A DNA stretch of 43,085 nt from a bacterium (GTDB taxonomy: Bacteria > Cyanobacteriota > Vampirovibrionia > Gastranaerophilales > UBA9971), in contig JBAWVS010000022.1 of NCBI GenBank assembly GCA_037147175.1, positions 1 to 43,085 of the forward strand. Direction: 5' to 3'. Below, piece after piece: positions 1 to 43,085 of this stretch. The translations under genes were made by a program, and so were the position numbers. The notes beneath the pieces are model-generated. The model ran no database searches and had not been told where the DNA came from. It worked only from the letters and a program-made list of their open reading frames with translations. Numbering within the stretch: position 1 is the stretch's first letter; each line of letters opens with the position of its first letter.

Positions 1-1143
1 GCAAAACCTTACGGCAAAACAATAATTCACTCTGATGCAGATTTAAAAGCATATATTATCGAGTTTGCAAACGGCAGAAAAATTAAAGCGTTGAGTTCCA
101 ACCCAAAAGCATTCCGCTCAAAAGAAGGAAAAGTTGTTCTTGATGAATTTGCACACCATAACAACCCAAAAGAATTATGGATGGCAGCGAAACCTTGTAT
201 TACATGGGGATTTCCTCTCAGAATTTTATCAACGCATAACGGGCAATCCAGCAAATTTTACCAATTTGTTGAAAGTATCAAGCAGAAAAAAAGAAAATGG
301 AGCCTGCATTCAACACCCATACAGCTTGCAGTTGACGAAGGATTTGTTGATAAAATATTCAAGAGGGAAACCACAGAAGAAGAACGGCAAGAATGGTTAA
401 AAGAGCAGGAAACAGACTGTTTTGACGATTATACTTGGAAGCAGGAATTTTGCTGTATCCCTGTTGATGAATCTACATCTTTTATTCCGTACGATATGAT
501 TGTTTCCTGCGAACTTGAAAATATTTTAAAAATGCCGGAAGAAATGACAGGCGATATTTATGTGGGAATGGATATAGGCAGGGTAAAAGATTTAACAGCA
601 ATATGGGTGCTGGAAAAGCGGGACAACATTTGCTATACAAGACGGCTTGAAATTCTTAAAAACACTCCATATCACATACAGCAAAAAGTTTTATACGACA
701 TTCTCAGCCATCCGAACCTCAGAAGGTGCAGTATGGATGCAACAGGTATGGGCAAACCATTAGCCGAATTTGCCCAAGACAAGTTCGGTTATCTTATTGA
801 ACCGATAACTTTTAATCCAAAAGTGAAAGAGAATCTTGCCTATGGACTCAGAGTACATTTTGAAAACAAAACTGTTTACATTCATTCGGAGCGGGAAGTC
901 AGGGACGACTTGCATTCCCTCAGAAGATTACCGGTCTTGCAGGGAAATACCGTCAAGTTTGATGTTGAAAGAACAGAAACAGACGGTCATGCAGACAGGT
1001 TCTGGGCATTAGCTTTAGCACTTTATGCTTCAAAAACAAACTATGAGCCTATGCAGGTAGAAACTAGAATGCGGCGAAAAAGCATAGATATGACAAAGGG
1101 CTTGTTTAAAAAATCAAACCTCGATTATTTCCGCAACCGCTAA
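1..1143 (+). CDS. Phage terminase large subunit, Mu gp28-like (5' end outside window)
   Basis: The open frame runs in from the left edge, so the N-terminal ATPase part with the Walker A motif is missing; the first in-window start-like codon (TTG at 91) is not a real start. What remains shows the ATPase-side VVLDEFAHH acidic (Walker B-like) motif, then an RNase H-like nuclease domain opening with GMDIGRVKDLTAIW and ending with HADRFWALALALYA, a signature of Mu-like terminases. The enzyme packages DNA into proheads by ATP hydrolysis and cuts it. It heads an operon with the portal and F-like genes, as in Mu. It is intact to its stop codon, with 55 bases before the next gene. Confidence 0.9.
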   Translation, partial: AKPYGKTIIHSDADLKAYIIEFANGRKIKALSSNPKAFRSKEGKVVLDEFAHHNNPKELWMAAKPCITWGFPLRILSTHNGQSSKFYQFVESIKQKKRKWSLHSTPIQLAVDEGFVDKIFKRETTEEERQEWLKEQETDCFDDYTWKQEFCCIPVDESTSFIPYDMIVSCELENILKMPEEMTGDIYVGMDIGRVKDLTAIWVLEKRDNICYTRRLEILKNTPYHIQQKVLYDILSHPNLRRCSMDATGMGKPLAEFAQDKFGYLIEPITFNPKVKENLAYGLRVHFENKTVYIHSEREVRDDLHSLRRLPVLQGNTVKFDVERTETDGHADRFWALALALYASKTNYEPMQVETRMRRKSIDMTKGLFKKSNLDYFRNR

Positions 1144-1198
1144 AAAACCAAAGATATAATCCCATAACACTTTAAGACACTTAAAGGGAAATTTTGCA

Positions 1199-2698
1199 AT
1201 GAAAAAATTATGGATTAATGAGCGAGAATATGTGCTTTTCAATGAGGTTAAAACCAGCCTCAGCAATGAAATTGCATCAAGAAAACGCTCGATTGATTTT
1301 TATTCCATACTGCAAAATCTTCCCGACCCCGACCCTATGCTGAGAAGTCAGGGTAAAGATATTCGTGTCTACAGAGAACTCCTTGCAGATCCGCACGTTT
1401 GGGCTTGCGTGCAGTCGAGAAAAGCCGGTGTTCTTTCTCTCGAATGGGAAATCGACAGGGGTAAAGCAAAATCAAGACAGGCAAAAATTATTGAATCTGT
1501 TTTCAGCAGTCTTGATTTAAACACCATAATCACAGAAATTCTTGATGCTGTTTTGTTTGGCTTCCAGCCTCTTGAAGTTATGTGGCAGCAGCAGGGCAAC
1601 TTGATTTTACCGACAGAAATCAAGGCAAAGCCTCCGGAATGGTTTGTCTTCGATATAGACAATAACCTGAAACTAAAAACAAAAGACAATTTTAACGGAG
1701 AATTATTGCCGGAAAGAAAATTCCTGTGTCCGCAGTACAACCCAAGCTATCAGAATCCTTATGGCGAAAGAACAATGGCTCGTATTTTCTGGAGTATAAC
1801 TCTGAAAAACGGCGGATTAAATTACTGGATAGCATTTACTGAAAAATACGGGATGCCGTTTTTAGTCGGCAAACATCCTCGTGGCACAGGAGACACTGCA
1901 AATCTTGCAGACATCCTCGAAAGAATGGTTCAGGATGCAATTGCTGTTATACCAAATGATTCTGCCATAGAAATTATGGAATCGTCCAAAAATTCAGGCT
2001 CTGATGTTTATGAGCGGCTCATCGACAAAATGAATGCTGAAGTTTCCAAAGCAATTTTAGGGCAGACTTTAACAACAGAAATTGGAAGCAAGGGCAGTTA
2101 TGCCGCATCAAATACTCATATGAATGTCAGAAAAGACATTATTGATGCAGACAAACGCATAGTTGAAAGAACTCTGAACCAGCTTATTAAGTGGATTTAT
2201 GAGTTGAATTTCGCAGAGAATAATATTCCTGAATTTTCCATGTACGAAGAGGAAGATGTCGATTTAACGCTTGCCCAGCGTGACAAAATTCTCTCCGAAT
2301 CAGGATTTAAGTTTACAAAAAAATATGCAATGAGAGCTTACGGCTTTGAAGAAGATGATTTGGAGATTGAAGAAACTCCTATTGCTAAGCCTGCAAAGGA
2401 GATTCAGTCACCTGCTGCAATGGAACACAATTTTAAAACTTTTAAAGAAGAGGCTTTATCATTCCCTGATCAGAAAGCCATTGATAATTTTATAGAATCT
2501 TTTACGGCTGATGAATTGCAAGGGCAAGCAAAAACAATTTTCGGCTCTGTCATGGAACTTGTAAATAATGCAAGTTCTTATGAAGAAATTCAGGAAAAAC
2601 TTGCAGAGCAAGGGCTGGAAACAAATCAAATAGAAAAAGTGTTACAAAAAGCGATATTTATATCAGAAGTTTGGGGCAGATTATATGGACTTGATTAA
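1199..2698 (+). CDS. DUF935 family portal protein (Mu gp29-like)
   Basis: This is a 499-residue protein of the DUF935 family, the portal of Mu-like phages: a dodecameric ring at one capsid vertex through which DNA enters and leaves. The family pattern is visible in the N-terminal third, where LLADPHVWACVQSRK is followed by EWEID, and in the following FTEKYGMPFLVGK stretch. The ATG is preceded by an AAAGGGA ribosome-binding site at 1183-1189. The length matches the family. The C-terminal 90 residues are acidic and helical and may be linker or head-binding sequence. The 3' end overlaps the methyltransferase gene by 14 bases, which suggests translational coupling. Confidence 0.9.
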   Translation: MKKLWINEREYVLFNEVKTSLSNEIASRKRSIDFYSILQNLPDPDPMLRSQGKDIRVYRELLADPHVWACVQSRKAGVLSLEWEIDRGKAKSRQAKIIESVFSSLDLNTIITEILDAVLFGFQPLEVMWQQQGNLILPTEIKAKPPEWFVFDIDNNLKLKTKDNFNGELLPERKFLCPQYNPSYQNPYGERTMARIFWSITLKNGGLNYWIAFTEKYGMPFLVGKHPRGTGDTANLADILERMVQDAIAVIPNDSAIEIMESSKNSGSDVYERLIDKMNAEVSKAILGQTLTTEIGSKGSYAASNTHMNVRKDIIDADKRIVERTLNQLIKWIYELNFAENNIPEFSMYEEEDVDLTLAQRDKILSESGFKFTKKYAMRAYGFEEDDLEIEETPIAKPAKEIQSPAAMEHNFKTFKEEALSFPDQKAIDNFIESFTADELQGQAKTIFGSVMELVNNASSYEEIQEKLAEQGLETNQIEKVLQKAIFISEVWGRLYGLD

Positions 2699-3647
2699 CA
2701 AAATGATAGTTGGAGACAGCTTAAATTCACTCAAACAAATTCCGGATCAAACAGTAGACTGTGTTGTAACCTCACCGCCATATTGGGCATTGCGAGATTA
2801 CGGCACAAATCCTGTTACTTGGAATGACGGCTGGCAAGGAGAACTGGGGTCAGAACCTGATTTTAACCGGTACATTGAACATCTTTGCGATATTTTTGAT
2901 GAAGCCAAAAGAGTTCTAAAAGATTCAGGAACTTGCTGGGTTAATATTGGCGACACTTACGGCGGAAGCTGTATGGGTTTGTCTTACTCAGGATATTCTA
3001 AAGGCAAGAACTCTTTCCTGCCAGATGATTTGAGCTATATGCCAAAAATTGCACATGCAAGAGGCAAATATGATAAAAGTCTGCTTTTAATTCCGTTCAG
3101 GTTTGCAGTTGAGATGGTAAACAGAGGCTGGATTTTAAGAAACGTAATCATTTGGCAAAAACCAAATTGCACACCGACAAGTGCAAAAGACAGGTTCACA
3201 GTCGATTTTGAATACTTCTTCTTTTTTTCTAAAAAACGCAAATATTATTTTGAACAACAAATAGAACCCTTTAAAGAATCAACAATAAAACGCTGCAAAA
3301 CCGGATGCAATGAAAATAAAGGCAGTTTTTATCAGGGGTTAAGTAAAGAAAACTTTGAAAAAATTCAGCAGAAAGTTTTAACTGGAAAACTTACCGGAAA
3401 AAATAAACGTGCAGTTTGGAATATTTCTACAACAAATTTTAGCGGAGCACACTTTGCTGTATATCCTCCGAAACTTATCGAAACGCCTATAAAAGCAGGC
3501 TGTCCTGAAAACGGCATAGTTCTTGATCCTTTTATGGGCAGTGGAACAACAGGATTGGTTGCTAAAAAGTTAAACCGCAACTGGCTTGGCATAGAATTAA
3601 ACCCCGAATACGCAAAAATGTCTGAGGATAGAATAAATGCAGCCTGA
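2685..3647 (+). CDS. Site-specific DNA methyltransferase (N4-cytosine or N6-adenine), beta class
   Basis: This 320-residue S-adenosylmethionine-dependent DNA methyltransferase has its catalytic TSPPYWALRDYG motif (motif IV) near residue 30 and the cofactor motif VLDPFMGSGTTG near residue 280. That order defines the beta class. The TSPPYW form is common in N4-cytosine enzymes but does not exclude N6-adenine. No restriction enzyme is adjacent. It lies between the portal and F-like genes and overlaps both (14 and 11 bases), so it is expressed with the head operon. The likely role is to protect phage DNA from host restriction before packaging (inference). The target sequence cannot be read from the protein. 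Confidence 0.9.
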   Translation: MDLINKMIVGDSLNSLKQIPDQTVDCVVTSPPYWALRDYGTNPVTWNDGWQGELGSEPDFNRYIEHLCDIFDEAKRVLKDSGTCWVNIGDTYGGSCMGLSYSGYSKGKNSFLPDDLSYMPKIAHARGKYDKSLLLIPFRFAVEMVNRGWILRNVIIWQKPNCTPTSAKDRFTVDFEYFFFFSKKRKYYFEQQIEPFKESTIKRCKTGCNENKGSFYQGLSKENFEKIQQKVLTGKLTGKNKRAVWNISTTNFSGAHFAVYPPKLIETPIKAGCPENGIVLDPFMGSGTTGLVAKKLNRNWLGIELNPEYAKMSEDRINAA

Positions 3648-4476
3648 CTTAAAATATTTGATAACTCTTCAGCCGGAGCAGGCTATAAAATATCTTAAAT
3701 CCAAGGGGTATAAGTTCTCTTGGGATTGGCATGAAGTTTGGCAGGATGCTCATACAAGGTCATTCACCGTTGCTAAAGTCATGAGAAAAGACATCCTTGA
3801 TGACATCAGGGAAATTGTTCAGAAATCTCTGGATGAAGGACTTACCCTGAAACAGTTTCAAAAAGAACTTGAACCGAAGCTGAAAGACAAAGGCTGGTGG
3901 GGAATTATTTCAGGAACTCCAGATGAAGTAAGAGATGAACTTGTAAAACGCAAGCTGATAAAAGACAAATCACTAATTACAGACGGAGAAGAAATTGTCA
4001 CAATTAAACTTGGAACACCGTGGCGGTTGAAAACTATTTACAGGACAAATATTCAGACTTCCTATATGGCTGGCAGGTACAAAGAACAAATTGATAACAC
4101 AGAAAATCGTCCGTATTTTCAATATGTGGCTGTTATGGACAGAAGGACACGACCGTCTCACGCAATTTTGAACGGCAGAGTTTTTAGGTATGACGATGAG
4201 TTCTGGAATTCGTTCTATCCTCCCAACGGCTGGGGATGCAGGTGCAGAGTCAGGGCATTGTCAGATGACAACATAAAAAACAGAAATCTTGATGTTGATT
4301 CTTCAAAAGGGCAATTATCCGAAGAAATGAGAGTTATTTCTAAAAAAACAGGCGAAGAAAAACCTGTTGCAGTTTATACGGATTCATTAACAGGTCATAA
4401 AGTTTCACCGGATGCAGGTTGGAGCTACAACCCCGGAAAATTAAGAGATTGGAGGCAAAACAATGGCAACAATTGA
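3637..4476 (+). CDS. Mu F-like (gp30) head morphogenesis protein
   Basis: The 279-residue protein belongs to the phage Mu protein F / SPP1 gp7 head-morphogenesis family. The diagnostic C-terminal domain is plain: an arginine-rich RTNIQTSYMAGRYKEQ helix, then VAVMDRRTRPSHAILNGRVF, then PPNGWGCRCRVRAL with its paired cysteines. These proteins sit in the capsid, associated with the portal, and are needed for assembly or DNA delivery. Mu F is longer, so this is a compact version. The order terminase, portal, F-like, G-like is conserved in Mu-type phages, here with two methyltransferase genes inserted. It overlaps the next gene by 14 bases. Confidence 0.9.
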   Translation: MQPDLKYLITLQPEQAIKYLKSKGYKFSWDWHEVWQDAHTRSFTVAKVMRKDILDDIREIVQKSLDEGLTLKQFQKELEPKLKDKGWWGIISGTPDEVRDELVKRKLIKDKSLITDGEEIVTIKLGTPWRLKTIYRTNIQTSYMAGRYKEQIDNTENRPYFQYVAVMDRRTRPSHAILNGRVFRYDDEFWNSFYPPNGWGCRCRVRALSDDNIKNRNLDVDSSKGQLSEEMRVISKKTGEEKPVAVYTDSLTGHKVSPDAGWSYNPGKLRDWRQNNGNN

Positions 4477-5296
4477 CAGAAGATATTTAATTAACTGGGT
4501 TGGAGGTAAGCGGCTACTGAGAAAAGCTATTGCACCTTTAATTCCGACTGATATCGTTTCATACCTCGAAGTTTTCGGTGGTGGTGGCTGGGTGCTTTTC
4601 TATAAAGACAAATGGGCTGATGTTGAAGTTTACAATGACCTTGATGGCAGACTTGTTAATCTTTTTAGAATAGTAAAATATCATCCATACGCTTTAAAGG
4701 AAGAACTAAAATATCTGCTTGGAAGCAGGGAAATGTTTATACAGTTCCTAAAAATGATACCGATAACAGATATCCAGAAAGCTGTTCAGTTTTTTTACTT
4801 GATAACCCGCTCTTTTGGAGGCAGGGGCGAATCTTTCGGATGTACAAGAAAATCCTGTGGCGGAGCGTGCAAAAGTCAGGAAAACACACTGACCAGAATA
4901 GATTCTATTCACAAACGGCTTGATAAAGTCTTAATTGAAAACAAGGACTTTGAAGCATTTATTAAGCAATACGACCATGTAGATGCGTTTTTCTACTGCG
5001 ACCCTCCCTACAGTTGCGGAGCCGGTTATGCGGTAACAACTACTAAAGGATTTGACCATGAAAGGCTAAGAGCGACTCTCGGACAAATTCAAGGCAGATT
5101 TTTATTGTCCTATGATGATGCTCCCATCATTCGTGAGCTTTACAAAGGTTATGAAATGATTGCAACTGAAAGACTTAACGGCATCAACAATAAGCAGGGA
5201 GATGACCGCAAAAACAAAATGTTTAAAGAACTTTTGATTGCAAATTATCCGATAAAGGAAAAATTTTATGCCGGAACCGATAGAAATAAAGATTGA
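4463..5296 (+). CDS. Dam-type DNA adenine methyltransferase (D12 class)
   Basis: The 277-residue enzyme belongs to the D12 class alpha-type adenine-N6 methyltransferases, which includes Dam, T4 Dam and DpnM. It begins with the family motif INWVGGKRLLRKAI, followed by the cofactor loop EVFGGGGWVLFYK near residue 40, a DLDGRLVNLFR segment, and the catalytic DPPYSCGAGY near residue 175. It transfers methyl groups to adenine, possibly in GATC as in relatives, though the specificity is not shown by the sequence. It is the second methyltransferase inside the head operon and overlaps genes on both sides. It probably modifies phage DNA against restriction. Confidence 0.92.
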   Translation: MATIDRRYLINWVGGKRLLRKAIAPLIPTDIVSYLEVFGGGGWVLFYKDKWADVEVYNDLDGRLVNLFRIVKYHPYALKEELKYLLGSREMFIQFLKMIPITDIQKAVQFFYLITRSFGGRGESFGCTRKSCGGACKSQENTLTRIDSIHKRLDKVLIENKDFEAFIKQYDHVDAFFYCDPPYSCGAGYAVTTTKGFDHERLRATLGQIQGRFLLSYDDAPIIRELYKGYEMIATERLNGINNKQGDDRKNKMFKELLIANYPIKEKFYAGTDRNKD

Positions 5297-5717
5297 GGAT
5301 AAAGAAATACAGCAACTCCTCAAGAAATTAATTGCTAAAACTGAAAATCTTCGTCCGCTCATGAAAAATATTGCCGGAATTATGATGGATTCTGTCGAGG
5401 AAAATTTTGAAAAAGAAGGCAGACCTGAAAAATGGCAAGAACTTTCCGAAGTTACAATCAAGCAGAGAAAGAAAAAAGGCTATTATCCTTGTACTATTCT
5501 TACTATGCGTGGCGAGCTTGCGGTTTCTATTACCAGCAAATATGACGATAATTCTGCTATTGTCGGGACAAACAAGGCTTATGCTGCTATTCAGCAATTC
5601 GGCGGCAATGCCGGTAAAAATAAAAAAGTTAAAATTCCTGCCCGACCATTTTTGATGTTGGGAGAGAAGGAAAAAGTTGAAATTTTAGAAGAAGTTCAAA
5701 ATTATGTTCAGGAATAA
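5268..5717 (+). CDS. Phage virion morphogenesis protein, Mu gpG-like
   Basis: The 149-residue protein matches the phage virion morphogenesis (tail completion, gpG/gpS-like) family. It has an N-terminal helix pair, a GRPEKWQELSEVTIKQRKKKG core, then ILTMRGELAVSI, an IQQFGG loop and the terminal IPARPFLML strand typical of these proteins. The family works at the head-tail junction or late in virion assembly. It overlaps the Dam-like gene by 29 bases. It is the last phage structural gene here: the expected next genes (protease/scaffold, major capsid, tail) are absent, and a terminator follows 50 bases later. Confidence 0.88.
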   Translation: MPEPIEIKIEDKEIQQLLKKLIAKTENLRPLMKNIAGIMMDSVEENFEKEGRPEKWQELSEVTIKQRKKKGYYPCTILTMRGELAVSITSKYDDNSAIVGTNKAYAAIQQFGGNAGKNKKVKIPARPFLMLGEKEKVEILEEVQNYVQE

Positions 5718-5769
5718 TTTGTTTGCATATAGTTGAGAAAAACTGTTAAGACCTTTTTCTCTTGAGTTT

Positions 5770-5804
5770 GAGGTTGGTGGTCAATTTGACCACCAACCTC
5801 TTTT
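5770..5804 (+). terminator. Strong intrinsic terminator after the head operon
   Basis: A perfect inverted repeat has arms at 5770-5784 and 5786-5800 around one base and is followed by TTTT. In RNA this gives a GC-rich stem of about 11-12 pairs with a short loop. It lies between the plus-strand head operon and the convergent hsdR gene and has no T-run on the minus side, so it mainly stops head-operon transcription. Confidence 0.85.
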
Positions 5805-5858
5805 GGAGAGTTCTTTCTAGCAATAATAAAAAAAATCATAAGCGATAAATTATTAAAT

Positions 5859-8800
5859 TTATACCAGCCCGATATATTTTTCAAAGAATCTCAAAAGTTT
5901 ATCAATAACAGATTCTTTCTTTTGTTGTCTTTGTCCTCCACCGAAACGTGAAATCGGCGGTAAAATTTTATCTAAATCAGTGCCGGTTGTTTTAAGTGTT
6001 CCATCTCTAAATGAGTTATCAACAAAGGTTTTTGTTTCTTCTTCCTTGAGTTGTTCTTCTTGAATTATAGTTGATAAATCTGTTTCTTTTTGGGTATTAA
6101 CAAAATTCTTCCAATCTTCTTCAACTTGAGTTGAAACATTTACTGTATCAATAAAGCTTTCAATAAGTTGCTTTTTGCTACGAAGTTCAATACTTGAATC
6201 GATTGCTTTTTGTATACTGGTAAGAATATTTTTATCTTCACAGTTAGATTTATGATATTTTGCAACAAGCATGAGAATATAATCAATGTTAATCTCTACT
6301 TGTTTTATGAGTTCAATTTCAAAAATAATATCATCGTTTATATTTTCTTTATCCACTTGTTCTTTATTAGAATATTCTTGATACAAGTCGATATAAATAC
6401 TTTGATAGTCTTGTAAATCTCTTTCTGAAATTTTATTGTCGTTTGTAAAATCATCAAACGCAGTCAGAATATTTCTTAATCTTAGGATTGTACCAAATAA
6501 TGAAATAAAATCTTTTTGATTCTTTTCACCAATAATAGCTTGTCCAAGAGGAAATATGCTTTTTAGCTTATTTATTAATTCATCATAACCGGCAAAATGC
6601 TTGCCATTGTCATCTGTGTAACCGTTGTAATACTCATTATATGTTTTTAAAAGAACAATGCTTCCTGCCTTTTCATCACCAAATAAAGCTATGGCTTTAT
6701 CTGTTGCCTCTTGCAAATCTCTAAAACAAACAATATTGCCAAAAGTTTTGACCGAATTTAAAATTCTGTTTGTTCTTGAAAATGCTTGAATAAGTCCGTG
6801 GTATTTTAAGTTTTTATCAACCCAAAGAGTGTTTAATGTTGTGGCATCAAAGCCGGTTAAGAACATATTAACAACAATCAGTAAATCTATTTCACGGTTT
6901 TTCATTCTTAATGAAACGTCTTTGTAGTAGTTTTGAAACTTGTCTGCTGAAGTATCATAGTTTGTGCTGAATTTTGCGTTATAGTCTTGAATTGAATATT
7001 CTAAAAACTCCCTTGACGGTTTATCTAAATTTTCAGTATCAAAACTTTCTTCATCTAATAAAATATCATCAGGGTCTTCTTCATTTGCACTAAAACTGAA
7101 GATTGTTGCTATTGTAAGGTCTTTACGTTTTTCAGCTAATTGTTTTTTGAATTCTTCATAGTACTGTTTTGCAACAGGAATCGAACTAACCGCAAAAATT
7201 GAATTAAAACCTGATAATCTGACTTTTTGTTTGATTTCCTCTACGTTTGTACGCTCGTTTGCGGTTATAACATCACTGATATTTGTGAGCTTGTTAAAAA
7301 TATAGGATTTATCATTTCTCTTTGTTTTTTGGTTAAAGTGATCTAAAACGTAATCCACAATATTGCTTATACGTTCCGGAGAAGCTAGTGCTTTTTCTCT
7401 GTCTATAGCTTTAACTTGCTTATCTTTAGTTCCGTCTTTTTCTTTCATTGTATTTATGTAATCAATACGGAAAGGCAAAACGTTATTGTCGTTAATCGCA
7501 TTAACGATTGTGTATGTATGCAATGATAGAACTTCTTTGCCCTCTTCATCAGGTTCACCGCCAAATACTTGAGGAGTTGTTTTCAATAAAGGGTTGCCGC
7601 CTGATGCAGAATTTTTGGCAAAAATCGGCGTTCCGGTAAACCCAAACAAATTATAATTTTTAAACGCTTTAACTATTTGTGAATGTAAATCCCCAAATTG
7701 AGAGCGGTGGCATTCATCAAAAATAAGAACCATATGCTTTTTGAATATTTCATGATCTTTGTTTTTAGAAATAAATACGCCTAATTTTTGAATAGTTGTG
7801 ATAATAATTTTTGTATTATCACTTTCAAGCTGTTTTTGCAAAACTCTTGTCGACTTATTACTGTTTGCCGCACCTTTTTCAAATTTGTCATACTCTTTCA
7901 TAGTTTGATAATCTAAATCTTTACGGTCAACGACAAATAAAACCTTGTCAATGTATGTTAAATTTGTTGCTAATTGTGCAGTTTTGAAAGATGTGAGAGT
8001 TTTTCCGCTTCCTGTTGTATGCCAAATATAGCCGCCTGCTTTTATAGTACCGACTTTTTTATAATTTGTTGAAACTTGAATTCTTGATAAAATTCTTTCG
8101 CAAGCTGCTATTTGGTAAGGTCGCATTACAAGCAATAAATCGTCAGATGTGAATACACAATACTTTGTTAATACGTTTAACAAGGTATGTTTTGACAAAA
8201 ATGTCTTTGTAAAATCAACAAGATCCGCAATAACTTTGTTGTTACCGTCAGCCCAAAACGAAGTGAATTCAAAACTATTACTCGTTTTTTTGCTTTTTGT
8301 TTTTTGACCGGAATTTGCTTCTTTTATGTGGCTGTCTCTTGTAGTGTTTGAATAATATTTTGTATGAGTGCCGTTTGAGATGACAAATATTTGAATATAC
8401 TCGTATAACCCTGATGAAGCCCAAAAACTGTCTCTTTGATAACGTTTGATTTGATTAAATGCTTCTCTTATTGCAACGCCTCTGCGTTTTAGTTCAACAT
8501 GAAGCAATGGCAAACCGTTTACTAATATTGTTACATCATATCGAGTGTTGTGATTGCCTTCAGCTTCTTCATATTGATTAATTACTTGAAGTTTATTGTT
8601 ATGGATATTCTTTTTGTCTAATAAATAAATGTTTTTTGTTTCGCCATTATCCCGTTTTAATATTTGAATATGATCTGCTTGGATTTTTCTTGTTTTTTCA
8701 ATAATACTTTCATTTTTGTTTGTAAGATTGTTGTTGAAAAAACTTTTCCATTCACTATCAGAAAATTTGTAATCGTTTAATTGTTCAAGTTGCAATCTAA

Positions 8801-8984
8801 GATTTGAAATAAGTTCAGCCTCATTGCGAATGGTTAAATAATCATAGCTTTGAGAAGACAATAACTGTATAAACTCGTGTTCTAATTGAGCTTCGCTCTG
8901 GTAAGAATCAGAACGAGCTTCTGTCGGTTTATATTCGGCAACAACCGTGCTTTCGTTTGTACTTGCAACTATGTTATAACCCAT
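5859..8984 (-). CDS. hsdR: Type I restriction enzyme R subunit
   Basis: The 1041-residue HsdR is the motor and nuclease subunit that translocates DNA and cuts it far from the recognition site. The N-terminal PD-(D/E)XK nuclease is visible as TRYDVTILVNG followed by HVELKRRG near residue 165. The superfamily 2 helicase has Walker A WHTTGSGKT near residue 325, the DEAD-like box IFDECHRSQFG near residue 423, and a late motif around LIQAFSRTNRI. A helical C-terminal domain that contacts the methyltransferase follows. The length is normal and no disruption is seen. It is the last gene of the hsdM-hsdS-hsdR operon, with its ATG directly after the hsdS stop codon. Confidence 0.95.
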   Translation of the reverse strand: MGYNIVASTNESTVVAEYKPTEARSDSYQSEAQLEHEFIQLLSSQSYDYLTIRNEAELISNLRLQLEQLNDYKFSDSEWKSFFNNNLTNKNESIIEKTRKIQADHIQILKRDNGETKNIYLLDKKNIHNNKLQVINQYEEAEGNHNTRYDVTILVNGLPLLHVELKRRGVAIREAFNQIKRYQRDSFWASSGLYEYIQIFVISNGTHTKYYSNTTRDSHIKEANSGQKTKSKKTSNSFEFTSFWADGNNKVIADLVDFTKTFLSKHTLLNVLTKYCVFTSDDLLLVMRPYQIAACERILSRIQVSTNYKKVGTIKAGGYIWHTTGSGKTLTSFKTAQLATNLTYIDKVLFVVDRKDLDYQTMKEYDKFEKGAANSNKSTRVLQKQLESDNTKIIITTIQKLGVFISKNKDHEIFKKHMVLIFDECHRSQFGDLHSQIVKAFKNYNLFGFTGTPIFAKNSASGGNPLLKTTPQVFGGEPDEEGKEVLSLHTYTIVNAINDNNVLPFRIDYINTMKEKDGTKDKQVKAIDREKALASPERISNIVDYVLDHFNQKTKRNDKSYIFNKLTNISDVITANERTNVEEIKQKVRLSGFNSIFAVSSIPVAKQYYEEFKKQLAEKRKDLTIATIFSFSANEEDPDDILLDEESFDTENLDKPSREFLEYSIQDYNAKFSTNYDTSADKFQNYYKDVSLRMKNREIDLLIVVNMFLTGFDATTLNTLWVDKNLKYHGLIQAFSRTNRILNSVKTFGNIVCFRDLQEATDKAIALFGDEKAGSIVLLKTYNEYYNGYTDDNGKHFAGYDELINKLKSIFPLGQAIIGEKNQKDFISLFGTILRLRNILTAFDDFTNDNKISERDLQDYQSIYIDLYQEYSNKEQVDKENINDDIIFEIELIKQVEINIDYILMLVAKYHKSNCEDKNILTSIQKAIDSSIELRSKKQLIESFIDTVNVSTQVEEDWKNFVNTQKETDLSTIIQEEQLKEEETKTFVDNSFRDGTLKTTGTDLDKILPPISRFGGGQRQQKKESVIDKLLRFFEKYIGLV

Positions 8985-10136
8985 TTATGCGACTTTCTCC
9001 TCGAATGATAATAATTTATCACGATAATATTCATATTGTTTTTTTCTAGCTTCAATCTCAGCAGGCAAACCTATTGAAATATCATTACACAACGCATCAA
9101 ACCTGTCTAAGATTGCAACAATACGCTCTTGCTCAAGAAGTGGTGGGACTGGAATTTGTACTTTATTTAATACAGTTTGTGTAAGACTCGGTACACCTCC
9201 AGCAGTATTAAGATTTTCTAAATGTTGCATTTTAAGATAGTAATAAATGTACTTAGGTACAACAATATCTGTATTTATATCTGTATAAAAAATTGTGTCA
9301 ACTGTCCAAAACGGAGTATCGAGATAGTAAAGTTTACCAATCGAGCCTTTTCTAGGTATAAGTACAGACGGTTTATTGTACGCAAACCTATCAATATAAT
9401 TAATAATCCCCCCTGTACCATAGACAGGGATATCACCACTAGGAAAACTCTTATAGTCTTTACCGTTTTTAATTGTAAGAACATCTCCCAAAATCATCCA
9501 ATTAACATTTTCATCATCACCAAACACAAGAAGTGAATCTCGATAATGCTCATACTGTTTTTTTCTAGCTGTAAGCTCCGCTGTAAGCTCCGCTGTAAGC
9601 TCCGTGAAATTGTCCAAAATTCGGACAATTTCACGTTGTACCTCCATTGGAGGTACAGGGATTAATATTTTTTCTAATTTAGATGGTGTTACTTCAATGA
9701 CTTTTGTCCCTTGTGCAATTTTAGCTTTTTGTGCAAAGAATGCTCGTGTTTGTAGCCAATATGCAATAAATTTTGCATTTTGATTATGCTTGAAAATCGC
9801 AGTATGTCCACCTGTAACAATTTCTTCATCGCCCAACCATGCAACGCATTTACACACATCATCTAAGTTTTCACTGGTAACAGCTATTATAATATCGTCT
9901 TTATTTACTTTTTTTAAAGTCTTTGCTAGTTCTTTTGATACAAATGATTTAGTAGTGTTTGTAAATGTTCCATAATAGGTATATATTTGACCATAATGAA
10001 TGCATTGCACTCCAGATTCGGTAAAGTCTGATTTTTTAAGACCATTACCTCTCGTAATAGTTCCAATTTCAGCCAAAGTTTTATATTCTACCCCGTCAGG
10101 ACATAATTTTTCAATTAATTCATCTAATTTACTCAT
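8985..10136 (-). CDS. hsdS: Type I restriction enzyme specificity subunit S
   Basis: The 383-residue subunit gives DNA target specificity to the HsdM and HsdR complexes. It has two variable target-recognition domains, each followed by a conserved helix. The central one reads REIVRILDNFTEL, then a TAEL repeat, then RKKQYEHYRDSLL. The C-terminal one reads QERIVAILDRFDAL, later RKKQYEYYRDKLL. It starts in a TAATG overlap with hsdM. The central spacer contains repeated TAEL units encoded by a 12-bp tandem repeat; in EcoR124I and R124/3 the number of such units changes the gap in the recognition site. The target itself cannot be predicted here. Confidence 0.95.
   Translation of the reverse strand: MSKLDELIEKLCPDGVEYKTLAEIGTITRGNGLKKSDFTESGVQCIHYGQIYTYYGTFTNTTKSFVSKELAKTLKKVNKDDIIIAVTSENLDDVCKCVAWLGDEEIVTGGHTAIFKHNQNAKFIAYWLQTRAFFAQKAKIAQGTKVIEVTPSKLEKILIPVPPMEVQREIVRILDNFTELTAELTAELTARKKQYEHYRDSLLVFGDDENVNWMILGDVLTIKNGKDYKSFPSGDIPVYGTGGIINYIDRFAYNKPSVLIPRKGSIGKLYYLDTPFWTVDTIFYTDINTDIVVPKYIYYYLKMQHLENLNTAGGVPSLTQTVLNKVQIPVPPLLEQERIVAILDRFDALCNDISIGLPAEIEARKKQYEYYRDKLLSFEEKVA
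9568..9603 (-). repeat. 12-bp tandem repeat coding TAEL units in hsdS
   Basis: Three perfect copies of the plus-strand unit GCTGTAAGCTCC lie at 9568-9579, 9580-9591 and 9592-9603. Read on the minus strand they encode repeated TAEL-type residues in the central helix of HsdS. Because the unit is 12 bases, gain or loss keeps the frame and adds or removes four residues. Confidence 0.9.
9603..9656. repeat. Two adjacent perfect hairpins inside hsdS
   Basis: A 13-bp perfect inverted repeat has arms at 9603-9615 and 9623-9635 and a 7-base loop. Two bases further on, a second 8-bp perfect repeat has arms at 9638-9645 and 9649-9656 and a 3-base loop. Both lie in the codons for the conserved central segment of HsdS, next to the TAEL repeat. 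Confidence 0.8.
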
Positions 10137-11701
10137 TAGGAACCTGCCTCGATTTCAGCGACAATCTTATCTATTTCGGTTCTTAATTCTTGTTCACGTG
10201 TAACAATTCTCTCAATTTCTTTATTAAGCTTGGTTATATCAACGATTTCCCGAGTGTCTTCTTGTTCTACATAAGTGCTTACCGACAAATTATAATCTTT
10301 TTCTTCTATTTTTGAATTTGGAACAAGTTTTGAAGCATACTCTTTATCTTTACGGTCTATGTATGTTTGAAGAATAGAATTGATATTAGCTTCTTTCAAC
10401 TTGTTATTATTCGTTATCTTTACGCACTCTTTGCTTGCATCAATAAATAAAGTTGAATTATCACTCTTTGATTTTTTCAATACCATTATACAAGTTGCAA
10501 TTGGTGTTCCAAAGAACAAATTACCGGGCAATTGAATCACGCAATCAACAAAATTGTTATCAATCAAATATTTTCTTATCTTTTGTTCAGCACCGCATCT
10601 ATACATTATCCCCGGGAAGCATACAATAGCTGCTGTTCCGTTAGTCGCAAGCCAAGAAAGTGAATGCATTATAAATGCCAAATCAGCTTTTGACTTTGGA
10701 GCTAGAACCCCGGCAGGTGAGAACCTTGGATCATTTATCAACAGAGAATTATCATCACCTTCCCAGTTTATAGAATAAGGAGGATTTGAAACGATAGCTT
10801 CAAACGGTTCATCATCCCAATGTTTTGGATCTATAAGGGTATCTCCGTGAGAAATATCAAATTTGTCATAGTCAATATCGTGTAAAAACATATTGATACG
10901 GCACAAGTTATATGTTGTAATATTTACTTCTTGACCATAAAAACCTTGTCTTACGTTATCTTTTCCAAGAATTTTTGCAAAATTTAAAAGTAATGAACCA
11001 CTACCGCAAGCAGGGTCATAAACTTTGTTTACTTCTGTTTTTCCGACAAGAGCAATTTTTGTAAGTAATTCTGAAACTTCTTGGGGTGTAAAGAATTCGC
11101 CTCCGCTTTTACCTGCTTTTGATGCGTACATACTCATTAAAAACTCATACGCATCGCCAAATGCATCGATGGTATTGTCTTTAAAATCGCCCAAGTTCAT
11201 TTTAAAAACACCATCTATCAATTTTACTAAGTTCTTATTCCGTTCAATGACAGTTCCACCTAGTTTTTTACTGTTAACATCAATATCATCAAACAATCCT
11301 TTTAAATCGGATTCGCTTTCTGAGCCAATAGCAGAATGTTCAATATTTTTAAATATTTTTTCAAGAGTTTCATTTAAATTTTCATCATTTGAAGCATTTT
11401 GTTTTACATTTTCAAATAATTCACTTGGATATATAAAAAAGCCTTTTGTTGTTACCAATTCATCCTTGGCTTCTTTCGCTTGTTCATCGCTCAATTTTGC
11501 ATAATTAAAATCTTTGTTGCCGGATTCAATTTCGCCTTTGTTGATATAATTGGTTAAATTTTCTGATATATATCTGTAAAACAATATCCCTAAAACATAT
11601 TGCTTAAAATCCCACCCGTCAACACTCCCCCTAAGGTCATCAGCGATACTCCAAATTGTGCGATGCAATTCTGTACGCTCTTGTTCTTTTTTATTATCCA
11701 T
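10136..11701 (-). CDS. hsdM: Type I restriction-modification DNA methyltransferase subunit M
   Basis: HsdM of about 521 residues methylates adenine within the site chosen by HsdS. The sequence shows an N-terminal helical domain (HRTIWSIADDLRGSVDGWDF), cofactor motif DPACGSGSLLLNF near residue 230 and catalytic NPPYS near residue 305, in gamma-class order. I chose the ATG at 11701 over an in-frame GTG at 11713 because GAGTGGAA lies at ribosome-binding distance from the ATG and the GTG falls inside that site. It is the first gene of the hsdM-hsdS-hsdR operon and overlaps hsdS by one base (TAATG). It is transcribed divergently from the WYL regulator, so the two may share control. Confidence 0.94.
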   Translation of the reverse strand: MDNKKEQERTELHRTIWSIADDLRGSVDGWDFKQYVLGILFYRYISENLTNYINKGEIESGNKDFNYAKLSDEQAKEAKDELVTTKGFFIYPSELFENVKQNASNDENLNETLEKIFKNIEHSAIGSESESDLKGLFDDIDVNSKKLGGTVIERNKNLVKLIDGVFKMNLGDFKDNTIDAFGDAYEFLMSMYASKAGKSGGEFFTPQEVSELLTKIALVGKTEVNKVYDPACGSGSLLLNFAKILGKDNVRQGFYGQEVNITTYNLCRINMFLHDIDYDKFDISHGDTLIDPKHWDDEPFEAIVSNPPYSINWEGDDNSLLINDPRFSPAGVLAPKSKADLAFIMHSLSWLATNGTAAIVCFPGIMYRCGAEQKIRKYLIDNNFVDCVIQLPGNLFFGTPIATCIMVLKKSKSDNSTLFIDASKECVKITNNNKLKEANINSILQTYIDRKDKEYASKLVPNSKIEEKDYNLSVSTYVEQEDTREIVDITKLNKEIERIVTREQELRTEIDKIVAEIEAGS

Positions 11702-11735
11702 AAATATTTCCACTCTACTATAATTATTTATAAAG

Positions 11736-11744
11736 ATTCTAGCA
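11736..11744 (-). promoter_or_regulatory. Extended -10 of a probable hsdM promoter
   Basis: On the minus strand the bases read TGCTAGAAT, an extended -10 (TGN plus TAGAAT) about 35 bases before the hsdM ATG. No good -35 is present at the usual distance, which fits an extended -10 promoter. An AT-rich dyad (ATTATT...AATAAT, about 11753-11772) lies just upstream. Confidence 0.4.
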
Positions 11745-11791
11745 TAAACAGGTTATTATTTATTGTTTAATAATACACAAAAGTAGTTGTT

Positions 11792-11832
11792 TATGTCCTT
11801 TTTTGACATATGGGCTTAATGTAGTGTAATAT
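11792..11832 (+). promoter_or_regulatory. WYL-regulator promoter with overlapping operator dyad
   Basis: TTGACA at 11803-11808 and TAATAT at 11827-11832, 18 bases apart, form a good promoter ahead of the WYL gene. A perfect dyad TATGTC-N7-GACATA (11792-11810) overlaps the -35 box. The same ATGTC-N7-GACA pattern recurs at 12845 and 15812, so this looks like a repressor site, plausibly for the WYL protein itself (inference). Confidence 0.6.
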
Positions 11833-11861
11833 AAACAATGTTTACAAGAAGGGACTTATAA

Positions 11862-12836
11862 ATGCGTTACGAAAGAGTAGAAGATATATTAAAACTGGCA
11901 ATTTTGCTACAAACAACCCCTTATGGTTTGTCATTATATGATATTCAGGAAAATTTCAGAGTATCACGCAGAACAGCAGAGAGAATGCGTGATGCTGTTG
12001 TTAGGCTTTTCCCGGATATTGAGTACTTTGATACACCTGACAAAATCAGGCGATGGAAACTAAACAGCAGTTTAAATCTTGTTTCTTTTACTTCCGATGA
12101 AATTGCGGAACTTGAAAACACAAAGAAAAAACTTCATGTTGATGGACTGGAAAATAAAGCTGAAATTATTGAGGATGTTATTCTTAAAATCAAAGCCTTG
12201 AACAAAAACGATATAAGCAAATTAGAAACTGATATTGAGGCAGTGATGGAAGCTGAAGGATATGCAATTCGGCAATATCCAAGATTTAAAGTTTCAAGAG
12301 AGCTGTTAAGCAAAATCAGAGAAGCAATAAAAGCATATAAAGTTCTGCATATTGTATATGAAAACAAAAACAAAGAAATTCAGGAATGTAATATTCATCC
12401 TTACGGCGTTATGTATGCAGAAAAACATTTTCTTGTAGCATATAACCCTGAAAGAAAAGCGTTAAGGCTATATAATCTCTCTAATATCAAGTCTATGGAA
12501 ATCCTTGATGAGTATTTCGAAAAAGATGAGTCTTTCTCTCTTGAGTCATACGCAAATAATTCCTTTGGGATTTATCAGGAAAAACCTGTTCCTATTACAT
12601 TGTTGTTCGATAAATCCGTTGCAGAAGATGTTAAAAACTTTCATTTTCACCCGACCCAAAAAATTAAAGAAGAAAAAGATGGCAGTATAAAACTTCAATT
12701 TAAAGCTGGTGGAATGCTTGAAATATGTTGGCATATTTTCAAATGGGGAGATAAAGTTAAAATCATCAAGCCGGAGAGTTTAAAACAGGAATATCTGTCT
12801 TTATTAAACAAAGCGCAGGAAACAGTAAACGATTAA
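11862..12836 (+). CDS. HTH and WYL domain transcriptional regulator
   Basis: The 324-residue protein has an N-terminal winged helix-turn-helix (about residues 8-65; LSLYDIQENFRVSRRTAERMRD is the helix-turn-helix core) and a WYL-type ligand-binding domain from about residue 165. The latter includes HIVYENKNKEIQECNIHPYG and EKHFLVAYNPERKALRLYNL, where the usual W-Y-L triplet is diverged to HFL. A C-terminal domain follows (LEICWHIFKWGDKVKIIKP). WYL regulators often control defence islands, for example BrxR and CapW, where they sense nucleic-acid signals. Here it sits divergent from the type I operon and its promoter carries an operator dyad. Autorepression plus control of neighbouring accessory promoters is my inference. 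Confidence 0.88.
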   Translation: MRYERVEDILKLAILLQTTPYGLSLYDIQENFRVSRRTAERMRDAVVRLFPDIEYFDTPDKIRRWKLNSSLNLVSFTSDEIAELENTKKKLHVDGLENKAEIIEDVILKIKALNKNDISKLETDIEAVMEAEGYAIRQYPRFKVSRELLSKIREAIKAYKVLHIVYENKNKEIQECNIHPYGVMYAEKHFLVAYNPERKALRLYNLSNIKSMEILDEYFEKDESFSLESYANNSFGIYQEKPVPITLLFDKSVAEDVKNFHFHPTQKIKEEKDGSIKLQFKAGGMLEICWHIFKWGDKVKIIKPESLKQEYLSLLNKAQETVND

Positions 12837-12844
12837 TTTTATAC

Positions 12845-12861
12845 ATGTCCACATTTGACAC
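12845..12861 (+). promoter_or_regulatory. Operator-like dyad upstream of the HNH gene
   Basis: ATGTC (12845-12849), seven bases, then GACAC (12857-12861) match the dyad at the WYL promoter with one mismatch. A TTGACA (12855-12860) overlaps it, as at 11803. A TATAAT occurs at 12882-12887, but the 21-base gap is longer than usual, so the promoter assignment is weaker than the dyad. Confidence 0.5.
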
Positions 12862-12919
12862 GCACATGCTTTAAACTAGTTTATAATAATAAAGTTAGAA
12901 AACAGAAAGGTATAAAATT

Positions 12920-13615
12920 ATGGAAGAAGTTTTCAAGCAAAGTATTAAAAATTTTAATGATTTTGGAAATGAAATTGGAACAACTCATAATCGCTACACC
13001 TTAAAAGAGCTGATTAATAAAATTATTCCACAAGAATTAATTGATAAAGATAGACAAGATAAAAAAGAACTATATATTTTTGAAGATATTAAAACACCTT
13101 TGCTACAAGAAGAACAATGGGGGCTACATCCAGAAGGCAAATATCATGTTAGCACTTTAGCGAGAGTAAAGTATAAAGATGAAATATTGCCTCAAAAAAA
13201 TAAGTTAAACGATAAAGGTAAAGAAATGCGAGGTTATTTAGTTTTAGCACAAAATGAGTCTTCAAATGGAATAAAATTAAATACTACAAAGCATATATAT
13301 GAATTTGCTGCAGAAACCTTTTTAAGAGAGCGACCTTGTGATGGTGCTGTTCACCATATTACAAATAATGGTTATGATAATAGACCTGAAAACCTAATCA
13401 GACTTAAATGGTGTGTTCATGCTTGTATACATCCGTTTATGGTTGATTTCAGAATTCCATATGTATGCCAAAAATGTTCAGTATGCAAAGAACTTAAAGA
13501 TATTTTGAAAGAATATAAAAATAAAAAAAACATTAATACTATAAACGATTTACATGATTGGAGCATTTTTTTAATTGACGAGAATAATTTTAGTGCAGGA
13601 GTAATTTGCACTTAA
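12920..13615 (+). CDS. HNH endonuclease with NUMOD4-like segment
   Basis: The 231-residue protein has a YHVSTLARVKY segment near residue 75 that resembles the NUMOD4 motif of phage homing endonucleases, and an HNH core VHHITNNGYDNRPENLI near residues 145-162 with paired histidines and the final asparagine. Cysteines after it (WCVHACIHPF, then VCQKCSVCKEL) could bind zinc, but this is not certain. Such enzymes nick or cut DNA and spread as homing genes or act in defence. The AGAAAGG ribosome site is 10 bases before the ATG. The gene is very AT-rich compared with the phage genes, which suggests separate acquisition. Confidence 0.75.
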   Translation: MEEVFKQSIKNFNDFGNEIGTTHNRYTLKELINKIIPQELIDKDRQDKKELYIFEDIKTPLLQEEQWGLHPEGKYHVSTLARVKYKDEILPQKNKLNDKGKEMRGYLVLAQNESSNGIKLNTTKHIYEFAAETFLRERPCDGAVHHITNNGYDNRPENLIRLKWCVHACIHPFMVDFRIPYVCQKCSVCKELKDILKEYKNKKNINTINDLHDWSIFLIDENNFSAGVICT

Positions 13616-13634
13616 AATAAGAAAGCCAACAAAA

Positions 13635-14012
13635 ATGAAAAAAATTCTTGTAGTTGATGATTCTCCTGATTGGAGAAACACGCATATATTTGCACTAAAA
13701 TATCATTTTGGAAAAAATGTTGAGATTCATAGTGCAAATTCTGCAAAACAGGGACATCTTATAATAACAAAAAATATGTTTGCTCCGTATGACATAATAC
13801 TTGTCGATATGGAAATGGAGGAGGATTTTACTCCGCTATATGCAGGTGAATGGCTGATTAAACAAATACAATCATTGAGCGAGTACAGTAACTCGAAAAT
13901 TTTTATTGTATCTTCTGTTGGAGAAATAGCCGAAATGGCTGCAAAATACGGAGTTAATTACATTCCAAAAGACAAATGCGAAGACATTATGGAATATAAA
14001 TTTAATGAATAA
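13635..14012 (+). CDS. Stand-alone response-regulator receiver domain
   Basis: The 125-residue CheY-like receiver has no output domain. The acidic pair D8-D9, the phosphoacceptor D58 in ILVDMEME, the switch residue S93/S94 in FIVSS and the lysine K112 in IPKDK are all present, so it should be phosphorylatable. No histidine kinase lies in the window, so its partner must be elsewhere. It starts 20 bases after the HNH gene and may share its transcript. Its presence among defence-type genes is odd. It might be chromosomal cargo rather than a defence part. Confidence 0.85.
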   Translation: MKKILVVDDSPDWRNTHIFALKYHFGKNVEIHSANSAKQGHLIITKNMFAPYDIILVDMEMEEDFTPLYAGEWLIKQIQSLSEYSNSKIFIVSSVGEIAEMAAKYGVNYIPKDKCEDIMEYKFNE

Positions 14013-14058
14013 TTTTAATCCTATTGATTTTTAGACGAATTTTAGAGGATATAAGAAA

Positions 14059-14829
14059 ATGAGAAAATATCTGGATGTTTGGCATATAGAAGATTTTGGC
14101 GAAACCGGCTTAGCTAAAATGAAATCCACTGACAATAAGCATTATCTGATTGATACATCAGGAAAAGTTGTGTTAGAACAGGCTGCACATGTTGAGATTA
14201 TGGGAAATTACGAGAAATATGCTTTATTTAATAAAGCAGGAGAAATTATAGTGCCTTATGGTGTATATAATAACATCGATTTTTCTATTATGGAAAACCT
14301 AACAGGAACAGCTTTTGTTGCTGGTAAAGGAGATTCTGTAGGATTAATAGACGATAAAGGGAACGAAATTGTACCGCTTGGTTATTATGAGCAAATTATT
14401 CAAACTTACTACAGAGGTTTACCTGAAGGGTATATTTTACCTTATGAATTTGCGAAAAATACATATTTGGCAGTAAAAAATGGTAAAGCAGGCTTGATTA
14501 ACGATAAGGGCGAAAAAATTGATTATAAATATTGTAATACAGAAGAAGAGTTGTTAATGCAATTTGCTATACCTGCAATTTACACTCCACATCTAACCCC
14601 AAAGCGTGGTAATAATGGATTGTTCGGCTATATTAACCAACAAAATGAACTAATTATTCCTTATCAATTTATTAATGCTCTTGAATTTGTAAATGGTTTT
14701 GCGTGTGTTTCCGATTCCCTAAATATTGAAGATGCTGATGAGTGGAAATGGCATCATATTGATGAAACAGGCAAACGCTTGCAATACACTGTGAATTATA
14801 ACGAAAATGGAGAAATAGATGCAAAATAA
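14059..14829 (+). CDS. WG-repeat protein
   Basis: The 256-residue protein contains WG (KWG) beta-repeats: LIDTSGKVV, GLIDDKGNEIVPLGYYEQI, AGLINDKGEKI and LFGYINQQNELIIPYQFINAL, spaced about 40-60 residues apart. No signal peptide is seen, so the copy is probably cytoplasmic. WG repeats form blade-like scaffolds, and their biochemical role is mostly unknown, although they occur in several proposed defence and effector proteins. Its end overlaps the next gene by 11 bases, which suggests the two act together. It follows the receiver gene by 46 bases in the same direction. Confidence 0.8.
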   Translation: MRKYLDVWHIEDFGETGLAKMKSTDNKHYLIDTSGKVVLEQAAHVEIMGNYEKYALFNKAGEIIVPYGVYNNIDFSIMENLTGTAFVAGKGDSVGLIDDKGNEIVPLGYYEQIIQTYYRGLPEGYILPYEFAKNTYLAVKNGKAGLINDKGEKIDYKYCNTEEELLMQFAIPAIYTPHLTPKRGNNGLFGYINQQNELIIPYQFINALEFVNGFACVSDSLNIEDADEWKWHHIDETGKRLQYTVNYNENGEIDAK

Positions 14830-15532
14830 AAAGAATATTTTTATTTTTGCAACAACATTGTTTCTTTGTTTAGGCATATTTTTATTGGCGTTGAGAATTT
14901 ATAAACAAAATCAAGAATTTAAAATTGATGAAGAAAAAATTCAACAAAGAGGCTATTCTTATGTATATTCAAACTCTACAAACAAGTGGAGAGAGTATAA
15001 AGCAAATAATATTTTAGCTTCTGATGACATAATGGTTAGCAAAGTCGAAGAAGGTAAGTGTTATATTTTTTATTTTTCGTCATATCAGCTTAAATATTTA
15101 AACCAAAATCTGTTATTGGAGAATGTTTCAACTTTTATAAAAAATGGCAAATTATATACTTTTGATTATTCCAGTCTTAAAATGAGCGAAATCATAGCTG
15201 CCGGAAGCAAATTCAATAATAAAAGACTCGATGTAAACGAAATTCAAAAGATCTATCCGTATGTTGAAGTAATCAAAGTCAGCGATTTTAAAAACGGTTA
15301 TCTGAAAATAAAGAAAAACAAATCCTCTCAGAGTTATTTGCTTCTTTCAGATGCCAATTATTATGCCTATAACTATAATATTGGCGGTTGTGGATTTGAA
15401 TTAAAAAGAGAAGATTATTTGCCAATGTTCACAATAACCTCTAATAAGGCAAAAATTGTATATTCATTTTTTGGAAATTGTAATCGGTGTGATGATGAAC
15501 ATCCGTGCTTAACTATGGAGTTTTTTGATTAA
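14819..15532 (+). CDS. Membrane-anchored protein of unknown function
   Basis: The 237-residue protein starts with a single membrane helix (FIFATTLFLCLGIFLLAL, residues about 8-25), which anchors a 210-residue soluble domain probably outside the membrane. I do not recognise the domain. It is rich in Tyr, Asn and Lys, with a cysteine set near the C-terminus (CGFEL, then NCNRCDDEHPC) that could form disulfides or bind metal. Start codon overlap with the WG gene points to coupled expression. A surface or periplasmic partner of the WG protein is possible but unproven. Confidence 0.7.
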   Translation: MQNKKNIFIFATTLFLCLGIFLLALRIYKQNQEFKIDEEKIQQRGYSYVYSNSTNKWREYKANNILASDDIMVSKVEEGKCYIFYFSSYQLKYLNQNLLLENVSTFIKNGKLYTFDYSSLKMSEIIAAGSKFNNKRLDVNEIQKIYPYVEVIKVSDFKNGYLKIKKNKSSQSYLLLSDANYYAYNYNIGGCGFELKREDYLPMFTITSNKAKIVYSFFGNCNRCDDEHPCLTMEFFD

Positions 15533-15541
15533 AAAATGTAT

Positions 15542-15748
15542 TTAAGCTTCTCGAAAAAATATGTACCCCACTCCGATAATACACAATAAATACAGGCATT
15601 TAAAGCAGCATAAATAGCTTGTTGCAAACCTTATGTGGAATAAAAACTTTATAAAATATGCTAACGGCAAAGCAAGCAATCCCATAATTGCATAAGAAGC
15701 AACAACTACTGTTAAAAATTCTAATACTCTATTAATTTTAATTTTCAT
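15542..15748 (-). CDS. Small two-helix membrane protein
   Basis: A 68-residue frame with an ATG start encodes two hydrophobic stretches, VVVASYAIMGLLALPLAYFI and YLLCIIGVGYIFF, with three cysteines near the middle (YLCCFKC) and a basic N-terminus. It is convergent with the preceding gene and nine bases from its stop. No clear homologue is recognised. It could be a real small membrane protein or a chance frame; the well-formed transmembrane pattern and ATG favour the former. Confidence 0.45.
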   Translation of the reverse strand: MKIKINRVLEFLTVVVASYAIMGLLALPLAYFIKFLFHIRFATSYLCCFKCLYLLCIIGVGYIFFREA

Positions 15749-15766
15749 AAATTCAGCATATCAGAC

Positions 15767-15828
15767 ACACATGTCAGTATCGGGCATGTGTAAAAATACA
15801 AAAAATTATAAATGTCCGATTCTGACAT
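15767..15828 (+). promoter_or_regulatory. Cluster of operator-like dyads before the HAD-like gene
   Basis: A perfect ATGTC-N7-GACAT dyad lies at 15812-15828, with CTGACA (15822-15827) as a possible -35. Just upstream a 7-bp inverted repeat ACACATG / CATGTGT (15767-15773 and 15785-15791) contains further TGTC and GACA halves. The main dyad matches those at 11792 and 12845. An in-frame ATG inside it (15812) would extend the next protein, but the real start is most likely at 15878. Confidence 0.55.
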
Positions 15829-15877
15829 ACTGTTATGCGAAAATAATTCTCATAGAGAAAAATTTAAGGATAAATTT

Positions 15878-16207
15878 ATGAAAAAGAAGATATTTATTGA
15901 TTTTGACGGTGTTCTAAATACTTATAACGGCTGGCAGGGAGATAATGAACTGTTTGAACCTATGCCATATGCAAAAGAATTTTTAAAAAGACTCTCTGAA
16001 ACTTATGAAGTTTACGTTTTTACTACAAGAAACAGGGAAAAGGTTTATAAATGGTTGATAAGATATTTTCTTAATGACTATATTGAAGACGTTACAAATA
16101 AAAAAGAGCCTGCGTATCTATATATTGATGACAGGGCTTTAAAATTCGATGGAGATTATACAAAAATCCTTGAAGAAATTGAAAATTTCAAACCACACTG
16201 GAAATAA
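15878..16207 (+). CDS. Small HAD-like phosphatase
   Basis: The protein of about 109 residues begins KKIFIDFDGVLNTYNGW, the first HAD motif with nucleophile D8 and acid D10. It continues with a YVFTTRN segment (motif II threonine) and ends with YLYIDDRALKF (metal-binding acidic pair). It lacks a large cap domain, so it is a minimal HAD phosphohydrolase; the substrate is unknown. Similar small HAD proteins occur in phages as nucleotidases or kinase-phosphatase pieces. I place the start at the ATG preceded by TAAGGA (15865-15870). An upstream in-frame ATG lies in the operator dyad. Confidence 0.75.
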   Translation: MKKKIFIDFDGVLNTYNGWQGDNELFEPMPYAKEFLKRLSETYEVYVFTTRNREKVYKWLIRYFLNDYIEDVTNKKEPAYLYIDDRALKFDGDYTKILEEIENFKPHWK

Positions 16208-16271
16208 ATTAATTCAAACAACTTAAACATGTTTTTTATATAATTATTTCAAAACAGCAGGAGTAAAATGA

Positions 16272-17096
16272 GTGTTAAGGCAAGATGGCGAATATAAAAT
16301 AGTGTCTTTTAGCGTTGGTGAAACCAAGAACGGTGACACTATGGCTAAACTACAGATAAAAGACATACAAAATGAAGAAACTTTTAACTGCATAATATGG
16401 AGCGATTTTCTTGTAAAGATTGACAAAAAAGCATTAAGAGTCGGCAATATTATCTCGGTGATTGAGTCTGAGTATAACGAAAAATTTAATAATGAAAAAA
16501 TAAAGCAGATTAAACTTATTAAGGAAGCCAGAACAGGTTTATCGGAAACCGAAAGACAAGTTTTATTTGATAAAATTCTCGAGATTATTAATTCTTTTAA
16601 AGATGACAAATTAAAAACTTCTTTGATGGAAGTTATATTTGAAAACGAAAACTTGTTTAAGACTTCTCCTGCTGCAAAAACACATCATCATAATTACATA
16701 GGCGGCTTGATTCAGCATGCTATCGAGTGTGTGGAGTTTGCAAAAGCAATATTTCCTGTGATTCCTGTTGATATAAATCATGAATTAGTGCTTACAGGTT
16801 GTATAGCTCATGATTTAGGTAAGATGTTTGAATATACTATCGACTTGGAATCCGGCGTTGTTGCCGTTGATGAAAAATTTATTAATGAGTGGATAAGTCA
16901 TATTCACTGGGGATTCAGTTGGGCAAATCAGAATGGTTTTCCTGAATTGGCACATATTATAGCTTCTCATCACGGGATAAAGGATTATGGTGCCCTCGTA
17001 GAACCTGCAACAAAAGAAGCTGAACTTTTCCACGAGATTGATATGCTTTCTTCAAGACTCGGAAGATTAAGTGTTGAAGAGTTAGAAAGAGTTTAA
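16272..17096 (+). CDS. YhaM-like HD-domain 3'-5' exoribonuclease
   Basis: The 274-residue protein combines an N-terminal OB-fold nucleic-acid-binding domain (residues about 5-75, with TMAKLQIKD and FNCIIWSD) and an HD domain from about residue 130. Metal ligands are seen in THHHNYIGGLIQHAIE, CIAHDLGKMFEY and IIASHHGIKDYG. This layout is that of YhaM, a Firmicutes exonuclease that trims RNA and in some cases DNA from the 3' end. I use the GTG at 16272 with AGGAG at 16259-16263; the ATG at 16268 is out of frame and meets a stop quickly. It is a little shorter than YhaM. It is the first gene of a six-gene plus-strand run and lies three bases before the next gene. Confidence 0.8.
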   Translation: MLRQDGEYKIVSFSVGETKNGDTMAKLQIKDIQNEETFNCIIWSDFLVKIDKKALRVGNIISVIESEYNEKFNNEKIKQIKLIKEARTGLSETERQVLFDKILEIINSFKDDKLKTSLMEVIFENENLFKTSPAAKTHHHNYIGGLIQHAIECVEFAKAIFPVIPVDINHELVLTGCIAHDLGKMFEYTIDLESGVVAVDEKFINEWISHIHWGFSWANQNGFPELAHIIASHHGIKDYGALVEPATKEAELFHEIDMLSSRLGRLSVEELERV

Positions 17097-17099
17097 AAA

Positions 17100-18254
17100 A
17101 TGCAAAATGAATTAAAAATTATACTGAATCAATTAAAAGAAAATCCGATATTTAGAATGTCTTTATGTTCAAAAGAATTGTTTCATTCTAACTTTTGGGC
17201 GTGGATGCTTGAACAATATCCGGATTCCATCAAATGTTTTGTACAAGACTATAAAAAAGATAATTATGGTGAATTTGAAAAAGTCTATAGAGAAAAGCAA
17301 AGTTTTGATCTTGTAATAGAAACAGACAAAAAATTTATAGTAATAGAAAATAAATTTAAGTCTATGCCAATCAAAGGTCAGTTAAATAAATATAGTAAAA
17401 AAGATGGAAATATTGATAAATTCATTAATGAAAGGAGTTCGGATAAAAAAGAAGTCAAATTATTAATTAGTTACATTGAGCCATATTTTGATGTAAATGA
17501 AATAGGTTGGGAGTATATAACTTATGAAAGACTTTCTGAAAAATTAAATGATTTTTTCAAAGACGTTCATGATAAAAATCCTTACATAAAAAACTACCTT
17601 GAAATGCTTAATTCTTTTATTCAAATAAAAAAACTTTTTGCATTAGAAAAAAATCCTAACTATAAAGATTTTTTTGAAATTTTTAATAATGATAAAAACT
17701 TACAAGATTTATTATCTGATATGAATTTTGAAAGCACCCTTAAAAGAATTTACATGTCAGAAGTTTATAAATATATTAGAAAAAATATCAAAGAAAAATT
17801 ACCAGATATAAGATTTTATATTAGAGATGATATTGACGAAAAAAACAATGAATTTTTAAAATTTAATAATTGTATGATATTAAACCTTGATTACAGCGGT
17901 TTGACTAAAAATGTTTTTATAGATTTTTTTGTTTATCAAGAGAAAATGGCAATTGGTTTTACGATTTCGGCTTCTCATTATAGGATTACATTGGGATCAT
18001 ATAGTAAAGAGAAGGATTTATCAAAAATTGTTAAAAATTTAATTGAAGATGAAAAATTTGAGTTTTTTAATGATAAGAATATAACCCCAAAAAATAAAAA
18101 ATATTATAGTTTTGGTGAAAATTGGAAATATCAAATTCTTCAAGAAATTGAATCTGAAAGAAAAATTTCAGAATTATCCAGTCTTCTTATCTGCGATCTG
18201 GAAAAACTCTTAAAGCATGATTTAAAGACATTACTTTGTTGTGACCAAAACTGA
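17100..18254 (+). CDS. PD-(D/E)XK nuclease family protein
   Basis: The 384-residue protein has a nuclease core near the N-terminus: ELFHSNFWAWMLEQYP is the family lead-in of PDDEXK_4-type proteins, followed by D70 in SFDLVIET and E83-x-K85 in FIVIENKFKS, with a glutamine-bearing helix after it (IKGQLNKY). The rest is an AT-rich helical region I do not recognise. Such proteins are common in defence islands and are usually undescribed in function. The ATG is three bases after the YhaM-like stop with no clear ribosome site, which suggests coupling. The SMC-hinge gene follows 48 bases on. Confidence 0.75.
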   Translation: MQNELKIILNQLKENPIFRMSLCSKELFHSNFWAWMLEQYPDSIKCFVQDYKKDNYGEFEKVYREKQSFDLVIETDKKFIVIENKFKSMPIKGQLNKYSKKDGNIDKFINERSSDKKEVKLLISYIEPYFDVNEIGWEYITYERLSEKLNDFFKDVHDKNPYIKNYLEMLNSFIQIKKLFALEKNPNYKDFFEIFNNDKNLQDLLSDMNFESTLKRIYMSEVYKYIRKNIKEKLPDIRFYIRDDIDEKNNEFLKFNNCMILNLDYSGLTKNVFIDFFVYQEKMAIGFTISASHYRITLGSYSKEKDLSKIVKNLIEDEKFEFFNDKNITPKNKKYYSFGENWKYQILQEIESERKISELSSLLICDLEKLLKHDLKTLLCCDQN

Positions 18255-18302
18255 CGTAAGCTTATGATAATATCAACATGTTAATATTTTGGAGGTAATT
18301 AA

Positions 18303-18782
18303 ATGATTCAGGCACAAAAAAATAGAATAGAAGAATTTTTATTAAATTCGAGCATTAAAGGCATTCACGGTACTCTAATAAATTGTTGCAGTATTCCCCC
18401 TGAATATTCTCAAGTTTTTCATTTAGCGTTCGGACCAAAATCAAAATATATTGTAGTAGATAATACTGATGCGGCAGCAGATGCAATAAAATTAATTAAA
18501 GAGAATAAGCTTGGTAGAGCAGTATTTATTGTACTCGATATGTTAGATCCTCATCCTGCACTAGATAAAGTTGAATTCGCTGGATTTATTGATTATTTTA
18601 TAAATTTAGCAAAATGTGATGAAATATTCAAACCTGCTTTGTATAATGCTTTAGAAAACACTATATTAGTAGAAGAGCTTGAACTTGCAAAAAATCAGTT
18701 CACTAAATTCAGAATGGTTACTTTAGATGGATGTATATTAGAGAGAGATGGTAGGATTACCGGCGGATATATACCCAATTAA
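18303..18782 (+). CDS. Free-standing SMC hinge-domain protein
   Basis: The whole 159-residue protein matches an SMC hinge, with no ATPase heads or coiled-coil arms. It keeps KGIHGTLIN (residues 19-27), the LAFGPKSKYIVVDNTDAA strand-helix, AIKLIKENKLGRAVFIVLD (residues 61-79), NTILVEELELAK (119-130) and RMVTLDGCILERDGRITGG (137-155). Each aligns in order with the hinge of bacterial SMC as I know it from B. subtilis. Hinges dimerise SMC arms and bind DNA. The GGAGG ribosome site (18291-18295) is strong. The gene lies between a PD-(D/E)XK nuclease and a UvrD/RecB-like helicase-nuclease. The function is unknown; options are a DNA-binding dimer for the neighbouring enzymes or an interferer with host or phage SMC proteins. 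Confidence 0.88.
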   Translation: MIQAQKNRIEEFLLNSSIKGIHGTLINCCSIPPEYSQVFHLAFGPKSKYIVVDNTDAAADAIKLIKENKLGRAVFIVLDMLDPHPALDKVEFAGFIDYFINLAKCDEIFKPALYNALENTILVEELELAKNQFTKFRMVTLDGCILERDGRITGGYIPN

Positions 18783-18835
18783 TCATAATAAAATTGTTTT
18801 ATTTAAATAAAAATTTTTATAGGTGACATTCAAAA

Positions 18836-21800
18836 ATGATAAATACGGCAGTTGAACAAAGAAAAATAACACCGAACTCTAAACAAATGGAGTGCATTAA
18901 AACTCTTGACGGTTCCGTTATGGTTTTGGCTGGTCCCGGAACTGGAAAAACATTTACTATAATTCAGCGTATCAAATATATGCTAGAACAGGGCATTCTC
19001 CCTGAATCTATTCTTTGCCTTACTTTCTCGGAAGCCGCAGCCAATGAAATGAAAGCCCGTCTTGTAAAAGAAATGGGAACTATTGCTTCTGCTGTAACAA
19101 TTCACACATATCACGCTTTTTGTAACGAGATTATTCAGCAATATCCTGCACAATTCGAGTTGCTGGACGGTGTGAGCCTTATCGATGATATTTCCAAACG
19201 TAACATTATGAAAGAATGCCTTGATGAGTACAAGACTACTTTTTACCGTACAAAATGGGGCGATGCGTATTACTACATCGGTGAATTACTAAAAGCAGTC
19301 GAGGAAATCAAGAAAAATCAGGTTACAAAAGAACAGTATTTTGAAACTTTAAGCTCACATCCAAACTGGCAAGGTAAGCTTGATGAGCTTTTAATTGAAT
19401 ATAAAGAGCGTGAAGCCAAAGGCAAACTGGTTAAAACATTCTTGAATAACCTTGAAACCCACAAAAGAAAGATGGGCAAGGCTCAGGAAGCTTGGGAAAT
19501 ATATGAAATTTATGACAAAAAACTAAAACAGAATAACTTTATCGACTTTAACGATATGATAAATCTTGTGCTGGAAGTATTTGACAGCAATGAGGACTTG
19601 CTTAAAAAGGCTTCAAGAAGGTATTTGTATTTTCTGATAGATGAATATCAGGATACAAATTACTCTCAAAACCAGATAGTGTTTAAGCTTGCGGAAGGCT
19701 CAGACAATGAAAACATTTTTGTGGTGGGTGATGACGACCAGATAATTTATGGTTTTCAGGGTGCACAGATAGATAACCTTGAAAAATTCCTTAAACGCTA
19801 CCCGAAAACAAAAGTTATCTGCCTTGATGAAAATAATCGCTCAACGCAAACTATTCTTAATTTAAGCTATGAAGTTATTTCGCAGGACAAGACCAGACTT
19901 GAGATTAACTCTGAGTTTGAAGATTACCAAATTTCTAAAAAACTCATTGCTAAAAATGAAAAGATTACCTGCCACGATAAAAAAGTGCGGATTCATGGCT
20001 TTGGGGATATTAAACAGGAAAATAACTATATTGTTGAAGACATAGAAAAACTTATAACTTCTCCATCCGCTCCAAAAAATGATGACGGCGAAGTTGATTT
20101 GTCCCAAATAGCAATACTTTCAAAGAAAAATTCAGAACTGGAAACATTTGCAGAGTTGCTAAAAGCAAAAAATATTCCGTTCCAGATCAAATCCAGCAAG
20201 AGCATTTTTGAATTAAGACCGTCAATCCTTATTTATTTCTACCTAAAGGCTTTGCAAAACAATGAATTGTACTCTGACAAATTGTTTGGGCTTTTGTTAT
20301 CACAGCCGTTTGAACTTGATGCAGGAGATTACAATTTCTTGCTTAATCAAAACAGGCTCAACCACAGGGATTTTATTTCCAACATAAACGAAAACATAAA
20401 CAGGGATTGGGCAAATAAAGAAAAAATTTCCAATTTTATCCAAACTTACAATGAATTAAAAGAAATTAAATCTCATCATTCCTTGAAAAATATAATCATA
20501 GAGCTGATTAACAGAACAGGAATTCTTGAATACTTCTTGAAATCAGAGATTAATAGAATACAAAACATCCTTGCTATTAAAAAGATTGTGGATGAAGCTT
20601 CAGCGTTTGCTAATTTGCATATATCTGCTAATATTCAGGACTTTATCGAGTATCTTGATATGGCATTTAACGAGAGTATTCCTATTACAATAGACCAAGA
20701 TGATTACGTGCAGAACGCTGTACAGCTTTTAACCCTGCACGGTTCTAAAGGGCGTGAGTTTGAATATGTTTACATAAATAATCTTGTGGCAAAGAATTGG
20801 GAGAAGAAACGCAACCCAAATAATATGGACTTGCCGATAGAAAAAGATTCAGATGTTTCAGATGATGAAGACCTAAAAAAAGCAGAGCAGCTTAGACTTT
20901 TATTTGTTGGGATTACAAGAGCGAAGCACAGTTTGTGTTTAACATATTCCAACAAGATAAATGGAAATGCTCAGGAGCTTACAAGTTATCTTGCAGCAAT
21001 AACAGAAAGAGCAGACCTGTTTGAAAAGTTTAATCATGAGCTGAATGACGAGGAATATTCACTTGAAATACTTAAATCTTATACAAAGCAGGACTTTGAT
21101 TATTCAAGAGCATTTATCGAAGAGCTAAAAGCAAGGTTAAAAGATTTTATCCTTAGTCCAAGTGCTTTAAACAGTTATTCGAATTGTCCGAGAAGTTTCC
21201 TATATTCATATATTCTTAGAATTCCAATACTTGATACAGAATGGGAAGCGGCAAATTATGGTAGTGCAATCCATAAAACCCTTGAATGGGCAACAACAGA
21301 AGCAAGGGATAAAGGAAATTACCCAACTAATGAAGATTTTAATGCTGCTTTTATCAAGAAACTCAACAATCAAAAATTTATATCCCAATCCAAAAGAACA
21401 GAGCTTCAGGAAAGAGGACTTAACAGCTTGGGTGAATATTATCCTAACTTTAAGCAAACTTCACCCGATAAAATCTTTGCAACTGAGTATGCTCTTGAGT
21501 TTGTTCCTGTTGAAGATAGAACTATCAAAGGTTTTATTGACAGAATAGAAATCAATAATGACGGAACGTATTCCCTGTATGATTACAAAACTGGTTCAGC
21601 TAAATCAAAATCACAAATAGCTGACGGAAAAGACTACGAATCATATTTAAACCAGCTTAGATTCTACAAATTTGCGTTTGAAGCTTTGCATACAGATAAA
21701 AAGGTTTCGCAAGTCGGACTTATTTTTGTTGAAGAACACGATAAGAGCTATTATACAAAACTTTGTGAAGCTGATAATTTATACATCAAGACAAAAATTA

Positions 21801-21913
21801 TGGATACATACAAACAAATTCGCAATCTGAATTTCCAGCCGATAGAATATGCACCTGATAAAAAATGCAAATTCTGTGAATACAAGCAGCTTTGCAGACT
21901 AGATATTTTGTAA
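18836..21913 (+). CDS. UvrD-type helicase fused to RecB-like PD-(D/E)XK nuclease
   Basis: The 1025-residue protein is an SF1A helicase with Walker A AGPGTGKT (residues about 32-39), motif II FLIDEYQDTN near 268, motif III VVGDDDQIIYGFQGA, motif V TLHGSKGREFEYVYI and motif VI LLFVGITRAKHSL. The C-terminal RecB-like nuclease has GFIDRIEI near 900 and YDYKTG near 917. Cysteines in NCPRSF (about 783) and CKFCEYKQLC (about 1010-1020) match the four-cysteine Fe-S clasp of AddB and related nucleases. It should unwind and degrade DNA ends. Unlike AddAB or RecBCD, no partner nuclease-helicase is adjacent. It follows the hinge gene by 53 bases in the same direction. Base composition is less AT-rich than the genes before it. 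Confidence 0.92.
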   Translation: MINTAVEQRKITPNSKQMECIKTLDGSVMVLAGPGTGKTFTIIQRIKYMLEQGILPESILCLTFSEAAANEMKARLVKEMGTIASAVTIHTYHAFCNEIIQQYPAQFELLDGVSLIDDISKRNIMKECLDEYKTTFYRTKWGDAYYYIGELLKAVEEIKKNQVTKEQYFETLSSHPNWQGKLDELLIEYKEREAKGKLVKTFLNNLETHKRKMGKAQEAWEIYEIYDKKLKQNNFIDFNDMINLVLEVFDSNEDLLKKASRRYLYFLIDEYQDTNYSQNQIVFKLAEGSDNENIFVVGDDDQIIYGFQGAQIDNLEKFLKRYPKTKVICLDENNRSTQTILNLSYEVISQDKTRLEINSEFEDYQISKKLIAKNEKITCHDKKVRIHGFGDIKQENNYIVEDIEKLITSPSAPKNDDGEVDLSQIAILSKKNSELETFAELLKAKNIPFQIKSSKSIFELRPSILIYFYLKALQNNELYSDKLFGLLLSQPFELDAGDYNFLLNQNRLNHRDFISNINENINRDWANKEKISNFIQTYNELKEIKSHHSLKNIIIELINRTGILEYFLKSEINRIQNILAIKKIVDEASAFANLHISANIQDFIEYLDMAFNESIPITIDQDDYVQNAVQLLTLHGSKGREFEYVYINNLVAKNWEKKRNPNNMDLPIEKDSDVSDDEDLKKAEQLRLLFVGITRAKHSLCLTYSNKINGNAQELTSYLAAITERADLFEKFNHELNDEEYSLEILKSYTKQDFDYSRAFIEELKARLKDFILSPSALNSYSNCPRSFLYSYILRIPILDTEWEAANYGSAIHKTLEWATTEARDKGNYPTNEDFNAAFIKKLNNQKFISQSKRTELQERGLNSLGEYYPNFKQTSPDKIFATEYALEFVPVEDRTIKGFIDRIEINNDGTYSLYDYKTGSAKSKSQIADGKDYESYLNQLRFYKFAFEALHTDKKVSQVGLIFVEEHDKSYYTKLCEADNLYIKTKIMDTYKQIRNLNFQPIEYAPDKKCKFCEYKQLCRLDIL

Positions 21914-21923
21914 GGAGTAAATA

Positions 21924-24869
21924 ATGGATAATAAACAAAAATTTCAAAATTATATGCTAGATTTAATAAAAAAAGGCGAGTGTGGGTCATATGAATCTAG
22001 ATGTAGAAATTTTGAGTTTTGGGATTCGTTAGAGAAAATTATTGAAACTATAACCCAGAAAAACATATTTCAAGTTAATTCAACAAATGAATTAGAAAAT
22101 ATTCTAAGAATATTAAAGAGAAATCTGGATTGGAAGCGGTTTAATGCTGGTCATCAAAACGGTATCCCTTATGCACTTTTAAATAAGCATTACAGGTATT
22201 TCATAAGTAATAATACAAATTTAACACTGCAACTTGAAAATCCTCGAACAAATGAAAATAAATCATCTGATTTAGACAAATTAAGAGAAGAACTAATACA
22301 ATTTGGAGAATCTTTAAATTCAGAGAGATTTGATAGAAATGATGGACAAAGTACAGTTTTAAAAGTAAAAAATAGCTATGATAAACAGTTTGTTGCTGTT
22401 CATTTTGATAATGCAAATAAAAATGGCGTAAGAATTAGGTTGTCAAATAAATATGTTAGCGAAAAATTAAAAAATAGAACTGAAATCGAAAATTATGAAA
22501 AAAACTTTAATTTGAAATTTCTTGTTAAATCCGCTGATGACCTAAACATAGCGAAAGAACTTATTAAAAACTCAATAGAAAACGCTATAGAGATAGAAAA
22601 TAATTTTAATGATATTGATACTTTACTTAAAAAATATAAGGAATTAAAAAATTCATCTGAATATAATGAGCAGTATAAGTGGGATTACGCTATAAAAACC
22701 CAAGGTGTATTTCAAAATTTAGACAATTTAAATGAAAAAATTAAGAGTCTTGGTTCTCAGAATTTTCAATCATTTTTTATGAGGAATAGTGGCATTAAGT
22801 GGATGGCAGAAAAACATCCTGATATTTTAATGAGTAGTTTTGAATCACTATTTAATAACAGTATGAATTTAGAAGACAGAATAAAAGGCTTTAGAGACAG
22901 TATAAAAGATACTTTAAATAATGATGAAGGTTGGAAAAATAAAGGTTTAACAGATCCTGGTATTGATACAGCATCTTTTTTTCTTTTTACAAATGATTAT
23001 AAAAATCTTTTGTTGTTCACAAAAATCAAACCCTTTAATAATTATGCGAAAAAATTTAGCATTGATTATTTATTAAAATTTGAAGATTATGAAAAACGAT
23101 ACACCGATTGGATAAATTACTGTAATAAAGAATTAATTCCTAAAATGAACGAGGTATTAAATAAAGAAAATGATCTGCTTGATGCCCAAGATTTTATCTG
23201 GTTTGTAGGAAATCAAGGTAATATTGATTTGAACGCTTTTAGAGAAAGTCTTTTAGAATATGGAAAATCTTTAGGTGCTACAATAAATGAAACTGAGGCA
23301 TATACAGCACTTAAAACAAAAAATAATATTGCAGAAGTTCATAAAATATCTGACAAAAGTAAGCAATTTAGGGTTTTGGTTTCCTATGATAAATTAGATG
23401 AAGAACTAAAGAATATAACTGAAAAAGTGCCGGATAGTTATCAATGGACATTAAATGGAAGTTTTTATGTAAATTCGGAAGAAACACTGGAGCAAGCAAA
23501 AGAACTTATTGCAAAAGTAATAAATAAAACTGAAAATGATTTTAATGTTGAGGAAAATATAATGAACAATAGCAGTATTCCACTTAACCAAATTCTATAC
23601 GGACCACCCGGAACAGGAAAAACATATCAGGCAAGGAAACTTGTTGAAACAATTTTATCACCGCAATTAAATATTCCGGTAGACGAAAAGCTAAAATTAT
23701 CTAAAATATTAGAAAATATGTATTGGTATCAAGCTTTAGCTCTTACTATGTATAGAAATGGCGAAAACAGGAAATATAAGGTTAAAGATTTAATTGATGC
23801 CCAAGAAATACAAATCTATTCAGAATTTAAAAATAGCAAAGACCTCCCTCCAACTCTTTGGGTGCAATTAAATACCAGAACATCGCCTGATAGTACGACT
23901 GTCAAAACTAATAAAGACTCAAGAATATATCCATACCTCTTTGATAAAACCGAAAATTCTGAATGGTTTTTGACAGACGAAGGTAAAAAATATGTTCATG
24001 AAGAATTGTCTGAAGTTTTAAATGAATTAAAAGAGACTAAGCAATTTGAAATTAAAGATTTTTATGAATTTATTACTTTTCACCAGAGTTATTCTTACGA
24101 AGAATTTGTTGAAGGAATCAAGCCGGTATTAACAGATAGCACTGAAACCAATGAAAGCATTTCTTATAAACTTGAAGATGGTGTTTTTAAGAAAATATGC
24201 TTAGAGGCAAAAAACAACCCTAATCTAAATTTTGTCTTGTTAATTGATGAAATAAACAGAGGAAATATTTCTAAAATATTTGGAGAATTAATTACTCTTG
24301 TTGAAGATACAAAACGCTTAAATAATAAAGAAGCTATTAATGCTCAGTTGCCGTATTCTAAAAAATCTTTCGGTGTTCCAAATAACCTCTATATTATCGG
24401 TACTATGAATACTTCTGACCGTTCAATTGCTTCTGTTGATATTGCTTTGCGTAGAAGATTCAAATTTATTGAAATAATGCCTGATTCTTCACTTGTTCCG
24501 ATTGATGTTGAAGGAGTAAAAGTCAGAGAAATATTTGAAAATTTAAACCAAAAAATATCCATATTGCTTGATAGAGACCACCAAATCGGTCATAGCTACT
24601 TTATTGGTGTTGATTCTATAGAAAAATTAGAACGTATCTGGTTTGATAACGTCATTCCGTTGCTTAATGAATACTTCTATGGCGAATGGGATAAATTACA
24701 AACAATTCTTGGTGATTTTATTTCTGTAAAAGATGTTCCGCCTGTATTAAAAGATATTTATGATGATAATAAATACTACGACTTTAAGAAACCGGAAGAA
24801 ATTGATTTTATTCAGGCAATAAAAAAACTAGAGAATAATGCTTATCATCAAACTCTTGTTGAGGCATAA
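21924..24869 (+). CDS. mcrB: McrB-like AAA+ GTPase of a type IV restriction system
   Basis: The 981-residue protein carries a McrB-type motor in its C-terminal 430 residues: Walker A YGPPGTGKTYQARK near 559, Walker B VLLIDEINRGNISK near 771 and the McrB signature GTMNTSDRSI near 825 followed by the ALRRRF arginine segment. McrB hydrolyses GTP to translocate DNA and directs McrC to cut modified DNA. The N-terminal 550 residues replace the short E. coli DNA-binding domain. They hold two similar modules of about 100 residues (about 110-220 and 435-545) separated by a helical FFMRNSGIKW-type region. These modules probably read the modification. It precedes mcrC by three bases. Confidence 0.92.
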   Translation: MDNKQKFQNYMLDLIKKGECGSYESRCRNFEFWDSLEKIIETITQKNIFQVNSTNELENILRILKRNLDWKRFNAGHQNGIPYALLNKHYRYFISNNTNLTLQLENPRTNENKSSDLDKLREELIQFGESLNSERFDRNDGQSTVLKVKNSYDKQFVAVHFDNANKNGVRIRLSNKYVSEKLKNRTEIENYEKNFNLKFLVKSADDLNIAKELIKNSIENAIEIENNFNDIDTLLKKYKELKNSSEYNEQYKWDYAIKTQGVFQNLDNLNEKIKSLGSQNFQSFFMRNSGIKWMAEKHPDILMSSFESLFNNSMNLEDRIKGFRDSIKDTLNNDEGWKNKGLTDPGIDTASFFLFTNDYKNLLLFTKIKPFNNYAKKFSIDYLLKFEDYEKRYTDWINYCNKELIPKMNEVLNKENDLLDAQDFIWFVGNQGNIDLNAFRESLLEYGKSLGATINETEAYTALKTKNNIAEVHKISDKSKQFRVLVSYDKLDEELKNITEKVPDSYQWTLNGSFYVNSEETLEQAKELIAKVINKTENDFNVEENIMNNSSIPLNQILYGPPGTGKTYQARKLVETILSPQLNIPVDEKLKLSKILENMYWYQALALTMYRNGENRKYKVKDLIDAQEIQIYSEFKNSKDLPPTLWVQLNTRTSPDSTTVKTNKDSRIYPYLFDKTENSEWFLTDEGKKYVHEELSEVLNELKETKQFEIKDFYEFITFHQSYSYEEFVEGIKPVLTDSTETNESISYKLEDGVFKKICLEAKNNPNLNFVLLIDEINRGNISKIFGELITLVEDTKRLNNKEAINAQLPYSKKSFGVPNNLYIIGTMNTSDRSIASVDIALRRRFKFIEIMPDSSLVPIDVEGVKVREIFENLNQKISILLDRDHQIGHSYFIGVDSIEKLERIWFDNVIPLLNEYFYGEWDKLQTILGDFISVKDVPPVLKDIYDDNKYYDFKKPEEIDFIQAIKKLENNAYHQTLVEA

Positions 24870-24872
24870 ATA

Positions 24873-26180
24873 ATGAAGTCTCAAACTTTTTTTGAGTATG
24901 ACTTTGCCAAAGACCAAGATGGCAAAAAGCTTGAATTAGACAGCATCTTTGAAAACGAAGATGCTAAAAAGTTTGAGCTGTTTTTAGAAAAAAATAAACT
25001 TACAAAAGTTTTTAATATTACCCAAACAAGTATTCAAGCTCAAAATTATGTTGGAGTAATAAAATATAAAAATTATCAGTTTGAAATACTGCCTAAGTTG
25101 CTGGGCAAGAATGAAGAAGACAGGGACACTATACTGAAGAATCTTTTCTATATGCTTTCTTACACAAAGCAACTTGATATAAAAGACAATGATGTTGCGA
25201 AACTTTCAAAAACGGAAAATCCTTTTCTGGAAGTTTTAATAGGTATATTTGCCTCCTCGCTCCTTGATTCATTGTTGCGATTTATTCCTAAAAACTATGT
25301 TTTGCAGGAAGATAATTTGAAATATTTAAAAGGCAAACTGAATTTTACAGAAAATACAAAGAAAAATATAATCAATAAAGCCTGTTTTTATTGTGAATAT
25401 GATGAATTCAGCGAAGATAACCTTTTAAACCAACTTTTTTATTACGTTTGCCTTATGCTGAGTCAGCTTACAAAAACAGACGAAAATAAAAGAACTCTTA
25501 AGCAAATTTTAAATATTTATTCAGAAATATCTTTTGTGCAAATTACTAAAGAAAAAATAAGAAATTTAAAACTTTTCAGAAGTCAGAAAAGTTTTGAAAA
25601 GTCCTTCAATCTTGCAAAAATGTTTATTGAAAACTCTTCTGTGGAAATAAGTTCTAAAAAATTCAAGACGATTTCTCTTATGTGGGATATGAACCTGCTT
25701 TTTGAAGAGTTTATTTATCAATATTTAAGAAAAAATCAGCATAAAGTTCCCGAAATAAGTAAAATACGATATCAAAATAACGAAAAACTTGTTAAAAAAT
25801 CAGTGAATTTGCTTGAAGAAACAAATCATAAAAGAAGTTTTAAAAATACTTATACAGATATACTTATAGAACTTTATGACGGCAGGCTTATAATTCTTGA
25901 TACAAAATGGAAATTAAATGACGGAAACAAAAACGAATTCAAAAATGCAGATATATATCAGCTATTAGCATATAAAGAAATTCATAACCGATTAAATGAA
26001 AATCAGCAAATTTATCCTGTCCTTGCTTATCCGCTAACTAAAGAAGATTTTGCTTGGCAACATGAAGTTGATGAGGGAAAAGAAGTTTTGCTTACTTGTT
26101 TTGATTTAAGGACAAATTTAAAAGAAAATTCTGAAATTATAATAAAACGTATTAACGAAATTATTAGTTGGATAAAGTAA
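24873..26180 (+). CDS. mcrC: McrC-like nuclease subunit of a type IV restriction system
   Basis: The 435-residue protein is the McrC partner of the preceding McrB. It has the N-terminal beta-rich domain (YVGVIKYKNYQFEILPKLL), a central helical segment, and a C-terminal PD-(D/E)XK nuclease with TDILIELYDGRLIILDTKWK near residues 327-346, containing the DTK catalytic end. McrC stimulates McrB GTP hydrolysis and cuts DNA bearing modified cytosine. The pair is complete. It converges on the tyrosine-recombinase-like gene with nine bases between stops, the border between cargo and the transposition operon. Confidence 0.92.
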   Translation: MKSQTFFEYDFAKDQDGKKLELDSIFENEDAKKFELFLEKNKLTKVFNITQTSIQAQNYVGVIKYKNYQFEILPKLLGKNEEDRDTILKNLFYMLSYTKQLDIKDNDVAKLSKTENPFLEVLIGIFASSLLDSLLRFIPKNYVLQEDNLKYLKGKLNFTENTKKNIINKACFYCEYDEFSEDNLLNQLFYYVCLMLSQLTKTDENKRTLKQILNIYSEISFVQITKEKIRNLKLFRSQKSFEKSFNLAKMFIENSSVEISSKKFKTISLMWDMNLLFEEFIYQYLRKNQHKVPEISKIRYQNNEKLVKKSVNLLEETNHKRSFKNTYTDILIELYDGRLIILDTKWKLNDGNKNEFKNADIYQLLAYKEIHNRLNENQQIYPVLAYPLTKEDFAWQHEVDEGKEVLLTCFDLRTNLKENSEIIIKRINEIISWIK

Positions 26181-26189
26181 TTCTGCATT

Positions 26190-27251
26190 TTACAACTCAA
26201 AATCAAAATCCACAGCCGTCTTCAGAAACTCCTTATACCTATCGGCTGTATGCTGAACTGATTTATGACCAAGTTGATTCTGGATAAAAGTCAGAGGCTG
26301 ATTTTTTTGAATCATCATAACCGCATAACTGTCTTGCAGGATTTTAAAAGTTGTTTTTTCAATTCTGGCATGTTCAATAATCTTTTCAAGATCCCTGCCC
26401 CTGATATTATGCGTATTATGAAAATTCCCTGCTCCATTTGCAAAAACAGCATTGTATCTGTTGGGTCTCCAGTTTTTTTGATAGCTTTTTAAAAACTTTG
26501 CCAGCATTTCCGGCATGTCAACATACCGAATTTTAAACGGTGGCTTTCTCCAAATAGTTGATTTGGATAAAAGGTTTTTACTTATCCTGAGTTTGCGGTG
26601 TTCAAAATCCACATCATCCCAATTAATCGCAAGCAGCTCTCCTACAGAAAGTCCTGTTGCTACAGCAGTAAGTACAATAGGATACATCGCTTTGTTAAAT
26701 TTCACCGCTTTTAAAATTTTCTTTATTTCTTCTTCGGAAAGTATTTTTAGCGAAGGCGTGTCTTTAAGCCTGTGTATTTCAGGGAATTTAAACTTGTCAT
26801 CAAATTCAAGAATTGCTCTTTTCAGGAAGAAGAATATATTTTCAACAGTCCTATGAGTATATCCCTGACTTTGAATATGTTTAATAAATTCGACAATATC
26901 CATAGGCGAAATATCAGAAATACTTTTATCCTTGAAAAACGGCAATATATGTTTATCTGTATAAATCCTGTGTCCTCTGCTTGTTGATGGTTTCCTGCTT
27001 TTAAGACATTTTTGTATGTAAATATTTAATGCATCTGATAATTTTATTCCCACAGAAGGTATTTCAATTGGTAGATCAGGTTCTTTAAGAAAAACATATC
27101 TATTGCCTGTTTTGGTACGAATGATTCCATAAAAAATAAATTCATCAAGGTAGTGTTTAACAATCTTTTCTTCGATCTCAGTCAGCAAGACCATATCGCA
27201 TAAAGTAAATTCTTTTAATCTTTTAGTAAGTTTTAAAAGCTTTTCTCTCAC
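26190..27251 (-). CDS. Winged helix plus catalytically depleted tyrosine-recombinase fold
   Basis: The 353-residue protein begins with a winged helix (residues 1-55) like that of its upstream neighbour, then a core-binding SAM-like domain (about 68-150) and a tyrosine-recombinase catalytic fold (about 165-345). The fold is clear from ATGLSVGELLAINWDDVDF and FIQNQLGHKSVQHTADRYKEF. Catalytic residues are partly lost: box I arginine is S202, and the HxxR pair is K303 and Q306, while H329 and nucleophile Y339 remain. Normal strand exchange looks impossible, so a DNA-binding or architectural role is likely. It overlaps the gene before by four bases (ATGA) and ends the transposase operon. Length is usual for integrases apart from the added winged helix. 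Confidence 0.85.
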   Translation of the reverse strand: MREKLLKLTKRLKEFTLCDMVLLTEIEEKIVKHYLDEFIFYGIIRTKTGNRYVFLKEPDLPIEIPSVGIKLSDALNIYIQKCLKSRKPSTSRGHRIYTDKHILPFFKDKSISDISPMDIVEFIKHIQSQGYTHRTVENIFFFLKRAILEFDDKFKFPEIHRLKDTPSLKILSEEEIKKILKAVKFNKAMYPIVLTAVATGLSVGELLAINWDDVDFEHRKLRISKNLLSKSTIWRKPPFKIRYVDMPEMLAKFLKSYQKNWRPNRYNAVFANGAGNFHNTHNIRGRDLEKIIEHARIEKTTFKILQDSYAVMMIQKNQPLTFIQNQLGHKSVQHTADRYKEFLKTAVDFDFEL

Positions 27252-28015
27252 CGCAAATTTACTCCTTTAATTTGGACTGTCCTGAACTGCTTGAGTTCTT
27301 CCCTTGTAAACTCCCTTAAAATCCTGTTTCTAAAGCATATATAAGATGGAATTTTGTAATCAGAATCTGGGTGTAGTTGAAAATACTTTTCCTTTGCCCG
27401 ATTTATCGCATCTACCATCGTAACTACTTCAAAGGACAGGTAAAACTCCTTGAAGTATTTGTAAATTTCTTCTTTGACAGAGCTTTTATGTCTAGTAAAA
27501 CTGGTATATCCGGCAAGAAGAGCAGCTACCCCTCCTTCTAACAGGGAATTTCTGGCTCTCAACAGACTTGAACGAGATGTCTTCATCTCCGGGAATTTTT
27601 TATTCCACTGTTTTATAAAAAACTTGAGTTTTTCTCCGCCAAGTCCGCCCGAAGCTTCCAGCACAGCAAGATATTTATCTGCCTTCTTTTTTGCCCAAGC
27701 AGGTGCATTCAAATATATCTGGTAATCCTCGTCTTTTGTAATGTCAATAACAAGCTTTTTAGGTGTAATTGGAGGAATTTTCTTATCTTCATAAGTTGGT
27801 TTTGCTTTTACATCAGTCTTGGCAGACATGTTGTCTTTTTTTTCAGGGATGTGAATGTATCTCCCCCCTGTTATCTTTTTAATAATGCCTTTATTCTCAA
27901 GGTCAGACAGGTAAAAAAGTGTTGTTTCCTCGTCAATCTCAAGAATTGCCGATACATCGTCTGATGTGAATTTCGACATCATCCTAACCAGCTTTAGCAG
28001 TTTCGTCTGTCTCAT
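27248..28015 (-). CDS. Winged-helix protein with MuA-type DNA-binding domains, no catalytic domain
   Basis: The 255-residue protein has an N-terminal winged helix (residues 1-55; FTSDDVSAILEIDEE, then GIIKKITGGRYIHI) shared with the next gene. A basic linker leads to a domain at 100-170 (APAWAKKKADKYLAVLEA, then FFIKQWNKKFPEMKTSRSSL, then EGGVAALL) of the MuA I-beta/I-gamma DNA-binding type. The C-terminal 180-245 resembles the following subdomain of the transposase. There is no DDE catalytic domain. It may bind the element ends or operator and modulate transposition, as a Ner- or repressor-like factor (inference). It overlaps the ATPase gene by 32 bases and the recombinase-like gene by four. 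Confidence 0.75.
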   Translation of the reverse strand: MRQTKLLKLVRMMSKFTSDDVSAILEIDEETTLFYLSDLENKGIIKKITGGRYIHIPEKKDNMSAKTDVKAKPTYEDKKIPPITPKKLVIDITKDEDYQIYLNAPAWAKKKADKYLAVLEASGGLGGEKLKFFIKQWNKKFPEMKTSRSSLLRARNSLLEGGVAALLAGYTSFTRHKSSVKEEIYKYFKEFYLSFEVVTMVDAINRAKEKYFQLHPDSDYKIPSYICFRNRILREFTREELKQFRTVQIKGVNLR

Positions 28016-28697
28016 CTGTTATGAACTCCTTTAAAGTTATTTCGTCTACAGTACTCAAGCCATTTGAATGAGCTATCTGCTCGGCTTTGTTAATAAGTCT
28101 GACAATCTGCCTGAACCTATTAGACTTTGTATAGATAAAACTGATAGCACATTCTGTCATTTCAACTTCTGAAAGTTGCGTTATTATTTCTTTCACATCT
28201 TTTTTTATGAAAGATTTAAACTCCACTATTTCAGAAACCCTGTCATAGAGGTGTTTGTATCGCATGAGTTTTTGTTTAGCCTTTCCCATTCCCACCATAA
28301 TTATTGGGACACCTGTTTTATCGTGTATATCCCTTATAGTTTCTATAGTTTTTGCATCAGTAGCCAGATAATCAATTTCATCTACTATTATTGGTATTTG
28401 TTTTTCGGTTAAAAGTCTTACGCATTGTTTGAACATATCTATAGAGTAGAAGTAAGGAATTTCTCCCAGCTCTTCTACAATTTCTTGAATAAGCCACCTC
28501 CCTGACATAAGATTCGTTCCCCGAATATACACAGCATCATTTTGTGCTACCCACCATAAAACAGCCTTGCTTTTCCCTAACCCCGGCTCTCCATAAACCA
28601 GAGCCATCCCCGGAACTGTTTCAGGTCTATTTATTAAGTTGTTCATCAAATTAATAAAATTTTTGACATTTTGAGTTTTTACAAATATTTTCTTCAT
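27984..28697 (-). CDS. MuB-like AAA+ transposition ATPase
   Basis: The 237-residue AAA+ protein has Walker A GEPGLGKS (residues 36-43) and Walker B IPIIVDEIDYL (D106, E107), with a sensor region IIMVGMGKAKQKL and a C-terminal helical lid (SNRFRQIVRLINKAEQIA). MuB, TniB and TnsC of this kind bind target DNA as ATP filaments and bring it to the transposase while giving target immunity. It is shorter than MuB (312 residues), lacking the N-terminal helix-turn-helix extension, and nearer to compact MuB-like proteins of other transposable phages. It overlaps the transposase by four bases. Confidence 0.9.
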   Translation of the reverse strand: MKKIFVKTQNVKNFINLMNNLINRPETVPGMALVYGEPGLGKSKAVLWWVAQNDAVYIRGTNLMSGRWLIQEIVEELGEIPYFYSIDMFKQCVRLLTEKQIPIIVDEIDYLATDAKTIETIRDIHDKTGVPIIMVGMGKAKQKLMRYKHLYDRVSEIVEFKSFIKKDVKEIITQLSEVEMTECAISFIYTKSNRFRQIVRLINKAEQIAHSNGLSTVDEITLKEFITDETDETAKAG

Positions 28698-30718
28698 TCT
28701 GCTTCCCCATATATTTGCCGGTATTCGCTTGATTTTATGTAAGTTTCAAACCATTTTCTGTCTTCCTGTGAATGACAGCCATTGCTTAAGTGCCATTCAT
28801 ACCGTTCAAATTTAGAATTAAAAAGCGGTCTGGTGGTTGGTCTTGCCGCTATGACTTTTATTGAGCTAAATTTTTCTTCAGGCAAACCCTGTTCCTGTTT
28901 GGCTGGAAGTAAAAATTGCGATTCAATAAGATTGGAATCTTCTGCTGTAAACAATTTCCTTACCTCTTTTAAAGTTTTATTCCTGAGTTTTTGTTGTTTT
29001 ACTATTTTTTGTTTGTAATCCTGAATATCATTTATATCTCCAAGATGATGTGCCATCGGATGAGTTGAAGTAACACGATTTGCCCTGCATAAAAACTCGT
29101 TTTTCATTGAATAAACTTTTACTGAACTTAAATCAAACAGGCTATACTTAACTATCGCCTTACCTTTTATTCCGTAAAGTGTGTCATCGTAATAATCCTG
29201 CTTTAAGAACCGTATGCCGTTGCGGTGAATTGTTTTGATTTCTTGTGCCATCATCAAATCATCAAGTTCCTGCTCGTTTATTTCTTGTTTATCAATACTC
29301 GCAAGGGCTTCTGCTATCGATTTACCTTTAACATGTTTGCAAGGCTGGGAGTGTTTAAACTCCAGCCAGCAGTTTATTAAATCGATTGCTTCTTGAATTG
29401 TCGGAACATAACCGCTGTGAATTTCTTTGTGAAGTGCTTCGTTTCTTTTCATATAGGCAGGTTTGTTCTCTATAGATGTTCCTATATAAGAGGGGAGTAA
29501 CTTCTCGAACCCTTCTTGAAATTCTAAAAAGAATCTTTCTATAACTTTTGCCCTTGCATTATACGGAGAGGCAAACACAGGTTTTATTCCAAGTTTGCCG
29601 TAAACCCCATTAAATCCTAACTCTTCAAAGTCCTTATCTCCTGTAAAGAATTTGGCTCTGAATGCCCTGCCGTTATCCTGATAAACTATGTCAGGGATTT
29701 TTCCGAGATTTAAAATTGCGTTCCGCAGAGCAGATGCAATAGATTGTGTATCTTCTTCAAGCATAATTTCGAAGCCTACAAGCCCACCTGATTTCCAGTC
29801 CAAGAACCCGACAAGGTTTGCCCTGACTGGTTTGCCAGTAAAAGGATTTAACACTTGAAAATTCAGGCGATGCCCATCTGCTATTAATACAGAACCAACC
29901 TCTAGCACCGAAGCATCACGAACGATATACGGTTCAACCTTGTCTCTAAGGGCTTTATGCCCCTCACGAGCGAGTATCCATTTGTCATAATGGTTTGCTT
30001 GAAACCACTGTGCGTATCTTCTAAAAGTTGCATCTCTGGGAAGTATTTCTATGCCCCGTTTATTCAGAATATGTTTTGTAAGGCTTGCTGCTTTGCCTAT
30101 GCTGAATCTATTCTGGTTCAGGAGTATCTTCATAAAGATTTGAATTTCTTCCTGAGTAAGCGAAGTGCGGCATTCCCTTGAACCTCTGAATTGATAATCC
30201 GGAACAAGCCTTGTCCAGTCTGCAGTCCCTGATAATTTTGTTTTCCATCTGTATAAGCTTCCTATAGATGTTGTTATCAGAACTTCAAATATTTCTTTAT
30301 AGAACTCGCCTGTATTATACAAATCTAAAAATTCGTCAGAAGCTTCTTTTTTATTGCGTTTGCTTTTAATATAGGTTTGCCAAAGATTAAGCAAGTCCAT
30401 CCGAGCAAGGGCAACCCGTTTCATGTTTTCCGGGATAATCTTTTCTTGTGTTGGCTGGATGTTTGTCAGAACCGCTTCCGTATCTTCAAGCACCATTGCT
30501 TGATAATATTCATTTAAATATTTGCTTTGAAGTTCAGGCTCTAAAGAACTTAAGCATATTTTGTAAATCTTGCCTCCTCTTGTATCTTGGGTTTTGAAAA
30601 TATATTTGTTGGTTTGCCTTAACGATAAACGAACCGCTCTTTCTGTAATATTTTTTAAAGAAGCAACGGCTCTCACATCCAGCCAAACCTTTGTCGTGTC
30701 TATTATTTTATTTTCCAT
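28694..30718 (-). CDS. MuA-like DDE transposase
   Basis: The 674-residue transposase is close to MuA in length (663). Order of parts: winged-helix N-terminus (VWLDVRAVASLKNITERAVR), DNA-binding region 98-245, RNase H-like catalytic core with D281 (LIADGHRLNF), D348 (VYQDNGRAF) and E394 (KVIERFF), a Mu-type beta-barrel around 500-560 (LYGIKGKAIVKYSLFDLSSV) and a basic C-terminus that in Mu contacts MuB. All three acidic catalytic residues are present, so it should be able to nick ends and join them to target DNA. It opens the four-gene minus-strand operon. Upstream lies a repeat-rich region likely to be its end or operator. Confidence 0.94.
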   Translation of the reverse strand: MENKIIDTTKVWLDVRAVASLKNITERAVRLSLRQTNKYIFKTQDTRGGKIYKICLSSLEPELQSKYLNEYYQAMVLEDTEAVLTNIQPTQEKIIPENMKRVALARMDLLNLWQTYIKSKRNKKEASDEFLDLYNTGEFYKEIFEVLITTSIGSLYRWKTKLSGTADWTRLVPDYQFRGSRECRTSLTQEEIQIFMKILLNQNRFSIGKAASLTKHILNKRGIEILPRDATFRRYAQWFQANHYDKWILAREGHKALRDKVEPYIVRDASVLEVGSVLIADGHRLNFQVLNPFTGKPVRANLVGFLDWKSGGLVGFEIMLEEDTQSIASALRNAILNLGKIPDIVYQDNGRAFRAKFFTGDKDFEELGFNGVYGKLGIKPVFASPYNARAKVIERFFLEFQEGFEKLLPSYIGTSIENKPAYMKRNEALHKEIHSGYVPTIQEAIDLINCWLEFKHSQPCKHVKGKSIAEALASIDKQEINEQELDDLMMAQEIKTIHRNGIRFLKQDYYDDTLYGIKGKAIVKYSLFDLSSVKVYSMKNEFLCRANRVTSTHPMAHHLGDINDIQDYKQKIVKQQKLRNKTLKEVRKLFTAEDSNLIESQFLLPAKQEQGLPEEKFSSIKVIAARPTTRPLFNSKFERYEWHLSNGCHSQEDRKWFETYIKSSEYRQIYGEAE

Positions 30719-30865
30719 CAGTGTTGCTTATTTCCATATAACTCGTTCATACTGTTGTGTATGATAAATCGTTACAGGAAAATTTCAACAATATTGCTGC
30801 TTTTGTGTTTGTTTATATCGGAAGATGTTCTGATGTTAAGCAATTCTTTATTTATAATGATAAGG

Positions 30866-30887
30866 AACTAAAGTTTAGACTTTAGTT
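30866..30887. terminator. AT-rich hairpin near the transposase promoter region
   Basis: AACTAAAGT at 30866-30874 and its complement at 30879-30887 form a 9-bp stem with a TTAG loop, followed on the plus strand by TT and, 12 bases on, a T-run. It could terminate rightward read-through or attenuate leftward transcription into the transposase. The low GC makes this uncertain. Confidence 0.35.
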
Positions 30888-31077
30888 TTACCCTGTTTTT
30901 TGTAAGATAAGTTCACAAAACCGGCAAATAATACAATTTATTATCGCCAATGCTTCCTGCTTGGGCGGCTCTATGCCATGCATGTTATTAACAGCAGGAT
31001 TGAAAATTATCACACTGGAAATTCGACATAAAATGATTATAAACTCGGCAGGACAAGCTTTTAAACACTCCGACACA

Positions 31078-31106
31078 CTTCCCCTAACCTTCCCTAAACT
31101 TCCCCC
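31078..31106. repeat. Three CTTCCC repeats at helical spacing
   Basis: CTTCCC begins at 31078, 31089 and 31099, so the copies are 11 and 10 bases apart and lie on one face of the helix. Such spacing is typical of cooperative protein binding sites. They lie about 360 bases upstream of the transposase start. Confidence 0.6.
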
Positions 31107-31117
31107 TGCCACAAAAA

Positions 31118-31264
31118 TGAGAATTAATGAGAACTCAATAAACAGGCTTGATATATAGATATATTGGGAGTGTCGGGGGAGTCGCAAAATTTTTCAATTC
31201 TCAAAATTTCTCATTTGTATCCCATAAATATCCCATTTTGGGACATTATTCTCATTTTTTCTCA
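31118..31264. repeat. Phased TGAGAA / TTCTCA repeat array
   Basis: On the minus strand, TGAGAA or close variants (TGTCCC, TGGGAT) start at 31264, 31254, 31245, 31235, 31224, 31213 and 31203, spacing 9-11 bases. Two more TGAGAA lie on the plus strand at 31118 and 31128, also 10 apart and in opposite orientation. The array points into the element and is a good candidate for transposase, winged-helix protein or repressor binding. Confidence 0.65.
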
Positions 31265-31486
31265 ATCGGTAAAAGCGGCAATGGCACGGACAAAGAGGCG
31301 ATTTTCAGCAGTTGCAATGGGATAAAAAAACTATAGCGGAAATTAAGTTGTAATTTCCGGTAGAAATACGGTAAAAATTACCCATTTTTGCCCAATATTA
31401 AAATAGGGCTTAAAGGTGCATTATATTTACATTACAGCGGCTTTGTTTTACTGCAAACTACCGCTAAAAAAACAAAAGTGCGGGAT

Positions 31487-31503
31487 GCCTTTTTCAAAAA
31501 GGC
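31487..31503 (-). terminator. Possible terminator of tRNA-Val
   Basis: GCCTTTTT and AAAAAGGC face each other around one base just downstream of the tRNA on the minus strand, with a T-rich tract about 15-20 bases beyond. The stem is mostly A-T pairs, and the T tract is not immediate, so this is weak. Confidence 0.35.
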
Positions 31504-31513
31504 TGAAAGTAAG

Positions 31514-31586
<73 letters not shown>

Positions 31587-31599
31587 TTGACGTAAGAAT

Positions 31600-31628
31600 A
31601 AAGTACTACGCTAAATTTTCTTCGTCAA
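31600..31628 (-). promoter_or_regulatory. Promoter of tRNA-Val
   Basis: On the minus strand TTGACG (31628-31623) is followed after exactly 17 bases by TACTTT (31605-31600), about 14 bases before the tRNA 5' end. The position and spacing suit a sigma-70-type promoter with a short leader. Confidence 0.65.
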
Positions 31629-31636
31629 GAGTTTTT

Positions 31637-32911
31637 TTATTCGGTTAAAATATTATTCCAGTCTTTAACGGCCTGATCTAAAGCTTCTTTCGGTGTTTTT
31701 TCTTTTAATAATGCCTGTTGTGTTGCATTATCAATTATTTCATTTAAATCTTTTTGATCTTTTAATTGAGGAGCAGGGAATAGTGCATTTTTTAGCTGCT
31801 GTGCGCTTATAATTCTTCCTCTTGTTGTCAAATCAGAAGAAGAGACCTCCTTGAAAAACGCCGAATCAAGAGTTTCTCTTGTTGATGGTAATACAGGCGC
31901 TAATTTGCAAAATTCAAGCTGATTTTTATGATTTGTAAGAAAAAGAGCAAAATCTACAGCTATTTTAGGATTTTTGCTTTTTTTAGGAACCACCAGATTC
32001 ATCAGAGAAAAGTCAACTTTCCCGTTGCTTCCGACTATTTGAGAAGATATTCCGGAATTTTTGTATATTTCAGGGGCATTTTCTTTAATTATTTTCAGAA
32101 AATTAGCTCCTGCAACGATAAAAGCAGTTTCTCCCGACTGGTATTTTTCAAGAGCTTCTCTGTGTCCTTGAGTAATTGATTCTGCGGGAATATATTTACT
32201 TCCGTACATATTTGTCCAAAAAGATAAAACTCTTACGGCCTCATGCGTGTTAAACAGAGCTTTTTTACCTGTTTTGTCTACTATAGGAACATTGTATTTG
32301 TTAAAAAGCTTGAGCATGTACCCGCTTTCCGTAAGATTTGGCATAAGCACAAATTTGTCGGTTTTTTTCTTGATAATAGGGGCAATTTCCCCCAAATATT
32401 CATAGGTCTTTGCGGAATTATAATTACTAATACCCGCATTGTTAAGGATTTGCTTATTATATATTGTTATCGCAGAGGTTATATACCATGGAATACCGAA
32501 AGTAATTCCAGAAACACTAGAAGCTTGCCAGCTTTCAGTAAGATATTTTTTGTAACTTTTTTGGGAAACATAATTTTTCACATTAAGCAAAGCGCCTTTA
32601 GAAGCCATAGTCGAGCCAAAACCTGGGTTCATGTTTATAAGGTCGGGAACATCATTGCTCATAACAGCTGCAAGAGCTCTTTTTTCTCCTTCGGAATAAG
32701 GGACATCAATCCATTTTATCTTTACATTAGGGTGAACTTTCTCATATTCGGCTATAACGTTTTTTATGTATTCGGAAAAATCAGATAACTGTAGTGTCCA
32801 GAAAGTAATTTCTGTTTTTGTATCAACAGGTTTTTTTTGGCAGGAAGAAACCCCGAATATAACACTTAAAATCAAAATTAAAAAAATAAAGATGGATAAA
32901 GTCTTTTTCAA
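31637..32911 (-). CDS. Extracellular solute-binding lipoprotein, sugar ABC transporter type
   Basis: The 424-residue protein starts with a signal sequence (KKTLSIFIFLILILSVIFG) and lipobox VSSC, so it should be lipid-anchored at C24. The mature part is a family 1 solute-binding protein: EITFWTLQ, IAEYEKVHPNVKIKWIDVPY, then PDLINMNPGFGSTMASKGAL, and a late FALFLTNHKNQLEFCKLAPVLPST. These proteins capture sugars or oligosaccharides for an ABC importer. The membrane and ATPase genes are not adjacent in this window. It is transcribed on its own, with the tRNA-Val promoter immediately downstream. Confidence 0.9.
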   Translation of the reverse strand: MKKTLSIFIFLILILSVIFGVSSCQKKPVDTKTEITFWTLQLSDFSEYIKNVIAEYEKVHPNVKIKWIDVPYSEGEKRALAAVMSNDVPDLINMNPGFGSTMASKGALLNVKNYVSQKSYKKYLTESWQASSVSGITFGIPWYITSAITIYNKQILNNAGISNYNSAKTYEYLGEIAPIIKKKTDKFVLMPNLTESGYMLKLFNKYNVPIVDKTGKKALFNTHEAVRVLSFWTNMYGSKYIPAESITQGHREALEKYQSGETAFIVAGANFLKIIKENAPEIYKNSGISSQIVGSNGKVDFSLMNLVVPKKSKNPKIAVDFALFLTNHKNQLEFCKLAPVLPSTRETLDSAFFKEVSSSDLTTRGRIISAQQLKNALFPAPQLKDQKDLNEIIDNATQQALLKEKTPKEALDQAVKDWNNILTE

Positions 32912-32960
32912 TTTTATTCTCCGTAAAACTTATGTTTTTACTGCCTCTAATTTAGCATAA

Positions 32961-33099
32961 TTAACTTGAATTGCTAAATAAATTTACGCGTCATTGCGGG
33001 AAGAGGCGTTAGACTCGACGAAGCAATCCATTTTATTTATTATAGATTGCTTCGCTATGCTCGCAATGACGATTTTGGCGATTTAGCAATTTGAGTTAA
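32961..33099. repeat. MITE-like palindromic repeat with CGTCATTGCG ends
   Basis: An inner inverted repeat has CGTCATTGCG at 32989-32998 and CGCAATGACG at 33062-33071, with GAAGCAATC and GATTGCTTC inside. The same core is known in dispersed palindromes of several unrelated bacteria. Outer arms also match: 32961-32979 against the complement of 33081-33099 with two differences. In all it is a 139-bp nested palindrome with no coding capacity, as a MITE-like element or RNA hairpin would be. Confidence 0.75.
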
Positions 33100-33421
33100 C
33101 TAATCTATAAAAAAAATTTGTTTCTTAAAGATAAGGGTCAATCAGGTGTTGAAGATTCCGAAATGCGAGTTTGACAGCAAACTGTCCGCTCAATTCCTTT
33201 AGTGAACGGATATTGGGTAAAAAATAATAAAAATAAAAACATTGTAAAAGTCTGTTAAGTCCTTCGAATAAAGGGTTTACTTTTAAAAGTGGATAATTAT
33301 AATTTACATGTGCAAAAATATATATTAATTCGAATTTATGAAAATCCAAACAAACAAATCTGGATCCGGGGAAGATTAGGCATTAATTTACAGAAGAAAA
33401 ATCGAGGGTAAAAAATCACTT
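33100..33421. other. Gap without a convincing gene
   Basis: About 320 bases lie between the palindrome and the secreted-protein gene. There is a small dyad GACAG-CAAA-CTGTC at 33173-33186 and a 74-codon minus-strand frame (33125-33349), which has no recognisable features or ribosome site. I see no RNA gene or other feature here. Confidence 0.4.
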
Positions 33422-34030
33422 ATGCGTGTATCAAAAATTTTATTTGCAGCTGTTTTCATGCTGTTTTTGACACTACCGGCAGTTTCAGGGAATATTTCAA
33501 AAAACAATTCCTATTCACCAGTAACTAATGACCCACTAATTATAAAGGCTCTTAATCTTATGGATGGAACTTCCGCAAGCTGGGCTAAAAAAGCTATTTT
33601 GGGAAATAATGATTCCGGATTGCCAATGAAAGTAGAATTTAAAAATCTTGCAGAAATCTCCCCTGAATATGCAACTTTTGATGCGCTTGGGTGGAAAAAA
33701 GGTAAACAGCTTTACATCTATGTTAATGAAAAACACCAAAATGCTCCAGCTGAAGCCCTTGCAAGTTTATTAAGCCATGAATCAGTCCATCAGGATTCTT
33801 ATTGTTCGCTTGAAGAAGAAACTTACGCATGGGGCTACGAAGCAGATGTATGGACCCAGATGAAAGCCAAAAATCCCCAGCTGGCTCAGGTTCAATGTCC
33901 TTTAACAGAAAGATTAAACACTCTTTCAAAACTTTTTACAGCAGCCAATAACACTACGGGAAGTATAAGAAACTTAGTGTATTCAAATCCGGGCTATAAA
34001 GGCTTACCTATTCATTCACCCGGTTTCTAA
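33422..34030 (+). CDS. Secreted protein with HExxH motif
   Basis: The 202-residue protein has a signal peptide (KILFAAVFMLFLTLPAVSG) and should be exported. Near residue 118 it carries LLSHESVHQD, an HExxH zinc-binding motif, with a possible third ligand in the following SLEEETYAWGYEAD, where glutamates lie about 20 residues on as in gluzincins. It may be a small metalloprotease or a protein that keeps the fold; I know no close family. It stands alone and ends at a strong terminator. Two cysteines (YCS and QCP) could form a disulfide. Confidence 0.65.
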   Translation: MRVSKILFAAVFMLFLTLPAVSGNISKNNSYSPVTNDPLIIKALNLMDGTSASWAKKAILGNNDSGLPMKVEFKNLAEISPEYATFDALGWKKGKQLYIYVNEKHQNAPAEALASLLSHESVHQDSYCSLEEETYAWGYEADVWTQMKAKNPQLAQVQCPLTERLNTLSKLFTAANNTTGSIRNLVYSNPGYKGLPIHSPGF

Positions 34031-34054
34031 AAACAAAATATTTATATAGAATAC

Positions 34055-34089
34055 AGAAGAGCCTTTTCTTATTTAGAAAAGGCTCTTCT
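34055..34089 (+). terminator. Terminator after the secreted HExxH protein
   Basis: A perfect 15-bp stem (arms 34055-34069 and 34075-34089) with a 5-base TATTT loop lies 25 bases after the stop codon. The arm ends in TTCT and is followed by GTGTTTGTT. It may also act on the convergent minus-strand gene. Confidence 0.8.
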
Positions 34090-34222
34090 GTGTTTGTTCT
34101 TAAGATTTTATGGATTCATAAATGTTGTTATATTTAAAACACCTTTGAAAACAAGACCTACAGTCATACAAAAAAGAATAAAATCAAATAATAAATTTAA
34201 ATACATAACTATACCAGCTAAA

Positions 34223-35338
34223 CTACCGTCCTCTTTGGTCCCATCCTAACAAAACAGGATTTATCTTGTTAAGTATTTTGTATGTTACTACAGAGTCATT
34301 TATATTCATAGAACTTTCATTTGATTTTATCGAATTGTCAGCAACCTTTAAACAGGCTGTAGCTATTTCTATAAGCCCTCTTTCGCCTAATTCTCTAATG
34401 TTAAGATTTATTGAATTACTGTTGATTGTTGCAGGAAAATACTTGATTTTTCCAAAATTTAACGAATTTTCTTCAAGTTTTCCGCAAACATGTATAACTT
34501 TAGCATTTGGGCATAAATCCACAATATCACTGATTGAAATAACTCCTTTGCTGCCTATAATCTGCATAGAGGTTTGCGGATAATCTATAACGATGATTGC
34601 ATCAAGCTCAGGAAAGCGTTTAAGAACAAAAGCATGATCTAAAGAAGCTTTAATATTGCAAGAATAGACTATTGCGCCGGCTGCTTTTAAAAGTTGCAGA
34701 GAAGAATCAAGCAAACTTCCATGCCCTACTAAAAGCACCCGTGATTTGTAAACATCAATACCCGCCTCGTAGCACCTTTTTAAGATAATATGAGAAAAAT
34801 ATTTATATAAATTTAAGTTTTTATCATCAGGATCTATTCCCACAACAGAAGTCCTTTCTTTATTGCATGCCTCCAGATCAATATTATCTGTATTATTAAA
34901 ATCCAGATTTTCAGGAAACAATGTTATAACCCTTTTTTTATTAAGCTGATTTATGAAGGCGCCCTCAATTTTATCTATCTCTCCGCCTTTTACAACTATA
35001 TTGCTTCCAAAAAGAACTTCCTGTGTTGTTATATCGACACATTTTATGTTTTCAAAGCCTAATTCTTTAGTTGTTTTAGCTATATGCTCTTTGATTTGTT
35101 GTTTAATGGTCTTTACATAAACATTTTTAGCCCCTGACATTGCAGCAATAACTGCAAGAAGGGCAGGCTCTTTTGGTGAAGAAGGCAACAAAATATTGTA
35201 ATTGCTTAAATCTAAATTAAACAATTTAATATTTTGTTTAATTAATTCAAAATATTTCGAATTTCTAAAACCCATATATTGTACAACTACCTGTTTGAAT
35301 TTGTGATTTCTGTTAATAAAATTAGAATCTTTTAACAC
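34223..35338 (-). CDS. Rossmann-like protein of unknown function
   Basis: I do not recognise this 371-residue protein. The centre has a dinucleotide-type loop, VLLVGHGSLLDSSLQLLKAAGA (near residue 205), followed by strands such as LDAIIVIDYPQ and AKVIHVCGKLE, as in NAD-binding Rossmann folds of the SAH hydrolase/dehydrogenase sort. The N-terminal half has SSPKEPALLAVIAAMSGAKNVYV, a second alpha/beta unit. No signal peptide or membrane helix is seen, so it is cytoplasmic. It is next to the polysaccharide genes and on the same strand but 339 bases away, so a role in sugar metabolism is only possible. Confidence 0.55.
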   Translation of the reverse strand: MLKDSNFINRNHKFKQVVVQYMGFRNSKYFELIKQNIKLFNLDLSNYNILLPSSPKEPALLAVIAAMSGAKNVYVKTIKQQIKEHIAKTTKELGFENIKCVDITTQEVLFGSNIVVKGGEIDKIEGAFINQLNKKRVITLFPENLDFNNTDNIDLEACNKERTSVVGIDPDDKNLNLYKYFSHIILKRCYEAGIDVYKSRVLLVGHGSLLDSSLQLLKAAGAIVYSCNIKASLDHAFVLKRFPELDAIIVIDYPQTSMQIIGSKGVISISDIVDLCPNAKVIHVCGKLEENSLNFGKIKYFPATINSNSINLNIRELGERGLIEIATACLKVADNSIKSNESSMNINDSVVTYKILNKINPVLLGWDQRGR

Positions 35339-35555
35339 TTCCCCTATGTATTTTAAATATTATCAGTTCTGCCAGAAAAGGTTAAATCAGCAATATCTCT
35401 TAATATTTAAATAATTAAGTTTTGTAAATAAATTTAAGCAGAAGAGCAATTATCTACTTTTTAAATACTTTATATATATAAGAGATACATCAAACCCCCA
35501 ACAAAAAAGATAATTCTTATATTTTTATATAGATACTTCAATTTAAATTCCTGAA

Positions 35556-35582
35556 CTTTCCTTTCCCTTTCCCTTTCCTTTC
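35556..35582. repeat. Homopyrimidine mirror repeat
   Basis: Twenty-seven consecutive pyrimidines form a perfect mirror around 35569: runs of TTT separated by CC and CCC read the same in both directions. Homopurine-homopyrimidine mirror repeats can adopt triplex (H-DNA) form. Confidence 0.75.
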
Positions 35583-35594
35583 TTTAAAACAAAT

Positions 35595-35616
35595 ACCCCT
35601 AACGGGGTTTTTTTTT
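35595..35616. terminator. Intrinsic terminator, probably bidirectional
   Basis: ACCCC-TAAC-GGGGT makes a 5-bp stem followed by nine T on the plus strand. On the minus strand it is followed by ATTTGTTTT. Since no plus-strand gene precedes it, its use is more likely to end the minus-strand polysaccharide operon, whose last stop is at 35678. Confidence 0.65.
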
Positions 35617-35677
35617 GCCCGTAAATTGGAAGGCAATCAAAATATAAACAAAAATCTACCAAATTGCGTGAGTGATT

Positions 35678-36817
35678 TTAGTTATCCGAAATTTCAAAGT
35701 AGACTTTTTCTGTAACGTCTGCGATTTTGTCCCATGAGAAGTTATTTTTAACAATTTCTTTTGATTTTTGACCCATAATTTTTAATTCTTCCTGATTAAG
35801 CGAAAGCAACATATTAAGGGCGTTTTTACAGGCGTCAGAGTCGTTTGCGGCAAAGCTTATCCCTGCGTCTCTGTCAAAAGACAGCATTTCGTCATGCGGT
35901 TGAATATCACTAAGAACAACAGGTAATTCATAAGACATCGCTTCTAAGCCTGCCAGCGGGTTTCCTTCCAATCTTGACGGTGAAACATAAGCAAGGGCAT
36001 TTGAATAAACTTCCGCAAGCTCTCTGCCCTTTAGATAAGAAGTAAAAATAATTCTTTTATCATCTTTTGCGAGATTTTTGAGCAGTTTGACATATTCCGG
36101 TGTTTCCGGTGAATCTCCTGAAATTACGAGCTTGATATCAGTATTTAAATCTTTAAAAGCATTTATTAATATTTCAATGGCTTTTTCGGGAACTAATCGC
36201 CCTACGAAAGTAATATATTTGTTTTTTTCAAGCTTAAATTTTTCGTTTAAAATTTTAAGCTCTGTTTTTTTTGGAATATTAACACCGTTGGGGATTCTAA
36301 AGCAGTTTACTCCGTAAACCTCGTTATATCTTTGCATAAGCCCGTTTGAAACCATTATTCTTGCATCAGTAAGCTTTGCACTGTTCACTTCACCTATTTT
36401 TATGGCTTTTTTGGCGATTCCCTGCCATTTGTCCCTCTGCCAGTCAATTCCATGACAGGTAAATACTCTTTTCTTTTTCGGGGAAAATGATTTGGGAATT
36501 AAACTAAAAATTGCGGGACCCTGTGCGTGATAATGTATTATTTCAGCATCCGAAAATGCTGCAAATATGCTTGAAATAAAACAATGATAGCATGTTCCCC
36601 AACCTACCATATTAATTGTCGGCAGGTTTATTACTTTAACGCCTTTGTATTCGGTTTTTTCAAAAGTATTATTTTGGTTTCTGCCATAAAATGTTATTTT
36701 ATGACCTTTTTCTGCGAGTTTTGTATAAAGTCCTTCCGTTGCCGTTTCTACTCCACCGTAATCTGCAGGTATATTTCTTGAGCCTACGACTGCTATTTTT
36801 AATATATTCTTTTTCAT
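35678..36817 (-). CDS. Group 1 glycosyltransferase (copy 1 of a near-identical pair)
   Basis: The 379-residue enzyme is a GT4-type GT-B glycosyltransferase. Its N-terminus IAVVGSRNIPADYGGVETA is typical of the rhamnosyltransferase-like DUF1972 group, and the C-terminal half has FVGRLVPEKAIEILINAFKD and SPSRLEGNPLAGLEAMSYE with the catalytic E-x7-E region. It transfers a sugar from a nucleotide donor to a lipid-linked glycan at the membrane's inner face. It is the last gene of the minus-strand polysaccharide operon. It is almost identical to 41846-42988: the first 278 residues match exactly, while nine substitutions lie in the last 100. Confidence 0.92.
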   Translation of the reverse strand: MKKNILKIAVVGSRNIPADYGGVETATEGLYTKLAEKGHKITFYGRNQNNTFEKTEYKGVKVINLPTINMVGWGTCYHCFISSIFAAFSDAEIIHYHAQGPAIFSLIPKSFSPKKKRVFTCHGIDWQRDKWQGIAKKAIKIGEVNSAKLTDARIMVSNGLMQRYNEVYGVNCFRIPNGVNIPKKTELKILNEKFKLEKNKYITFVGRLVPEKAIEILINAFKDLNTDIKLVISGDSPETPEYVKLLKNLAKDDKRIIFTSYLKGRELAEVYSNALAYVSPSRLEGNPLAGLEAMSYELPVVLSDIQPHDEMLSFDRDAGISFAANDSDACKNALNMLLSLNQEELKIMGQKSKEIVKNNFSWDKIADVTEKVYFEISDN

Positions 36818-36914
36818 ACTGCCTCTCTGAAAATATATATTTTTTTATTAAACTTTTATCAAATTTATTTGATGCCCCTACAATAAAACAGCAAAACCAA
36901 AAAGGGTATTAGCC
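36001..36914. repeat. Long direct repeat, left copy
   Basis: This 914-base stretch is repeated at 42172-43085 with no difference that I found. It covers the first three quarters of the glycosyltransferase gene and its upstream region. Downstream of it (35678-36000) similarity continues but with scattered differences. Confidence 0.85.
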
Positions 36915-36987
36915 GGTAAGTATTTTGCAGGTCAGAGTTTAACCGGATAAATCAAAAACGGTTGATGCATAAAACTTTTGTCGTATT

Positions 36988-37443
36988 TTAAAACCCCTTT
37001 GCCTCAAGCGAAGGAAACCATCCTACATTTTCTATTTTTTTACATAAATTATAGCTTAAAGAGGGTTTGATGATAGTTAAGCCATCTTTTTTATAGACTT
37101 TTACAGTCGCTAAATCACAAAATTTTATTATACCGCTTGAATATTCTTTATTTTCAAATAACACAGGAGTTTCTATCAATATTAAATCCGCATCAAACAC
37201 TCCGATGTCTCTTGAACTTTTATTTGCCGGAACAGATATGATTTTACCGTTATCAGCAATTTTTATCGGAGTTGAAGTTTTATTTATTACTATTCCTCCG
37301 AAATGTTGTTTTTCATATTTCATAAATTCAAGATATTTTAAATTAAATGAATTTTTGTTCAGTTGAATAAATAAAGTGAAAAATATTATAAAAAATACAA
37401 TAAATATAAAAATAACTATAAGCAGACGAAAAGGCTTTTTCAC
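36988..37443 (-). CDS. Single-pass membrane protein of unknown function
   Basis: The 151-residue protein starts with GTG and a membrane anchor (RLLIVIFIFIVFFIIFFTLF), followed by about 115 residues probably outside the membrane. The soluble part is rich in beta-type sequence (HFGGIVINKTSTPIKIADNG, later ADLILIETPVLF) with two C-terminal cysteines. I recognise no family. It lies between the acyltransferase and the copy 1 glycosyltransferase on the same strand, so it may help in polysaccharide export or attachment, but this rests on position alone. Confidence 0.65.
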   Translation of the reverse strand: MKKPFRLLIVIFIFIVFFIIFFTLFIQLNKNSFNLKYLEFMKYEKQHFGGIVINKTSTPIKIADNGKIISVPANKSSRDIGVFDADLILIETPVLFENKEYSSGIIKFCDLATVKVYKKDGLTIIKPSLSYNLCKKIENVGWFPSLEAKGF

Positions 37444-37534
37444 TTTATTTAATCCATTTTACTTTTTATTTTTACCAAACTAATAATACTCTGTAATTTT
37501 TTCGACACCAATTATTATTTAAAAAATATAGCTG

Positions 37535-38554
37535 TTATTTTCCAAAAAGCAATTTGTTGAGTTTTAATTTTGTCGATAATTTATAGAATAAAATTGAAAA
37601 AACTATTCCTGAAATAGTTGAAGTTAATATAATTAAGAATAAATTATCAATATGTAAAAATTTTTCCATAACAATTCTGGCGGCAGGAGAGATAATGGGA
37701 TGAATAAGATAAATATATAATGACATTTTTCCTAAATAGCCAAATATTTTAAAAAAATTAACTGTTTGAATGTAAATAGAAAATAATATTACAGAAAAAA
37801 TACCCAATAAAGCAGGATAAATATTTAAAAAAGTATCCTTAAATACTTCATAGGTGTTATTTGATAAAGCGATTGTTGTATTAATAATCAAAAAAGCCAA
37901 AATAAAACTAATTATAAATATTTTATACTTTTTAAATTCAAAATTATTAAACGAATCTGTTGATAAATAAGCCCCTGAAGACAAAAAGAAAAAACTTCCG
38001 GTAAATGTATCGTTAAAGAACCATATAAATTTAAAAGGATTGTAGAAACACATTATTAAAGATATTAAGAATATAAATAAATAATTTATTTTAAATAATT
38101 TGTTTAATATTAAATATAAAATTTGTATTCCGAAAAGTATATATAAAAACCACAAATGTAATATAGGATAAAACGGAAATAATAATAACTGTTTTAGTGT
38201 AATTTGATTATTAGACGCATTTTGAACGTTTGGAAAATATGAAATTAATAAATAAATTCCTCCAAATATAACAGACCAAATAATATAAGGATACAGAACA
38301 GTTTGAACTTTAGAAATAAGAGCTTTACTTAAAGGTTTTTCCGAGAAGCTTTTCATAAATAAACCGGATAAAAAGAAAAACAGCGGCATGTGAAATAGCC
38401 ATATAAAATTGTAACTAAAATAATATAAATTAGGCTGAGTAGCTTTTAAAAGGTTATTTCCCAGAATGGAATGCCCTAAAACCACAAGAAGAATACCTGT
38501 ACCTTTTGCGGTGTCTATCCATTCTAAACGATTAGTTGTCTTATTTATGTTCAT
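37535..38554 (-). CDS. Acyltransferase 3 family membrane protein
   Basis: The 339-residue membrane protein of about ten helices starts RLEWIDTAKGTGILLVVLGHS, the signature of acyltransferase 3 / fucose 4-O-acetylase-like enzymes, with the H in LGHS as a conserved residue. LFHMPLFFFLSGLFMKSF follows. It adds acetyl or another acyl group to a surface sugar, moving it across the membrane. It sits in the middle of the polysaccharide operon, 20 bases after the O-antigen ligase-type gene, where such decorating enzymes are usual. Confidence 0.9.
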   Translation of the reverse strand: MNINKTTNRLEWIDTAKGTGILLVVLGHSILGNNLLKATQPNLYYFSYNFIWLFHMPLFFFLSGLFMKSFSEKPLSKALISKVQTVLYPYIIWSVIFGGIYLLISYFPNVQNASNNQITLKQLLLFPFYPILHLWFLYILFGIQILYLILNKLFKINYLFIFLISLIMCFYNPFKFIWFFNDTFTGSFFFLSSGAYLSTDSFNNFEFKKYKIFIISFILAFLIINTTIALSNNTYEVFKDTFLNIYPALLGIFSVILFSIYIQTVNFFKIFGYLGKMSLYIYLIHPIISPAARIVMEKFLHIDNLFLIILTSTISGIVFSILFYKLSTKLKLNKLLFGK

Positions 38555-38574
38555 TATTTTTTCTTCCCGAATAA

Positions 38575-39951
38575 TTAAGCGTATTTTTTATTTTTATTAT
38601 CAAGATTAAGGCTTAATTTTATATAAAAATATGTAATAATCACCCATGCAAAAAACATTGGCGTTCTGCTAAATACAGAATTATCCGAGTACATATTTAT
38701 GAAAATTTGGACAAAAATTGCTATAGGGAAGATATATTCCATTCGATCAGCTAATCTTTTGTTCATAAGGGCTTTAATAAAAGTTATTAGCGGAAAAATA
38801 AAACTCATATAAAAAATTATACCGGTAACGCCAAGTTCGAACCATAATTGCAAATAGACATTGTGAGTCATCATTTTATATTGTCCTAATGATAACAAAT
38901 AGCTGGAGGCTGAATCAATTCCATTGCCGAACCATACGTTCCTGCTGTTTATACCGGCCATAAGCAGTTTCCATACTTCCTGCCGCCAGGTATATGAATC
39001 GTTTTCTCCCATTCTGATTAATATACCTTCTATGATTTGCAGATTAAAAATAAAGTTGACTGCTGTCAGTAAAACAAAGATGCATATAGAAACCAGTGCT
39101 GCTTTTAATTTTCTCTTGTAAGGTAAGCAAAGAAACATTAAAAATAACATTACTAAAAAACACAGATAACCAACTTTTGTAAGTGTTAATAATAATGCAA
39201 GAACATTAAGTATGATGCTTATCCCCCAATAAATTTTTTCTTCTTTTTTTTGAGATTTCATAAGCATATATATAGCCATAGGCAAATATAAATTGACTAC
39301 TATAGCCGTTACATTCGGATGCGCCAGCAGCCCCGGCGCTCTCAAAACGCCGCCTACCGACAAAAGACCAAAGCCTGTCAGTCTTTGAAAAAGAATAACA
39401 ATCGAATTTATGACTGTAAATATGTTTATTAATTTAAATATAGAATAAGCCTTAGTAAGATCATCTTTAAAAGAATCATAGGCTAAATAAATAATAAAAA
39501 TTTGTATAAAATATCTAAAAACATTCATCAAGCCTGATGCGAAAGAATCTTGTCTAAAACAATTAAATATAAGCAATAACATAAAAAAGAAAATATATTT
39601 AATATATGGCAATTTTTTCCAAACCGAACCTATATAATTTGATAAGATAATCATCGCTGTAGGTACAGTTATAACCGTTCCTATAACTGTCATCGGGTTT
39701 GCCCCCGCAATTACAAAAGGTCTAAAGTTATCGAACACCGGAACAATAAACAGCCATAAAACAAGGAAAAATTTATTTCGTTTATATAAAAACGGAGTTA
39801 ATATCAAAAAAAATAATAAAAGTATAATGTCTAAAAGCCCGAAAATCCCCATAGAAAAAAACATAGCGAAAGTTAATAAAATAAGAAAAATGACTCCTGC
39901 GCCCAAAAATAGATATCTTTTTCTTTGCTCCAGTATTAAAGAGTATTCCAT
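38575..39951 (-). CDS. O-antigen ligase/polymerase-type membrane protein
   Basis: The 458-residue protein has about twelve membrane helices and the Wzy_C-type periplasmic loop near its end. Diagnostic pieces are APGLLAHPNVTAIVVNLYLP, WRQEVWKLLMAGI, and MTHNVYLQLWFELGVTGIIFY, where the H-N and W-E-G residues are conserved in WaaL and Wzy relatives. It joins glycan units at the outer face of the inner membrane, either polymerising repeats or ligating to lipid; sequence alone does not tell which. Its start overlaps the hexapeptide acetyltransferase gene by 16 bases. Confidence 0.88.
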   Translation of the reverse strand: MEYSLILEQRKRYLFLGAGVIFLILLTFAMFFSMGIFGLLDIILLLFFLILTPFLYKRNKFFLVLWLFIVPVFDNFRPFVIAGANPMTVIGTVITVPTAMIILSNYIGSVWKKLPYIKYIFFFMLLLIFNCFRQDSFASGLMNVFRYFIQIFIIYLAYDSFKDDLTKAYSIFKLINIFTVINSIVILFQRLTGFGLLSVGGVLRAPGLLAHPNVTAIVVNLYLPMAIYMLMKSQKKEEKIYWGISIILNVLALLLTLTKVGYLCFLVMLFLMFLCLPYKRKLKAALVSICIFVLLTAVNFIFNLQIIEGILIRMGENDSYTWRQEVWKLLMAGINSRNVWFGNGIDSASSYLLSLGQYKMMTHNVYLQLWFELGVTGIIFYMSFIFPLITFIKALMNKRLADRMEYIFPIAIFVQIFINMYSDNSVFSRTPMFFAWVIITYFYIKLSLNLDNKNKKYA

Positions 39952-40553
39952 TGTTCAGATTCTCCATTATTTTTGTTATATCTGATAAAGTCTGAGCTTC
40001 CTTTATAACTGACAACTTTTGCGGGGATTCCGACAGCTACGGCGTTTTTAGTTAAATTCGAAGAAACAACGGCATTTGCTCCGATTGCAACATTATCTTC
40101 AATTTTTATATCACCGATGATTTTTGCGCCTGCGCCTATAAAAACTTGTGAACCCAATTTAGGAACGCCGTCATTTTTTCCTCTTCCGCTTCGCCCGATG
40201 ACTACTCCCGGCAAAATTGAACAATTATCGCCTATTTCTGCTTTATAACTAATAATTAAACTTCCGATATGAGGAATAAAGCACGATTTCCCTATTTTTG
40301 CACCGGCAGGCAGTTCAATACAAGTCATAAATCTTAAAATATGCGAGAGAATCAATAAAATTAACGAAATAAATTGTTTAATAAGAGGGATCTTAAAGTC
40401 ATATTTGAAATATCTGCAAATCCTGTAAACAACTAAAACCCACAGCCCCGGATTTACTGCAAAAAGATGCAAATAATTTTTTGTTGATTCATTTTCAAGA
40501 TAATATCTTTCAAAATCACTTTTTATATAGTCAGTTAAATCACTGTAAGACAT
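39936..40553 (-). CDS. Hexapeptide-repeat acetyltransferase (CysE-like)
   Basis: The 205-residue protein has an N-terminal helical part and then a left-handed beta-helix of hexapeptide repeats (AGAKIGKSCFIPHIG, AEIGDNCSILPGVVIGRSGRG, AGAKIIGDIKIEDNVAIGAN), the fold of serine O-acetyltransferase and sugar acetyltransferases. The H in FIPHIG is at the usual catalytic histidine place. In this locus it is more likely to acetylate a polysaccharide sugar than serine. It overlaps both neighbours (14 and 16 bases), so it is part of the operon. Confidence 0.88.
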   Translation of the reverse strand: MSYSDLTDYIKSDFERYYLENESTKNYLHLFAVNPGLWVLVVYRICRYFKYDFKIPLIKQFISLILLILSHILRFMTCIELPAGAKIGKSCFIPHIGSLIISYKAEIGDNCSILPGVVIGRSGRGKNDGVPKLGSQVFIGAGAKIIGDIKIEDNVAIGANAVVSSNLTKNAVAVGIPAKVVSYKGSSDFIRYNKNNGESEQWNTL

Positions 40554-41805
40554 TTTTAGCCTCTAATAAATCTGTGAATAATTTTGTTAAACAGCTGATA
40601 TGCTTATCTGCGTTATAATTTTTTAAAGCAAAATCATACGCATTTTGTCCCAAAGTCTTTTGTTTATCGGTCTTTCTTCCTAAGTTAACAATATTTGTCT
40701 TTAATTCATCAATATTTCCCATGTTAAATATAAACCCGTTATAATCATTGATTACCATTTCCGGAATACCTCCTGTAGCGCAACCTATAACAGATTTTCC
40801 GCATGCAAATGCTTCAATTATTGACATAGGCTGATTTTCATACCATTCAGAAGGTATTATTAATGCAATGGAATTATTGATATATTCAGGCAAGATTTTT
40901 CTGTCAACAGATCCTAAAAATTCAACGTTATTGATATTGTTTTCTGACTTATATTGCTTTAACTCTTCTTCCATAGGTCCTGTTCCTGCAATAAGAAGTT
41001 TTTGTTCAGGCAAATCTTTGAATGCTTTTAAAAGACTATACACACCTTTTTCAAAAGATAACCTGCCTGCGAAAATAAAATAATCTTTACTTTCAAAGTT
41101 TGGCGATATTTTTTCTATATCAGGCAAGCTGTTTGAAATAATTGTAATTTTATCCCTATTTATCCCGGATTTTATAACTAATTCAGCCAGAAATTGACTT
41201 GGAGAAACAAATTTGTCAATATATTTCGTATAATTTAAGATATTATGGTTAAAAAACATTTCCGCCGAAGACAAAATACTTGTACTTAAAGAGTTTTTCA
41301 CACATTTATTTGCGATGCAGGGAATATAACCTGATTTGGTGCATTGTTGATTGCAGATTTCTCTTCCTCCAAGCATCAACGTATAATTCGGACAAATTGT
41401 CTGATAATCATGCAGGGTTTGAACCACAGGTGTTTTATGTTTTTTGGCAATAACCAATATTGAATACGTAAGCTGGTGGGCTATTCCGTGACAATGTATG
41501 ATATCAGGCTTAAATGCCTTAAGGAACTCTTCAAATTTTTTTGCGGCTTTTGAATTATAAATAAAATTTTTCGCAATTTGTAATTTTTCCAAAAGATTAT
41601 ATTCTTTGCCGCAATTAGAAAATTCGACAAAATCCGCAAAATAATTTTCCCATATATAACTGGGGGGATTATTAGGATGGGTCATTGAAAAAAAAGCCAC
41701 TTCATTTCCGGCTTTTTCAAGCATTTTCATTTCTTCAAGGGCGACCGCATCCTGTCCACCTTTTGGAAAAAAAAACTTATTTACTATTGCTATTTTCATA
41801 TACAA
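40540..41805 (-). CDS. Group 1 (GT4-type) glycosyltransferase
   Basis: The 421-residue GT-B glycosyltransferase has an N-terminal acceptor domain starting MKIAIVNKFFFPKGGQDAVA, with the IIHCHGIAHQLTYSI segment typical of the family, and a donor domain with FIFAGRLSFEKGVYSLLKAF and PSEWYENQPMSIIEAFACGKSV, which carries the E-x7-E pair. A cysteine-rich insert near residues 150-175 (CPNYTLMLGGREICNQQC) is common in GT4 members of this kind. I would place the start at the MYMK ATG or the second ATG at 41799; the difference is two residues. It is the second gene in the visible operon. Confidence 0.92.
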   Translation of the reverse strand: MYMKIAIVNKFFFPKGGQDAVALEEMKMLEKAGNEVAFFSMTHPNNPPSYIWENYFADFVEFSNCGKEYNLLEKLQIAKNFIYNSKAAKKFEEFLKAFKPDIIHCHGIAHQLTYSILVIAKKHKTPVVQTLHDYQTICPNYTLMLGGREICNQQCTKSGYIPCIANKCVKNSLSTSILSSAEMFFNHNILNYTKYIDKFVSPSQFLAELVIKSGINRDKITIISNSLPDIEKISPNFESKDYFIFAGRLSFEKGVYSLLKAFKDLPEQKLLIAGTGPMEEELKQYKSENNINNVEFLGSVDRKILPEYINNSIALIIPSEWYENQPMSIIEAFACGKSVIGCATGGIPEMVINDYNGFIFNMGNIDELKTNIVNLGRKTDKQKTLGQNAYDFALKNYNADKHISCLTKLFTDLLEAKNVLQ

Positions 41806-41845
41806 AACCTGTTTACTTTTTTAATCGATTAAAATATTTTTTATC

Positions 41846-42988
41846 TTACCTGTTCCCTGAAATTTCAAAATAGACTTTTTCTGTAACATCAGCGATTTTA
41901 TCCCATGAGAAGTTATTTTTAACAATTTCTTTTGATTTTTGACCCATAATAATTAATTCTTCCTGATTAAGCGAAAGCAATTTACTAAGAGCATTTTTGC
42001 AGGCTTCAGTGTTGTTTGCGGCAAAGCTTATCCCTGCTGCTCTGTCAAAAGAGAGCATTTCGTCATGCGGTTGAATGTCGCTAAGAACAACAGGTAATTC
42101 ATAAGACATCGCTTCTAAGCCTGCCAGCGGATTTCCTTCCAATCTTGACGGTGAAATATAAGCAAGGGCGTTTGAATAAACTTCCGCAAGCTCTCTGCCC
42201 TTTAGATAAGAAGTAAAAATAATTCTTTTATCATCTTTTGCGAGATTTTTGAGCAGTTTGACATATTCCGGTGTTTCCGGTGAATCTCCTGAAATTACGA
42301 GCTTGATATCAGTATTTAAATCTTTAAAAGCATTTATTAATATTTCAATGGCTTTTTCGGGAACTAATCGCCCTACGAAAGTAATATATTTGTTTTTTTC
42401 AAGCTTAAATTTTTCGTTTAAAATTTTAAGCTCTGTTTTTTTTGGAATATTAACACCGTTGGGGATTCTAAAGCAGTTTACTCCGTAAACCTCGTTATAT
42501 CTTTGCATAAGCCCGTTTGAAACCATTATTCTTGCATCAGTAAGCTTTGCACTGTTCACTTCACCTATTTTTATGGCTTTTTTGGCGATTCCCTGCCATT
42601 TGTCCCTCTGCCAGTCAATTCCATGACAGGTAAATACTCTTTTCTTTTTCGGGGAAAATGATTTGGGAATTAAACTAAAAATTGCGGGACCCTGTGCGTG
42701 ATAATGTATTATTTCAGCATCCGAAAATGCTGCAAATATGCTTGAAATAAAACAATGATAGCATGTTCCCCAACCTACCATATTAATTGTCGGCAGGTTT
42801 ATTACTTTAACGCCTTTGTATTCGGTTTTTTCAAAAGTATTATTTTGGTTTCTGCCATAAAATGTTATTTTATGACCTTTTTCTGCGAGTTTTGTATAAA
42901 GTCCTTCCGTTGCCGTTTCTACTCCACCGTAATCTGCAGGTATATTTCTTGAGCCTACGACTGCTATTTTTAATATATTCTTTTTCAT
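41846..42988 (-). CDS. Group 1 glycosyltransferase (copy 2 of a near-identical pair)
   Basis: The 380-residue protein is the twin of 35678-36817: same family, same start, and the first 278 residues identical. Differences lie near the C-terminus, for example V to I in ALAYISPSR, D to A in FDRAAG and the end ISGNR in place of ISDN. The ribosome site AGAGAGG precedes the ATG in both copies. It is the first gene visible on this side of the polysaccharide operon, with upstream DNA running off the window inside the repeat. Both copies keep catalytic motifs, so each may be active. Confidence 0.92.
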   Translation of the reverse strand: MKKNILKIAVVGSRNIPADYGGVETATEGLYTKLAEKGHKITFYGRNQNNTFEKTEYKGVKVINLPTINMVGWGTCYHCFISSIFAAFSDAEIIHYHAQGPAIFSLIPKSFSPKKKRVFTCHGIDWQRDKWQGIAKKAIKIGEVNSAKLTDARIMVSNGLMQRYNEVYGVNCFRIPNGVNIPKKTELKILNEKFKLEKNKYITFVGRLVPEKAIEILINAFKDLNTDIKLVISGDSPETPEYVKLLKNLAKDDKRIIFTSYLKGRELAEVYSNALAYISPSRLEGNPLAGLEAMSYELPVVLSDIQPHDEMLSFDRAAGISFAANNTEACKNALSKLLSLNQEELIIMGQKSKEIVKNNFSWDKIADVTEKVYFEISGNR

Positions 42989-43085
42989 ACTGCCTCTCTG
43001 AAAATATATATTTTTTTATTAAACTTTTATCAAATTTATTTGATGCCCCTACAATAAAACAGCAAAACCAAAAAGGGTATTAGCC
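42172..43085. repeat. Long direct repeat, right copy (reaches the window end)
   Basis: This copy matches 36001-36914 at a constant offset of 6171 bases, in the same orientation, and the match continues to the last base of the window. The upstream non-coding part (42989-43085) is identical too, so the unit is not only a coding match. Confidence 0.85.

What the first reader, a model, noticed from the sequence alone, without database searches (positions are those of the whole stretch)
16272..26180. Co-directional HD, PD-(D/E)XK, SMC hinge, helicase-nuclease, McrB, McrC block
Six genes run in one direction with gaps of 3, 48, 53, 10 and 3 bases: a YhaM-like exonuclease, an uncharacterised PD-(D/E)XK nuclease, the lone hinge, a UvrD/RecB-like fusion and McrBC. 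Four nuclease activities and two motors in one apparent transcription unit suggest a composite defence operon rather than a random set. The first four genes plus McrBC may be two systems side by side or one enlarged type IV system.
Basis: partly seen in the sequence, partly recalled or inferred. Interest (0 to 1): 0.7.

Follow-up and report, generated by a model that had tools for sequence, protein, structure and literature searches.

The report
Mu-like prophage's swappable defence-gene island
The six nuclease and motor genes are real, but they are part of a 20-kb package of anti-phage genes carried by a dormant Mu-like virus, in a slot where related viruses carry other defence systems or sugar-coat genes, and one of the six is a unique stand-alone piece of a chromosome-organising protein.

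Summary
Six intact co-directional ORFs lie at the stated coordinates: YhaM-like HD, PDDEXK_4 nuclease, lone SMC hinge, UvrD-Cas4 fusion, McrB and McrC. The block is the right half of a 20.3-kb cargo island in a Mu-like transposable prophage, lying between the head operon (terminase, Mu portal, F, gpG; 1-5717) and a convergent transposition module (inactive-looking integrase, HTH, MuB, MuA; 26190-30718). The island also holds a divergent type I RM system and a WYL regulator. Relatives with the same layout show that the block is modular. WYL and a UvrD-family helicase-nuclease recur. HD is present in one host's phages. UvrD-McrBC recurs in two other Mu-like phages. The slot opposite WYL carries type I RM, type III RM with or without Zorya, Dnd/Pbe, Ssp, or a DISARM-like pair. 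In other prophages of the group the same slot holds polysaccharide genes. PDX and hinge are local cargo; the lone hinge was found nowhere else. Best reading: a WYL-controlled lysogen-defence island in which McrBC cuts modified DNA and the UvrD-Cas4 fusion probably processes the ends. Function is untested. Kind known (prophage defence hotspots); variant new.

The parts
1..5717 (+). Mu-like head operon, cut by the contig start: terminase large subunit (1-1143), Mu portal (1199-2698), N6/N4 DNA methylase (2685-3647), Mu F (3637-4476), D12 adenine methylase (4463-5296), gpG/Phage_tail_S (5268-5717)
   Evidence: Terminase_6C 1.3e-15, Portal_Mu 2.7e-103, Phage_Mu_F 8.9e-26, Phage_tail_S 1.9e-30. Same gene order in relatives L278, L279, L280, L282
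5859..11713 (-). Type I RM: HsdR 5859-8984, HsdS 8985-10136, HsdM 10136-11713; occupies the exchangeable slot opposite WYL
   Evidence: PADLOC REase_I (bits 1168), Specificity_I 3.5e-127, MTase_I 1.6e-127. Other systems in the same slot:
11862..12836 (+). WYL/WCX regulator, the most constant gene of the island in related phages
   Evidence: WYL 3e-11, WCX 2e-12; relatives of at least 58% identity only in G018 and G290 of 383 genomes; 61% in viral contig L226
12920..16207 (+). Variable genes between WYL and HD: weak HNH (12920), receiver-like (13635), WG repeat (14059), no family (14819), HAD-like (15812)
   Evidence: No relatives of these genes among the related islands
16272..17096 (+). HD-domain protein like YhaM (GTG start); the only copy in this genome
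   Evidence: WYL..HD..UvrD also in L071, L072, L073 of G018
17100..18254 (+). PDX: PDDEXK_4 nuclease, FD..IENK motif intact, GC 23.5%
   Evidence: A PDDEXK_4 gene sits in the same slot in L073 and a 29% relative follows UvrD in L147
18303..18782 (+). Stand-alone SMC hinge, 159 aa, no head or long coiled coil
   Evidence: The other hits listed in the order lie in long SMC frames of 785-1221 aa
18836..21913 (+). UvrD-Cas4 (PDDEXK_1) helicase-nuclease fusion, 1025 aa
   Evidence: Forms a clade with the Mu-phage copies L226 and L132 (SH-aLRT 99)
21924..24869 (+). McrB, AAA+ motor
   Evidence: UvrD-McrB-McrC order also in L226 and L227
24873..26180 (+). McrC, PD-(D/E)XK nuclease
   Evidence: PF10117 1.1e-64; motif; relatives
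26190..27251 (-). Tyrosine-recombinase-like protein lacking the canonical Arg and HxxR residues
   Evidence: alignment. Fused to the HTH protein in relatives
27248..28015 (-). Mu-type DNA-binding (HTH) protein
   Evidence: weak: phrog_310 7e-5
27984..28697 (-). MuB-like transposition ATPase
   Evidence: phrog_296 9e-48
28694..30718 (-). MuA-like DDE transposase
   Evidence: phrog_310 3.7e-92; Mu-transpos_C 3.6e-13; DDE-like motifs

Best explanation
The six genes are the right half of a multi-system anti-phage cargo island in a Mu-like transposable prophage. The island fills a cargo slot between the last head gene (gpG) and the convergent transposition module. It has a divergent centre: a swappable complete defence system on one side (here type I RM), and on the other a WYL regulator followed by a chain ending in a UvrD-Cas4 helicase-nuclease, with McrBC after it in the nearest relatives. 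Likely working (inferred): in the lysogen the WYL regulator holds the island low and raises it when it senses nucleic-acid damage or invasion. Type I RM attacks unmodified DNA and McrBC cuts DNA with modified cytosine. The UvrD-Cas4 fusion unwinds and degrades the ends they make. PDX adds a nuclease. HD trims nucleic acid 3' ends. The lone hinge is a dimerising DNA-binding adaptor or an SMC mimic. The benefit is keeping competing phages out of the lysogen. Shown here: gene content, prophage location, modular swapping, recurring WYL-UvrD and UvrD-McrBC linkage. Inferred: regulation, division of labour, phenotype.
For: Phage genes on both sides of the island in one contig. Identical layout on an independent viral contig: WYL, UvrD, McrB, McrC convergent with INT/HTH, MuB and MuA, with the Mu portal further left. 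In G290, UvrD C-terminus-McrB-McrC faces INT/HTH, MuB and MuA. G018:C168 carries portal to gpG, then Dnd/Pbe, WYL, HD, PDDEXK_4 and UvrD on one contig. The WYL genes of these islands form a group at 58-69% identity to the window's, with all others at 48% or less. The phage UvrDs form one clade. WYL lies within three genes upstream of UvrD in 10 of 52 other loci, against 0.7% expected. McrBC lies within 10 kb of MuA in at least 10 other genomes. The slot holds whole other systems or polysaccharide genes in relatives. GC varies from 23.5% to 34.6% across the six genes.
Against: No phenotype, transcript or induction data. The exact prophage end and target duplication were not found, and the contig starts inside the head operon. 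The WYL-UvrD statistic counts related loci; the tree forces at least 3 changes of the label, not 10 independent events. In L071 and L072 the terminal helicase is a different UvrD (23-26% identity). The modified-base specificity of this McrBC is unknown; no N-terminal recognition domain was hit in Pfam.
Confidence: 0.8

Rival explanations
1. One enlarged type IV system: HD, PDX, hinge, UvrD-Cas4 and McrBC are obligate partners in one machine.
For: Tight co-directional spacing with no internal terminator above chance. UvrD-McrBC adjacency in L226 and L227, UvrD-PDX-McrB-McrC in L147, WYL-McrB-McrC-UvrD in L192.
Against: Most UvrD and most McrC genes occur without each other. HD is a near-universal gene elsewhere. 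PDX and hinge are absent from L226 and L227. GC differs strongly between neighbours.
Confidence: 0.15
2. A chromosomal defence island that happens to lie beside prophage remnants, not cargo of the phage.
For: The prophage end was not resolved. UvrD and HD relatives are chromosomal in many genomes.
Against: The island is enclosed by head and transposition genes here and on the independent contig L226; on G018:C168 head genes lie on the same contig. The same slot in other Mu-like prophages holds other cargo.
Confidence: 0.06
3. The lone hinge is a decaying fragment of an SMC-type gene without function.
For: No stand-alone relative found. It covers only the hinge of SMC_prok_A (positions 509-660).
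Against: Intact ORF with own start between two tight neighbours. Invariant hinge residues are kept, including the TGG end, although it is only 37% identical to the host SMC, so it has diverged without breaking.
Confidence: 0.3

Closest known systems
Prophage and satellite hotspots of antiviral systems (P2/P4; PMC9122126)
   Same: Defence genes with high turnover between two conserved phage genes
   Different: Those are described as small loci of about 1-5 kb in P2/P4-type elements. This slot is 20.3 kb in a Mu-like phage, stacks several complete systems around a WYL gene, and alternates with polysaccharide clusters. The words Mu-like, transposable and Mu phage do not occur in that paper's main text
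UvrD-Cas4 helicase-nuclease fusions (PMC5704561)
   Same: UvrD helicase plus pfam12705 nuclease. Reported next to type III RM, WYL and HTH genes in defence contexts; type III RM is in the slot in L190 and L191
   Different: The passages read do not report McrBC, HD or hinge partners or a Mu-like phage carrier
BrxR-family WYL-controlled defence islands (PMC9122601)
   Same: WYL regulator with mosaic islands; type III plus type IV pairing is reported there
   Different: Not shown to be a BrxR orthologue; the island is inside a prophage
McrBC type IV restriction
   Same: McrB AAA+ with MNTSDRS, McrC with PD-(D/E)XK, adjacent genes
   Different: Below the NCBIfam equivalog cut-offs (147 of 637; 99 of 338 bits); long McrB N-terminus of unknown specificity
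SMC (condensin) proteins
   Same: Hinge domain
   Different: No ATPase heads or long coiled coil

Membership tests
Mu-like transposable phage | MuA-type DDE transposase and MuB ATPase | tested here: met
   phrog_310 3.7e-92, phrog_296 9e-48
Mu-like transposable phage | Mu-type portal, F and gpG head genes | tested here: met
   Portal_Mu 2.7e-103, Phage_Mu_F 8.9e-26, Phage_tail_S 1.9e-30
Mu-like transposable phage | Defined ends and target duplication | tested here: inconclusive
   a short conserved element upstream of MuA only; the left end is off the contig
McrBC | McrB AAA+ with MNxxDRS and McrC nuclease in tandem | tested here: met
McrBC | Cleavage dependent on modified cytosine | not testable with these tools
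   Needs biochemistry
UvrD-Cas4 fusion | UvrD helicase fused to PDDEXK_1 with Cys cluster | tested here: met
YhaM exoribonuclease | Equivalog score cut-off of PRK13480 | tested here: not met
   78 bits against 460; HD motif present, so YhaM-like only
SMC protein | ATPase heads and coiled coils around the hinge | tested here: not met
   159 aa, hinge only
WYL regulator | WYL domain with WCX extension | tested here: met
BrxR/CapW regulator | Repressor binding to inverted repeats upstream of the island | not tested
   No operator search was made in the 11713-11862 divergent region
Prophage defence hotspot | Exchangeable defence cargo between two conserved phage genes | tested here: met

The most novel reading that the evidence does not exclude
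The stand-alone SMC hinge is a new type of defence or anti-host component: a DNA-binding dimer that delivers the flanking nucleases to DNA loops or ends, or a mimic that pairs with the host SMC hinge and couples condensin to restriction.
Probability: 0.15. Interest if true: 0.8.

Novelty: new variant of a known kind. Interest (0 to 1): 0.55.

Why it matters
It moves a suspected composite operon into a mobile context that can be tested: Mu-like phages of this order carry a large slot filled either with stacked defence systems around one WYL regulator or with surface-polysaccharide genes. In both cases the likely effect is to shut competing phages out of the lysogen. It gives a list of swap partners (type I and III RM, Zorya, Dnd/Pbe, Ssp, DISARM-like, McrBC) that can be assayed under one regulator, and it points to the UvrD-Cas4 fusion as a shared downstream processor. 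The stand-alone hinge is a new domain arrangement worth one biochemical test.

Tried and rejected
Conserved six-gene operon: rejected by the surveys of relatives. WYL-HD-X-UvrD as a fixed chromosomal frame: held first, then replaced when MuA/MuB and Mu head genes were found. Tn7-like (TniA/TniB) transposon: replaced by Mu-like phage on the PHROG and Pfam portal/F/gpG hits. Type III RM as the cassette in L226: corrected to a type III-like methylase plus DrmD-like helicase. Terminal inverted repeats and target duplication: none found. Hinge relatives in genome contigs, viral contigs, plasmids and phages: no stand-alone hinge recognised. The pattern scans need exact short peptides and can miss divergent copies: the same kind of scan missed MuA and WYL in viral contigs, although L226 carries both. 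Structure prediction was not run; sequence evidence sufficed for domain calls.

Full report
1. The observation. The six ORFs, their coordinates, direction and gaps are as described. Domain assignments were confirmed with Pfam, catalytic motifs by direct reading, and NCBIfam places them as YhaM-like, SMC hinge only, PcrA/UvrD-like plus AddB/Cas4-like nuclease, McrB-like and McrC-like, all below the curated equivalog cut-offs. Promoter-like and terminator-like sites are at shuffled-sequence level, so one transcript is plausible but unproven.

2. Not a conserved six-gene unit. In 60 relatives, HD is found in 53 genomes, usually once. The UvrD fusion is in 181 of 383 genomes of the order. In the neighbourhoods read, it mostly sits among unrelated genes such as CstA, NhaC or UvrC. 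McrC is in 65 of 383. PDX has relatives in eight of 60 genomes, at 23-41% identity. The lone hinge has none: the other hits listed in up to 205 genomes of the order lie in frames of 785-1221 aa, i.e. full or contig-cut SMC genes. The list was cut, and one genome, G152, has a second hinge match that was not shown, so the absence is not complete.

3. The WYL clue. Three contigs of one relative (G018) carry WYL, HD, one or two other genes and a UvrD-type helicase in a row: L073 (PDDEXK_4 nuclease), L071 (Mrr nuclease plus a nucleoside-deoxyribosyltransferase-like protein) and L072 (DUF6884 plus a protein without family). In L071 and L072 the helicase is a different UvrD (23-26% identity). The window has the same row, with its WYL gene at 11862. 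WYL genes at 58% identity or more exist only in G018 and G290 among 383 genomes, plus one IMG/VR contig at 61%. Independently of this group, a co-directional WYL gene lies within three genes upstream of UvrD in 10 of 52 loci, against an expectation of 0.7% per locus. The UvrD tree needs at least three changes for this label, so it arose more than once, but not ten times.

4. The carrier. The viral contig L226 reads: methylase and DrmD-like helicase (-), WYL (+), small genes, UvrD (70%), McrB (51%), McrC (46%), then (-) INT/HTH fusion, MuB (68%) and MuA (61%). Its Mu-type portal lies further left on the same contig. The window has the same plan. Genes 1-5717 are terminase, Mu portal, two DNA methylases, Mu F and gpG. 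Genes 26190-30718 are an integrase-like protein, an HTH protein, MuB and MuA. The 20.3 kb between gpG and INT is therefore phage cargo. G290 shows UvrD C-terminus-McrB-McrC facing INT/HTH, MuB and MuA. G018:C168 shows portal to gpG, then DndC, a DndD/PbeC-like protein and PbeA, then WYL, HD, PDDEXK_4 nuclease and UvrD on one contig. Several G018 and G290 contigs end inside WYL or UvrD, as expected for repeated copies in one genome.

5. The slot. Opposite WYL, relatives carry type I RM (window), type III RM (L190; L191 also with ZorA-D relatives), Zorya (L071, where it is co-directional with WYL), Dnd/Pbe (G018:C168), SspB and a BrxP/SspD-like protein (L132), or a type III-like methylase with a DrmD-like helicase (L226). 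In other Mu-like prophages of the group, the genes after gpG are polysaccharide genes instead: Wzz, DegT, glycosyltransferase (G018:C79), export protein and Wzz in the window genome's own second head cluster (G000:C38), and UDP-sugar dehydrogenase, Wzy and glycosyltransferase (G219:C9). In other branches of Mu-like phages McrBC lies near MuA, often in the same direction. At least 10 McrC genes outside the window lie within 10 kb of a listed MuA; this is a lower bound because the MuA list was cut.

6. How it probably works. Established: WYL proteins repress or activate defence islands, and some bind single-stranded DNA (PMC9122601 and abstract of PMC12340889); UvrD-Cas4 fusions were predicted to be ancillary unwinding and cleaving enzymes of several defence systems, in particular beside type III RM with WYL genes (PMC5704561). 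Inferred: the lysogen uses RM and McrBC as cutters of differently marked DNA and the UvrD-Cas4 fusion as end processor, under WYL control. HD, PDX and hinge are add-ons; PDX at 23.5% GC beside HD at 34.2% looks like a separate acquisition.

7. The hinge. It keeps the invariant residues of SMC hinges, including the GRA, KxRxVTL and TGG motifs, at 37% identity to the host SMC. That is compatible with a folded, dimerising, DNA-binding domain (general knowledge of SMC hinges). Whether it acts with the nucleases, on host condensin, or not at all cannot be told here.

8. Known and new. Prophage defence hotspots, WYL-controlled islands, UvrD-Cas4 fusions and McrBC are all known. New in this report: their combination in a large cargo slot of Mu-like phages, the alternation with polysaccharide genes, the UvrD-McrBC pairing, and the lone hinge. 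Eight literature searches in the open library found no description of this slot, which does not exclude one elsewhere. The host's name was not determined.

Noticed in passing
window 26190-28015; L226, L227, L074, L265: The integrase-like protein lacks the canonical Arg (TGLS/TGMT) and HxxR residues in the window and the seven aligned relatives, suggesting a dead recombinase used as a DNA-binding factor. It is split in two overlapping ORFs in the window but one ORF of 534-572 aa in L074, L226, L227 and L265.
   Followed up: partly
window 2685-3647 and 4463-5296: Two DNA methylase genes are interleaved with the head genes. The second is kept at 73-77% identity in relatives and the first at 78% in one; possible self-protection of phage DNA.
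   Followed up: no
L073, L132, L147, L191, L226: A 91-aa secreted-looking repeat protein precedes UvrD or HD in related islands. In L073 its ORF begins with a stretch resembling the end of the window's HAD gene (FQPHWK), so this slot also exchanges small genes.
   Followed up: no
G018 and G290: Polylysogeny: G018 carries four WYL copies of this island type and two listed MuA copies, G290 two WYL copies and three listed MuA copies.
   Followed up: partly
G000:C28, C32, C38: The window's genome has two further MuA genes (80% and 53% identity, the latter with an internal stop) and a second Mu head cluster with polysaccharide cargo.
   Followed up: partly
L192 and L147: WYL-McrB-McrC-UvrD in one row (L192) and UvrD-PDX-McrB-McrC with an EVE-domain McrB (L147): the same partners in other orders.
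   Followed up: partly
window 35678-36817 and 41846-42988: Two glycosyltransferase genes in the right flank are 97.6% identical in protein: a recent duplication, conversion or assembly artefact.
   Followed up: no
G152: Second SMC-hinge match in this genome, not listed by the tool: possible second lone hinge or a split SMC gene.
   Followed up: no

Follow-up and report, generated by a model that had tools for sequence, protein, structure and literature searches.

A free-standing SMC hinge protein of 159 amino acids is encoded directly behind a PDDEXK_4 nuclease gene in a mobile, transposon-borne defence island. We give even chances to the reading that it is a real, selected hinge, captured from the chromosomal SMC of its own bacterial order, and that it now acts as a small accessory subunit of the nuclease upstream. 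The window, by which we mean the whole stretch of 43,085 nucleotides that was analysed, carries the following features.

91–5717: phage terminase, portal, methyltransferase, Mu-F-like and neck genes
5859–11713, minus strand: type I restriction-modification genes HsdR, HsdS and HsdM
11862–12836, plus strand: WYL-domain regulator like those that accompany PDDEXK_4 genes (WYL and WCX domains; 44% identical to its homologue in the genome G302)
17100–18254, plus strand: PDDEXK_4 nuclease of 384 aa, the likely partner of the hinge (PF14281, E 1.1e-7, above the cut-off; weak match to PADLOC PDC-S26; alignment)
18289–18302, plus strand: ribosome-binding site (GGAGGT) that serves the hinge gene, 8 nt ahead of its ATG (read directly)
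18303–18782, plus strand: free-standing SMC hinge protein, 159 aa (PF06470, SMC_prok_A, fold match to solved SMC hinges)
18836–21913, plus strand: downstream neighbour, a UvrD helicase fused to a PDDEXK_1 nuclease (PF00580, PF13361, PF12705)
21924–24869, plus strand: McrB-like AAA ATPase (AAA_5, E 8.6e-15; McrB, E 6e-43)
24873–26180, plus strand: McrC-like protein (McrBC, E 1.1e-64)
26190–30718, minus strand: mobility genes, namely an integrase, a short transposase-like protein, a MuB/TniB-like ATPase and a MuA-like transposase

As the initial annotation had proposed, the whole product of the open reading frame at 18303–18782 (ATG start) is an SMC hinge, and the profile search, the family model and the fold comparison all agreed on this. 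The protein matched the Pfam SMC_hinge profile (PF06470) with E 8.9e-26 and 91 bits against a cut-off of 22.5, and its residues 19–131 covered profile positions 2–114 of 116, that is, the whole domain. In NCBIfam SMC_prok_A, residues 6–156 corresponded to model positions 509–660 of 1165; because the match is limited to these positions, the protein is an SMC hinge only. The motifs GIHG, VTLDG and TGG are all present and heads and coiled-coil arms absent, just as had been claimed, and the window provides the hinge with neither the ATPase head (Walker A/B and signature motifs) nor the coiled-coil arms of a canonical SMC. An AlphaFold2 model of the monomer, into which 37 relatives went, had a mean pLDDT of 90.6 and a pTM of 0.82 and showed the hinge fold, with a TM of about 0.83 to solved hinges. 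When this model was used in a Foldseek search, the top matches were crystal structures of SMC hinges, including those of P. furiosus (3nwc, E 1.6e-13, TM 0.83), T. maritima (1gxj) and G. stearothermophilus, and the hinges of plant DMS3 and mouse SMCHD1 also appeared in the list.

Ahead of the start codon stands a strong ribosome-binding site, TTTTGGAGGTAATTAAATG, and in-frame stops lie directly upstream. The gaps to the PD-(D/E)XK gene upstream and the UvrD-type gene downstream are 48 nt and 53 nt, respectively, and coiled-coil arms therefore cannot be hidden there. A scan for promoters and terminators gave sites no more numerous than in shuffled sequence. Dimers of hinges, both of SMCHD1 and of prokaryotic proteins, break when conserved C-terminal glycines are replaced (PMC4628070). 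In the alignment, the window hinge retains the equivalents of these glycines near its C-terminus (G150, G154 and G155), which suggests that it likely forms a dimer.

The same genome encodes an intact SMC of 1164 aa on another contig, followed by two genes that resemble ScpA and ScpB by position and length. This intact host SMC, the absent arms and the ribosome-binding site of its own rule out that the lone hinge is what is left of a broken SMC gene, and the earlier claim of a genuine standalone gene was thus upheld. The lone hinge shares 37% identity with the host SMC hinge and no meaningful DNA similarity with the host SMC gene, and a recent duplicate of the latter was ruled out on these grounds. 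In a tree of 60 hinges, the window hinge fell within the SMC clade of its own order (support 95/92). Its branch measures 2.7 changes per site (median end branch, 0.07) and is so long that this placement is uncertain. Among the 58 columns conserved in the SMCs of the order, 22 are lost in the window hinge. For a frame with the composition of the hinge gene, the chance of containing no stop is about 7e-7. The very long branch and yet intact frame argue for selection on the lone hinge, and a fold that persists despite fast change suggests a working protein that is subject to new constraints.

We then looked for further lone hinges in about 600 genomes (386 from across the phylum and 383 from the order, with some in both sets), where genome counts refer to matches at E 1e-8 or better. 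Lone hinges were recognised among the matches listed, in genomes with more than one match or with a short open frame, so that very divergent ones, or single ones in genomes outside those listed, may be missed. One other was found among these matches, in the genome G302. This protein has 162 aa, is 39% identical to the window hinge and keeps one of the three dimer glycines, two (GG) being lost. In tree tests of whether the lone hinges arose once or twice, a single clade had an AU p of 0.54. The genome G478 encodes a headless coil-hinge-coil protein of 380 aa (L071:564-1706) that groups with the SMC hinge of its own genome; the neighbours of its gene are TPR and sigma-like genes. An extra match in G486 was rejected as a lone hinge, being an SMC gene truncated by the contig end. 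In a tblastn search of phages and plasmids, the matches that were opened were full SMC genes with one exception, a match on a Metamycoplasma plasmid within a short ORF behind an ATPase ORF, and most of the others were annotated as SMC. Scans of IMG/VR gave no match, whether run with either lone hinge, their alignment, a broad alignment of hinges or one mini-head (see below), and a scan of GTDB contigs gave only one archaeal SMC, truncated at the contig end. A literature search, with subscription journals largely outside its scope, found no description of a stand-alone bacterial SMC hinge.

Both lone hinges among the matches listed (2/2) lie directly downstream of PDDEXK_4 nuclease genes, the distance being 15 nt in G302. 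The window nuclease keeps the PD-(D/E)XK active-site residues D70, E83 and K85, which are invariant among 17 relatives. A fold search of the PDB with the PDDEXK_4 model gave nothing significant. In PADLOC, the hinge-adjacent nuclease of G302 matched PDC-S26 strongly (E 2e-67) and that of the window weakly (E 7e-6). Candidates with an S number in PADLOC generally stand for single genes. The likeness to PDC-S26 lies in the PDDEXK_4 nuclease, and the difference in the SMC-derived companion genes found here. PDDEXK_4 genes are uncommon, with 90 matches spread over 71 of 383 genomes; the genome of the window has one and G302 two. Under random gene order, with about 1900 genes per genome assumed, both adjacencies would occur by chance with a probability of about 1.5e-8, a figure that is too strong because defence genes cluster; under a harsher null, with random order within islands of about 15 genes, our own estimate is about 0.004. 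Several observations count against a nuclease-accessory role: only two lone hinges are known, the majority of PDDEXK_4 genes have no adjoining hinge, the two PDDEXK_4 partners show no similarity in pairwise BLAST, and the G302 hinge has lost two dimer glycines.

As side observations, PDDEXK_4 genes stand in tandem as two or three diverged copies at L076, L077, L078, L087 and L089, and a gene for a WYL regulator of 323–327 aa often comes after them. In the window, an HD-domain protein is encoded directly upstream of the PDDEXK_4 gene (16272–17096); it resembles the YhaM 3'-5' exoribonuclease (PRK13480, E 5e-22, below the cut-off).

The defence genes stand between the phage genes (91–5717) and the integrase and transposition genes (26190–30718). 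A search for terminal inverted repeats of the island gave only weak AT-rich matches, and the element ends were not found. The contig with the G302 hinge carries a transposase pair 57% identical to that of the window, together with type I restriction-modification-like genes. WYL regulators lie near PDDEXK_4 genes in most of 20 inspected loci, and for the BrxR type, about half of the WYL regulators are encoded together with a phage defence system (PMC9122601); we infer that the WYL protein controls the window island. Elsewhere in the window, a 1227-base direct repeat (35688–36914 and 41859–43085, 98% identical) holds a glycosyltransferase gene, and since the second copy reaches the contig end, it probably broke the assembly.

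A comparison of G302 with the genome G407 showed the hinge gene as present and missing in otherwise matching operons. Common to both are genes for an SMC mini-head, a PDDEXK_4 nuclease, an HTH-WG protein, a WYL regulator and a PLD-like protein, whose products are about 69, 43, 76, 88 and 88% identical, respectively. DNA similarity runs through the mini-head gene into the start of the nuclease gene, reappears over about 80 nt at the end of the nuclease gene and sets in again exactly where the WG gene begins. The hinge gene of G302 fills the space between the PDDEXK_4 and WG genes and is missing in G407. Its presence is accompanied by a strongly diverged nuclease (43% identity, against 69–88% for the other products). 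In G302, the hinge is therefore a discrete, separable accessory gene.

The gene that precedes the nuclease in both genomes encodes a coil-less SMC mini-head, in which the N-lobe is fused directly to the C-lobe. SMC_prok_A is the family that it matches best (E 1e-25 for G407). Walker A is intact (GLNGTGKSN in G407); there are no arms and no signature motif, and serine stands in place of the Walker B glutamate and threonine in place of the switch histidine. The roles of these motifs are assigned from ABC ATPases generally. Mini-heads of about 100–180 aa were found in five genomes, at the following loci.

L141:2586-3125, L142:3949-4479, L143:3509-4018 and L144:8877-9185: mini-heads
L049:8103-8644: the G302 copy, frameshifted near L049:8240

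The copies of G407, G185 and G523 are intact and that of G243 is shorter. PDDEXK_4 genes are near in all five genomes: the mini-head gene adjoins one in G302, G407 and G523, and the distance is one gene in G185 and about 3 kb in G243. The mini-heads and the hinge suggest a wider use of SMC pieces as binding modules, not motors. In the window's own genome, no mini-head was found at E 1e-6, and neither lone hinge has arms; the idea of a plain split SMC, raised in the initial annotation, found no support.

The frameshift in G302 shows that SMC pieces do decay, and G478 has another SMC-derived headless protein; with a lone hinge that is extremely rare and fast-evolving, one might see in it a functionless passenger or a decaying SMC fragment. 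We regard this as most improbable, since about 2.7 changes per site have left a stop-free frame and an intact hinge profile, the gene has its own ribosome-binding site, and a similar nuclease neighbour recurs in two genomes.

The leading idea of the earlier reading was that the hinge is a DNA-binding dimer that serves the downstream UvrD-nuclease and McrBC. The tight spacing on the same strand (53 nt from hinge to UvrD, 10 nt from UvrD to McrB and 3 nt from McrB to McrC) speaks for it, as does the genome G449 (L126), where UvrD, PDDEXK_4, McrB and McrC genes stand together, in an order different from that of the window and without a hinge, so that the five genes of the window may act together as one system. 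However, relatives of the UvrD-nuclease are present in 181 of 383 related genomes, and a hinge lay beside them at 0 of 20 loci inspected; the closest relative inspected, that of G503 (75–76% identical), has an unrelated gene upstream. The hinge is also acidic, with a pI of about 5.4. We therefore hold service to UvrD and McrBC to be quite improbable, and of the recurrent linkage to PD-(D/E)XK or UvrD genes that the earlier reading had named as support for a system, only the former held, both lone hinges standing directly behind PDDEXK_4 genes. The G449 operon, which does without a hinge if it works at all, weighs against the nuclease-accessory role as well. Apart from the hinge, the co-occurrence of UvrD, PDDEXK_4, McrB and McrC in G449 and in the window (17100–26180) suggests a combined type IV restriction system.

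The accessory role of the hinge for the PDDEXK_4 nuclease is thus argued from the position of both lone hinges directly behind PDDEXK_4 genes, from the insertion of the G302 hinge exactly between the PDDEXK_4 and WG genes, from mini-heads in five genomes that all lie near PDDEXK_4, and from the retained hinge fold, dimer glycines and nuclease active site. In the mechanism we propose, the conserved glycines would let the hinge pair either with a second copy of itself or with the hinge of the host SMC, and this dimerisation would dock, dimerise or gate the nuclease.

Two further explanations address what the hinge may contact. By the first, mixed dimers with the host hinge would tether the nuclease to the loop-extruding SMC, as in a Wadjet assembled from parts, or would disable the SMC. 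The window protein keeps the expected parts of the dimer interface (GIHG and G..(I)TGG), the host SMC is intact, and plant DMS3 shows that headless hinges dimerise (PMC6718625). We nevertheless consider it unlikely, because the window hinge is only 37% identical to the host hinge, the G302 hinge has lost GG, and disabling the host SMC would harm the carrier. By the second, the hinge or mini-head would be a bait that imitates the host SMC, and a phage anti-SMC protein that binds the imitation would release or trigger the PDDEXK_4 nuclease. To our knowledge, there is no phage protein that binds the hinge, and the loss of 22 of 58 order-conserved columns is odd for a faithful imitation. On the other hand, the same nuclease family is accompanied by two different SMC pieces, only the surface can matter in a mini-head without signature motif and catalytic glutamate, and the nuclease changes quickly and is exchanged while the operon around it stays conserved (G302/G407). 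Moreover, phages do attack SMC complexes, as T7 gp5.9 inactivates MukBEF (PMC7617805). We rate the bait, too, as unlikely. A more general proposal, which we put forward tentatively and consider doubtful, is that motor-dead SMC pieces such as the hinge and the mini-head are interchangeable sensing or docking subunits, through which PDDEXK_4 would read the state of the host SMC or a phage attack.

Among known proteins, the hinge of bacterial SMC (SMC-ScpAB) has the fold and family in common with the window hinge, whose ancestry lies within the SMC clade of the order; the window protein differs in that it is a separate gene product, headless, coil-less and 37% identical to the host hinge. It is predicted to work most like DMS3 of the Arabidopsis DDR complex, a hinge protein that lacks an ATPase head, forms dimers and keeps other proteins together (PMC6718625) and that was also retrieved by our fold search. 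DMS3 is, however, a plant protein with short coiled coils that acts with DRD1 and RDM1 in RNA-directed DNA methylation, whereas the window hinge is bacterial, coil-less and encoded beside a nuclease gene. SMCHD1 likewise has a hinge outside canonical SMC that dimerises via conserved glycines (PMC4628070), but there the hinge is joined to a GHKL ATPase within a very large protein of animals. Lamassu and Wadjet resemble the window in that SMC-type parts adjoin a nuclease in defence islands. Both employ full SMC-like ATPases, and the arrangement here is indeed different, as the initial annotation had stated. In PADLOC, LmuA and LmuB of Lamassu had no match among the hinge, the PDDEXK_4 proteins and the other operon genes scanned (for UvrD, among its best 25 matches), and the same operon genes gave no match to Wadjet JetABCD (SMC-like JetC, kleisin, KITE and the JetD nuclease). 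The mini-heads match LmuB solely via the shared ATPase head.

SMC-derived parts joined with a nuclease in defence are already known, and known SMC-based immunity uses whole SMC-like motors; the new aspect is that isolated pieces occur here. If the proposed role is true, SMC surfaces alone would be useful in defence, either for docking or as mimics that reveal when SMC is under attack, bacteria would gain a counterpart of the plant headless hinge protein DMS3, and modules of dismembered SMC and PDDEXK_4 would represent a previously undescribed defence class. The G302/G407 pair and the intact mini-head genes make the idea of SMC pieces directly testable. Our results suggest that spare parts of SMC have been put to new use in bacteria, as aids or controls of defence nucleases.
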